This document shows positions 1-64,000 of a stretch of DNA of 64,000 nt, piece after piece. Below the pieces are notes generated by a model. That model had not been told where the DNA came from, ran no database searches, and saw only the letters and a list, made by a program, of their open reading frames with translations. The translations under genes were made by a program, and so were the position numbers. The stretch is from Agelas oroides (taxonomy: Eukaryota; Porifera; Demospongiae; Agelasida; Agelasidae). Every line of letters begins with the position of its first letter. Position 1 is the first letter of the stretch. The DNA is taken from contig OX422184.1 in assembly GCA_949130485.1 (NCBI GenBank), forward strand, positions 11,229,996 through 11,293,995. Reading direction: 5' to 3'.

Positions 1-331
1 GCGCTGAGCCACCAGCAAGTGCAACTGTTCCATCATGTGGATACCCTTTAACTTCATTTCTGTACACAGCAAACAACATCATCCAACTATGATTATACAG
101 ATACTATGCAAATCATTCTGTATGATAATTTGTGACCTCCCAGATATTGTTTACATTATTAGATTCACTCCAGGGGTATTCTACGTAGCAACTGTCACAT
201 TATAGAACTCTGTCACTTTGTCTCTGAAAACCACTATACCAGGTAGATTTTACACTGTCCACACAACTAAATCATGCCATATCTTGCCTACAGCAAGCTT
301 AGTTGCTAAATGAAGATACAATATGACTTAC

Positions 332-995
332 CTAATGCATCATCCACTGCAGCAATTTCTGCGGTTTGTTTCTCTAGAAGTGTCCGAATCCCTTTTCTTG
401 TTCCACCCTCCCTTTCTGCTGCCCTTAGGACTTTTTCTGGCAGCTCTGCCCACACTGTCTCTGCCACCTCCTCAGGATTTGTCTCAATGATCCACGTGAA
501 TTCTCTCCACAGCTGTTTTGGAAGTGAACAATGTAGACAAAGTAATCCATGTGCATGGATAACTCTGCACATGCAACACATAGATTAGACAAATTCATGC
601 ATTTTTCATCTATGAAGAAATAAGTGTGTGAGAAGAAGTATTTCTCAATCTGCATGTCTGGCAATTAACTGTTAGTACGTATACTTCTACAGTGTATGTA
701 GAGTCAATGAACACGTTTTGGAGGGAAAAGCACATTCGAATAACAAGAATGGCTTTTAAAGTGATATTTAATGTTAAAACAGTCCTTTGTATGCCTCTTC
801 TACACCTATTGTTCAGTATGTATGACTTACATGCTTTGGTTGCTTTAGTGCTGGAAATTTTTCCAGCACATCAAAAACTCTTGGAAGATCATCTTCCACC
901 CACGCTCTTCTTCCATTGTAGGTGGCTTCCATGAGACGTTTGACTCTCTTCTTTTTCAGATTGAATAGGCAGGCATCATGATATGCTGATTTTAG
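332..995 (-). CDS. Two internal exons of an unrecognised minus-strand gene (SAMD3-like vocabulary)
   Basis: Two reading segments have good splice borders on the minus strand. The upstream exon, 995 to 831, follows a TTGCAG acceptor and ends at GTAAGT. It encodes 55 residues including LFNLKKKRVKRLMEATYNGR and VFDVLEKFPAL. The next exon, 512 to 332, follows an AACAG acceptor and ends at GTAAGT. It encodes LWREFTWIIETNPEEVAETV and continues in a charged helical style. The phrase pattern basic helix, then 'FPAL', then 'P..V..EF' resembles the multi-copy SAMD3/P2X-type proteins of fish and invertebrates, but I cannot name a domain. The gene starts outside these exons, beyond 995, and its 3' end should lie in 1-331 or before the window. 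The function is unknown. The splice sites and lack of stops suggest real coding sequence. Confidence 0.5.
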
Positions 996-999
996 CTGC

Positions 1000-1736
1000 A
1001 ATTCAAAACTGTATTCATTACAGAATTTAGGTATTCATGAAGAATATGAATTCCATCAGGTATATATAAAATGTGTAGCAGTGAGATTGACTCACTGGGT
1101 GTCGAAAAGTGATTGAAAGAGGATGTAAACCCATAACCAAAACGTACGCTGGCTGCTTTATAAAGAGCAGCCTACTGCACTGCAAGTGGGAGACTTGGTG
1201 GGTACTTAAAATTGCACTCATACACTGTGAGTGCATGACAGTACCCACCCTAATTTTTGGAAGCCCATGGTCAACTCGGGCCTAGCCTGAGAGTAAATAA
1301 ATCCATGGGCCACAGCAAACTAAACAAAGTTAATTAGCTATAGATTTGGAGTTTCTATGCAAAGTTTTATCTTGTGTTGGGTTAGGTGTTTAGGAATGCT
1401 TCACCTTACTGAACACTGTGTGCACATTACTTTTTCAAACCTAGGAGACCAAAATGAACTCGGCTGTCTACAATCACTGGACTAGACTAGTGGACTGGAC
1501 TGGTGGACTGACACTAAAAATCATTTTTTACACTTTCTAACGAGACCCACTCACCTTTGGAGTTGTTTGGAACCCTGCAGCCTTCTCTGTAGCTATACCG
1601 TAGTCCTGGAGCAAATTTACTAGGCAGTATTAGTGAAGGTGTACCCAGCATGTAATGGATTTTTCATCCCATATGTTATAGTGCTAACAACCTGACCTTA
1701 GTGAAAGAGGTCATCATTACACCACTACAGCTACAC
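1000..1736. other. No gene seen
   Basis: No convincing exon or repeat could be recognised apart from short runs. This may be intronic sequence of the gene at 332-995 or intergenic DNA. Confidence 0.4.
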
Positions 1737-1746
1737 TGTAATGCTC

Positions 1747-1813
1747 TAGCCTCGTTCCCAGGCACTCACTCGAAAAATCCGGTTTTTCGAGCAAATGCCT
1801 GGGAACAAGGCTA
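1747..1813. mobile_element. Tiny MULE-type MITE with 10-bp target duplication
   Basis: A 67-bp element with inverted ends TAGCCTCGTTCCCAGGC and GCCTGGGAACAAGGCTA and an inner hairpin (CGAAAAATCC/GGTTTTTCG). It is flanked by the direct repeat TGTAATGCTC at 1737-1746 and 1814-1823. The same termini recur at 5854, 11053 and, more decayed, at 9187, 20968, 38333 and 42732. A 9-10-bp duplication is typical of Mutator-like elements, so I infer a MULE-mobilised MITE. Confidence 0.65.
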
Positions 1814-1867
1814 TGTAATGCTCAAGTGTATATTAGTGAGCAATACATTCAATACCCTTCTCCTTAC

Positions 1868-4200
1868 AAGCCAAGCCTCATATACACACATCTTCTCCCC
1901 GTGCACGCACACTCCACCCCTTCTGTATACACACATCATCCCTCTCCCTGTGCACACACACTCCACCCCTTCCGTATACACACCGTTAACCGTTTGTCCA
2001 TCCCCCTAGTTAATATTATGATAACTCCACCCATTTAGCCCCACCCCCAATTTGTTTAGTAATTTGAATATTCATAGCACTGTGAATGCCCATAGCACTA
2101 CGTGCCAACCAAAAAGCTGCGCTCCTCAAAGCAAACCTTAGGTGGGGAGTGGTCCCGCCCTTTCTGTAGTAGGCCACAGGTCGGGAGTTCAAAGGGACCG
2201 AAACCTGTGGTCATGCGAGGACCGGAAAGGGTACTCCCCTGAAGACAAGTGTTTTTTGAGCATATCTCCCAAAAACAGTAACTGCCCCATCCATTTGAGC
2301 CATAAATGCCCCATCCATTTAAGCCATAACTGTCCCATCCCCATCTCCATTTGTTTTAACTACACACTTTATGTATGTGTGAAATTTTGAACATCGATGT
2401 GCCAGCGGTGTTGGTGCTCCCCCACTCGACACATATCTCCCTCTCCCCGCGCATACACACTCCACCCCTTCCGTATACACCCATCCTCCCTCTCCCCGTG
2501 CACACACACTCCACCTCTTCCAAATACACACCCTCCCTCTCCCAATGCACGTACACTCCACCCACTTCATATACACACACCCTCCCTCTCCCCATGCACA
2601 CACACTCCAACCCTTCCATACACACACCCTCCCTCTCCCCATGCACGCACACTACACCCCTTCCGTATACACACATCTTCTCTCCGTGCACACACACCCC
2701 ACACCTTCCATATACACACCCTACCTCTCCCTGTGCACACACACTCCACACCTTCCATATACACACCCTACCTCTCCCTGTGCACACACACTCCAGCCCT
2801 TCCATATACACACATCCTCCCTCTCCCCGTGCACACACACTCCACCCCTTCCGTATACACACATCCTCCCTCTCCCCGTGCACACACACTCCACCCCTTC
2901 CAAATACACACCCTACCTCTCCCCATGCACGCACACATGACCCCTTCCATATACACACATCCTCCCTCTCCCCATGCACACACACTCCACCCCTTCTGTA
3001 TACACACGTCCTCCCTCTCCCCAAGCACACACACTCCACCCCTTCCATATACACACATCCTCTCTCTGCGCACACACACTCCACCCCTTCCATATATACA
3101 CCCTCCCTGTCCCCATGCACGCACACTCCACACCTTCCATATACACACCCTACCTCTCCCTGTGCACACACACTCCAGCCCTTCCATATACACACATCCT
3201 CCCTCTCCCCGTGCACACACACTCCACCCCTTCCGTATACACACATCCTCCCTCTCCCCGTGCACACACACTCCACCCCTTCCAAATACACACCCTACCT
3301 CTCCCCATGCACGCACACATGACCCCTTCCATATACACACATCCTCCCTCTCCCCATGCACACACACTCCACCCCTTCTGTATACACACGTCCTCCCTCT
3401 CCCCAAGCACACACACTCCACCCCTTCCATATACACACATCCTCTCTCTGCGCACACACACTCCACCCCTTCCATATATACACCCTCCCTGTCCCCATGC
3501 ACGCACACTCCACCCCTACCGTATACACACCCTCCCTCTCACCAAGCACACACACTCCACCCCTTCCATACACACACCCTCCCTCTCACCAAGCACACAC
3601 ACTCCACCCCTTCCATATACACAAATCCTCTCCCTGCGTGCACACACTCCACCCCTTCCGTATACACACACTCCCTCTCCCCATGCACGCACAATCCACC
3701 CCTTACGTATATACACATTTTCTCCCTGTGCACACACACTCCACCCCTTCACACTATCCCTCTCCCCATGCATGCACGGGTAGAGGGAGGATGTGTATAT
3801 ACGGAAGGGGTGGAATGTGCGTGCATGGGGATAGGGAGGGTGTGTATATGGAAGGGGTCGAGTGTGCATGCATGGGAAGAGGGAAGGTGTGTATATAGGG
3901 AAGAGATGGAGTATGCGTGCACAGGGAGAAGATGTGTGTATATGGAAGCAACGAATGTGCATGGGTAGAGGGAGTATTGTGTATATATATTACACATCCT
4001 CTCATGCACACTCCACCCCTTCCATATAGAGGGGGTGGAGTGTGCATGCATGTGCATGGAAATGGGAGGATGTGTGTATATATATATGAAGGGGCTAGAG
4101 TGTGCACGAAGCAACAGGAGGACATGTGTACTTAACATGGTGTAGTGTGCATGAAGGGGGGGATGTGTGTACATGGAAAGGGGGAGGAATGCACATGTGG
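1868..4200. repeat. Large minisatellite with an orientation switch
   Basis: Tandem units of about 45-50 bp carry the core CACACTCCACCCCTTCC, TATACACAC and CCTCCCTCTCCCC. They run in one orientation from 1868 to about 3770. From about 3775 to 4200 the complement is found (GGAAGGGGTGGA, GTGTGTATA, GGGAGAGGG), so the array inverts at about 3772. Units are similar but not identical; blocks of several units are themselves duplicated (for example 2770-3060 against 3150-3470). The array is interrupted by a dispersed repeat at about 1983-2433. All long open frames here, up to 523 codons, arise from the repeat. Confidence 0.9.
1983..2433 (-). mobile_element. Dispersed repeat inserted in the minisatellite
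   Basis: Non-minisatellite DNA bounded by GTTAACCGTTTGTCCATCCC and a terminal GTGTTGGTGCTCCCCCACTC. Its reverse complement is found at 11857-12442 and 14199-14734, including the motif GGGGCATTTATGGCTTAAATG in tandem and the block GTACCCTTTCCGGTCCTC. A related end also occurs near 35190. I see no transposase gene and no clear inverted ends, so the class is unknown. Minisatellite sequence continues on both sides, so the repeat landed within the array. Confidence 0.6.
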
Positions 4201-4214
4201 AAGAGGTGGACACC

Positions 4215-4470
4215 AAGAATCAGCTTCTTAGGGTGTTAGAACCCTTTCAACAGTGTTAAAAGGTGTTACAAACATCAATTATCACCTCTAACACATTTTA
4301 AGGGTGTTAGAACCCATTTCAGGAGTGTTGAAGTTGTTATCTACCACTAATTATCACTTCTAACACCTTTTCTAACACTCCTCAGCTTTAAGAGTGTAAA
4401 GGTAACACCCCAACAAAGTGGACGGCAATATATAGGGTGTCACTTAACACCCAATTTCTAAGAGTGTGTA
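4215..4470. repeat. GTGTTA/TAACAC-rich block, possible transposon end
   Basis: Repeated phrases such as GGGTGTTAGAACCC and TCTAACACC occur in both orientations. The style matches the subterminal parts of the element at 58637-62008, which is also rich in GTGTTA and TAACAC. It may be a solo end or a small non-autonomous relative. Confidence 0.4.
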
Positions 4471-4980
4471 AATGTAGTGCAATATCCCATAGGAAACTAG
4501 TCTAATCAGATACATATGCTCTCATATTCACCCAGAACTGAAAGATGGTCGTGTACCAAAAGGGTTGACTAATTGACTTGGTTACTGGAAGGCAGACGAG
4601 TTGCAGAAATTTGCATACCAGTGAATCCAGCCCTTCCTGGACCAAATACCAGCTTGGTGATTCAAACCATGAGTATCAATATGTTGAACTCGTTGTTTGA
4701 AAGTAGACCACCTAGTGTACAGACTTCATGTTTACTTTAATGACTTACATGTAAAGTGAAAGGTGAAGGTGTTACCAAGAACACACTCAGTATTTGTATC
4801 ACGCAAACTGATCAACCAATAAGAAAAACCTTGAATGCACTTACACAAATGTGGAATGTCGGAGAAGCATCACATATGTCCTGTAGGTACAGGCTGAATA
4901 TCTAATTTGCCTTTGTATAGCAGGCATTCTTTTATCGTTACCAGAAATCATTGGAAACGGAGATTAATTGTTCGTAAACT
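4470..4980. other. No gene seen
   Basis: No exon, repeat or RNA gene recognised in this stretch. Confidence 0.4.
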
Positions 4981-4984
4981 AGTT

Positions 4985-5415
4985 CCTATACCTATCCGCA
5001 TACTGCCCACCCCCCTGGAACAGGCCGGGGTATCATCAAAGGAGAAATACTTGGAGCTTTGTCGTGACGCCTTTAAATGCTTCCTTCACGTGAAATTTTT
5101 TTGGGTGAATTTTTGAGATTTCAATAAAATTGCTTGCAAGCCACACCCACTGCAGGAAGCTCAACGATTCTGAGTCAGAAACCACATCAATACTAGCCTA
5201 TGTCGCTTGCACAACTTGTGTATGCACCTGCATTGTGGGGTTTGTTTGCTAGCGTTTTTTTGTCTGTCGGAGAAATTAATATTAACCCTTTAATGCTCCT
5301 GTCTATGACCTCTTGGCTGTATCCTATTTTTTTCATATTTTCGACATGTTTCTCTTTGTGCGTTTGGAATGTAGCTTCATTAGAGTTTGTTCGGAGGTAT
5401 CTACCCCTATTTATG
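4985..5415. mobile_element. Rearranged fragments of a Penelope-like element (fossil)
   Basis: The stretch 4985-5060 matches, in the opposite orientation, the piece near 36590-36660 of the Penelope-like element at 35.1-36.9 kb. The stretch 5222-5410 matches 36430-36600 in the same orientation. The two pieces therefore face opposite ways here: a broken, rearranged remnant of the same family. Confidence 0.6.
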
Positions 5416-5469
5416 TTAAGGATGTTCCGGCCATCAACATACTGGATTTGCTGGAGTCCTTTGTAAAAA

Positions 5470-6110
5470 ACAAGACTTAAAAAACATTACAAATGTAAAA
5501 AGATGTAGGGATGGCATGCCAAAAAGTATGCAAACAAGGTAGAGATGATGCATGAAAGCAAAGGTCTACATATTGGCAAAGCCCCATCCCTACATCTTTT
5601 TCACACTGCAGTTAGACAGCGTGCTCGAGAGCTGAATCTGCACCCATCCACGCAGTTATTAACGCTGTGCATGAGTGCTTGAGTTTTACAAACTGATTAC
5701 TATGACCAGTCTGCAGCCCACTCGAGTTCACCGTCTAGGTTATACCAGAGGCATATAACAAGGGTACCACTGTCACTACAAGTAGTATGTTGGCAATAAA
5801 ACTACTAACCTCGGGTAGCCACCTACAAGGCACACATATCTATACGCTCACATTAGCCTCATTCCCAGGCCATATGGGAGGAGCTAGAAAGTGCATGGCC
5901 TGAGAATGAGGCTACAGCCATGAACTGCTAGTAAAGACTACCCATGCACTGTCTAACTGCAGTGTGAAAAAGATGTAGGGATGGGGCTTTGCCAATATGT
6001 AGACCTTTGCTTTCATGCATCATCTCTACTTTGTTTGCATACTTTTTGGCATGCCATCCCTACATCTTTTTACATTTTTAATGTTTTTTAAGTCTTGTTT
6101 CTGTACTTTT
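5470..6110. mobile_element. Non-autonomous element with ~140-bp inverted repeats
   Basis: The left arm at about 5480-5620 is the near-exact reverse complement of the right arm at 5940-6090. Each arm is itself bracketed by AAAAAGATGTAGGGATGG and CCATCCCTACATCTTTTT, giving nested palindromes. The central part holds a small TAGCCTC...GAGGCTA MITE (5854-5914). No open frame is seen. A half copy of the same element lies at 37560-37920. Class unknown; likely a DNA-transposon-derived foldback element. Confidence 0.7.
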
Positions 6111-6299
6111 TTTGATGTTAATCTCAGTTACAGTTAGACCTAAGCCTAAGAAGATTTCAAGTGTAACCACAACACCAGAACTTGGAACGGTGTTGACAGT
6201 TTAGTAGTGATTCCAGGCATGTAATAGTTATGTGCAATATAGCCAGCTAGAACCTGATGAAGGGCCAACCACTCTCCGTACCAAACTTTATGAAACCAA

Positions 6300-6900
6300 T
6301 TTCATGATTAAGTTGTCAATCACATGACGACTGACCAGCTGCAGCACAGAAAACTATCATACTGACAACAGACCATCCTAGCTTTACAGTTCACTGAAGC
6401 TGTGAGTAGGCTAGTTTTAGTGTAGCTATAAGTAGGCAGCTGAATGCAGCAGCGCCTTACCTACGTGGTGTTCATAAGCCTTGCCCAATGCCGCAGGGGA
6501 AAAAAACCGTGCCAACCATGCCCGCCCGCTCGCTTGTGTACTCTCGCTTCCAGACCAATGACCGTGGTCTTCGGTCTGGGAACGAGACTTCGTGTGCGCA
6601 TGCGTACAAAATTAGAAAATGGCGTCCTAAGCAACGGACAGCAGCCTCAGAGTGTTGTGAATGGCTTTTGTTGACCAGGGTGAATTTGAAGCTATGAAGA
6701 CGCTGAGTGGTTGGGAAGCTGAGCGCTGTGATGAGCATCCGTTTCGTGCTAAAATCAAGGTGAGTACTTGAGCCGTTTTTGAGTTATCGTCGTTTGACAA
6801 GTGGTCTGAACAAAGAAAGAAAGAAAGAAGAAAGAATACGAAAAATGGTACTTTTGCTACCGCACACTTTTGCGTTTAGCTGTCTTCCGCGTGGCTTTTG
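6300..6900 (+). repeat. Dispersed repeat copy A, carrying a short first-exon-like frame
   Basis: This block recurs inverted at about 38450-38990 (copy B) and, with an internal inversion, at 37260-37560 (copy C). It holds a short frame at 6661-6762 starting MAFVDQGEFEAMKTLSG and ending at a consensus-like donor AAGGTGAGT. The frame is kept, with changes, in copy B on the minus strand. This suggests the repeat is a transposon whose first coding exon survives. I recognise no domain in it. Near 6815 is a GAAAGAAAGAAAGAA run. Confidence 0.55.
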
Positions 6901-7186
6901 GCCACTTATGAGTCTTGCTGATCACAAAGGCACTCAAAGAGGATGTCTGGGCTCTTAAATAAGCTTTTAGCGTGTTTGTGGCGAAGTTATATGGCTTTTG
7001 CTTAAGTATTGCATATATTGCGCGTCGGCGCCATCCCTACATAGAGAGTCTACCGACTCTCTGATGATGCACTCCAGTGCATATCAGGATTATATGACTA
7101 CAAGGACTGACTATATGAACAAGCACCCATCAGTCCTTCAAACTACTTCATATTTCACCCACCGGGAGTGTGCGTTGGAGTAGTTG

Positions 7187-7757
7187 ACCCTTTATACCCG
7201 AATGACGACTATAGTCGTCATGGCCACTATCGAGCGGTTAGCGCTGGATACCCCGCGGCCACATAGTATATAGTTAGAACGTGCCACAGGAAGTCGAATG
7301 AAGCATTATTAGCTGTGCGGTCCTGTAGGGACTTTCCCCGGAAATCGCGTTCGAAGTTTACCGTTCGATCTTGTTGTACTTAGTACTGCCACAGAACATC
7401 TGGTTTCCCACGCGCTACTGGTCCTACCGAATTTGTTCTCGCTAATCATCTAAACAACAGTGAAAACGTACCTTCGCTGGAAGTTTTGCCACATTTCCCC
7501 CCGTCATTTTCCAATACATAGCGAATACCCACGTTTCCACCGCTGTATCTTATTCGGACTTCATTGCCAACTCGTATGACTACTTCCTGAGTAAAGCAGG
7601 TTTGTTTTCAATCAAACTAAGCCTAACAACCGATTGTTGATCCCTACTAGTTTACAAGATATAACGCAGTGAATCAACATAGTGCAAAATCGCCATTTTT
7701 TCTGTTGCTGCTCTCGTAATCACATTGTTTATTCTGCGCATGCGCATCGGGTATAAA
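7187..7757. mobile_element. piggyBac-style MITE copy 1
   Basis: Ends CCTTTATACCCGA and TCGGGTATAAAG form inverted repeats, and the body matches the copies at 39394-40057 and 62426-63200 (shared phrases TGTCACAGAACA, ATCATCTAAACAACA, TACTTCCTGAGTAAAGCAGG). CCCTTT ends next to TTAA in the copy at 39394-40057 point to a piggyBac-related non-autonomous family. A fragment of the same body also appears near 57410-57490. Confidence 0.55.
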
Positions 7758-8740
7758 GTATAGTACACGTACGTACTATATTTAACCATATACAGTGACA
7801 TCTTAGACAGGCTCCTAAGTTATTTGGTAACTCCTCAGGGAGGTCTTCCAGGGTGGCTTGAATCCAGTGGTTGAATATAGTACACGTACGTACTATATTT
7901 AACCATGACATCCAACTTGTGTATATAGTTGGCGATGTTCAATCTAGGTTGAGCTACTTACTATGACTCTGGGGTTATTATCTCACCATAGAGGCTGTAT
8001 GAGCAAGTCCAGCGTTGCCGGCATACTTGTATCATGATGTCACGGTCAGAAAATGGGGCTTTCCTGAATCCGTGTCTCCTGGACCCACTGCTGCTACTAT
8101 GCAGCTAATGACTAGCTACAGTGCCATGCATGGGGGACACACTTAGTACTGCTGCTAAAAGGTTGTGTGGCCTAGGAGTGACCGAGACTCGATTTGCACA
8201 GATGATCAGCACTAATTTCTGCCATCACATTATTGTCCACAACGACATTCCATAACTCTGGCTTTGCAAGACTACATTAACTATTACCTGATGATGAGCT
8301 AACTACAGTACCATGCTTAGATATAGAAGTATGTGGGCAATGCCGACTTGTTTATAAAGCCTCTGCAGTGAGATAGCAACTCTAGAGATACATGCACTAG
8401 GCAGTTCAACCTAGATTGAACAGCACCAGTTGCACGAGTTAGCTCTACCATTTCTTCATCCACATGGGCCTTCCAGTTCATACATATATCCAGGAACCCA
8501 AGACATAAGTACTGTACCAATAGATAATATTTTAACACTTGTAGATCCAAGAACAAGAACAGGTGTCTATAATCGCTGGACTGGAATATGGAATGGAATA
8601 GTGGAATGGAAAATGGAATGGAACAGTGAATTTGCACAGTTGGCTTTACCTGATTGTCTTCCTGGTTGATTTCTAATACACAAACCAACCACCACTTTCC
8701 ATCACACAAGCACGTGACAAAACCAATAATTGATTCTGGT
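7757..8740. other. No gene; duplicated palindromic motif and a short GGAAT run
   Basis: The palindromic phrase AGTACACGTACGTACTATAT occurs twice, near 7762 and 7878, about 120 bp apart. A short (GGAAT)n-like run lies at 8578-8625. Nothing else was recognised. Confidence 0.5.
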
Positions 8741-8749
8741 GGAAGATCA

Positions 8750-9175
8750 TGTCATTATCTTGTCATTGTACGGCCTTTGTAAACTATCTTGAGCTGCTAG
8801 TCGCTTTACTGTTCCACCTAGACCGTCACAACCCCCTTTTTCCAATTTCGCGTGAGAAAAGATACCAGGCTCTCCCCGCTTTTCCGTAGTGCAAACCACG
8901 GAAAGCTTGGTGGGGCCTGAGTAGGGGACTATGCTACAACCACCGCCAGTTCCACCGTCACTGTGCTTGTAGTTGAAACAAATGCCAGTCTCGTAGCAGA
9001 TGGACTTCCCAAATCCCGTGGGTAGCAACAGGAATACGTCTTTACCATCATAGATACATTTGATCGCATCCAGCTACTCTGCTTTCAACGTGAAATCTCC
9101 CTTTCCAGAAGAACAAAGATCAAACTTGAGCGCTTTATCAAAGTCCTTGCTTTTAACTGCCGATGATATTCACCA
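8750..9175 (-). pseudogene. RecQ-type helicase fragment
   Basis: On the minus strand from about 9170 the reading gives a DFTLKAE segment, then LDAIKCIYDGKDVF and LLPTGFGKSICYE. This is the Q-motif region followed by the Walker A loop typical of RecQ-family DNA helicases, where GKDVF and LPTGFGKS are close to the family consensus. One in-frame stop lies between LKAE and LDAIK. No DEAH box or later helicase motifs follow, so only the N-terminal part remains. It could come from a host RecQ-like gene or from a mobile element that carried one. The family call is fairly secure; gene identity is not. Confidence 0.65.
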
Positions 9176-9244
9176 TGTACCGTAGCCATTAGCCTCGTAC
9201 CCAGGCCACATGGGAGGAGGGAAAAGTGGCCTGATATCCACTGT

Positions 9245-11043
9245 TTGCGCATGCATGAACCCATGATTTCATTGGGTTTCGTATACCATTGTTTAAGAAC
9301 CGTTAATCTTTCCCGTATAGCTCTGAAGCACGTCCGTCTCGAGCTTATCCCGCGCATTACCCTTGACCTCAGTCATGGGGTTCAACAAGGGCTACATGCA
9401 TATCTCTACATGTACTGCAAACTTCCGATGACCGAGATCAAGAAAAGTATGTTAGCCATGTATACCTCCATACTATGGATTGTATCTAAGTTATATCTAC
9501 CTTTTTGAGAGGCATTGTTGACTGTCTGGTCTTGTGCTTTCTGTGCATACTCCTAGGATGCATTGTCAGCTCTAGAGGCAAAAACGTTAGTTATCAATTG
9601 CTCCTTTCTCTTTTTAGCAAGTGTGTTGGTGGCTGGTTCACATGGCTGTACAGGCAATTTTTCTTCTTCCTTTTCTTCAGTCAACGACACTGTACTTCCA
9701 GTTCATCTTTCGAATCTGCCATGGAAGGTTGAAAGAGGGTTGTTACCATAATCTCATAAATAAATCAAGAACACAGGAGAGTGGGTGGCTAGAGCAAGAG
9801 CTTGTAACTCTGTAAAAGATGACAGTGGGCAGAATTTACCACCAGTACTAAGAATAGTAACACATACTGCGCCTGCTGCATGTGTAGGCGTAAGCCATTG
9901 TTGCTAAGCACAAGACTGGGTGTTCTATTTTTAGTTTTAGTTTTCAGTTAAATAATTTTGCCTGGGTTATGCGGGCTTCTATTGGAGTTACGTATGCTCT
10001 TACTCTAGCTGCCTATTCTGATGCGCTCTTGATACATCCATGGGCAATGGAATAGAATGGCTATTAAAATGGAAGTGTATTTTTTGAGTGTTTAAAAAGA
10101 TATCCATTCATCAACAACACTACAATCTCACCACAAAATAGTTTGAATTTTACAAAACCCTAGTATATGGGTACTTTAGAACACGTACTTGGTCAAGTAG
10201 AAGACGGAAATAGCAGTAATTTACTACAGATACTTCAGGTAAGTTATTGTACACTTGGACTTAATAGCAACAACAGTATCTTAAAATACAAGTGTAACAA
10301 TTTTACCCCCTTCACAGGCTTTGGAGTAGAATCATTAGTAGAATGCGAATAGAATGGGAGTAGAGAAGTCTCTTGTGTATAATTTAAGCACCAGGCTACA
10401 CTTCTCACTGTGCAGGGATGGGGGAGAAGCAGCTTCTTTAGGAAGGATCAAATTGCATCAGCTACCAGGTATATATTGGGATCCTCTCGCTGCAGAAGCA
10501 GGTTGATGCGAGTGAAAGTAGGAATAAGTGACTGATAGAAGTACTTGTTCAGAGCAGCATACTTCTACAAGAACCTGCTTTTTGTATGATGAACAGAACA
10601 AATGGAATGACCCAAAATTTTACACACTGTGGTATGGCTGGTGACATCTGTGCTCCAACTGTGTGTAGCACCCATACAGAGTTACAAATATTACTATTCT
10701 CTGAGAGGAGTACCTGCAACTATGTCCATTCTAGGGAAAAACCCATTGCAAAAAGAGAAGCCACAAAAGCTATGTCAAAAGTGTGATGCTGTTGCACAAA
10801 GGCAGAGAATACAACACCTCCGAGAGTGGTAGTATGGTAGTACTATTTATCCCCAAAATGCAATTATTTATTAATAGGTCAATTATATTTTATCCCACTT
10901 ATGATTGTTGGATAGTAGTAGTAAAACCGAGAATGTAATGGAAGAGAACAAGTGCAATGGAATGTAGCTGAAAACAAACATATATGACTTTGCTGTCTGG
11001 TTTGTACTTGAAGCTATGTGTACTGATCTGCAGCTTTCATGTA
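9245..11043. other. No gene recognised
   Basis: About 1.8 kb without a recognisable domain. A short frame at 10167-10238 (MGTLEHVLGQVEDGN...) ends at a good GTAAGT donor and could be an exon, but nothing supports it further. A decayed TAGCCTCGTACCCAGGCC end lies just upstream at about 9187. Confidence 0.4.
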
Positions 11044-11052
11044 CAAACTACA

Positions 11053-11508
11053 TAGCCTCGTTCCCAGGCCTTCAATCACAGCTAACATGGTGCCAAGGAA
11101 CGCAGCTGGAACGCTACAACATCTTGCTCACAACGACTGGAAAATCGACATCAAGCAGTCTTGGTGACGCTCCTCGTGCTCAGAAAGCAGTCTAACTACC
11201 ATGCAGTGTGCAAAAGTTTGAAGCAAGGAATTAGAGCCGCGCTTCAAGCATCTGTACGCTTTTAGCTACACTGCATTGACTTGTGTCACCAGGAGCTTGT
11301 AAGCGCTGCTTCGGTACAGCTGTAGGCGGCTCTCTGAACACAAGGAGCATCACCAAGGCTGCTTGATTGGACTGTTGAGTAGTTGTAAATGCACCTGCAG
11401 CGGTCTTTTGCACAGACCGGAAGTGCCACGCCCCCAGACGTCCTTCTACGTAGGAGTTTTACCAGGCCTTCCGTGTTAGCTGTGATTGAAGGCCTGGGAA
11501 CGAGGCTA
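11053..11508. mobile_element. MULE-type MITE with 9-bp target duplication
   Basis: A 456-bp element with inverted ends of about 35 bp starting TAGCCTCGTTCCCAGGCCTT. It is flanked by perfect direct repeats CAAACTACA at 11044-11052 and 11509-11517. No coding frame of note. The 9-bp duplication and matching small relatives elsewhere support mobilisation by a Mutator-like transposase not present in the window. Confidence 0.75.
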
Positions 11509-11856
11509 CAAACTACATATTTTCAGAGCAAGCGTAGAAGAGCTACCTGGAGTCTAAATGCTAAATCAGTGTGCAGAGTGTCATTGTCAGGGATTGGCGT
11601 AGGTTCAAGAACCCACGAGCAAGGGATCGTAGAAACTCGGTTTTCTTTCAGCCACTTGACGAGCATCCACGACATTTTGCATGTCCTCCGGCAGCTGTTA
11701 CAGAGGTTTTCCGGTTGGTTGGCAAACTTTGTCTTGCGCTGCGCATGCTTGAATATTTGGTCCATGCGCGCCGCTCGAGTTCTGAATTTGAGGCAGTCCG
11801 TTCTTTGAAATAGATCTATATACCTCCTGACTGATCTCTCAGATAGACAAAGCTGT

Positions 11857-13542
11857 ATGTCGAGCGGGGGAGCACCAACACCGCTGGCACATCGATGTTC
11901 AAAATTTCACACATACATAAAGTGTGAAGTTAAAACATAAAGGGAGATGGGGACGGGGCATTTATGGCTTAGACGGATGGGGCACTTTATGGCTTAAATG
12001 GGTGGGTGGGGCATTTATGGCTTAAATGGGTGGGGCATTTTATGGCCCAAATGGGTGGGGCATTTATGACTTAAATGGGTGGGGCATTTTATGGCCCAAA
12101 TGGGTGGGGCATTTATGGCTCAAATGGATGGGGCGGTTAGTTACTGTTTTTGGGAGATATGCTCAAAAAACACTGGTCTTCAGGGGAGTACCCTTTCCGG
12201 TCCTCGCATGACCACGGGTTTCGGTCCCTTTGAACTCCCGACCCGTGGCCTACTACAGAAAGGGCGGGACCACTCCCCGCCTAAGGTTTGCTTTGAGGAG
12301 CCCAGCTTTTGGGTGGCACATAGTGCTATGGGCATTCACAGTGCTATAAATATTCAAATTACTAAACAAATTGGGGGTGGGGCTCAATGGGTGGAGTTAT
12401 CATATTAACTTATAATAACTAGGGGGATGGGCGAACGGTTAACGTACGGGATTCTGGCTCGCTATCGTGTCGTCTTGGTGGAACGTTTGGGAGGCTTGTT
12501 CTTCGCTGGTAGGCGCTCCTGTACCGAAGATTATTCGGGTCTGTACTGCAGCGACCATCTCACAGTGAGTATTATTAGTTGTTTGTGTGTGATACTCGGT
12601 CGACGGGCTTTAAATGGGAGCGTGCTTCTCTTAGTAACGGCGTACCTATCCTAGTAACGGCATTGTTACGCTAGTTATGGCGTGTGCTTTACTATAGTAA
12701 CGGTACGCCTAGGGCTGTAGTCGGTTCCATAAGGCTGAGCTAGGGGTTGGGGCTGCTCTGTGTTATCTGCGAGGCTCACTCACAGTGTGAAGCTCATTCA
12801 CATTAAAAATTGCGAGTGTGAGGCTCACTCACACTTGAGTTACTACTGTGAGGCTCACTCACAGTTACGCTACGGGTGTGAAGCTCATTCACACTTGAGT
12901 TACCACTGTGAGGCTCATTCACCGTTATGTTACGAGTGTGAAGCTCATTCACATTAAAAATTACGAGTGTGAGGCTCACTCACACTTGAGTTACTACTGT
13001 GAGGCTCACTCACAGTTACGTTATGAGTGTGAAGCTCATTCACACTTGAGTTACCACTGTGAGGCTCATTCACCGTTATGTTACGAGTGTGAAGCTCATT
13101 CACACTTCAGTTACATGTACTACTGTGAGGCTCATTCACCGTTACGAGTGTGAAGCTCATTCACACTTGAGTTACTACTGTGAGGTTCACTCACAGTTAC
13201 GTTACGAGTCTGAAGCTCATTCACACTTGAGTTACTACGGTTACGTTATGGGTGTGAAGCTCATTCGCATTTTAAATTACGAGTGTGAGTGTGTTAGGAT
13301 GAGGGCTTTATACTTTATACACATGTATCTATGTGGAGATGGATAAAGACGGGGTCTTTTTGACTACAGCTGTCCTTCCTCTCGCAATTAAATACACTGT
13401 GGTAGCTAGGTGGAGATCCCCTGCGGACGGGGTTGCGGGCCTGGGTGGGTTGACTGTACAAGCACATTGCCTGAGCGGATACTCTCACTATCCACCACCT
13501 CAGCCTCCGGCTCAATTATCTCTTCACCAAGGGGGTATCCTA
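11857..13542 (+). repeat. Tandem duplication, unit 1
   Basis: Near-identical to 14199-15836. Contents in order: a GGGGCATTTATGGC tandem stretch (11950-12130), the shared dispersed repeat also found inverted at 1983-2433, a short region 12427-12770, a CTCATTCACAC minisatellite (12775-13285), and a 260-bp tail. Unit 1 has one extra copy of a roughly 49-bp subunit near 12040-12090. The two units differ by only a few bases by eye, so the duplication is recent or homogenised. Confidence 0.9.
12775..13285. repeat. CTCATTCACAC minisatellite (and its copy at 15067-15577)
   Basis: Alternating units GTGTGAAGCTCATTCACAC and CTGTGAGGCTCACTCACAG, each partly palindromic (GTGTGA...TCACAC), joined by TTGAGTTACTAC or TTACGTTACGA spacers. 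The short open frames of His/Cys-rich protein here are by-products of the repeat. Confidence 0.85.
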
Positions 13543-13990
13543 TGGTTAACTTTGGAAAATGGGAATGGGGCTGGGGGTTGTAAAGATGTATTCGACTAAG
13601 CTGTGGAAGGCTTGCTTGTGACCTAGTTACAACAGTAAGCTCAGATACTAAAACCTCTCTGTGTGCATGCTGTAGGTTTCTCTACGGGCTGGGTCAGGCT
13701 GTGTTAGGATAAGGGCTTTATACTTTATACACATGTATCTATGTGGAGATGGATAAAGACGGGGTCTTTTTGACTACAGCTGTCCTTCCTCTCGCAATTA
13801 AATACACTGTGGTAGCTAGGTGGAGATCCCCTGCGGATGGGGTTGCGGGCCTGGGTGGGTTGACTGTACAAGCACATTGCCTGAGCGGATACTCTCACTA
13901 TCCACCACCTCAGCCTCCGGCTCAATTATGTCTTCACCAAGGGGGTATCCTATGGTTAACTTTGGGAAATGGGAATGGGGCTGGGACAAG
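13290..13990. repeat. Direct repeat of a ~290-bp unit (third copy at 15582-15839)
   Basis: The block containing AGATGGATAAAGACGGGGTC and CTCTCACTATCCACCACCTC occurs at 13290-13580, again at 13703-13990 (offset 410 bp), and a third time at the end of duplication unit 2. The spacer 13581-13702 holds no recognised feature. This shows serial local duplication. Confidence 0.8.
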
Positions 13991-14198
13991 GAATTATTAT
14001 TGGAGAGATATTCCTTCATGCACAGTGAGAAGTCTAGCCTGTTGCTTATTGTCATGCTGTTTAGGTCTAAGGCATGCCTGAGGTATTATGGTTGTTAGAA
14101 CACGTGCGTCTTCGGGTGGATCCATTGAAGGATGCTGCGGGTTCCCCATTTGGCAAGGCTGACAGACTTTATCTGTACCTGCATGTTCAGAAGTTGTA

Positions 14199-15836
14199 TG
14201 TCGAGCGGGGGAGCACCAACACCGCTGGCACATCGATGTTCAAAATTTCACACATACATAAAGTGTGAAGTTAAAACATAAAGGGAGATGGGGACGGGGC
14301 ATTTATGGCTTAGACGGATGGGGCACTTTATGGCTTAAATGGGTGGGTGGGGCATTTATGGCTTAAATGGGTGGGGCATTTTATGGCCCAAATGGGTGGG
14401 GCATTTATGGCTCAAATGGATGGGGCGGTTAGTTACTGTTTTTGGGAGATATGCTCAAAAAACACTGGTCTTCAGGGGAGTACCCTTTCCGGTCCTCGCA
14501 TGACCACAGGTTTCGGTCCCTTTGAAATCCCGACCCGTGGCCTACTACAGAAAGGGCGAGACCACTCCCCGCCTAAGGTTTGCTTTGAGGAGCCCAGCTT
14601 TTGGGTGGCACATAGTGCTATGGGCATTCACAGTGCTATAAATATTCAAATTACTAAACAAATTGGGGGTGGGGCTCAATGGGTGGAGTTATCATATTAA
14701 CTTATAATAACTAGGGGGATGGGCGAACGGTTAACGTACGGGATTCTGGCTCGCTATCGTGTCGTCTTGGTGGAACGTTTGGGAGGCTTGTTCTTCGCTG
14801 GTAGGCGCTCCTGTACCGAAGATTATTCGGGTCTGTACTGCGGCGACCATCTCACGGTGAGTATTATTAGTTGTTTGTGTGTGATACTCGGTCGACGGGC
14901 TTTAAATGGGAGCGTGCTTCTCTTAGTAACGGCGTACCTATCCTAGTAACGGCATTGTTACGCTAGTTATGGCGTGTGCTTTACTATAGTAACGGTACGC
15001 CTAGGGCTGTAGTCGGTTCCATAAGGCTGAGCTAGGGGTTGGGGCTGCTCTGTGTTATCTGCGAGGCTCACTCACAGTGTGAAGCTCATTCACATTAAAA
15101 ATTGCGAGTGTGAGGCTCACTCACACTTGAGTTACTACTGTGAGGCTCACTCACAGTTACGCTACGGGTGTGAAGCTCATTCACACTTGAGTTACCACTG
15201 TGAGGCTCATTCACCGTTATGTTACGAGTGTGAAGCTCATTCACATTAAAAATTACGAGTGTGAGGCTCACTCACACTTGAGTTACTACTGTGAGGCTCA
15301 CTCACAGTTACGTTATGAGTGTGAAGCTCATTCACACTTGAGTTACCACTGTGAGGCTCATTCACCGTTATGTTACGAGTGTGAAGCTCATTCACACTTC
15401 AGTTACATGTACTACTGTGAGGCTCATTCACCGTTACGAGTGTGAAGCTCATTCACACTTGAGTTACTACTGTGAGGTTCACTCACAGTTACGTTACGAG
15501 TCTGAAGCTCATTCACACTTGAGTTACTACGGTTACGTTATGGGTGTGAAGCTCATTCGCATTTTAAATTACGAGTGTGAGTGTGTTAGGATGAGGGCTT
15601 TATACTTTATACACATGTATCTATGTGGAGATGGATAAAGACGGGGTCTTTTTGACTACAGCTGTCCTTCCTCTCGCAATTAAATACACTGTGGTAGCTA
15701 GGTGGAGATCCCCTGCGGACGGGGTTGCGGGCCTGGGTGGGTTGACTGTACAAGCACATTGCCTGAGCGGATACTCTCACTATCCACCACCTCAGCCTCC
15801 GGCTCAATTATCTCTTCACCAAGGGGGTATCCTATG
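14199..15836 (+). repeat. Tandem duplication, unit 2
   Basis: Near-identical repeat of 11857-13542, offset 2292 bp through most of its length. It ends abruptly at GGGGGTATCCTATGG, followed by unrelated DNA leading into the mariner remnant. Confidence 0.9.
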
Positions 15837-16217
15837 GTGTATGGATAAAGATATCGCTCACATTGTGACTGTGGGCAGTGTGCAGCCACACCACTCTGCA
15901 TCGTAGGTCTGTAGAGTACGCAAGAGGCATGATTTTTTAAATTCGCGCGTGAGAACGGTGAGCTGCAGGAGATGTAAAGCCTTGTTCCCAACAGCATGGT
16001 CCACCTAAGCTTCTAGGTGAATTTGAACAGGTACTCTTGCTGAGATTGATCCTCAACAACTCTGGAATATACCTCCATGAAATTCAGCAAGAGTGGATAG
16101 CCAGATTTGGAGTCAGCGTCAGTGTTGCCACATTCTGCAAGACCCTGAAGTACATGGGCTGTACCAGGCAAGTCATGAGACATGTTGCATTACAGCAAAG
16201 TGATGAACAAAGAGCTC

Positions 16218-16223
16218 GTTTTA
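16218..16223. repeat. Left target duplication GTTTTA
   Basis: GTTTTA immediately precedes TATGGGGCGCC; the same six bases at 23685-23690 follow GGCGCCCCATA. Removing one copy restores the mariner reading frame, which proves the insertion site. Confidence 0.92.
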
Positions 16224-16269
16224 TATGGGGCGCCGTTTGTGTCAAAATATATGTATCAATTTAGAATGC

Positions 16270-16543
16270 AGCATATTGGTTAGAGATATTTATGAATCTC
16301 CCACTACATTTGTAAATGTCCTGCTACATTTATAAATCTCCTTGTGCATTTGTATATCACCCAGTGCATTTGTAAATAACCACAGTTATTTGTACGTAAA
16401 TAACCCACCACATTTATAAATCCCCCACCACATTTATAAATCCCCCACTACATTTATCAATAACCCACCACATTTATAAATAACCCACCGCATTTATAAA
16501 TCACCCGTCACATTTATAAATCACCCATCACATTTATAAATCC
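16270..16543. repeat. Left subterminal array of 20-bp units
   Basis: Units of the form CATTTATAAATCACCCA are repeated from about 16270 to 16543, first as looser variants (CATTTGTAAATGTCC) and then as regular copies. The reverse complement forms the right array. Such arrays are plausible transposase-binding sites; that is inference. Confidence 0.85.
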
Positions 16544-19500
16544 ATGATGTCTGAGAAAGATGTAAGAAATGAAGTTCGCTCAGTGTTCCGAGACCCAATG
16601 GAAGGCAAGCCAAATTTCCCTTTTACATTCTTACAACTGACAGGATGTGGCAGCAAATGTCTAACGATACCTGCAATATCAGCGTCCTTTGAATTGACTG
16701 CACAGCAGGTTGCTAAGCTTGGTGGTAACAAAGGAACTATCTACACTGTGGCTGAAGAAAAACTGAATGTCCAAGACGTAGAGGTACATTAATCTTGTCA
16801 TAAGTATGAATGCATCATGATAGGGTGTACCTTACAATTTCAACATTAGTACAACTTGGTCTGAATGTGGTACCTTAACACTGGAGACAAAAGCCTCAAC
16901 TATTAGGCCACAGTGGTACTGTTTATTTAATGCTTCCTTCATTTACATAAAAGTTTATTTCCTATCCTACTTCTTAGGCCTTCCCACCGGCCAGTTTATG
17001 ATTGCTTTACAGTACGCAAAAACTGAGGGGGGAGGCCTGCAATATTTGCATGAATGACATCAATGTTTACCTAGGTAGAGAGAAAGGGGGGGGGGGGGGG
17101 GGTCAAAACAGGCTTGAAGCCTATTCTTTTAATGTCTGTCCAAGCATTGGAGTTCCGAACATTCACGAAGCAGAAAGCTTACTACTCATTGTTGAGGATG
17201 AAGAACATATACACAAAATGTGTTCTTTCGGTTGGGGACCCCTCACTCCCTCTGTCTCCCTACATAGACATTGACTTTACTCACATGATAAAATTTCCCA
17301 GACCTTCCCTCTCAATAAAACTTAAAACAAGGCTACTGGTTTCCCATGATTGGTGGTAAATGTCAGTTTTGGTAAGTGTGCCATGGTAGTAACCAATTGT
17401 TCTTAGACTACTCATTACTTCAGATTATTCAGTGTGCAAATCAAGTCAAAGGGATATCTGCAAAAGTATTCTGGGCTGTAGTATCTTGAGTGTAGTGATG
17501 GTGCTACTAAGGGTCCAAGGGTTTCTAAGTCATGAAGATTCCATTGGTCAAGGCATCTAGCTTATCTCGTCTATAGTATACATTACCATAGCTGCACGAG
17601 AGACACATTTGTACCCACAGAGTGTGAAATCTATAATTAAGTAGTTAACAAGGACGGATCCATGAGATGACTAACCTAAGAAGTGTCTAGGGCATTCTGC
17701 ACATTTTCCCTGGGTACCCAATGTGTCAGCTGTTTTCTTTCTAGTGATAACTTTGGGATGTTCTAAATACCTATAATAGGTTGACAGTGATGAGTCAGAT
17801 GGAGATGGTGTTGAGTGGTTAGTTTCAAGTTTGTTCTGTATATAATCTTTCACTTCCAGACCAATAAAAAAGCTTATTTACTTGTGTGAAATTCCATTAT
17901 AGCTTAGGACTGACCAAGGTTGTTTACAGTGAACTTTAATTATAGATTAGCCTGCAATCTGCAAGTGGAAGCAGAGGAGGTCCGATGTGAGTGGCATAAT
18001 ATTCATGACCACATGGTCCTGATGCTAACGTGCTGCATTCCATTGTTTCGACACCGATTTCTAGGCATCAGAAGCTCCTAGCCTTCTGAATATTCATTAA
18101 CATATAATATAACACACGTGACCGTGTCACACCTCCTCTTGTACCTTCTCTGATCTAGTGTAACTGAAGGAGGAACTAGTGGAGGTCATAACAGTCAGCT
18201 ACGAAACACCAAGAAACCATCAGATTCTGAGCAAGCATACAGGTTAGTACACTTTTATTTTTGTGGTAGGGAACAAGGCTACAATAACCAAGTTACCTCA
18301 AAATATATATACATATATAATTATATATATATATCATTGTACAGGGAATATGTGATCTTACTGGTTGTGAATCTGAGGGAGATGGATTAGGAAGTGAAAT
18401 TGATGAACTGCCACTGCCAGCAATAGCACTGGAACGTTTAGAATCAAGCAGGTTAATACAGAAGAACGTATTTCAGACACTTTCAGACACGAAATAGTGT
18501 GTTGATTAAAGGGGTGTCCTCATTTTAGGGGAGGTCAATATTAAACATCTGTAAGTGTGCAAGTAAGTGTCGTATATGGAGCTCCTTTCAGAGGTCTTTA
18601 GTAGAGGGGTTCTTAGGAAGACCACATTCACAGATGCTTGTACGCAAGACCTATGAGCTGGTTCAGTTGCTCAGGCTATAGCAAGTCCAATTCATTGATT
18701 AAAAAGGGTGTGAACCCATACAGGAGAGTAGAAAAACACCTTTAGTGTGCTTATTTTGCTCAGGAATGTAATTAAACACTCATTTAACATTTCTGAGCCA
18801 ATTATTAAGCTGTTTTTCTGCTATCTGTTTCAGTTGTACTGTAGAGATCAGACTCTCCAAAATACATTGCATGTTGGACCTCTTCTAGCTCACTGTTAGA
18901 CGTTCAAAGTACTCCCTGTGTGCATGGTCGTGTGAGCATTTGATTTCACATTGTATTAACTGTTCAATACTTCGCTGTATGTTATGGTTTCAATGTAATT
19001 TTTTTTTCCAGGTCCGAAGCTGTGAAGCATGACATTATTTCGACCAAGCACATTCTCAAACAACACCAGTTACGTGCTATATCTGCCAGAGATGATGAAG
19101 ATTTCCAACGTCTTCATGTTCGTCGGGCTTGCTTGTTCAATGATGCTTTTCGCGGCTTCTCCAAACCAACATTCAATGCATCCAAACCCCTGAAGGTGTC
19201 GTTCATTGGAGAACATGCAGTAGATTCTGGTGGTCCACGCAGAGAATTCTATCGGCACCTCATCCCAGAAATAGCTTCAAAATCAGGCTTATTTGCTGGA
19301 TGGCCAGAACATGTAGTGCCACTTCACAACATTGATGCAGTTGCTACCAACAAGTACTATGTTGTGGGTAAAATGCTAGCTAGTTGCCTTGTACAGGGTG
19401 GCCAGCCACCTGTATGCTTTGCACATGTTGTTGCTGACTACTTGGTGTATGATCAGGTGCGCAGTATCCCTTGCATAGAAGACATTCCAGACTATGAAGT

Positions 19501-20935
19501 GCAGCAGTTCATGTTACAGGTATGAAACTGTAATATTTAAATCTCTAAAAGTACAGGTTTATTACATGTACAAGTTGTACATGTAATAAACCTGTAGTTT
19601 TAGAGATACAAGTTATAGTTAATAGCACAGGTGCCAGGGATTTATGGCAGTAAACAGACTGAGTCTGAGGGCGTAGCCTAAGGACAAGGTTTGTTTACTA
19701 CAGCCATAAATCCCTGGCCACCTGTGCTATAACTATTATATATCCCACCTGATTGGTCCTTTGTTATTATTATTGTAAACACAACTGTACATGCAAGTGT
19801 TTACAGTAACTTCAATATTATTAAATTCTACTGTGACAGTAAAATGATGTAAAATCTGTACTATAATTTGACAATGTAGTAGACTGTAAACTAAAAATAC
19901 ATGGAGAGGGAATTATGAGCCATAATTTCCCTTGTAGCCCTCAGGGAGGGAAATTATCATAGTAAAACCCCACCTGTAGTATAGGCAAAACTATACTAGG
20001 TGGGATATATATACAGTTGTAGTTTAATTACTGTTTGTTCATACTAGGTAAAAGAAGCCACAACCACTGAGGAGCTTAAGGATCTTCTCCAGAAAGAAGA
20101 GGCTGACTTTCGTTTTACTTCTGGATATACGAAACCAACAGCCAAAGTGGACATTTCAGACAAGGAAATTATAATTCGTACTATTTGGCTTCACTATGTC
20201 TTTTTTCGCCCCCACTGTGAGCTGGAACAACTTCGCAAAGGTTTCCGTGAAACCCTGCAAGTCGAGTTGCTGGTTTGTCTCCATCCAGAGGATACATGGC
20301 CTTTTGGCAACATCAACATCATACGATATCAGTCCAGAATTTTTTCTACAGGAGTTTGCTATACATTACTCAGATGCAGGGTGCAACAACCGCACTAAAG
20401 AAGAAGCAGTTATTTTGCACTGGTCTGATTTTGTCTTGGATTGCAAAGGCAAGCCGATTTTTCATTATATCTTACTTCCCTATTAAATTGTGTGTGCATT
20501 CCATGTCTAAATACACCTCGTAGTAATGTATGAGTGTAAAGTGAGGGTTATTCTGTCTAGTACCACTTACCCAGGCATGTCAAGAATGTAATTAATTGTT
20601 TGCTTATCCCTTCCTTCCACAACTGTCTCTTTCACAGTAATGACAATCAAGTAACTAGCTTGTCTGTTTGTTTGTTTGTTTTTTGTTTAGATGGAACATC
20701 TGGAGTGGCTCTGTGTGACATCCTACAGTTTATGTCTGGTGCTAGCAGAATGCCGGGAGCTGGTTTTGAATGTACCCTGAGCATACACTTTACGGATGCC
20801 ATGCGTCTACCAAGTTTTTCAACATGTGATCTCAGTATCACTTTTCCCAGGTCGTATTCCCAGTTGAACTATGATGACTTTAAGACAAAGATGTATGAGG
20901 CAATCTTTGGTAGCTGTGGCTTTGGATCTGCATAA
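16544..20935 (+). CDS. HECT-domain E3 ubiquitin ligase (G2E3-like), transposon cargo, one frameshift
   Basis: About seven exons: 16544-16783, 17780-17816 (tentative), 18159-18242, 18345-18451, 19012-19519, 20048-20448 and 20691-20935. The first starts MMSEKDVRNEVRSVF and carries FTFLQLTGCGSK and TAQQVAKLGG, typical of the G2E3-like family. The 19012 exon holds the HECT N-lobe (KVSFIGEHAVDSGGPRREFY, then YYVVGKMLASCLVQGG). The last exon holds the C-lobe with the catalytic cysteine in LPSFSTCDLSITFPRSY, ending GFGSA-stop. HECT enzymes accept ubiquitin on that cysteine and pass it to a substrate. The 20448 border uses a GC donor (AAAG/GCAAGC), which joins in phase to D-G-T-S. Near 20300 the frame shifts between LHPEDTWP and LLATSTSYD, so this copy probably no longer makes a full protein. 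About 540 residues were intended. It converges with the transposase and lies inside the inverted ends. Confidence 0.8.
19540..19745. repeat. Two hairpins inside the HECT intron 19520-20047
   Basis: One arm pair is ACAGGTTTATTACATGTACA and its complement with a tiny loop. The other pairs GCACAGGTG.CCAGGGATTTAT with its complement about 70 bp away. They look like small foldback MITEs nested in the intron. Confidence 0.7.
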
Positions 20936-21416
20936 ATGATTGTACTGTTGCATCTGATATATATACAAGTATAGCCTCATTCCCACGACTCCCCCATGTT
21001 TACATTCACAATAATGCATAGAAGTGGGAGACGAAGCTAACATACATTCAGATTCATGAACTTTCAATATACAGTGACGTTATACTCATGATGTGACCAT
21101 GTATTATTATAGCTCACACACGACATCATGTGCTGCAAGTACACATTTACATAGTGGGCATGAAGCATAACTACCTCACTAAGAGTGAATAGATGGGAGA
21201 TTGCTATGACCAGTCCTTGACACTGATTTCTGAAACCAATTAAGAGTATGTGACTTCTACTTCAGTAATGAGTGCAGTACAGTAATAATTAGACTATGGA
21301 CCACCGGCCATGCAGGTTCTATAGGCTTGCTTCTATCTTGATTAGTAGGGGCAAGCATATAGAATTCTGGTGGGTTAGGCATGCATGTGATCATGGGGTA
21401 ACTAGAAAATCAGTTA
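20936..21416. other. Intergenic stretch between converging HECT and transposase genes
   Basis: Contains a decayed small TAGCCTCATTCCCAC...GACGAAGCTA MITE at about 20972-21039. Otherwise nothing recognised. Confidence 0.5.
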
Positions 21417-22622
21417 TCACATACAGCTACCACATCCAGCAGTAACATGTTGACCTAGTATTTGGATAGATTGCTGGTAGAGTAGCCTTCCATTATCACT
21501 ACAAAGAGACAATGGGTCAATTCTGTTCAACAACTGGACTAGCCCTGTGCATGGTGAGAAGAGAATTCTTGGTACATCCACATGCTCTGAGGATAAACTC
21601 TCTGGGTCAAATGCAGGTGGAGTAACTGAAGGAGAGGTCAAATTGGTGTCACTGTCACCTTCATTATGCATGAAGTGTGTTCCCTCAAAAAACAGCTGGT
21701 AAGGCGTCATGTTTCCTTCAGTTGAGAGTGGGTGGTTATTCCAGCTCTCCAGAAATTCCTTCAAAGATTTGCTGATACGGGGTAGAAAGATAAAATGCAG
21801 GCAGAACATGTCAGCTTCATTTAATGGATCTAATATGCCTTCTGCTTCGAATGTAAGAAACATGTCTGCAAATGGGGCACAAACACATCTGTTGACATCC
21901 CGCCAAAGCCTCTCAACTCTTTCGTTGTGGGTGGAACTTCCTGTCAGAACACACAATGGGTCATTGCTATGAGTGCTTAGCATATACCTCCAAATGTCAA
22001 TGTTCTCCCCACCATGATCGGAACGTATTTGCTGTGGAAGACCAAACATATCCACTCCTTCTATAAATGCTCCCACTGAAGTTGCTGCACGATTATTGTC
22101 TGCACATTTTGCATACACAATGGTCAGGGAAAAACCATCAATACCTGCATGTATCACGAAACGCCAGCGGATTAATTTGTGATGGGTGTCAACATGCCAA
22201 AGTGCATTAGGGCAAGAAACAGTATACACACGCCTTTTAACAGTGCGTGATCTCCGAGCCACTGTTTTGTCATGGTCAACTCGGTGAATAGAAGCTCTAA
22301 GTTCAGCACGTGTTACCCGAATGCCCAACCTTATTAAATGTCCACTCAGTAGTACTTCGCCATCATTTGGATGGTTTCTCTTGATATCAATCACAAGTTC
22401 ATCTAGTTCAGCTGGTGTCAGGTGAGTATACAAATCACATGAAATTCCTTCCTCATTCAGTCGGCGGTATAATGTTGATCTAGATATACCCAAAATTGAA
22501 GCTATTTTGGTCCATCCGTAGTTCAATGCTTTAAGTGCAATGATATCTTCAATATCAACATCCACCTTGGGTTGACCTACATTGCATGTGATCCTGCCAT
22601 AAACAGGTAAAAGGTCATCCAT
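21417..22622 (-). CDS. IS3EU-like transposase (integrase-fold, DD35E)
   Basis: A 401-residue frame without stops. Residues 20-60 form a helix-turn-helix with GWTKIASILGISRSTLYRRL. Residues 70-130 include the conserved HPNDGEVLLSGHL and IHRVDHDKT. The integrase-like catalytic core runs from about 135 to 330. Visible catalytic residues are D145 in ALWHVDTHHKL, D202 in RSDHGGEN, and E237 in HNERVERLWRDV, giving a D-57-D-35-E layout. The C-terminal part has ESWNNHPLSTEGNMTPYQLF. This enzyme would cut and join element ends. The family is multi-copy in fish, cnidarians and sponges under names such as integrase core domain protein. The ATG at 22622 is preceded by a good TTATCAG acceptor, so earlier exons are likely and the true start may be upstream. 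All three catalytic residues are present, so the protein may be functional. Confidence 0.85.
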   Translation of the reverse strand: MDDLLPVYGRITCNVGQPKVDVDIEDIIALKALNYGWTKIASILGISRSTLYRRLNEEGISCDLYTHLTPAELDELVIDIKRNHPNDGEVLLSGHLIRLGIRVTRAELRASIHRVDHDKTVARRSRTVKRRVYTVSCPNALWHVDTHHKLIRWRFVIHAGIDGFSLTIVYAKCADNNRAATSVGAFIEGVDMFGLPQQIRSDHGGENIDIWRYMLSTHSNDPLCVLTGSSTHNERVERLWRDVNRCVCAPFADMFLTFEAEGILDPLNEADMFCLHFIFLPRISKSLKEFLESWNNHPLSTEGNMTPYQLFFEGTHFMHNEGDSDTNLTSPSVTPPAFDPESLSSEHVDVPRILFSPCTGLVQLLNRIDPLSLCSDNGRLLYQQSIQILGQHVTAGCGSCM

Positions 22623-22773
22623 GAGTACTGATAATTAATAGACATTTTTGAAAGTGTATTTTTAAATGGTACACAAGTACAACTTAGGAGGCATGTAGGT
22701 TACTGAGATGCATTAAGTCATTTCTAACTGATTACTGGACTGATTCAAGGCATAGCTATTTCCCAACAATGTG

Positions 22774-22986
22774 CTACACCATCCTGTTGTTTACGTAACT
22801 GTTGGCAGAACCTCCGGATGGGCCAGCCCGGTTAACGCCAGTGGAACTAGGATTCGCCTGGTTGGTGTTCGGTGCTACGCTAGCGGACTGCAAAGCTTGA
22901 GTGAAAACTGCAATCACATTGGACAGCGTCTGCACGTTGACCGTAGTGCTAGGGGGGGCAGTCATGTTCGTGTCAGCGTGTTGCAT
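22774..22986 (-). CDS. Candidate N-terminal exon of the IS3EU-like transposase
   Basis: An open minus-strand segment starting MQHADTNMTAPPSTTVNV, low in complexity and rich in Ser, Asn and Thr. A GTAAAC donor follows SANSY near 22786. The phase with the next exon does not fit cleanly, so the join is unproven. It might also be a 5' leader or chance frame. Confidence 0.35.
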   Translation of the reverse strand: MQHADTNMTAPPSTTVNVQTLSNVIAVFTQALQSASVAPNTNQANPSSTGVNRAGPSGGSANSYVNNRMV

Positions 22987-23033
22987 CGGCGGGCAATAAC
23001 TGCGTGACCATCACATAATTAATTAAATGCGTT

Positions 23034-23620
23034 GGCGATTTATAAATAGTGGTGGATTTATGTAGTAGGAGATTTATAAATGTGGTGGGAGATTTATAAA
23101 TGTGATGGTGGATTTATAAATGTGATGGGTGATTTATAAATGCAGTGGGTTATTTATAAATGTGGTGGGCGATTTATAAATGTGGTGGGTGGTTTATAAA
23201 TGTGGTGGGTGGTTTATAAATGTAGTGGGAGATTTATAAATGTGATGGTGGATTTATAAATGTGATGGTGGATTTATAAATGTGATGGGTGATTTATAAA
23301 TGTGATGGGTGATTTATAAATGCGGTGGGTTATTTATAAATGTGGTGGGTTATTTATAAATGTAGTGGGGGATTTATAAATGTGGTGGGTTATTTATAAA
23401 TGTAGTGGGGGATTTATAAATGTGGTGGGTTATTTATAAATGTAGTGGGGGATTTATAAATGTGGTGGGTTATTTATAAATGTAGTGGGGGATTTATAAA
23501 TGTGGGTTATTTACGTACAAATAACTGGTTATTTACAAATGCACTGGGTGATATACAAATGCACAAGGAGATTTATAAATGTAGCAGGACATTTACAAAT
23601 GTAGTGGGAGATTTATAAAT
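23034..23620. repeat. Right subterminal array of 20-bp units
   Basis: About 28 units of GATTTATAAATGTGGTGGGT type, mirror orientation to the left array and roughly twice as long. Variation falls mainly in three positions (GTGG/GTAG/GTGA and GGGT/GGGG/GGGA), and some units alternate regularly, which shows block-wise expansion. Confidence 0.9.
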
Positions 23621-24189
23621 ATCTCTAACCAATATGCTGCATTCTAAATTGATACATATATTTTGACACAAACGGCGCCCCATAGTTTTATGGCAGAAGT
23701 GTCGGTATATGATCCTTCCATGCTAATATGGATTGATGAGAGTGGGTGTGATCGTCGACACAGTAGGCACAAACGAGCATATTCTCTCAGAGGAATCACG
23801 CCAGTAGGACTGTCTGTAGTAATCATGGATAATGCCTCTATTCACCATGTCGAAGGTGCTAGACAGTTAATCGAGGACCAAGTAGGCGCTCGGTTATTGT
23901 TTTTACCACCATACTCTCCTGATCTGAACCCCCTTGAAGAAGTGTTCAGCCAGATCAAAAGCATAATGAAGAAAAATGACGCTCTTTTCCAAGTTTGCAG
24001 TGCCCCCAGAGCACTTTGAGCATGACTTTTGGAATGGTGACTGAAGAAGACTGTAAATCACACATCATTCACTCTGGTTATCTGTAAATTAATATTTTTG
24101 ATACAATCCATGTATTATAATGTGATGTTTATCAATGATTATTATTGTCAGGACTAGGGTTACTATTCAACATCTTTAATTAGACTTGG

Positions 24190-25112
24190 AACTGATTTGC
24201 TTTAGCAGATCCGTTATGGTTGCTTTTTCAGCGGCATATTCTTCATCATCAAGGACACCACAACCGTTCAAATTCTTCAGCTATGACAGCTGCTTGTACA
24301 GCTTTGAACGATTCTCAATTAGTTTGGCAGGGCATCAATGCTACACATTTCTCCAACTATCAGTTCAGCCCAAATACGGAACTGCATTTGAGTATAACTG
24401 GATCAATACTTGGCCTTTAACTGATCAACTGTATCTTGAACTTGCTGCACATTTGTGTCATGCTTCTTGCTTCGTGACCTCCTTGATTGTTGTTGCTCAG
24501 TATCAGAATCATCTTCATCACTGTGCTTGCGCTTGTGGCCAGCACGTGCAATCAGTCCATCACACCATAGAATCGTGTTTTTGTGTGGCTGCCTCAACAA
24601 CGACCACAGCTCTTCAAGGTCTTCAGAAGTGCATATGCGTACAACAGTAGTACCCTGAACATAACCAACATCAAAATCGCCACTTGTGATGTCATCACTC
24701 AATTTCTTCCTAATCACACCTTTTAGGTCATCACAGGTCAAAAGAGCATGCTGATTTATGTTACGAAGGGTGAACGTTTTAGGATCCTTTTTACCTTTCT
24801 TATTTACGACTTTCCAATTTACTAACAGTGTGTTGCTGTTGGGTCAAAGACGCCGACGAAGACGGTTGGGAGTTGAGTGAGGACCTAGTAGCGGCAAAAA
24901 CATGTTGCTGCTGAATGGTGCCGGTTGGAGTTGATTGTTCGAGTGGAGTGACTAACACTTGTCTTGTTACTCTTGTAATCCCAGTACCAGGTTGCCTGCT
25001 TGTGATAGCACCATTGTTGACAAGCGCAACTGTTGGTTGCTGCCCTGCGATGGAGATGTAGGTATCCTTTGCAGCCATCCTTGTCACAAATCTTGTCTCT
25101 CACCAAAGGCAA
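24190..25112 (-). pseudogene. PB1-like transposon-borne gene, decayed
   Basis: Reading the minus strand, an N-terminal Gln/Ser/Thr-rich segment (about 25080-24800) precedes a second segment from about 24810. The second gives KKGKKDPKTFTLRNIN and DLKGVIRKKLSDDITSGDFD, then ICTSEDLEELWSLL, a layout like a PB1 (ubiquitin-fold) domain. An acidic-basic linker (KRKHSDEDDSDTEQQQSRRS) leads to FKAVQAAVIAEEFERLW near the end. Stops and frame changes interrupt the 3' part (for example after QLKAKY). Similar PB1-like first frames accompany transposases in sponge genomes as far as I recall, so I place it with the transposase remnant on the other strand. The function is unknown. Confidence 0.5.
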
Positions 25113-25329
25113 AGCAACTACATCACGGTACGCGTGTGACTGTCACCTGACTTTACCGCGTGCGTGATCTGTCTGTACTGTACAGGTATTGCGCATGCGT
25201 TAGTTTTTAAATGTTAAGTTTGCCAACCAACCGGAAAACCTCTGTATTAATTTTGGCGCATGCGGTCTGCGCTGTGCGCATGCGCATAGTGCAATTTACG
25301 CTTCAGCTGCGCAGCTGTAGCTTTCGCGT

Positions 25330-27240
25330 TTTGCATGGAAGAAGTGGAGTGATTGAATACTCAAATGAATCAACAGCCAAGAGAAACAGTTCATTCAACG
25401 CTGAGAAAACATCGTGGTCCATACCGTTGTAGTGAGCAGATTCCACGCCAGACTTTGAACAGGAAGCGACAGAAGCTGTTAGATTGCACAGAACCTGGAA
25501 ACAAACGGGTTTTGTTTGGAGGACTGTCATGTAGCATGGAACCATGAGTATCAGCATCGTCTTCAGCTTCACAGACAAACAAGTCCAAGGTGTCATCAAC
25601 TGGAGGTAAGTCTGTCACCTGAGGTGTTCTGACAGGCTTTTTCAAGAGGTTGCTCCAATGTTTCTGTAGCAGTGATTTCATTAAGTACGAGCCCACTTGG
25701 TCATAAGCAGCTACGTGTGTCGCCATCAACTCACCACTAAAGCCCAAGCAGACCTCATACAGCTGCTGCAGCTTCACGTTCCTAGAGAAAATCTGTTGCC
25801 GTCATCGCTGTATGTGTTCCGCAAAATGTCTGGCTTATCAGATACCACCAGCTTGGAACCAATTGTCCACACATACTGCAAAACATGCTACACAGTCTTG
25901 TCAGACTTCACAGTGACACGCCCCAATCAGTGCTGTTCTACTTCATGCCCTCAGTCCACCCAGACTTTCATCACTTTATCCATTGGAGAACAACTCAAGA
26001 TTCTCCAAGAGCGTAATTCCTCAGAAAATGGGAGAGTTAATACCCATGTTCTTTGCTAATTTGTTTGCCCATGCACATACAACTAAGTTCTTTCTATCTG
26101 TGGTATTTTCTCATGTGATAAACTTCAACCCTGTTTTACGTGATTGATACTTAACTTTAGGGAATGTTTTGGGAATACGTGGCCATGCATCAGTGTAGGC
26201 AGTGAAATGCTAGTGGCTTGAGTAGGAACAGAGCTATAGTTAAGTTTTTGTTCTCCTAACTTAGGACCGGGATTGTATCAGTCACTAGAATGGAGGAAAA
26301 GGAAATCCATCGGTCACCTAGCAGATATACATGGTGGTCGGCTTTACCAGGCACTGGCATCTGGTGGATGTTTGACAAAAGAGGGATCAAACATATCTGT
26401 GACACTGAACACAGATAGATGGTGTTGTGTTTCAGTCAACAAATTTGTCAATGTAAATATAACAATATAACAACAACAAAAAAACAAATAGCAGAGGCAT
26501 GGAAAGTTGCCACTCATGCTAGCTTGTTCACAGCTATTCAACTTGAGCTAGCTTCAAAACTCTGTCGCCTTCTACATTCTGTAAGTAGTCTGGTTTGTCA
26601 ACACAACTATAGTAGCCCTTATACGCAGTACATACTCACGCTCTAGTTGCGTTTCCTGAAGCCCGTCAGAACTGTCAGAACTTTAAATATGTGAAACAAC
26701 GTACAACATACATAACATATAAATCAGACAAAATCTGCTCACTAGTGTGGGGCTCGCTCAGGCTCACTACAGTGGATATGCTTTTCTACTCAGGAAGCAG
26801 CCAAAGAACATGATTCATGCTGGATTGTGGTGTTCAACTGAGAAGCCACCAATGCAAGTCTTTCTGAAGCCAGTCATTGAGATGCTATCTGAATTGGAAT
26901 CTACCGGTTAGCTTTGTTATATGGTCATGCTAATATATAGTGTCTGCATTTTCGTATTTATATGTGTAATCTGCACTTAGGTATTCAAGTTCATCCACCT
27001 AGCGCTCATGCACCATTCAACATGAAAGTTCATGTCATATGCTGCAGCTGTGATCTTCCTGCAAGAGCCATGGTCCAGAACCTTATACAGTTCAATGGAT
27101 GTTATGGCTGCTGCTACTGTGAACAGCCAGGAAAGACAGCACAGACTGACAATGGTGGTCATGTACACACATTTCCATATATCTTGGATTCACCGAAGGG
27201 GCCACCCAGAACACTTACTTTGACATCAAGTTGTTGCATA
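25330..27240 (+). pseudogene. KDZ/Tnp-type transposase remnant
   Basis: Plus-strand pieces separated by apparent introns. An N-terminal part lies at about 25360-25610. The middle part, 25760-26060, has HTYCKTCYTVLSDF with CxxC pairs. A later piece carries GRLYQALASGGCLTKEGSN and SVTLNTD (about 26330-26415). The next has AGLWCSTEKPPMQVFLKP (about 26800-26900), and the last CDLPARAMVQNLIQFNGCYG followed by CCYCEQPG (about 27040-27130). The LTLNTD, EKPPM.FLKP and DLPARA...FNG.YGC..C series is the signature of the Kyakuja-Dileera-Zisupton and Tnp2-like transposase group. In-frame stops in several pieces (for example after SCSMEP) mark it as dead. It lies head to head with the PB1-like gene. Confidence 0.6.
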
Positions 27241-27299
27241 TACATGTGCAGTTTTCTAACAAGTTATAACAAGTGACTAACTGAAAAAAAAAACATACA

Positions 27300-28960
27300 C
27301 TTTTATGTTAACAATTATGGCGTATGAGCCACAATGTTGACTTAATATTCAAACATGCACCATGCCCCAAACTAGGACCATTGTGAAGAAACATGCTGCA
27401 TAGATAACTGCTCTGTTTAATTTACTTTGCTGCTCCAGAAAAACAATGAAAGGCATCCTTTTCTCAGAGCCAGTAATTCTGTGTATTAATTTAGGCTGTT
27501 ACAGCACTTTTGCTTGAAATTTGGAGCATACTATGGTATGAATGCTGCAGATAGTTTATTCACTAGCTAGGTTTTCCTAAGCAGGTATGTCACATTTAAC
27601 ATCAGTTGGTGAAACAGCTCTGTCACCATACCTCCTACCTCTTGGTTTATCAAACGTAGCAACCTTAACTGCCTTTCTAGCCACACATGCAATAGCTCTC
27701 TCAATTTTAGTAGCCCTATTCCAAGACTTCTCATGCTTTATGCAATGAGCTTTGGAACAAGCTAGGCTACCACTTTAGCATAATGAAGATTACACAAACC
27801 ACCACCTGATTGGTTTAAGGTGATGTATCCAGAACAGTATAGCTACAGTGGTTCATGTGATTTAGTTGGGTAACTACTTATGTAATGCACATGCATTTGG
27901 CTCATGCATCACATAACCTATTGCATCACATCCTTTGTAAAACACGTACTGCTTAGTGTTCTTTTAAACATTATCTAGTACTCCACATTGAAAAGTGCAC
28001 TGTTTCTGTTAACCACACCCTGTAGATTGTTAAAGCATTCACTGAACGACAGAAATTAAGTATTGCAGCAGAAAGGGTCCTGCAGAGTGATGTTGAAGAC
28101 AGTGAGGCTAAGGGATTCTTGAGTCACACACTGTGTACAGGACACAGATTATCTATATATTGATTTTATGTCTATAGATTATTAACTATTTCTTCATGTT
28201 GGGCAGTTCTACAACGTAATTTTCATTGCTATCCATCTGGATGAGAACACATTTTCACTGGTGCGATATGCATTGGTTTCACTGCATGTAGAGAAAGACC
28301 TTTGAAACCAAAAGTCTTGACCATATAACATAATACACTTCCACATAGCACACTCTATTCTGTTCTATATTAATTATAACGCACCATATAAGTATGCATG
28401 ATGTCCAGCATATAACATGCTTGTGGTACACAGTACTTCATTTGCATGCACATAACTATATAGTAATTAGGTTATTACATCTAACTCACGTGAATTACAG
28501 GTGTCAATGGAGAGGTCTTGCATATGTGTGTATGTGTGTATAGAAACAACGTACTGTTTTGGAATACCAGTTATGTAAAAATCCATCAGTACTATATACA
28601 CAAACATAATTACCGTACATCTAACTCACCTGCAGAATGTACAGGAACCAATAGGGAATCTTTGCAGCGCTGCATGCAGTTTATAAAATGCAGTCTCTTT
28701 TACTACAAGTCACGTGAGAATCCGTATCACATACGCCCTGCACGTGACTTGTAGTACCTGATAGGGATTCTCGTGTGACTTGTAGTTAAAAAATATGGCT
28801 TATATTTTTATAATCTGTGTGCAGCTGCAAGGCTTCCCCATTGACTCCCATACGTTTGCATGGGTTAGACATAATTATATGATAAAGATTCTATAACATG
28901 GCTTGTAGCAGAACGAGCAATGAAATCAAAGGTTCGTGTATGACAAACATCACCATAGTA
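27300..28960. other. No gene; compound hairpin at 28702-28786
   Basis: ACTACAAGTCACGTGAGAATCC at its left is mirrored by GGATTCTCGTGTGACTTGTAGT at 28765-28786, with a third partial arm at 28741-28755. A possible exon at about 28025-28135 (FTERQKLSIAAERVLQSD) could extend the KDZ-type gene but has no support beyond being open. Elsewhere nothing was seen. Confidence 0.45.
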
Positions 28961-29362
28961 CCAATTAACTCTTTCCTGTCCGTACGTTAAATTTAAAATG
29001 TAACCACATGCCTGTAAGGTCACGAAGATTCCGCGCGGTTTTGAGGTCTCGGAGTACTACGCGTTGTAGCACTCTAACAGCGCTTCTTTAGTATTGACAA
29101 GTCTTCAAAATCAGGAAGAGGGAACACTGAACTACTCCTGGATGGCCATTTTGGGAGCGCTGGCTGCGGGGAAAAGCCCAACGGATGGACTTTGCATAGA
29201 GGTCACATGGAGGACAGGAAAGGTAACCGTAACTAGTCAACATAAACCAGGCAGGATAGGGAGATTATATAGGTATGAAATGGGAGTTAGAAGATAGAAT
29301 AAAACTTATGAGTAACAATAATGTGTTCGAAATAACAGTGTAGACTACGAGTGGTAGCTACA

Positions 29363-31578
29363 GCCGCTCGGTGCGGTAGCGCTCGAAGCAGGAGGGGCCT
29401 TCCATGGGTGAATCCCAGTTGACAATGCAGAGCGCCTGATGCAGCACACAAGTTCACTTTCGCGCCTGCAAAGAGAAGGAGAAACGAGTGTGGTACAACA
29501 GATGGCACCCTAGAAGGACACTTCCCGATAAAAGGCTCTACAGGGCAATGCTGGTACTGCTGGAATGTCAAGGGAAGGCGGCATGACTCTTGTGTGAGGT
29601 GTAGGAGGTGTGGGAATGAAGTGCTGGTGGAAGTGCATAACGCTGCCTGGAGTTGTAGTTCCCAATCAGCCCCTGTGCCAATTCAAGCCTGAATGACTTG
29701 AATACTTGTTGCCTGATGGTGCTTCTGGTGCTTGGCTGAAAGTATTTCAGGAGAGTAAGCATTCACAGTGCAACAGTCCAAGAGAAACCAGAAGATGTAT
29801 CTGTTGTGGAGAGGGGGAAAAAAAGTTGAAATAGAGAGAATGAACTCTAGTAAGTTCAAAAAGGACAAACCGATAAAACTTGTGTGACCTCATCCGTACA
29901 TGGTAGTAGCCACGGAGTTGGTCAGCTCTATCAACCCCACCCATATAGCTGTTGTACAGTTGGATGCTGAGTGGGCAAGTGATGTTCTCAACATGGCCGT
30001 TCCTGTGTAAATATCAAAATTACACAGGTAGCCATTGTGGCTGTCTGCCCTTACCCACACCTTGAACCCACATTTGATGAGCTTCATGGGAAGGTACTGC
30101 TTGAAGGAGGATCTTCCTTTAAATTTGATCATGGCTTCATCGACTGCATTCTCTCTGTTACTTTCCAGTTGCCTCTCGCATTCCCCGGAAATGATTTATG
30201 GAGCTCTCCACCTACCTGCACTTCACCAACAATGAGAACATTGTGGCACGTGGACAGCCAGAATATGACCGTCTTGTGAAGGTACGCCTGGTGATCACTG
30301 CTCTTCAGAAGTCATTCGTTGGGGCATACAACCCTCACATGCAACTGGTCATTCGTTGACCAGTAGTCACGGATCTCCCAAAGTGATGGATGGCCCAACT
30401 GGTTCTGAAAATTCCAGAATGTTGACTGTGCAGGGTATGTCAGGCCATTCTGTGTCCTCATCACTACTCTCACCACCTACACCTCGTCCATGACCACGAC
30501 TACCAATTCCACGACTGCCACATCCACGACTACCATGTCCACGACTGCCACGTCCACGACTACCATGTCCACGACTGCCACGTCCACGACTGCCACGTCC
30601 ACGACTGCCACGACCACGACTGCCATGACCACGATTACCACGTCCACGACTACCACGTCCATGACTGCCACGTCCACGAGTACCACGTCCACAACTGCCA
30701 GGTCCACAACTGCCATGACTACTACCCTGTCCATGGCCACTACCACCATGACTATTCTCTCCATTATCACTGTTCTGTTCTCTTTCTTCCTCAGAAGGGG
30801 ATGGTGACCAAGACGGATCGACTGGGGATGGAGGTGGTGACTGAGACATATCAACTGGGGACGGAGATGGTGACTGAGACATATCAACTGGGGACGGAGA
30901 TGGTGACTGAGACAAATCGACTGGGGATGGAGGTGGTGACTGAGACATACCAACTGTGGACGGAGATGGTGACTGAGACAAATCGACTGGGGATGGAGGT
31001 GGTGACAGAGACATATCAACTGGGAACGGAGATGGTGACTGAGACAAATCAACTGGGGACGGAGATGGTGACTGAGACAAATCGACTGGGGATGGAGGTG
31101 GTGACTGAGACATACCAACTGTGGACGGAGATGGTGACTGAGACAAATCGACTGGGGATGGAGGTGGTGACAGGGACATATCAACTGGGAACGGAGATGG
31201 TGACTGAGACAAATCGACTGGGGACGGAGATGGTGACTGAGACAAATCGACTGGGGATGGAGGTGGTGACTGAGACATATCAACTGTGGATGGAGATGGT
31301 GACTGAGACAAATCGACTAGGGATGGAGGTGTTGACAGAGACATATCAACTGTGAACGGAGGTGGTGACCAAGATGGATCAACTGGGGATGGAGGTGGTG
31401 ACTGAGATAGATTGACTGGGGTCGGAGATGGTGACCGAGATGGATCAAGTCGGGGTGGAGGCAGATTAGATGGTGAGTCAGAATGTGGAGTTAGAAATAG
31501 ATCATAATGCATAAGTTTTCCAGGTTTCTGCATAGCCAAAATACGTAGTGTTATTGATAAGTTTTTATATGCTTTCAT
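29363..31578 (-). pseudogene. piggyBac transposase with coding segments on alternating strands
   Basis: On the minus strand: a long Pro/Ser repeat and RGSRGRGSRG tract (31578-30440), PDIPCTVNILEFSEPVGPS (about 30440-30385) and EIRDYWSTND (about 30375-30345). Then on the PLUS strand, about 30147-30358: FPVASRIPR, FMELSTYLHFTNNENIVARG, EYDRLVKVR and YNPHMQLVI, the section that should come next. Back on the minus strand from 30146: DEAMIKFKGRSSFKQYLPMK, GFKVWVRADSHNGY, MGGVDRADQLRGYYHVR, FRLELAQGLIGNYNSRQRYA. Then on PLUS again, 29432-29617: APAKRRRNECGTTDGTLEGH and the Cys-rich GQCWYCWNVKGRRHDSCVRC. Finally minus 29437-29363: LCIVNWDSPMEGPSCFERYR to a stop. About 200 residues with catalytic aspartates are deleted between IYTG and the VENITCPLS segment before MGGVDRADQL. 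Intron-like sequence (GTTTGT...CAACAG) lies near 29865-29810. The family call is secure. Confidence 0.85.
30485..31470. repeat. 33-bp and 15-bp coding minisatellites in the piggyBac N-terminus
   Basis: From 30800 to 31470 an imperfect 33-bp unit encodes, on minus, the 11-residue repeat SPSPVDLSQSP. From 30485 to 30720 a 15-bp unit encodes GRGSR/GHGSR. Both keep the minus frame open. Such proline-serine and RGS tails are foreign to most piggyBac transposases. Confidence 0.85.
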
Positions 31579-31624
31579 CCCTCTGTCTCAATAAAATATG
31601 CATCTAATTCAGCGCTGCTCAGGT

Positions 31625-31767
31625 CTGTCAAATCATCACGGGAGATGATGGGGAGGTAGATTACGTATTTCCAGGCAGTGATGATGAGCTTGATGCCCTA
31701 GAGCTGTACGAGACCGATGAAGACCAGGCTGCGACACAGATGTCTTGGACAATCTGGAGAGAATAGA
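31625..31767 (+). pseudogene. Acidic N-terminal segment of the piggyBac transposase, apparently inverted
   Basis: The plus strand reads GDDGEVDYVFPGSDDELDAL then ELYETDEDQAATQMSW, the acidic N-terminal style of piggyBac transposases. The rest of the N-terminus faces the other way, with a possible start MASKLQRFRQ on the minus strand near 31820. It could be a third in-place inversion, but the minus strand also shows an open helical reading here, so this is less certain than the other two. Confidence 0.45.
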
Positions 31768-32292
31768 TCAGTCTCAGTCACCAGGTACTTGTCTGAACCT
31801 CTGCAACTTGGAAGCCATTCCAACTGCTTAGTGTAGCTAATTGTGGTTTAGACACCTGACCTATATGCATTTTAGCGCAAACTTTTGTATAGCAATGAAT
31901 TTGCATGCATGGCTTCCGGTGGCTGTAAGGAATGTAGTTATCGTGGTGGGTAAGTCCCTTTCCCCGAGGCGAGTGGGAGAAGAGTCGGTGAATGTACGCA
32001 TACATCCATGACGCCATACGGCATCATTGGGCGTTTACCGAACTTTTAAAAATGACGCCATATGGCGTCATTGGGGCGGAAAGGGTTAAGCTATACCAGA
32101 AAAAATATATCGCATGTTTGTTGCCGTATGTGTTGTTACTTGTGCAGTGTACACGTAACAACGCAGACTGCAACAAACTAGTGGTATAGCTTAGATACTA
32201 TGGTGACCTATATAGCTTACTTGATACTTATTACTTAATTACTTGATACTTATTCATGAGAATCTGCATCTGTATTAAGTCCTAATACATGT

Positions 32293-32328
32293 CAATAAAA
32301 TTGGAGGTTATAACCTCCAATTTTATTG
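32293..32328. repeat. Perfect 36-bp palindrome
   Basis: CAATAAAATTGGAGGTTA is followed directly by its exact complement, with no loop. It could be a minimal foldback or a transcription-termination hairpin; no neighbouring gene end supports the latter. Confidence 0.85.
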
Positions 32329-32532
32329 TACGTTTCAGACATATATGGATTTGGATATGTGATTGTGCTGCATAATTATATACTCAGAATACAGATAGCA
32401 CCCAATGACATTTTCAGTATATTATACATGTATGGTTTGAAAATGCAACATGCATGTTGCATGACCACTGATCAGAAAACATGCATGTTGCCATGAATGC
32501 AACATGCATGTTCTTCAAACCAGCACACACCA

Positions 32533-34886
32533 TGGGGTCATTCCATGTCAAATCAACACAAAAAAATACCTGACCCTCACGGATTTGGACAAAACTTGGT
32601 TCTTACATAGTGTCTGTTGAGACATTCACCCATAGTCAGTTTCAGCGTTATATGTTGTATGGCTTCAGAGTTAGAGCCAGCCAAAAAGTCAAATTTTTGC
32701 CAAATTTTGGCTTACCCCTTTGTACTTAATCAACCATAACTTTAAGCATGATCAACTTTATGACCTACAATTTGCACCACTTGTAGCTCATAAAATTCCC
32801 TTTCATTTGGTATAATTATCAAGTATATCACATAAAGCTCGGGTCAAAGGTCACCACTAGTGTACTTTGACCTTTGCTCTCTCAAAAAAGGTTGTTTTGA
32901 TTTGAATCAATTTTTTACTAAATGTTCTTTGGGGCCTTCTCTTTAAGTGCAGTAAATTGGTTTTGGGACTGCCATGGGATTCGGAGATACTTGACAGAAT
33001 GTAATGGCAGTTAAGGGAGATGTGCAAGTAATCGACCGTATACGTACCCAATAGGGGTGCATTTTGATCAGTATGACCCTCGTAAACATGACATGACAAG
33101 TAGACATAATTATGTGGCCAATGGATGATGACCAAGTGGTAGTTGCCATGGTTACAAGGTAATTTATTGCGATTTCCCTCTAGTATGCAGCTCAATGCTA
33201 GAGGTAGGAGGTAAACCTAATACCAAGTGACATTCCTGCAGCATATTTACACACTACAATGGTGGATGTGTGACCACATCAACAAGTGAATTCCTTTAGT
33301 ATTTGTTATTACAACTCCATGAGCATAGGTAGTGCTTCCTAGGCCTTTGCTGCCTTCAGTTTCTAGGTTCTTACACACTATGCAAAACATGAAGTGCGGT
33401 CATACGTACGCTGTAACATCAGGTGGGCAGAGGATATACACACACTTAGGGTGGTACCCATCTATAATAACATTTTTGTATATATCAATCCCTAACAAAG
33501 CAGTATTTTCGTTGTGAATGCTCTTGCGTCCAACCCCTGGATGGATGCTAGAAGGAAGGACCTTGAGATCCTTCAGGCACCACCTCCCATGTGTCTAGTT
33601 ATCTTCTGTGTGCCTGATGTGCCATTCATCTGACTAGATTTTCCAGGCCATTTGTGTTCTATTTGCATACTGCATGCAATCAAAGAAGATGGTGAAGGCA
33701 ATGGGAACATGTGCACTTACCTCATAAGAGCACTCATTGTATGCAATGAAGTCCCACCTCTAAATAAAGAGCTTGAGCAAAAAATAGTGGGCAAGCAACC
33801 ATTTTTCTAGAAATCTTAACTCTTGTTCACATTGAACAGGTTAGTATGCCCTGGGTACAAGGCTAACAGTTAGTACATGCACCTGTCATGCAGTTGCCAT
33901 CTTTCCCATTCTGCCCTCAGATGAACTCAGTGTCCATGCAATTAATTTTGTTAAGTGCCTTACCCATGAAACAGCTTTCTATCACTAGTATGGATCTTCC
34001 TACTGCAGTCTTGATACAACATTATATAGGTTTATGACATGATCACACACTGAACATATAAATTGATCTACCAACTTAATTTTAGAATATTGCAGCTGTG
34101 TACCAAGGAGCTAATTTTAGTACAGTAAAATTTTCCTGCCCTAGGTAAAGTAGTCATTGTGGGAAGAACCTAAGTGAACTGTAACATGAAAAAGTGCTGT
34201 CACTTCTGCATGTTGAACGGCATTCAGTTGTTTGATAGAGATTAACTACAATAAATTACCTTGTAACCATGGCAACTACCACTTGGTCATCATCCATTGG
34301 CCACATAATTATGTCTACTTGTCATGTCATGTTTACGAGGGTCATACTGATCAAAATGCACCCCTATTGGGTACGTATACGGTCGATTACTTGCACATCT
34401 CCCTTAACTGCCATTACATTCTGTCAAGTATCTCCGAATCCCATGGCAGTCCCAAAACCAATTTTACTGCACTTAAAGAGAAGGCCCCAAAGAACATTTA
34501 GTAAAAAATTGATTCAAATCAAAACAACCTTTTTTGAGAGAGCAAAGGTCAAAGTACACTAGTGGTGACCTTTGACCCGACCTTTATGTGATATACTTGA
34601 TAATTATACCAAATGAAAGGGAATTTTATGAGCTACAAGTGGTGCAAATTGTAGGTCATAAAGTTGATCATGCTTAAAGTTATGGTTGATTAAGTACAAA
34701 GGGGTAAGCGAAAATTTGGCGAAAATTTGACTTTTTGGCTGGCTCTAACTCTGAAGCCATACAACATATAATGCTGAAACTGACTATGGGTGAATGTCTC
34801 AACAGACACTATGTAAGAACCAAGTTTCGTCCAAATCCGTGAGGGTCAGGTATTTTTTTGTGTTGATTTGACATGGAAGGACCCCA
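32533..34886. mobile_element. Element with ~638-bp terminal inverted repeats
   Basis: The left arm 32533-33169 and right arm 34249-34886 are reverse complements with very few differences. Ends read TGGGGTCATTCCATGTCAAA and the mirror TTTGACATGGAAGGACCCCA. The 1.08-kb centre holds a decayed minus-strand frame. Possible ATG flanks are too short to call a target duplication. Both flanks carry ACATGCATGT-rich sequence, so the element seems to have landed in a repeat of that type. Family unknown. Confidence 0.8.
33350..33780 (-). pseudogene. Decayed frame of unknown family inside the long-inverted-repeat element
   Basis: One minus-strand frame gives RWDFIAYNECSYE, then FDCMQYANRTQMAWKI, then GRWCLKDLKVLPSSIHPGVG and DIYKNVIIDGYHPKCVYILC, with three stops over about 130 codons. 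Consistent protein-like content over this length argues for a former gene, perhaps the element's own transposase. I do not recognise the domain. Confidence 0.4.
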
Positions 34887-35105
34887 TGCACAAAACATTC
34901 ATGTCACATGCAGGTTTTAACCAACATGCATGTAGGTACCTGTAACATGCATGTTGCATGAACACTATTTTGTGTAGGGAAGCCGTCTATGCAGTCAGTC
35001 TTAGGCTGGGTTTTCAAGGCGAGCTAAACATTGGCACTTAGTGCATCCATGTATGTTCGAAGCTATGGACTCCAGTGGCAGTGCCCTTCACTACTCACGC
35101 AGTAT

Positions 35106-36867
35106 CCCTCGGCAGGTAGTAGAGTCTATAGAATGGAATCTGTACTATGCCAGGAGGATGGCGTGTAGCACTGGTGAAGTTGGGGTATCGGGTGGGGGAG
35201 CGCCAACACTGCTACGCACATCGTAGCTCCCATTTGTTGAGGCAAGGCTCGCATAGTTGTGTAAATTGTGTCTTCTCCTAATGCGTGGGGATCGTTGAGG
35301 GAGAGGGGGGGTGATGGCCACTTGTTCTGGATTATGCTGGGGGTGTGGCTGAATAGTTCGATGGATCCAGATAGGGATTCTTCATGCTGTGGGCTAGTGC
35401 TATGGGAAGAGGTTAGACTGTTAGTGGGGCTAAGTGGAAGGGGAGGTGGCTGGTCCTGGGTGGAGGCCCGACGTTTCGCTCATCTATGGAGAGCTTTATC
35501 AAGGGTAAGTACAATGAAATGAAACAGCGCTTAAATATAGGTTTGCTTAGTAACAGCGTGTATGATAACTAGCAACGGCGTGTATCTAGTGATAGCGTGT
35601 TTGCCATGGCAACAGCATGCTATCGTAAACTATGTAAGGCCTAAGGGATACAGCATGTGAAAGGCCTAAAGGGACTTCAAATACAAACAAAAAACAAAAA
35701 ATAATAAGGGAGGTATACTCCAGGGAACGCACCCTGGAGGGACAACAAAACGGGAGCAATGGCAGTAGGTGTAGGGAGGCTATGGGATGATATTTTGTCC
35801 GTAGGGTTCTATTGTTCTTAAGGCCAAGCTTGATCCAAGCACTTTCTCTCTTCTTCAGACTTCTTTGATCTTCTGTGCTTTCAACTGGCTGGACTTGGAC
35901 GTCAGAGGGGATGTGGTGGTTCTGTTGGACAGGCGAGTTTGTACCCAGTTAGCTGGTCTTTTGGTGAACATTTCTCTCAAATGGTTTCTGAATCTATTGT
36001 GTAAGGGTTGTGTGGTCATTCCTGCATATTGGACTTTACATCTAGTGCATGTTATTACATAGATGACATTCCTTGTTTTACAGCTGATGGTGTTTGTAAT
36101 CTTGAGGTTGTGGTATGTACCTTTGGAGGTGTTCTTAATATATTACTGCATCTTTTGATTAGTGGGGGTGCGTTCATGGCAGGCAGGGGTTCACAAAGGA
36201 GAGTGAGGTCTCGGTCAATTTTATATACGATCTTTGAGTCCTCTAGTCTTGCTCGGGTAAGCTGTTTTCTGATGCTCTTATGGGTTCTAAAGGCTACTGT
36301 GGGTCTATTTTGGAAAAGTCTAGAAAGTAGCGGGGATTTCTCGAGGTGCCAGTGTTTAACAAGCAATCTTCTGAGGCGGTGTGTTGGTAAATGTGGTGAA
36401 TATGTAGTAGTGAAAGTTAGGCGTTCATCTCCAGCGTGTGGTTTGCTTGCTAGAGTTTTTAGTCTGTCGGGGAATTTAATCCCTCTAATGCTCTCGTCTA
36501 TGGTCTCTTGCCTATATCCTCTTTTTTTCATATTTTCGACATGCTTCTCTCTGTGTGTTTGGAATGTAGCTTCGTTTGAGTTCGTTTGGAGGTATCTAAG
36601 TAGTTCTCCTTTGATGATACCCCGGCCCGTTCCAGGGGGGTGGGCAGATGAGGCATGTACATACTGTTGGGTATTGGTGGGCTTGATATGGGTTTTGATA
36701 TCCAGGATGCCTTCCTTGGCAAATCTCTCCCCTTTGTATAAGCATAGGTCTAAGAACATGATTTCGTCTGTTGAAAACTCGGCAGTAAAATTAATCCCTC
36801 GGCAGGTAGTAGAGTCTATAGAATGGAATCTGTACTATGCCAGGAGGATGGCGTGTAGCACTGGTGA
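35106..36867 (-). mobile_element. Penelope-like retroelement with GIY-YIG endonuclease (fossil)
   Basis: Minus-strand coding from about 36790 contains the late reverse-transcriptase region (FLDLCLYKGERF, HFKPT-like THIKPTNTQQY, SSAHPPGTGRGIIKGELLR, RGYRQETIDESI). It then continues toward a GIY-YIG nuclease, NVIYVITCTRCKVQYAGMTT, at about 36060-35990. This order is the hallmark of Penelope-like elements. Direct repeats of about 73 bp (35106-35178 and 36796-36867) flank it, as the pseudo-LTRs of this family often do. The downstream part near 35470-35505 holds a GCGAAACGTCGGGCC motif on the minus strand. The element is partial and broken. Age unclear; a rearranged relative lies at 4985-5415. Confidence 0.75.
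35466..35506 (-). ncRNA. Possible degenerate hammerhead ribozyme in the Penelope-like element
   Basis: The minus strand reads CTTGATAAAGCTC, a short loop, then GAGCGAAACGTC. This resembles a hammerhead core (CUGANGA, stem II, GAAA), where GCTC pairs with GAGC. The first core strand departs from consensus, so catalysis is doubtful. Hammerheads are known in Penelope-like terminal repeats, which is why the motif is noted. Confidence 0.3.
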
Positions 36868-37076
36868 AGGCATATTATTATCTCGCTGAAAAGCGGTAAC
36901 CAGCTAACGACAAGCTCAGCATTCGATCAAGAAACTGTGTGGCATCTAACGACTATTGTCGTAGGGCCTCTGCGATAATTTGTGACGTGGATTCTAAGTT
37001 TAAACTACTTGAGTAAGCTATCTCACTCCATAGCTGACTGTGTAGTTCACTTTTTGACCTGGGATAGTGAAGTAGT

Positions 37077-37240
37077 GGGGGGGGGGGGGGGAACAATTAT
37101 GGCGAGGGTGGACTGCTTACAGCGCCGTAGATGGTCCTAGGGGGGACTATCTACGGTTCCATCGATGGCCCGGGGGACCAAGTATTCTGCTATGGATGGT
37201 CCGGGGGGACCACTTTTGGGGGGGACCACTTATAGTATGA
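37077..37240. repeat. Poly-G run and GGGGGGACCA repeats
   Basis: A run of about 14 G at 37077-37092 is followed by four to five spaced GGTCC/GGGGGGACCA phrases. Low-complexity, self-complementary sequence; no gene. Confidence 0.6.
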
Positions 37241-37259
37241 CAGCATCACAGTGTTCTAA

Positions 37260-37560
37260 AGCTGTGAGTAGCTACTTTATTTATTGTAGCTATCAGTTGG
37301 CAGCTGAATGCATTGCTTTACCTATGTGGTGTTCGAGCCATTCACAACACTCTGTGGTTGCTGTCCGTTGTGAAGACGCCATTTTCTAATTTTGTACGCA
37401 TGCGCACACGAAGTCTCATTCCCAGGCTTATTGGTCTGGGAACGACACTACAAGCGAAATTAACCACGTGCAAGGCTGGCACGGTCTCTTCCTAATAGTG
37501 GGCAAGGTTCATTTCCATGACCAAACACTTTTGCGTTTAGCTGTCTTCCGCGTGACTTTT
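37260..37560. repeat. Dispersed repeat copy C with an in-place inversion
   Basis: The left flank (37260-37335) matches copy A near 6400-6475 in direct orientation. The middle (about 37337-37500) matches 6476-6668 as reverse complement. The right flank (37524-37560, CACTTTTGCGTTTAGCTGTC) matches 6866-6900 in direct orientation again. The middle has therefore been inverted where it stands. Confidence 0.75.
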
Positions 37561-37920
37561 AGTAGTTTTATTGCTAACATACTACTTGTACTGACAGTGG
37601 TACCCTTGTTATATGCCTCTGGTATAACCTAGATGGTGAGCTGGAGTGGGCTGCAGACTGGTCATAGTAATCAGTGTGTAAAACGCAAGCACTCATGCAC
37701 AGCATTAATAACTGCATGGATGGGTGCAGATTCAGCTTTCAAGCACTGTCTAACTGCAGTGTGAAAAAGATGTAGGGATGGGGCTTTGCCAATATGTAGA
37801 CCTTTGCTTTCATGCATCATCCCTACCTTGTTTGCATACTTTTTGGCATGCCATCCCTACATCTTTTTACATTTTTAATGTTTTTTAAGTCTTGTTTCTG
37901 TAATTTTTTTGATGTTAATA
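37560..37920. mobile_element. Half copy of the 5470-6110 inverted-repeat element
   Basis: Reverse complement of about 5590-5800 followed by the right arm ending CCATCCCTACATCTTTTT. The other arm is missing, so this copy is truncated. Confidence 0.7.
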
Positions 37921-38450
37921 GGGAGTGAAGAGGGGAGAGAGGTGGTAGTGATGTTGGTGAACTAGCTGACAGTACAGTACAGTGCTAACACACCAACTCA
38001 AAGATCAGCTTGCTTCCCCCTCCCTGCTCCTTTCCCGCCATCAGGGTCTGGGCTGACAGCGCCATGATGTTCTTGCTCTCGATCAAGTAAGGGAATCAAG
38101 TTGACATGAGTGAAATTCTAATAAACCATAAAATATTCTACTAGGGAAATGCACAACAATGTGGGTCTGAGCTTGAACAAACTGATTACTGATTACATTA
38201 CATCACTCCAGATGCGAGAGAAAATAATAATGAATCAATTCCAGGCCAGAGGTACGTAGCAAAGGAGATGCAATCTGAGTGCAGATTCATTAGTACTGCA
38301 CACAATCGAGTCTCCCTTCACCAACTACACTAGCCTCATACTCGGGCCACATGGGAGGAGAAAGATGGCCTGGTATCGACTGCTTGTGCATGTGCGGCCG
38401 TTTCCGCTATATATCTGTAAAATTGTAATGTTTACATAGCTTGTCCACAT
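37920..38450. other. No gene; decayed MITE end
   Basis: A TAGCCTCATACTCGGGCC end with GGCCTGGTATC lies at about 38333-38378. Nothing else was recognised. Confidence 0.4.
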
Positions 38451-39190
38451 GCAGTAGTACATAGACACACGGAAGACAGCTAAACGCAAAAGTGTGTGGT
38501 AGCAAAGTGCCATTTTTCGTATTCTTCTTTCTTTCTTTCTTGTTAAGACCACTATGTTCAACAACGATATCTCGCATTTTAGCACGAAACTGATGCTTAT
38601 CACAGCGCGGAGCTCTACGACCACTCAGCGTCTTCATAGCTTCAAATTCACCCTGGTCAACAAAAGCCATTCACAACACTCTGAGGCTGCTGTCCGTTGC
38701 TTAGGACGCCATTTTCTAATTTTGTACGCATGCGCCCACGAAGTCTCATTCCCAGACCAAAGATCACGGTCATTGGTCTGGAAGCGAGAGTACATGTACA
38801 CAAGCGAGCGGGAATGATGACTGGCACGGTCTTTTCCCCCCGCGGCATTGGTCAAGCCTTATGAACACCACGTAGGTAAGGCGGTGCATTCAGCTGCCTA
38901 CTTGTAGCTACACTAAAAATAGCCTACTCACAGCTTTAGTGAACTGTAAAGCTAGCATGGTCAGTTGTCATGTGATTGACAACTGAATCATGAAATTGGT
39001 TTCACCATAGATGCAGTTATAGTTAGACCTAAGCCTAAGAAGAATATTTGTAACCACAATTTAACACCAGAACGTGAAACGGCGTTGACAGTTTAGTAGT
39101 GATTCCAGGCATGTAATAATTATGTGCAATATAGCCAGCTAGAACCTGATGAAGGGCCAACCACTCTCCATACCAAACTTGGTGAAACTT
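38450..39190 (-). repeat. Dispersed repeat copy B (mostly inverted relative to copy A)
   Basis: 38450-38990 is the reverse complement of about 6300-6900, including the minus-strand frame MAFVDQGEFEAMKTLSG at 38670 down to about 38570. The adjoining 39008-39190 matches 6120-6300 in direct orientation, so the two halves face opposite ways relative to copy A. Confidence 0.7.
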
Positions 39191-39393
39191 TCCACAGATG
39201 TTGAATTTACGTATGTGGACTTTATTCCAGCGGCAGAGTTATTCACATACTCGCAATTTTAAAACAAAGAAGCTGACAATGCTACATAATGCCTTGTTTG
39301 TTGAGGCAAAGGACGCAGCTCACATTACATCCATAAGTTGATTCTTTTGTGTGTGTGTGTGTGTCTGCCTCGTATGTGCCTGGACTTTTTACA

Positions 39394-40057
39394 ACCTTTA
39401 AACCCGATACTGCCTGTATGCACCCGAGTTATATTCCGGCTATTTATCACCACAGCTGCGTGTTTTTGAGTTAGTATACGGTTATTGTAAGCTACAGGAA
39501 GTTGATCGAAGCATTATTAGCTGGGATGTCCCATAGAGACTTTCCCCGGAAATCGCATTTTAACTTTGCCTGCCAATTCTGTTGAACTTTGCACTGTCAC
39601 AGAACAGCTTGTATCCCATGCGCAACTGGCTCTACGGAATTGTTTCTGCTAATCATCTAAACAACAATGAAAATTAACCTTTGCTGCAAGGTTGGCCACG
39701 GATTTCCTGCCATTTCTAAAGGATAGCGACTACCCACACTTCATCCATTGTAGCTTACTCGGACTTTACCGTCCACTCGTATGAGTACTTCCTGAGTAAA
39801 GCAGGTTTGTAATTAATCAAGCTTAGGGTTACTATTATTATTAACGGGTATAATTTTTAGCGGTTTTGGAAAATAACAGATTTAGCCGGTATTAATTTTA
39901 GCGATTTTGAAATTTTAATGTAGTTATTGGAATGAATGTAGCAATGAATTTAATATCGGGGAGTACAATTCTTAGCGAAAAAATCACTATAAATGCCCAC
40001 AGTCAGTGGCTAGCTGTATCCTTGGGGTCCTCAGATGTCATTTGCGTATAAAGGGTT
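39394..40057. mobile_element. piggyBac-style MITE copy 2
   Basis: Starts near CCTTTAAACCCGATACTGCC and ends GTATAAAGGGTTAA. The body matches 7187-7757 and 62426-63200. An inner insertion-like stretch (about 39835-39990) is rich in AATTTTTAGCG. Confidence 0.5.
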
Positions 40058-40738
40058 AATTGTGGTGAGATTACAAATGAAGTTGAAAAAATTGCCATTT
40101 TGTATCATGATGATTCATAGTTTTATATCTTGTAAACTAGCTGACTCCACAGTTGGTAGTTAGGCTTACCTTAAGGACACTATTATCACAGCCCAGTGCA
40201 AACAGCTACAAGCTGTGTATCTGGTTTGTGGCTAGGTTGGGGCTTCCCCTACTAATATACATGTAAGTGGGTTGGTTCAGAAGCCTTCAAGGGGCTTAGC
40301 ACAAGGAACAGTAGAAGCCAGGGTGGTTGTCAATCACCTTGATTGTAAAAATCACACATTGACAATGTTTTCTTCTCAACGCCTTTAAGCAGATGTACAA
40401 CATTAACTACGAAGGTACAGTGGCCTTAAATATCAAGACAGTTTTGGAGTTATCACCGAGATAAGCCGAAGACAGTACCTACAAAACGCGGCAGGTAAGC
40501 GTCCTTTGCAAATGGTTACATATTGAAAAACTTTCCTAGATTTAAAATAACCTCATAGAACCTTTCTCCATCCCTTGTTTCAGAACTCTGTAGGCTTTTA
40601 GCTCTTCTCCAGCGCTTGCCAAACATTCCCATCGAAAGAATGTATCCGTGGCCAAGTGGGCATATCACTGACGAATCTTGCATCATTTGGCGACAGATAA
40701 GGGTCGTCTTAGATAGATAAACCTGACGCAGGACAGCT

Positions 40739-40946
40739 TTTTACGGTACCTTTCATTCGCTTTCGCTTCCAGAGGTGAGCTGTGCACTTATGGCTGTAAT
40801 AATCACTTTGGGGAACGACAAGGACTTGGTTTTTATAGATTTCCAGCTGTTCCTGAGGCTAGAAGGAAGGAATGGATCAGGGCAGTGAAGCACCAAGACT
40901 GAGTTCCATCGAAATACTCAAATATGTGGCGACCATTTTGTATCAG
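40739..40946 (+). pseudogene. THAP zinc-finger exon, decayed
   Basis: Following a CTTCCAG acceptor the frame reads ELCTYGCNNHFGERQGLGFY then RFPAVPEARRKEWIRAVKHQ. A stop stands where the conserved THAP tryptophan (DW.PSK) is expected. The closing C..H pair (CGDHFVSG) is in a shifted frame, then a GTAAGC donor. The C-x2-4-C...RFP...W...C-x2-H layout identifies a THAP DNA-binding domain, common in P-element-related and host proteins. Broken by at least one stop and one frameshift. Confidence 0.7.
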
Positions 40947-40949
40947 GTA

Positions 40950-42730
40950 AGCTTACAACAAGCCATAGCTAGCGCTATAATTCAGCTGTGCGCTGTAGCT
41001 ATTAAATCCTTTTTACATCGAGCAAAGTAACCGCACCCCAAGATGCTCACGGGAGGTTAGAGCTGCAGGTTTACCTTGGCTCGAACACTTTAGAGTTCAG
41101 TGCTATATGTACGTTAAAATCTTTGTTAGGGAGAAAAGTTCACTGGTACTTAGCCACAAGACCTGAAGTAGGTTTTAGAGATTAGGGTTTTGTGCTACAA
41201 ATTTACCTGGAGTAGAAAGCCTTAGAGTTCAGAGTTTTGTGGCTTGTTAAAAAAGCTTTACCCTCAAGGGAGGAGCCAGACATCAGTTTATCAATCATGA
41301 ATAGCGAGGCACGCCTTCGCCTGCTTCATACTCATGCATTTTGCGCACAATATTAGCCCATAGCACGCTCAATACATGCAATGATTTTATACGTAGTATA
41401 GTGGACGTGTGACGTCACGTAAGTGGAAAAATCGCTTCGGGAGTCGCTGTTATGGGTGATGGTGGTGTAGCTGGTGAAGGGAGAGTTGTTGGTCTACCAA
41501 AGTTTCATTCATGGGGTAAGTGCACCATGCCATTAGCAAATATCATGTCCAATGCTTCCTCTGGCCTGCGTATTAATTATATTATATTATATTACGTGGG
41601 TCCTTTAAGTTGCATCTTGGAGTGTAATGACATCTAGAGTTATGCTATTTTGTACTGTTTTACCTTAGGCAAGCCAGTGGATCTCCAGTGGATGGCCAAA
41701 CTCTATCCGTGGCATATCATTGACGAATCTTGCATCGTTTTATGAGAGGTGTAAATTGGTTAAATGTTCTCACCGAAAGTATGTATTACACTTTCAGTTC
41801 TGAGTGCGTATTGTATATTTTTCTTACCGTTATATAATCATCAGCACTCCAGGAAGCTACTCAGACAGTCTACTACAAGGTGAATTTTCGCGATGATGGC
41901 CTCATGGCAGTAGTGTTGAACTTTTCTCAAGTGTTACTCTTCCACTCCTCTTTTGTCCAAAAAATCCATCCATGTAGGTACAGCTATTAGCCTAATACCT
42001 GTTGGTCGTGAAAACTATTACGACTAAATTTCCTACCATTTGTAAGGTGAGTGCAGCAAAATCATTCGTTCTCCTTCATCAAAATAGTGCTTCTCTGCAC
42101 GGGTGAAAGTATGAATAATTAATCCATGCAGGTCAAGGGTTGATAATCATAAACTGCCCTCAACCCCAGGTCTTCAAGGATACCAACAAAGTATTTTCCG
42201 GTTGAGTTCCCTGATTAGTCACCTTCCAGGGTTTGGATCCGGTGCAGTTAAGCCCTGGTTAGTCTCACGAGCCAGTGAGTGTGGGACTAAACCGACTCCA
42301 TAGTGAGACCTTTTTTTCAGTGTGCAAATAGGGAGGGGAAGGTCTGGGAGATTTTGACACATGCCTAGCTAGTGTGCTTTATGTATCTTTGTAGACCCCC
42401 TCTTCTCCGCTAACCAGAAGTGCTTCAGCAGAAGCAGACAGTGGCTGTTATGAGAGAAGAGCACGAATTTGTAAGTTAGTAGAAAGCTTGATAAGTTTAT
42501 ATTATGCTTTCATCTGCCTGAAAATATCTAATCTACCTCCCCATTATTTCCTGTGACTGAGGATAAACTCAGGGTATATGTTACTGAGAGCGAAGTCGTC
42601 AATAGATCCCAATCTCAGTGTGTGCTGAAAGCTAAAGCCTATTCCACAACCACGGTTAGTATTCTTCAATATTTCAAAAACTGTGTATACCACAATGCCA
42701 GTAAATTTATCAGGCTTGAGCCTACCCAGG
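40950..42730. other. No gene recognised
   Basis: Possible exon starting MGDGGVAGEGRVVGLPKFHS at 41452 with a GTAAGT donor near 41516, unsupported otherwise. The phrase ATATCA(T/C)TGACGAATCTTGCATC occurs at about 40664 and 41717, showing a local duplication. Confidence 0.4.
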
Positions 42731-42733
42731 GAT

Positions 42734-42812
42734 AGCCTCATTCCCAGGCCACTCCCAGATTTATCTCACATCCGTGGAGAAAATTTGGGAGAAGGCCTGG
42801 TACCAATACTAT
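42734..42812. mobile_element. Decayed MULE-type MITE
   Basis: Left end TAGCCTCATTCCCAGGCC with an eroded right end GGAGAAGGCCTGGTACC. Same family as 1747 and 11053. Confidence 0.45.
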
Positions 42813-43184
42813 GTCACGGACTGGAAATGGTGGACACGGTTTCCTAATGATGGCAACATGCCCACGCAATATGCGGCCTGTACAGGTCTGTACGAGCAAT
42901 CTAGTTTACCACTGTCATCAGGGAGGTTCAGACTTATGTCTGCACATTGTTAGTTAGCAACTTAGTACTTGCAAAGTTTGTAGCTGTTGCGAAAACGTTA
43001 AGGCAAACTTTACTGTTTGATCGCTTGCTGTGCCAGCTGCATATTGCGTGGGAACGTTGCCATCATCATGAAACCATGTCCACATTACGTGCAAACAAGT
43101 CCACTATTTCCGGTCTGTGACGTGATGGTACCAGGCATTGTCGAGATTTTTATCCCGTCACTGCAAGATAAAATCTGGCAGTGG

Positions 43185-43370
43185 CCTCTCAATGAGTGCC
43201 TACACGCTTGACCCAAGTTTGATAAAAAAATCCTTGATATTTTGCTCAGATTTCGCCTTCACAAGGTTGCAGTCGCCGCAGATATCAAAAGGGCATTTTT
43301 GATGATAGCCGTGGCAGAGAAGGATTGTGATGTTTTGCGATTCCTATGGATAGATGATGTGTCCACCCCA
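43185..43370 (+). mobile_element. BEL/Pao reverse-transcriptase fragment (fossil)
   Basis: A short piece with LDILLRFRLHKVAVAADIKR and VAEKDCDVLRFLWIDDV, diagnostic of the Pao-type reverse transcriptase. No LTRs or other parts were seen nearby; an old, broken fragment. Confidence 0.75.
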
Positions 43371-44982
43371 CCCAACAGCCTAAATTGCATAAGAATGGGT
43401 CCTTACTACGCACCCTAATACGTAACACCACCAGTTGGAAGGTCGGTCTCAGTCTGCTGTACCAGTCATCAGCACTTCTCGTGCCCCTGTAGATGTTGAC
43501 AGTAGTGACAGTGAATCAGCATCCATAGAAGTGATAGAAGATGCAGTCGTACACACGAGTCGGCAAGAAATGCTAACTGAGCAGAGTGAAACCTCTGTGA
43601 AGGTACCATTTTCACCACCTTCTACTAGTTTTGATCATCAGCCAACAGAAGAGCAACAGCTATCAGCAATGTTTCCTGAACATCCTTCATCGACAATCAG
43701 CACTGTTTCGGAGCTGACGCAAGGCAATATGCAGATGGCTGCGGATAAGACCCTTTCACCACCACCACTCACCGCTCTTCTGCCTCACGAACAGACTCCT
43801 CGCTGTCACTCACTGCTATTGAAGGGAGTAAACCACTCATTTCATAATTCTTAGGTGAGTTCAAGAACACCTTCCCTAGAGAATAACCTGCATACTTAAA
43901 AACATGAATTTGCTTTTGAAACACCTGGCCACGAGCAGCAGTGCATTGTTTCTTCTGTGGTAGGATGGAGAGTCGAACTTTAGCTAGCTGACGCCTGGAA
44001 AAGCGCTTTGGACGCCGTTTGAGCATAGCTTGAGCACTGAATGATGTCAGAATTGACCTTGCTGGTGTAGATGAATGGCCCATTGTAGAAGCCTTCAACT
44101 TGTTTATCTGTTAGTAAAATTTAAGAGAATGTTCCCAAATGAACTTCATTTTGTATCCCATGCAGTAGGCAGCTCCACAGTACCTATTGACAACCTTTGA
44201 TGTCAAGTGGATGCATCTCAACTGGGAACTATTACCTCCCACCACCCACCATTTTAATTAAACACTCCAACAGTGGATTCCGTTGGCCTGGGAAAGGGGT
44301 GGTGCTGCCAAGAGATAAGATATCTTGTAAGCGAGTGCAGCTTATTGTCGACGAAGATGATTAAACTTGCGATGTTTCATAGTGTAATCGGGTACTATAA
44401 AGTACCAAATTTTGATTCCACTCTTGATATGCGAGTTAGGTTTCAGGGTCAGCCTGCAGTCGATACAGGTGGACAGGTTTACATCTGTGTTCACAACCTT
44501 TCCTAAGCTATTTCACAGATCAACTTGAAGGTCTTCTGTCTAGTTGATATTTTGTCTAATCACTTCCTCTAAGTTTGTGACAGTTCAAGGTCAACATGAC
44601 CTTTTCAGAGCCGTAAACCAGATACATCCTTTCCTGTTTTGATGTCAACAGTAAAATGGTATCGTTCATTTAGCCTTGCAACGTCCACTGATCTCAACCT
44701 ATTTGAGCATGATGGCCAGTTTCTTCGGCCATGATACAGCGCCCAAAATGTGATGTCCAACCTCATGATCATTTTAGGGAAAATGATTGCACAAGCACTA
44801 GCACTTGAAGGAATTGGCTTTCCCTACTTCAGTCGCTGTAGCTATTGGTATGTAGACACTGGGAATCAAACCCAAGCACTGCAGTATGCTGGATTAGAAG
44901 ATGTCAGCCCACATGTGCGAGAGGTGCTATTGCAGGTAAATTTTGCAACTGTAAGCCCAATAACTGGGTATTTAGTATCAGT

Positions 44983-45248
44983 TGTAACAAGTGAACAATG
45001 TACAGACAATAAACACATGCATTCAATAACTGATGTCAGACTGTCTGTCCCTATCAACTTGTTCTGTACCTGACTTACCCATTCTTGTAAACAGCTCTTA
45101 CCTGTTTTTGTAACTGCATTTACCAGTCTGACCATATGTGCCTATATAAGTGATCACCCTCTTCTCTGAAATGAGTATTATGATTCAGTGAAGTTCATTG
45201 CTGTATGCTGATCGCGCAAGACAAAGAGGGCAGTCGGGAAGCGTTACA
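44983..45248 (+). repeat. 5' LTR of the Gypsy fossil
   Basis: 266 bp, TGTAAC...GTTACA, with a TATATAAG TATA-like box (about 45143) and an AATAAA signal near 45007. Confidence 0.92.
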
Positions 45249-48200
45249 CTGGTGTCAGATGTGGGATGTCGTCTGACAGTGAAGGAGAAGGGCTGCATAC
45301 AGAACCCACTCGCTTCGTCCGTGTGAGCCTCCGCCCTCCACCGAGATATACTGCATCAGCTGATTTGGACCTATGGCTGAAGCGGTTCGACCTTTATGTG
45401 CGGCAGACTGGAATACCTGAGGACCAGTGGGCGGCGGAGCTGCTTCCACTTCTGGATGATACAGTCTTCCGAATCATACTGCAACTCGGTTTAGCGGAGT
45501 CGACGGACTTCAACATCATTACAGAAAGCCTCAAACAACAGTTTTCACCAAAGGGAAACGAGTTGGAGTGGTAACGTCGGCTGCAGACCCGTAGGCAACA
45601 ACCAGGAGAACAGCTGGTGCAATATGCTGGAGCGTTAAGGGTGCTGGCAGACAAAGCATACACGAACTGGACAGCAGATCAACGGGGTGAAGTACTCAGA
45701 AATCACTTCATTGAAGGAGTATCGTCACCCTCTGTACAGCTCAGGCTGATGCGCGAGATGCCGGTTACGCTTGATGCCGCTCTTAGCCTCGCTGTCCAGC
45801 AGCAGTCGGTGGAGATGGCGCGACAGCGCCTGTACAAGGAGATTCACCGAGGAGATGCCGCGGCTATGGCTCTACAGCAACGCGGCGAGGAAGAGGGAAC
45901 GCAAGCTGATCCAGCCGCTTCAAACGCAATGTCGCGGGAGCGAGCTTGTGGAACTTGTGATCCTAGATTTGATGAACTGTCAAAAGAGTTACGCCGCCTC
46001 TCTTCTGAGTTAGCCCAATTTCGGAGCGATCGAAGCCGAGGTGAACGGCAGCGGCGGCAGGATCAGCGAGGGAAGAGTGGTCCAACATGCTGGAAGTGTG
46101 GCAAGCGTGGTCATGTTCGTCGGAACTGCCCTCACTCTCAGACAGAAGGTCGCCCAGAAAGAAGTTACAGGTCAATCACTGCAACCAACAACTCTGCACT
46201 AATAGTTGATGGGGTTGTTGAAGGTCGACCTACTAAGATGTTAATTGATTCCGGGTCAGCTGTGACTATTCTATGCGAAGATGTCTGGAAAGCAGCCTGC
46301 ACCAAACCATGCGGCTTAGACACTCCTGGCCTACCGGTAGGGAGAAACTCTGGACCTCTTAGGGCAAACACCTGTCTCCCTGCAAGTTGCTGGTATGAAA
46401 GCTAATTACCCATGTTTGGTGACAAGTGAACTAACCCAAGAGTGTATCATTGGAGCAGACTTCCTGCTAGAGAACAAGTGGATCATTGACTTGCACAACC
46501 GGGCACTACTGGCCGGGGGACAGACTACACAGTTTCTAGTCCAGGGGAGCTCCGGATCCAGTCCGTCAATCTGTCATATCTTCTTTCCAGAAGCTACTGT
46601 ACTGCCAGGAAACTCAGAAGTGCAATTTCCCCTCTCCCTATCCACAGTTGCTGATCAGGGTATGGCTATTTTGGAGCCTGCTCCAAAGTTAGTTGAAAAA
46701 CATGGTGTTCTAATTGCACTTGACAAGATGCTGAAAAACGGAATCACTGGTCCTCACCAATTGTCCTGGTGAAGAAAAAAGATGGCACCACAAGATTATG
46801 CATTGATTTCAGGAAAGTGAATGATCTCACCAAAAAGGATGACACATTGGACACTCTGGGTGGAGCCCAATGGTTCTCAACACTCGATCTTGCAAGCGGT
46901 TATTGTCAGGTGGAATTTGACCCATTTGACAGAGAGAAAACAGCCTTTGCCACTCCTGATGCTCTCTACCAATTTCGTGTTATGCCCTTTGGGCTATGTA
47001 ATGCACCGGGAACATTTCAACGTCTGATGGAACATGTCCTGCGAGGCCTTCACTGGTCTACCTGTCTGGTCTACCTAGATGACTGTTATTGTTTTTAGCA
47101 CGACAGTTGAAGAGCACCTGACTAGACTTGCTGAGGTGCTCACTAGGCTGCAGCAGGCTGGATTAAAAGTGAAACCATGCAAATGTCATTTGATGAAGAA
47201 AAGTGTGCATTATTTAGGGCATGTGGTGTCTAGTGAAGGGGTTGAGACAGATCCGGCGAAAATCCAGTGCATTGCAGATTGGATGACTCCCTCAAATGCA
47301 AAAGAGCTGAAGCAATTCCTGGGCTTAGCTTCATACTACCGGAGGTTTGTCAGAGGGTTTGCAAAGATAGCCTCACCCCTTCATCATCTCTCTGAAAAGA
47401 AGAAAGCCTGGGCTTGGACAGATGAGTGTGAGCAAGCTTTCAAGTTGTTGAAGCACCACTTGATTTCTGCTCCAATTCTGAGGCTCACAAACTTCAGCCA
47501 GGATTTCATCCTTGACGTAGATGCCAGTGAAGATGGCCTAGGAGCTGTTCTATAACAACTTGATGGTTATGAGCAGGTGGTAGCCTATGCGAGTAGAGCA
47601 CTGACAAAAGCTGAGAAAAACCATTGTGAAACTAGAAAAGAGCTGCTTGCATTGGTTTGAGGAGTGTGCCACTTTCGTCCTTACCTGTTTGGTCATATGT
47701 TCATCACCAGAACAGACCACAACTCTCTCAAGTGGCTTCACAACTTCCGGGACCCTGAAGGACAAGTTGCCCGCTGGCTGGAAATACTAGCTGAATACAA
47801 TTTTCAAGTGATACACTGACCAGGCTCAAAACACTCCAATGCGGATGCACTTTCCCAACTACCCTGCCGACAGTGTGGTTACAGACAACCAGATGACGAG
47901 GAGACAGCTACCAGTACACACCTTGAGAAGGACGAAGACATAGCAGAAGTGTCAACAATATCACCAAGTGATTCCTGGGCCTCACGTTGGAGTGTGGAGG
48001 AGTTAAAGTCCTCACAGGCTGCTGATACCGCTCTCAACCAGATGATCACCTGGCTCTCTTCAAAGTCTGTGCCATACCGCGTCCTGAAAGATAGTAGTAT
48101 TCAACTACAATCCTTGTGGACACAACAGCATTATTTGCTGCTGAAAGATGGAATTCTCTATCGTCGTTGGGAAGATGTCCCTGGTAAGGGACTTCACAAG

Positions 48201-49608
48201 GGACTGCAACTTGTCCTCCCACAGCAGTTGGTAACAGAGGTACTGACCAAGCTGCATGATGCTACTACAGGTGGCCACCTGGGAGCAAAGAAAACACCCG
48301 AAAGAGTGCGCACCAGATTCTACTGGGTTGGCCAGAGACGAGATGTCGAAGAGTGGTGCAAAACTTGCCAGATATGTGCAGCCAGGAAATCTGAACCAAA
48401 GAAGTGCAAAGCTCCCTTGCAAATTGAGCCAGCCAAGTACCCACTTGAACGGATCGCAATGGATATCCTGGGCCCATTACCAGAAACAGAACATGGAAAT
48501 AAATACATCCTGGTAATTGGTGATTATTTCACCAAATGGAAGGAGGCGTACCCCATGAGAAACATGGAAGCTACAACTGTTGCCAACATCCTGGTCCACG
48601 AGTTCATTTCCCGCTTTGGTGCTCCCAAATACCTGCACACGGACCAGGGTCGAAATTTTGAATCCGGGTTTATTAAAGAGAGCTGCTCACTTCTGGATAT
48701 CAAGAAGACCAGAACCAGCCCTTACCATCCTCAGTCTGATGGAAATATTTAACAGAACCCTACTAAACATGCTCAGTACAGCAGTTGACAAAGATCAAAG
48801 AACTTGGGATCTACAACTGCCAATGCTAATGCTGGCCTATAGGACCAGTATATAGGAGACAACTGCAGCAACCCCCTTTTCTCTCATGTTTGGGCGCTCT
48901 GCTCAACTATCAATTGATCTTGAATTCATTCTCCCAGTAGTGACTTACAATAGTCTCAGTCAGTGCCAGAAGCAGTTGCGTGAGCAACTCCAACAATCGT
49001 ATAACATGGTTCGTCAGCACACGCTAAAGGAACAAAACCGGCATAAAGATCTTTATGACCAACATGCACATGGTGCCATGTATGATGTTGGAGACAGAGT
49101 ATGGCTGCATTGTCCTGCTGTACCAAAAGGCCACTGCTGAAAGTTTCATCGGCCCTGGCAGGGGCCATTCACTATTGTGAAAGTCATCAACAGCACTGTA
49201 TATCGTATTGAAAGTAACACGTCACCCCGCAAACGATTAGTTGTGCATTATAATCGCCTGAAGCCATACTATCCTCCCTTTAACAAAGACCTATTTGGAA
49301 GCAGCCCAGTTCCAACACAGAAGGAATCAGTCCATACTTCTAATCAGAATCACCAACAAGATGAAAATGCTGATCAACAGAATGAAAAGGCTGTGTCAGA
49401 CACCACACCTCAGGCTACAGAACCAGCAGTACCTCAACAAAATCTACAACCCAGTGTCTCAACCTCCCCAGCACCAGACCCACCCCTTCGATGATCCAGC
49501 CGGAGACGACATCCTCCAGACCGATATGGAACAGTCATCAGTTATCCAGACTGTTATTCCTCTGACTCCGACACTTGATGCAAGGATGCATCAAACTAGG
49601 AGGAGTAG

Positions 49609-49880
49609 TGTAACAAGTGAGCAATGTACAGACAATAAACACAATGTCATGTATTCAATAACTGATGTCAGACTGTCTGTCCCTATCAACTTGTTCTGTA
49701 CCTGACTTACCTGTTCTTGTAAACAGCTCTTACCTGTTTTTGTAACAGCACTTACCAGTCTTACCATATGTGCCTATATAAGTGATCACCCTCTTCTCTG
49801 AAATGAGCATTATGATTCAGTGAAGTTCATTGCTGTATGCTGATCGCGCAAGACAAAGAGGGCAGTCGGGAAGCGTTACA
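49609..49880 (+). repeat. 3' LTR of the Gypsy fossil
   Basis: 272 bp, matches the 5' LTR with a handful of differences and one small length change. Confidence 0.92.
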
Positions 49881-50089
49881 TCAGTTAATATCCAAAGCAT
49901 GTTGTGTAGTACTGGAAATTGCAGATTTCGTGATGATTTGTGTGATAGTTGTAGTTTTATCATTTTTTTTTTGGTTCTAATTTATGCAGATGTCCAGGGC
50001 CACTACTGATGAAGACTTAGATGTGATACGTGAGGTGTTTATCCACCTCTCTAATATTGGCTCCTTGCAGTTGTTGACTGTGAGTAGAT

Positions 50090-51160
50090 ATTAAATTCAT
50101 AGCTGAACTTGCTTAACTCATTGCACACCAAAGAATTTTGGTTATTAAAGCAGCGTTTTTATGTCTTATAGTCACAGTAGACTGGCAAGCAAGCAGACAG
50201 GCATACCAACTAGGATGCAAGGAATGCCTGTGCAGTGGATTTGTGTAGATACTGTGTATATGTGACCCGCTAAGCGAAAACCGGGCACGTCGCGCATTTT
50301 ATGAAAATCGAGATAAGACCGGAAATCGGCGCGGTATACCAATGTGTAATTGTGCGGCAGGAATAAAAAAGCGATCGGTTGCTTGGTTCCCGAGCTACAG
50401 AGCGAAATGCGTAGCAGATGCGGAACGCTACTTTTCGAGAAAATGCAATGTTTTAATGTTTTGCTACAGTAAATTTTAATGTCTCCCTATACTATCGTGT
50501 TACGTAAATTTACACGTGTTCTTGTAAAAAAAAAGCAGGTTGAAGTCGGCAAAGACAGTCGTCGGGAAAGACAGCGGTTATAAAAGCGGGGGCTTACATT
50601 GTGTCTATGGACAGAAAGACAGCCGTATCATATCAGGAAGTTTAGGGAAATTTGCTATTGTCACTTACACTTAGTGTGAAGTGGACTGTTAGCACATAGC
50701 ATGGCAAGAAGTAATAGGGAAATGCTTCAGAAAATACTCCTAAAACCTTCTATCTTTCTCTCAGGTAAGTAAAACACCTTTTCCAGGAGTGCAGAAACAA
50801 GATTATTCATTTTCAAAGCAGTTTACACAAGTAGGACATCTGTAGAATCAGATTTACATGCGTCAAAATGGGCTACAAGTGGAAGACCTTCAATAGAACC
50901 CCATACTTTTTTTATGGAGGGGCGTTCACACTTTTGACAGTGACATCATTGAGGGGACTTCCCTTCTGAACGCGCGCTATTATTGTCTTTTCCAGGGTTT
51001 CACGTGAAAAGGAAGTGTCTAAGGACTGTTTAGATACCAGTTTTCTGTCTTTTGGTGGAGTTTTAGATGCGTCAATTTTGATTAGTAGTAAACTGAGGTC
51101 AAAGTGTGGCAACTTGCAACTGTCTTTTTGAAGACACTGATCTACTGCAATACGACTAGT
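50090..51160. other. No domain recognised; possible upstream exon
   Basis: A short frame MARSNREMLQKILLKPSIFL at 50701 ends at GTAAGT (about 50765) and could be a 5' exon of the next gene or of an unknown one. The phrase GTGACCCGCTAAGCGAAAAC at 50263 may be a transposon end, with no partner found in the window. Confidence 0.35.
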
Positions 51161-51162
51161 TC

Positions 51163-54136
51163 ATGATGGCTGAAAGTGCAACACCTACGGCGGCCTCTGG
51201 AGGTGGCAAAACAAGTTCAGGAGCAACCAAGACCGCCCAGATAAAGCAGTGAGTGGGCTGTTATGATACATCTGGGGAGCCACAACCCCTTCCCTTACTG
51301 GCCTTAGTGTTTATCATTATCTGTTATCACCTATGAGGCTTAAATTGTGATTTATCAGGCTTAAATTATGAGTTAGTGTGGACCCAGGGAATCTACGTGT
51401 TAGTGTACAACAGCTGGATGTCGCCTGTTAAAGCATTTTTGACCAGAATCAAGATCTTTGAGCATATTAGAAAAGTATGCTTGATTGCTTGATAGTTGCT
51501 TTCAAAGTGATAGTTTTGTATTTTTGGGGTCAGTTTGGTGACTCTTAATATAGACCATTTTGATTCTGGTTGCAAACAATAGAGATGGAAATTAATGTAC
51601 AGGTATTTATAGTTTATCACCTTTAAACATACAGGAGAGTGTTGTATGAGCTATACACTGCTGAGGGAAAGATGCCCTCTGCCCATGATGTTCTAACCCT
51701 TCGGAAATGGACCAAAGCTGTTGCAACAGAAAGTGGAATCAAGCTCCGGACAACACATTCCATGATGTATAGAATCTGGAAACGTACAACAAGAGTAGTT
51801 GCCGAATTTAAGCGCCTAAGACATGGTCGGCAACAAGCAGAATATCTTGAGCGCAACTGGAACTTGACGCTGAAGCTGGGTGATATCCAAACTGCAAAGG
51901 ATGTTGCATTGGAAGAAAAAGTTTCCACTGTTTTGGAGAAGAACAAGGCCTTGAAAAAGGAGAAGATACAATTGGAGAAGGAGAACAGTCAGTTGAAGCA
52001 GTCAAGAGAGAAGCTGAGTAGAAATGTTCAGAGGTTATCAAAGCAGATGCAGAAAGCCAGAGCTGACGGTTACCAGCCATCCCGTGGCCACAGTCGTGTG
52101 AAGTCCCCAAGCAAGTGCACTGCACGTCACCAGAGAAATCTCAAGAGGAAAAGACTAGATAGCTGTAGTGAGTCCCTGTCGTGGTTGGAAGCAGAAGGTT
52201 ACACTGCCACAAGAGTCGAAATTCGCAATGATAAGACGGGTGAGACAGAGTTATTGCAGCTTGATCCCAACAGCCTGCTGGACACAGATGAAACCATATC
52301 AGAAGAGCAGGCGAACATTGTGAATATGCTTTTGTATGTCAAGGATAGACACAATGTGTCAGGGGATGCCTACCATGAAATGGCTCAGCTGTGTAAAGCC
52401 ATGCCTCGACATTACAAGTTGAAACAACGCATCACGGAGCTCAACAGGCTTTGGAACATCCAACCTACTCCAGAAGGCACCTGTGGAGTCCAGCAGTCCC
52501 TTGAAGAGCGATTGAAGTACTGCCTTCAACATTTGGTAAGCTACATTTCTTTTCTTGCATAGCTGTGTAAAGTAGCACAGTTTGGTTATATATGGAGTTT
52601 GCACTGGCACCTTTTCCAGTTAATGCCTACTGTTAATGATTATAGTATATACCAGCTAGACCATTCTTTTCAGGAGTGAGTTAGGTCTGGGGACGGGGCT
52701 ACTGTAACATACTCTATAAGTTATATGTTTCTTTGCAACAACAGATCTATTCTGGTTCGAATCCTAATGCCGAATTCCTGAGGGACAAGAAAGTGCGTGT
52801 GAAGCTGACAGGTGATGGGACAAGAATAGGCAAACACCTTCATGTGGTCAATTTTGGATTCACACTGCTAGATGAGGGTGATAAAGCTTATAGTCCAGCA
52901 GGCAACCACTGTTTGGCTATCTTCAAGGAGCCTGAGTCCTACCAATCGCTGAAGAACTGCCTCAAGGATATCATCAGTGAGGTAAATGCCTTGTCAACTG
53001 TCATGGTCAATGGTGTCACATTTGAAATTGTGTACTACCTGGGAGGTGATTGGAAGTTCTTGGCAATAGCAACAGGCATTGACAGTGCTTCTTCAACGTT
53101 TGCCTGCATTTGGTGCAAATGTCCAGCCCTTGATCGTCATAGCTCCACGCAGCGGTGGTCAATGCTTGATCCAAACCATGGGGCTCGTACTGTCGAAGAG
53201 AATATTGCTCTTGCTGGGTCACGTTCAAAGCAAAAATACGTTTCTAATGTGCCACTATTCACAAATATCCCACTTACTCGTGTTGTTGTCGACAATCTGC
53301 ACATGTTCCTGCGAGTTGCAGATACGCTCATTGACTTGCTTATCCATGACCTTCGACAGCTTGACAACGTCAATAAGAGTATGAAGGTACAGAATCTCGA
53401 GGGCTTAACACACTTAAGTACCTTCCAGCATATTGTGCAATCCATGGGAATTCCTGGGTACATGTTCTGGATTGGAAGAGAATCAAAAAAGCTTAAGTGG
53501 AGGACATTAACTGGCCCCGAAAAGTTGATCGTGTTTCGCAACATCAACATCCCAGAAATGTTTCCAGAGGTTGAAAATGGAGATGCAATTCAGAGTTTGT
53601 GGAAAGAACTCCTTGACATCAACCAGCTTTTATCAACCAGACCAGAAGACGTAACACCTTATACCAGTTGCGAGTTTGAAACACGCTCAAAGGCATTTGT
53701 CGACAAATTTGTTGAAATTTTCCCAGCAAAATTTGTCACACCGTACATGCATTGTATGATGATGCACGTTAGTGAATTCATGACGCTACATGGTGCAATT
53801 ATACCATTTACTCAGCAAGGCCTCGAGAAATATAATGACTTGATGACAAAAGACTACTTTCGATCCACCTCTCACCGGGGAGAGCAATGCTTGAAGCAAA
53901 TCATACAGAAACAAAATAGAATCGAACATCTTGAAAACATGGGAGTGAAACGACAAAAGAAACATGAAGTAACCTGCAGCAACTGCAAAGTGCAAGGACA
54001 CAATAAATGGACCTGCCAGGCATCCTGTGCCCATTGTGGTGAGAAGCCTTTCCAGAGCCATCTAGTCTCTGTGGGTTCTAAGAAAGTTCCAAAGTGTCAA
54101 TCAGAAAATGCCGAATCATACAGTGTAGCATATTGA
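51163..54136 (+). CDS. RAG1-core-like DDE transposase, three exons, apparently intact
   Basis: Exons 51163-51248, 51635-52535 and 52745-54136 have consensus GT-AG borders and join in phase into 792 residues without stops. Residues 1-28 are Ala/Ser/Thr-rich. About 30-110 is basic, and about 110-170 is a Lys/Glu coiled coil (LEKENSQLKQSREKLSRNVQ). From 330 a catalytic core: D353 in KLTGDGTRIG, D431 in YLGGDWKFLA, C450 and C453 in ACIWCKC, then RTVEENI, VVVDNLHMFLRVADTL, H665 and H670 in MHCMMMHVSEFM, and E690 in QQGLEKYN. In vertebrate RAG1 the second D to CxxC gap is 19, the His pair is HxxxxH, and E lies 20 after the second His. All three spacings are identical here. A CX2CX3GHX4C knuckle (CSNCKVQGHNKWTC) follows near 725, like the C-terminal knuckle I recall for RAG1-like transposases. 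Likely a transposon enzyme; Transib or CMC kin are alternatives. RAG2 and RSS-like ends were not found. Confidence 0.75.
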
Positions 54137-54225
54137 CTTTGACTTTGTTAAGCTTTACTATATATAACGATCATCGGTAAATGCCGAATCATACAGTGTA
54201 ATATATTGACTTTGACTTGATGATA
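54095..54225. repeat. Direct duplication of the gene's 3' end
   Basis: The last coding bases and stop (AATGCCGAATCATACAGTGT and ATTGACTTTGACTT) recur about 70 bp downstream with two or three changes. A small tandem duplication at the junction with the satellite. Confidence 0.8.
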
Positions 54226-54249
54226 ATGATACTAAATTTGCCCACTCTT

Positions 54250-55655
54250 AGAAACATTGTTTATCCCCATCCCATTTCAACCCCACCTTCACCGCACACC
54301 TAATCCAAGATTAAATTTAGACTGTTGATGTTGAATGGAGTCTAATGATACTAAATTTGCCCCCTCTTGGTTCATTTTCATCTCCCATGTTTGAAAAAGC
54401 TATGGGTATCTAGTGTTCGGTGAGGTGAAACATTGTTTATCCCCATCCCATTTCAACCCCACCTTCACCGCACACCTAATCCAAGATTAAATTTAGACTG
54501 TTGATGTTGAATGGAGTCTAATGATACTAAATTTGCCCCCTCTTGGTTCATTTTCATCTCCCATGTTTGAAAAAGCTATGGGTATCTAGTGTTCGGTGAG
54601 GTGAAACATTGTTTATCCCCATCCCATTTCAACCCCACCTTCACCGCACACCTAATCCAAGATTAAATTTAGACTGTTGATGTTGAATGGAGTCTAATGA
54701 TACTAAATTTGCCCCCTCTTGGTTCATTTTCATCTCCCATGTTTGAAAAAGCTATGGGTATCTAGTGTTCGGTGAGGTGAAACATTGTTTATCCCCATCC
54801 CATTTCAACCCCACCTTCACCGCACACCTAATCCAAGATTAAATTTAGACTGTTGATGTTGAATGGAGTCTAATGATACTAAATTTGCCCCCTCTTGGTT
54901 CATTTTCATCTCCCATGTTTGAAAAAGCTATGGGTATCTAGTGTTCGGTGAGGTGAAACATTGTTTATCCCCATCCCATTTCAACCCCACCTTCACCGCA
55001 CACCTAATCCAAGATTAAATTTAGACTGTTGATGTTGAATGGAGTCTAATGATACTAAATTTGCCCCCTCTTGGTTCATTTTCATCTCCCATGTTTGAAA
55101 AAGCTATGGGTATCTAGTGTTCGGTGAGGTGAAACATTGTTTATCCCCATCCCATTTCAACCCCACCTTCACCGCACACCTAATCCAAGATTAAATTTAG
55201 ACTGTTGATGTTGAATGGAGTCTAATGATACTAAATTTGCCCCCTCTTGGTTCATTTTCATCTCCCATGTTTGAAAAAGCTATGGGTATCTAGTGTTCGG
55301 TGAGGTGAAACATTGTTTATCCCCATCCCATTTCAACCCCACCTTCACCGCACACCTAATCCAAGATTAAATTTAGACTGTTGATGTTGAATGGAGTCTA
55401 ATGATACTAAATTTGCCCCCTCTTGGTTCATTTTCATCTCCCATGTTTGAAAAAGCTATGGGTATCTAGTGTTCGGTGAGGTGAAACATTGTTTATCCCC
55501 ATCCCATTTCAACCCCACCTTCACCGCACACCTAATCCAAGATTAAATTTAGACTGTTGATGTTGAATGGAGTCTAATGATACTAAATTTGCCCCCTCTT
55601 GGTTCATTTTCATCTCCCATGTTTGAAAAAGCTATGGGTATCTAGTGTTCGGTGT
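54250..55655. repeat. 176-bp satellite, eight copies
   Basis: Period 176 bp measured from successive AAACATTGTTTATCCCCATC starts (54252, 54428, 54604, 54780 and so on). Copies 2-8 are essentially identical; copy 1 joins the flank through a shortened start (CCCACTCTTAG). The last ends in GTGTTCGGTG and is followed by unrelated DNA. Near-identity implies very recent expansion, ongoing homogenisation or an assembly effect. Confidence 0.95.
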
Positions 55656-55789
55656 TACTACGCTCCGCCCCTCGAGGGCTTCTGAATGAAACCTTACATA
55701 ATACTAGGGGAGGCCCTACTCTAACCACAGACCGGATACAAAGCTTGTTGCTAAGAGCCCACGGCTGTAATAAAGCTTAAGTGCATCCG

Positions 55790-55862
55790 TGACGCTTATA
55801 AGCGTCTATCGCGCTTTGACGTATTGACGCTTATAAGCGTCTATCGCGTATAATCGGTTAAG
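55790..55862. repeat. Paired palindromes GACGCTTATAAGCGTC
   Basis: The 16-bp palindrome followed by TATCGCG occurs twice, 32 bp apart, before CGGTTAAG. Resembles piggyBac-type subterminal palindromes. Confidence 0.55.
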
Positions 55863-55926
55863 CTTTCTGAAGTCTCTTGCATGCCTGTCCCACAGCATTG
55901 AAACAGACGCCCACACGGCTTCGAAT

Positions 55927-56480
55927 TCAACTGGGTTTGATCAATATTGTGAGAACTGTTCGAACTTTTCTTCCTTCAGTGTTTAATTCATCGTTAGGCA
56001 GGGCAGGCAGTACTCGACTACCGCCGGGAGTACACTGTGCAAGCACATCATCACCAAAAATGGCTTCTCGTGCCAGCTTGACAGCTAGTGTTCCAGCTTT
56101 GCTGTCACCTCGTTGCTTGGGGTGCTGCTTAATAACAAGAGCAGGTACCTGCAATTTTTCTTTGTTGATTGCTGACGATGGCAATGCGTTGCTGTCACTG
56201 GAATAGGTTTCGGTCTGGGATTAGATGCAGGACTGAAAACTGATGTACCTGGAGGCGTCAGAGGGGGCTGTAATACTTGAGGGCTATCCATTGGAGGTTG
56301 TTGATATGGCTGATGTGGCTGGGGAGACTGATACATCTGGACTGGAAAGTCTAGTAAGAATCACTTGTTGGTTGTCTTCAATCACTTGCTGCTTTGCTTC
56401 CATTGCCAGGACTTTGCTCTCCAACTCACGTACAGTGATCTCAAAAGCAACTATTCCTCACTTCAGAGCCCTCTGACCGA
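55927..56480 (-). pseudogene. BEN-domain gene fragment
   Basis: The minus strand from about 56150 reads QVPALVIKQHPKQRG then SKAGTLAVKLAREAIFGDDV and LAQCTPGGSRVLPALPNDEL NT-like text, which fits the first half of a BEN domain (a DNA- and protein-binding fold of transcriptional regulators). Upstream minus sequence holds a proline/glutamine-rich stretch (QPHQPYQQPPMDSPQ, about 56330-56240) and a coiled-coil piece VRELESKVLAMEAKQQVIED (about 56440-56370). The second half of the BEN domain is absent, and frames do not join cleanly, so I call it a fragment. It might be host or transposon-borne; BEN genes are often multi-copy in sponges. Confidence 0.5.
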
Positions 56481-56831
56481 GCTTGCAGCTAGAGCAAAAA
56501 AAGGAACTGCATCTGCACCAAAACAGACAAAACCATCTAAAGGTAAATGTCTGAGAGTATACCAGCTTCATCTACAACATCTATACTGTTCGATTGCAGA
56601 AAGTCTAGTAAGAATCACTTGTTGGTTGTCTTCAATCACTTGCTGCTTTGCTTCCATTGCCAGGACTTTGCTCTCCAACTCACGTACAGTGATCTCAAAA
56701 GCAACTATTCCTCACTTCAGAGCCCTCTGACTGAGCTCGCGGCTAGAGCAAAAAAAAGGAACTGCATCTGCACCAAAACAGACAAAGCCATCTAAAGGTA
56801 AATGTCTGAGAGTATACCAGCTTCATCTACA
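56345..56831. repeat. Tandem duplication of a 233-bp block with the coiled-coil piece
   Basis: 56345-56577 and 56599-56831 match almost exactly (offset 254 bp), from GAAAGTCTAGTAAGAATC to CAGCTTCATCTACA. The coil of the BEN gene is thus present twice. Confidence 0.9.
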
Positions 56832-56834
56832 AGG

Positions 56835-57525
56835 GGTTAACGGTGGCCTTAGATTATTCTTGAAGAAGGCGATACATGCTAATCCCATGTATGAACTTTT
56901 TATTTATTAGGTGAGGGATCTATTCTTTGTGTTGTCAAACATGATAGTTCAGTTGCAAACTATAAAAACCCTTTGGTCTTCTATCCTACAACCAGCTTTA
57001 ATATTCTAGTGTTATTATCCTATGTAATATGATGTACACTACTAGTGCAATAGTTATGGGCACGCGTGGGTAACAGTTGGCTGAAATCACGCGGGGTATG
57101 TCTTCTCTGAAGACCTCTAGTTTGGTGTATAAATTTCAGTTGCCAGGTAGTGAGCATTGGCAGCCAGCAGCTCCAAGGTAGAGAAAGATAGTGTTTGGAG
57201 AAATGTCTGCGTTGGATTAGACCGTTCATAAATAATTAATGAGGTCAGAAGCTTTGATCTCCGTGATGACGGGAATTGTTCTATTTGCATAGACTCAAAT
57301 ACGCTACCTTCCGTGACAGCGCGAGCTCGAACGCACGCTCAGTATGTCGTTTCGTGTCTCCTTTTCATGAAAGCTGGCATGCAATGTCGAGTAGCTACTG
57401 GTTTTTCCACCGCTGTATCTTGTTCAGACTTTACTTTCTTCTCTTCTGACTATTTCCAGCGTGAAGAAGGTTCGTTTCAAACCAAGCGAAGTGTACTGTA
57501 AGTGAATGTACAGGATGTTATATAC
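56835..57525. other. No gene; partial dispersed-repeat match
   Basis: 57400-57490 (TTTCCACCGCTGTATCTTGT and following) matches the 7187-7757 family. Otherwise nothing was recognised. Confidence 0.45.
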
Positions 57526-57529
57526 AGAT

Positions 57530-57768
57530 GTGGCAGTCCCATGTAGAAATTGAAGGTTATTCTGTCGCGTATTTCGATCGCATTGCTGCGTTCAAAGCAC
57601 CGTATCGCTGAACTTCCATTAAGGGCGGGGCTCATACGCGCTTCGTAGATTCATGCTTCTACGAAGCGCGTATGAGCCCCGCCCTTAATGGAAGTTCAGC
57701 GATACGACACAGCGATGCGATCGAAATACGTGACGGAATAACCTTTGATTTCTACACGGGACTGCCAC
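57530..57768. mobile_element. Palindromic MITE, 239 bp
   Basis: Almost the whole element folds on itself: ends GTGGCAGTCCC and GGGACTGCCAC, and a perfect core pair GGGCGGGGCTCATACGCGCT with its complement around a short loop near 57650. AGAT flanks both ends (57526-57529, 57769-57772), a possible target duplication. Outer arms have diverged slightly, the inner ones not. Confidence 0.75.
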
Positions 57769-58331
57769 AGATATTAAATTGGACGACTGTGGCAAGCAGT
57801 CCAGACAGATTTGTAAATGACCACTCAACATCAAAAGTGCTTGGACATAGTGACCAGACAATCAATAAACTGTATTTCAACCTCTGCTATATAGTCTCCA
57901 TGCAATGATAACTATATCCAGCTATGGTGTTAACTTCAGTAAGTCCTCTCAGGCTTATTCAACTTGGCATGCCAGACTTTTTCTCAGTGTGACAGTGTGA
58001 CATCTAATGTTTCATAACGTTATTGGATATCAGAATGTGTAAACAAATTAATCTTGTTGACAAGAGTTCAGCACTTTCCAACAGAGAATTGTTGGTGACA
58101 GGCATCTTTCTAAACATAGTCATTACCCCGTGAAATTATGGGGTAGTTTATTCTGTGCAAACGGTAGATACCAGGCCACTTTTCCTTTGTGGAACAAGCA
58201 AGTAGATATTTATCATCCCCTTGTATCTGCAGGTTGAGGTCAAAAGTGGACTGTCATCATTGCCTGTCACCGTTGATGTATAACGCTAAGGCACATTCGC
58301 GATATGACCGAGACATCGTTGGTAGTGATAG

Positions 58332-58517
58332 ATGGCAACGGCAACTGCAACAGCAGTCCCACGTTCCTTTTCAGCGTCTGGGGTCATCCGAGGATACCAC
58401 ATAGAAGAAAAAGCAACAACGGTAAAAGAACCGGGAAACAAACACGACCGATTCGCAGTAGCGGTGCTCGAGGACGAAACGTCGGTCAGAATCTGCAATC
58501 ATCACAGTTTGCGGTGA
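58332..58517 (+). pseudogene. HIRAN-like exon fragment
   Basis: The frame reads FSASGVIRGYHIEEKATTVK then EPGNKHDRFAVAVLEDETSV. The VIRGYH...EPGN.HDR.AVAV pattern matches the HIRAN domain seen in SWI/SNF-type helicases and in many stand-alone invertebrate proteins. The middle (usually W.P..GE) is shortened, and the C-terminal half is missing. Start MATATATAV at 58332 is plausible. Alone and short, so a fragment or first exon. Confidence 0.5.
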
Positions 58518-59049
58518 GTCGGCTCGTTTTTCTTGGTCGTCCAGGATCTCGCTTTGTTTGCTCCGTTGGTGGTTCAGCGCTAGGTTTACACGATTTCGGA
58601 AGCGGAGCATCCTTCTGGAGCTTGTTGTAGTTACTGCACTGTTAAAATAGAGGTGTGAAATTAACACCGGTAGTGTTAAAGTAAGCATATATCTGCAGTG
58701 CAAGTATCAACCCATGAGGTGTAGTATAACACTTGGTTGTTTAGTTCAGCACCAGCATGGCTTAGTGTAAACCACCATGGAGTAGGATTGACACCAATGT
58801 GAGGTTCACATGATACACGCAAGAAAGGGAGGTGTTATACCAACACCAGGAGTGCTATTTATGTAGTGTTAAAGTTAACCCAGTAGGTGCAGTGTAGCAC
58901 TACATGTTTTACTTTAGCCAACATAGTTTAATTTAAAACTCTAGTGTAGAAACAGCACCAACACTAGGGTTTTTAAGGTTCATACTCTAGTGCACCTCAG
59001 ACAAGAATTTCCTGAGTACATTTCATAAAACATACAGATAGCTACTTTA

Positions 59050-60660
59050 TTACACACTTCCTCGGTTAATTTGCTACAATACATTGATGTTAAACACCTT
59101 GAAACAATTGCTGACATCGATTTGAAGGCTCTATATATCATGGACTTGCTAAAATTTGGAGTTAAACATATAGTGGTAAAACTCCAGACGCTTGCTGCGG
59201 TGGGAATCCGTGCAGAGATGCAGTTTCGAGCCTGCTATGTCTCACTGGGTAAGTATTTCCGTGCTACGCATGCGCATACTGAACTTCGTACTTTGCACTT
59301 TGTACAATCGCGTGATTTTCGGCGCGCGGGCAGCGCAGCAGCTGCCGATTTCTCTTGTGTGCGATTTGAACCTTTTGTGGCCTTTCCCTGGTTTGTAACT
59401 TCTAACTTTTGTGATTCTAGCAACCTCCTACTGTTTTAAAGTAGTCGCTTTCGACGTTTAAAATGTGTGCGCATCCCACGCTTGCGAGTCGGCGTATCAC
59501 TGATCGTCGAATCGGTGACTGTCGCATCAAGGACAGCTGGAAGATGAATGCTATAGTCAGCACGCACTGGGTTGGACTTCGCTCCCCCAGATTCCAACAG
59601 GAGAATAGACAGTATTGTTGGAGTCCTTCTACCGCGAGAGACAGCAACAAGACAGTGGAATCAGCTATCATAGTGAGTTGCAAGCAATAAACTCTAGACT
59701 AGGAGATTGCCAGAGCATGCATGCAGTGCACAACCTGTATAACTGTATCTATAGGCTTATTTTGTATACCAACATGCAGTTGATTTCACTGTACAGAATG
59801 CCATTATACATGTCTATATTTGTAGCTGCTCAAGAAGCTCAAAGCTGAGGATGTGCTATATAACAGAGAGTATCAACTGAGAGAAAATGAGGGGAAACGT
59901 TTGGAGTGGCAAAGCTGTGTGGACTAAGCCAATGACGACTTCTCTACTACAGGTGGCGGATAACATGGTAAGACAACATTCAACAGGAAGCCACATGCGT
60001 GATTCAATTAAGATAAATTTTTCATGTCAATATTTTCATAGGCCATCATTTTTACACAAAAATTGTTAACGTTGAAATTTGTTTAGCAAGGCAAGGGTGG
60101 ACTTGAGGGATTCAGCTGCTGATGAGCTACCACTGGCCAAAGACTTAGCTGTATTTGTGCCTACCATTATGTACCTTGGCTACAATCACTTGTGAAGGCA
60201 GATGAATAAAAAACGACTCCTTGCTTCGAAGGTGAAATTGTGAAACCAATGCACTGCAATGGAACTATTGCCTCAATCTGAGTCAGTTGATCTTACCCAA
60301 GACTTTTATGCCTAGCGCTCAAGTTCGTCGCTAGCAGTACTTACCCCACAGGCATGTCACTAGCTTGAGCTATATTTTCATGTAGCATTGTTTAATACTT
60401 AGCTATTGAAAATTTTTCGGCAGTTTAATTTTTGTTGCTGTCTAGGTCTACAAAATATGTTAACACCAAAATTTTTCCAATTTACAAGATATATAAACTG
60501 TCTCTAACAGCGTGTTGTGTCAATCTTCTCCATGTAGAGAATGAGTGTGCAGTAGCTCTGCTCCTGTTGTTGATGTGGTACAAAACTGGAGTCGGCTTCA
60601 GTTGTTGGAGGTGAGGTTTACATTTGAGTAAATGCCTCCTCCTCACTTTAGACTAAAATG
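59050..60660. other. No gene recognised
   Basis: Several short open frames without domain character; nothing supportable. Confidence 0.4.
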
Positions 60661-60665
60661 TAGTA

Positions 60666-61160
60666 CCGTAGTCTCGCGAAAAAGGGCCCATGGGCGGAGC
60701 ACCTTACAAGTCTGCCAAAGAGGGGGGTGGGCGCTCTTTCGGGTGTTTCTGCATTTAACCACGAAAGAGTGCCCATGTCTTGTTTACAGCGACTCGATGC
60801 CCTCGAAGCAAATAATTGGACAAACAGTAACGTACAACGGAACCACCAGCGGCTTCGAAGTTGAGTCCTAATGGCACACAACACTCTGAACGGCACCACG
60901 TCACCGTGAGCATGGTGTAGCTCGCAGTGCATACCGCATTAGCTACGTCCGTCTACGCAAAGATGCCTTGTAGCAACTTTGGTGAAGTATTACACGAAGT
61001 TTCGTACCTCAGATACGCATACTGTGCTTCTCAAACTCCATGCGAAGCTCGCTCCAGGGTGGGCGCTCGTTCGAGTAAACTTTGACGCTGTACAGGAAAT
61101 TGGGTGAAAAGTAGGGGGTGGGTGCTCTTTCGTAAGTGGGCCTTTTTCGCGAGACTACGG
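60666..61160. mobile_element. mariner-type MITE with TA duplication
   Basis: Inverted ends CCGTAGTCTCGCGAAAAAGG and the mirror CCTTTTTCGCGAGACTACGG, flanked by TA on both sides. Both subterminal regions share GGGTGGGCGCTCTTTCG-type phrases. 495 bp, no transposase. Confidence 0.8.
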
Positions 61161-62425
61161 TATAGGAAAAGGGGAGACGGCATTTTGGCAAATGTATTGA
61201 TTTACTTACTAGGCCCAGTGAAAACATGAGTGAATGGTCTGGTCAATTAAGGGAAATCCATGGGCATAGTTAGCAGTGATGCAGAGAAGGCAGTTGCATT
61301 CTCACTTTTATTGTGAAATGACATGCATCCACTCGGTCCTTCATGGACCTGCATGTTTAAAAGACAAATACAAATACATGTAAATATTATAAATGCATGC
61401 ACTTACACTAGCTTGCTTGAAATACGTAAAGGAAATCACTATGACTGCGTCTACACAATCTTTCTCTCGATGTAGGACGAGGATGATCCGGATTCTGCTC
61501 TCAGAGAAAGCAAGTCAAACTTTGAATTCCATAATGTTAAAGTGTGTTGTGTGCACGGACAAACTGAAGCTGCTTATTTTATCGCATGTTAGGTTATTGC
61601 ATTTGTGCAACTTGTTTATGGACTGCTATTCATCCATTTTATTGTACTTGTTCGTTTTTGAAGTATACGTTCAACATGTGTTTGAACTTTGAACTTTGAA
61701 TCCTCCAGTGCTAAATTTACCCAAAAACTGGTGTACCCCTACACAATTACGCCATTTAGAGGTGCCAATTGAGCACTCTCAGCTGGTGTCACCAATATTT
61801 GGCCTTTGAAGAACTCCACAATATGGTGCTATTCTAAATCCTCTGGTGCTAAACATGCCCAGGAAGCTGGTGTAGTTCTACACCACTCGAGTGTAGCATT
61901 AGCACCATTTTAGAGGTGCTATCAGAGCACTCAAAGGTAGAGTCACTGAGTGGACACTCAAGTAACACCTCTTTTAAGTGTTAATGTAACACCTCATTTT
62001 TAACAGTGTGGATAGCTTTTTATAGGCGTTTTCTAATTATGCATCATATTTCTAATGTTGCGTCATAGTTTATGCTGTCTGAATTTCTGTTCTTGCGTTA
62101 CATTGCACAAATAATTATTTTTTGAGCGAAGCATAATTAGAGCACCTACGGTACAGTTTTTGAATGCCACACACAGCGTTTGAATAGTCTCTCCCTGTGA
62201 GCACGAAGTTCAATGCAAGATCACTAAGTGGTCCAGTGGTTTACACTAAAACTAACCAAGGAATCCCAAGGATACACTAGTTCCAAGTGCTATAATCAGC
62301 TTGGCAGGTTTTTTTTTTCAACAATCACTGACAATATTTTTGTGATACCTGAATATCCCTCAAATCAGAACAACTACTAGTGTTGTTTATTTACCGGATC
62401 CTTTTTAATTTTCTCAGCATTAAAG

Positions 62426-63200
62426 CCCTTTAACCCCGATAGCACCCATATGTGCCCGAGTGATTTATCACCACAGCTGTGTGTTTGAGTTAGTATATGG
62501 TTATGGTTAGCCACAGGAAGTTGATCGAAGCATAATTAGCTGGGGTGTCCCGTTTCCCCAGAAATTGCATTTGAAGTTTGCTTGCCGATCGTGTTGAACT
62601 TAGCACTGTCACAGAACAGCTTGTATCCCACGCTCAACTGGTTCTACAGAATTGTTTCTAGCTAATTAACCTTTTTTTTCACAAGCCTGCTCATGCAGCC
62701 AGGGTGAGAATTGGCTCACCCGGTGTTAACCATGTTGCTTTTACAGCCAAGCCTAGCAGCTGCCATGAGCACAGCACCCTGCAGGTGATCCCACCCACCT
62801 CCCCCCGTCCCACCCTTTCTGCTGACACAGAACCTGCATGCCAGTACGCAGAAACTATCTTTTCTGTGCAGTGCACAGTGTTACGTTATCAAGTGTTTAA
62901 AGGGATAATTAAACAATGAAAATGAACCTTCGCTGCAAGGTTGGCCAAGATTTCCTGCCATTTCCAAAGAATAGCGACTACCCGCACTTCATTCATTGTA
63001 GCTTACTCATTAAACCTATCTCCCCGACACGCATGTGCTGAAATCAAGTACCCAGGCTACTACGTTTGTGTACCTATACATGACTACCAGGTATTAACAT
63101 CTTGTAGTCATGAGACCAGATGTTGAAAAGATTTTATATCATGATCACTTGTAAACTAGCTGACTGCACAGGTTGGTAGTTGGGATTAGCTTGATTGAAT
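62426..63200. mobile_element. piggyBac-style MITE copy 3 with an inner insertion
   Basis: Matches 39394-40160 (CCCTTTAACCCCGATAGCACC start, TGTCACAGAACAGCTTGTAT, ATGAAAATGAACCTTCGCTG). About 230 bp at 62675-62905, including CCCACCTCCCCCCGTCCCAC, is absent from the other copies and is therefore an insertion or unique retention. Confidence 0.55.
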
Positions 63201-64000
63201 ACAAACCTCATTTACTTAGGAAGTAGTCATACCAGTGGACGGTGAAGCATGTCTCCAACTTCTGGGGTATATGGAACAGAATGTACAGAATCTACAACTT
63301 CCTGTCAGTATATGGAAAATAATACCCACCTGTTGCCACAGAAACAAGGGTGAAGTGGAGAATATAAGGTTATAAAGCATGGGCAGTTTATTAACTCAAT
63401 GGATGTGGGGAAATAATTTACATGTTACAGTTTAGCAACACAGAAATTGCACATAATCAGTGTTGTCATGTCTGAAGGTCAAAGTTGACAAGCTGCTAGC
63501 AAGCTCTGGGCAGTGCTGATTTGTTTATATAGCATATGAAGGTAGACCTCCTACCTGAAGTGAAAACTGGAGGCTGTTTGCTTGCTGTGATTTAAGCTTC
63601 GTGTCTGATCGCCTGCCTCTTTCTGCTTTCCAGAGTGATCATATCAGTTGCACGCGGGAAGAACACTTTAGTGGCCCAATAATTGTCGGTTAGCCCATGC
63701 AGAAAACCACTAAAGTGACCCGTAAGGTACCCTTTACTCTGAAGCTATGAAGCTTAGTGAAACTCAGGGGTAAGGCCCCTTTATATTTAGCAGTTGGGGT
63801 GAGCCTGAGTGAGCCCCACACTAGCGTTGCTCCGGGTTGCCAACGCTGCACTCTGACAGTCAGACCTCCACTGGCCTTCTTCACATGCTTCACGATATTG
63901 ATCTTTGTGAAATATTTGAATGCGCTCATTTGAAATTTACGGTAAGTGGTCAGTCCAAGCAAGCAAGCAAGCAAAACATACACATGCACTTCCGCAATGC
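63200..64000. other. No gene recognised
   Basis: No exon, RNA gene or repeat family could be supported; an AAGCAAGC run is seen at 63957-63974. Confidence 0.4.

Follow-up and report, generated by a model that had tools for sequence, protein, structure and literature searches.

A probable divergent DDE transposase of the wider RAG1/Transib-related clade in the sponge Agelas oroides

The gene located at positions 51163-54136 (+) of the Agelas oroides stretch analysed here (64,000 nucleotides in total, hereafter the window) probably encodes a divergent DDE transposase of the wider RAG1/Transib-related clade, at a roughly Transib-like distance from RAG1. This clade was named CMCT in PMC12730594. 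The last exon of the gene encodes what is, judging from its alignments, a distant relative of RAG1. By the features that we tested, the predicted protein belongs in the CMCT clade; it would be a CMCT transposase whose coiled-coil N-terminus is unusual, and it is possibly catalogued elsewhere.

Gene structure and reading frame

The predicted protein comprises 792 residues encoded by three exons joined in frame, as the preliminary description of this DNA had proposed. Exon 1 (51163..51248, +) runs from the first ATG to the donor GTGAGT. Exon 2 (51635..52535, +) encodes residues 29-329, that is, the N-terminus, the coiled coil and the region in which RAG1 carries its NBD, DDBD and pre-RNase H. 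Exon 3 (52745..54136 including the stop codon, +) encodes residues 330-792, with the RAG1-like catalytic core, the zinc-binding insert and the C-terminal knuckle. Both introns start with GT and end with AG; the exon model was built from splice signals and the frame alone. The longest open run within 51001-54300 spans 483 codons. In 1000 mononucleotide shuffles of the same segment, the longest run averaged 91 codons and never exceeded 213, so the frame did not arise by chance. It is open and looks intact, in line with the earlier reading of the gene, and D353, D431, C450, C453, H665, H670 and E690 are each present at the residue number assigned to them.

Similarity of the catalytic core to RAG1

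The phmmer search of the PDB with exon 3 returned vertebrate RAG1 as the best match (E = 3e-4, 23.1 bits, 319 query residues aligned). Vertebrate RAG1 constructs occupied ranks 1-15 of the 21 distinct sequences found at E ≤ 10; these are constructs of a few proteins and do not count as 15 independent matches. All matches at E < 0.005 were vertebrate RAG1 chains. The whole protein gave E = 0.0014 against the PDB, and the reversed exon 3 gave zero matches at E ≤ 10.

RAG1 was also the best Pfam family, both for exon 3 (E = 0.0014, 17.3 bits) and for the whole protein (E = 0.0041, 15.7 bits), for which a coiled-coil family came next at 0.0045. The profile search that had been suggested as a check thus ranked RAG1 first, but both scores fall short of the Pfam RAG1 gathering score of 25. 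None of the Pfam controls, namely the reversed exon 3 and four local shuffles (of eight generated), matched the RAG1 model; chance matches to other families appeared in three of these five sequences, the best with an E of 0.028.

Smith-Waterman alignment of residues 385-720 with RAG1 640-1000 scored 218, compared to 49 ± 7 for composition shuffles, against which significance was measured (z 22.9; 0 of 500 reached the score). The aligned span paired residues 385-711 with RAG1 656-981, which covers catalytic and zinc-binding regions of RAG1, and contained 79 identities in 299 positions (26% of the aligned core columns). In a residue map merged by hand from two alignments to RAG1, 95 of the 336 pairs were identical. 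The claimed homology of the catalytic half with the RAG1 core is therefore borne out by the PDB search and by the rank of RAG1 among the Pfam families.

Chance resemblance, or convergence on the DDE pattern without any relation to RAG1, is extremely improbable. The Pfam scores under the cut-off would be compatible with it, as would the folds, which were not predicted with confidence. AlphaFold without an alignment modelled exon 3 with a pLDDT of 39 and residues 335-460 with one of 53. Foldseek runs with both low-confidence models returned nothing at E ≤ 0.001, with RAG1 absent from the best 50 matches of each. The strand order in these two models resembles RNase H, to which we give no weight. 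The z score of 22.9 across 299 aligned residues and the reversed and shuffled controls, none of which matched RAG1, argue against coincidence and for distant kinship with RAG1.

Key residues and their spacing

The default local alignment to RAG1, which was unguided, paired six of the seven key residues, all on the forward strand. D431 (53048..53050) paired with RAG1 D708, the cysteines of C450-x2-C453 (53105..53116) with C727 and C730, the histidines of H665-x4-H670 (53750..53767) with H937 and H942, and E690 (53825..53827) with E962. In the hand-merged residue map, H515 within the motif DNLH (53300..53302, +) aligned with H795 in the DALH of RAG1. The spacings D-19-C-x2-C, H-x4-H and H-20-E proved to be the same as in RAG1, and the zinc-binding insert between C453 and H665 measures 212 residues versus 207 in RAG1.

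The seventh residue, D353 (52814..52816, +), paired with RAG1 D600 with soft gap penalties only. With cheaper gaps, D353 was placed opposite D600 in a weaker match covering residues 346-384 (z 4.4, 1 of 500 shuffles reaching the score). Under default gaps, it lay outside the local alignment and opposite M627 in the end-free alignment, and in a local alignment of residues 340-425 with standard gaps it stood opposite RAG1 residue 611 (7 of 500 shuffles reached that score). D353 and D431 are 78 residues apart, versus 108 in RAG1; the D353/D600 pairing needs cheaper gaps because RAG1 has 30 extra residues between the two aspartates.

The sponge protein and vertebrate RAG1 (e.g. 9jpu_A, 4wwx_B) have in common the DDE triad, CxxC, HxxxxH and DxLH, their spacing, and the insert length. 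They differ in that the sponge protein is 30 residues shorter between the two D residues, carries F and L at the places aligned with R848 and W893, respectively, and adds a zinc knuckle in the tail. Three acids, the second and third of which (D and E) enclose C(2)C and H(3-4)H, form the core pattern of the CMCT clade (EnSpm, Mirage, Chapaev, Plavaka, ESTA, Lanisha) in PMC12730594, and this pattern is present in the sponge protein. A difference from that clade is the lack of a Pfam Transposase_21 match.

N-terminal half

The preliminary description had placed a coiled coil in the N-terminal half, and a heptad-rich stretch, likely to form one, was indeed found at about residues 118-173 (51900..52067, +). 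In the best register, 69% of its a/d positions are hydrophobic, and it gave weak matches to coiled-coil Pfam families. Pairwise alignments of the exon 2 region (residues 100-345) with RAG1 389-599 were not significant, with 44 and 162 of 500 shuffles reaching the scores. The 16-residue match of VSGDAYHEMAQLCKAM with LSCSQYHKMYRTVKAI, at the expected site of the dimerisation domain, is a mere hint, because 152 of 500 shuffles scored as high. In this respect the protein differs from vertebrate RAG1, since the NBD, DDBD and pre-RNase H are undetectable in it by pairwise alignment. In contrast, RAG1 389-527 still finds the lancelet RAG1L with an E of 1.6e-4.

C-terminal tail

The CCHC knuckle reported downstream of the core is present: residues 740-753 (53975..54016, +) form a CX2CX3GHX4C zinc knuckle that reads CSNCKVQGHNKWTC. 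A Cx2Cx3GHx4C motif after the catalytic E is a likeness to the RAG1L of RAGL/ProtoRAG (6b40_A), and PMC7204232 treats it as the defining motif of the invertebrate RAG1L C-terminal tail. This tail was termed CTT1 and is present in subgroup I Transibs as well (PMC9435367). The position of the knuckle after the core would fit a RAG1L tail, with low specificity.

As evidence of kinship the knuckle alone is weak, because the Gypsy Gag ORF of the same window (45575-46405) has a knuckle of identical spacing, which reads CWKCGKRGHVRRNC. The C-terminal 93 residues do not resemble the RAG1 tail, the alignment score being reached by 321 of 500 shuffles. A 75-residue piece with the knuckle gave 43 PDB matches at E ≤ 10, among which USP33 was the best (E 0.0023) and RAG1 and RAG1L were absent. 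Given this lack of specificity, we do not accept the knuckle as demonstrating kinship with RAG1L.

Distance from RAG1L and Transib

The catalytic region of mouse-type RAG1, used as a phmmer query, matched the lancelet RAG1L (6b40_A) at 2e-69 with 238 bits and HzTransib (6pqn_A) at E = 0.0029 with 19.8 bits. At 23 bits, the sponge protein therefore lies at a distance of the Transib order, and a claim that it is a RAG1L fails by this measure. With HzTransib, an accepted relative of RAG1, as the yardstick, phmmer recognises the sponge protein no less readily. By these bit scores, the connection with V(D)J recombination drawn in the preliminary description is of much the same closeness as for HzTransib and falls far short of that for the lancelet RAG1L.

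Transib and the sponge protein resemble each other in their distance from RAG1 (19.8 and 23.1 bits) and in that a RAG2L was recognised in neither. HzTransib was not matched by exon 3 in the PDB search (E ≤ 10). In the HzTransib core, compared over 63 residues, N-K-x-F-R-R-F-R after the catalytic E is common to RAG1 and HzTransib; the sponge protein lacks it and reads NDLMTKDYFRSTSHR. The surroundings of the last E are SEEASEARNKDFRRFREHHSRK in HzTransib versus TQQGLEKYNDLMTKDYFRSTSHR in the sponge protein. By the stretch after the catalytic E, RAG1 and HzTransib seem to be nearer to one another than either is to the sponge protein, though one short stretch is not decisive.

It is very unlikely that the gene belongs to a RAGL element, that is, encodes a RAG1L of the direct RAG1-RAG2 line whose RAG2L partner was lost or lies elsewhere. 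Such an origin would agree with RAG1 being the best match, with the full-length zinc-binding insert and with the Cx2Cx3GHx4C tail. Against it stand the 238 bits between RAG1 and the lancelet RAG1L versus 23 between RAG1 and the sponge protein, and the NBD, DDBD and pre-RNase H, undetectable here although RAG1 389-527 still finds the lancelet RAG1L. Furthermore, a Pfam scan of ten ORFs of the window, including six in the flanks of the gene, gave no match to RAG2-like kelch or PHD domains. RAGL elements have a RAG2L and ends starting with CAC; neither was found in the ORFs and flanking DNA searched.

Ends, copies and neighbourhood

The search for inverted ends with target duplications in 44000-61000, with exact 7-base seeds, found none above decoys; decayed or distant ends would escape it. 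The best observed score was 19, compared to 20-22 in the eight highest of the 20 decoys, in which 5-base blocks were shuffled (an earlier first pass had no null model). One CACWRTG-type heptamer is located in 49001-51163, at 49640 within the Gypsy LTR copy 49609-49880, and three CAYWGTG heptamers are located in 54137-60000. No pairs were found among these flanking heptamers. A second copy of the protein was not found within the 64-kb window.

The gene is unlikely to be a single-copy host gene domesticated from a RAG1/Transib-related transposase. Domestication would be in accord with the intact spliced frame, with the ends and duplications undetected in 44000-61000 and with the absence of other copies from the 64 kb; against it, several other transposon fragments lie in the window, and a single locus in a single genome cannot show conservation. 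We infer the transposon origin of the gene from the protein. The gene most likely originated as part of a DNA transposon of the cut-and-paste type that had no RAG2 partner. The present copy may still be mobile, may be a remnant that has lost its ends or may serve the host as a gene.

The window contains other repeats and mobile-element fragments. Its spliced genes and its Gypsy, Tc1-like and piggyBac-like pieces are in keeping with an animal genome. Upstream of the gene, direct repeats at 44983-45248 and 49609-49880 (94.9% identical) enclose pieces of Gypsy-type gag/pol ORFs (45575-49491); this element has the appearance of a decayed LTR retrotransposon, because the gag/pol pieces are split over several frames. 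Downstream, a tandem array of a 176-bp unit (54251-55654) begins about 115 bases past the stop codon and consists of seven complete copies arranged head to tail plus one of 172 bases, 100% identical, which may reflect either recent amplification or an assembly effect. The opposite strand carries a partial copy of the unit at 1403-1459 (77% identical). Two direct copies of a segment of about 233 bp lie almost side by side at 56345-56577 and 56599-56832 (97.9% identical), and a block of about 1.7 kb with tandem repeats inside is duplicated at 11850-13546 and 14191-15838 (96.4% identical).

An integrase-core ORF of 405 residues lies at 21420-22634 on the reverse strand (Pfam rva_4, E 5e-69, plus helix-turn-helix matches). 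Fragments at 23648-24016 (+) and 29750-30013 (-) match DDE_3 (E 2e-20) and DDE_Tnp_1_7 (E 3e-5), and from the family names we take them to be Tc1-like and piggyBac-like, respectively. The ORF at 26941-27273 (+) weakly matches Transposase_21 (E 0.014) and may be a piece of an EnSpm-type transposase. We considered this 111-residue fragment as an outgroup. It was uninformative, as it resembles neither the sponge protein (z -0.5, 206 of 300 shuffles reaching the score) nor RAG1 (z 0.6, 82 of 300).

Relatives elsewhere

Relatives of the sponge protein were not found in tblastn-confirmed scans of IMG/VR and GTDB genomes, nor by tblastn of phages and plasmids. Two degenerate DNA patterns retrieved 3 viral, 81 genome and 8 viral stretches, and tblastn of these 92 loci revealed no relatives of the sponge protein or of RAG1 (best E 2.8 and 0.34). 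Because the collections hold prokaryotes and viruses, absence from them is uninformative on animals. Among the open-licence PMC papers listed, no title dealt with sponge RAG1-like transposases or with the present architecture, which is no proof of absence from print. PMC8355894 and PMC12220107 likewise contained nothing decisive.

We consider the chances slightly better than even that the family is already catalogued, as a Transib of the subgroup I type, a Chapaev, an ESTA, a Lanisha or similar, which would be compatible with a CMCT transposase. Some animal proteins that are multi-copy and unnamed have strings similar to those of the sponge protein. Subgroup I Transibs are reported in PMC9435367 to retain alpha11-12 along with the CTT1 tail. 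According to PMC4411706, Chapaev and Chapaev3 were assigned to the Transib superfamily, and Chapaevs are known from the lancelet and the starlet sea anemone. ESTA was tied to RAG1 by HHpred in PMC12730594. On the other side, exon 3 had no HzTransib match at E ≤ 10. A Chapaev is recognised by a Chapa zinc-finger domain ahead of the core, with a RING being optional; the Pfam scan of the N-terminal half of the sponge protein gave no zinc-finger match.

Possible mechanism and implications

As a CMCT transposase, the sponge enzyme might use its N-terminal half and C-terminal knuckle to bind the ends of the element, with the coiled coil contributing to dimerisation. It would then nick each end, and the freed 3′ hydroxyl would cut the other strand. 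Cleavage by RAG1 and Transib leaves a hairpin on the flanking DNA. The excised element would be inserted elsewhere.

We tentatively consider a less probable option, in which the gene represents a separate animal RAG1-like lineage outside RAG1L and Transib, with a full zinc insert, a CCHC tail, independence of RAG2 and a coiled coil replacing the nonamer-binding and dimerisation domains. In RAG1, the zinc-binding insert is the region to which RAG2 docks. If such a lineage were real, parts of the RAG1 machinery would date to before RAG2 joined. If the gene merely represents another catalogued CMCT family, it is ordinary and its significance modest. RAG1 relatives beyond RAGL and classical Transib may help to separate ancestral from added components of the V(D)J recombinase, among them the zinc insert, the tail knuckle and the end-binding domains. 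With its different N-terminus, an intact copy would offer a testable enzyme for comparison.
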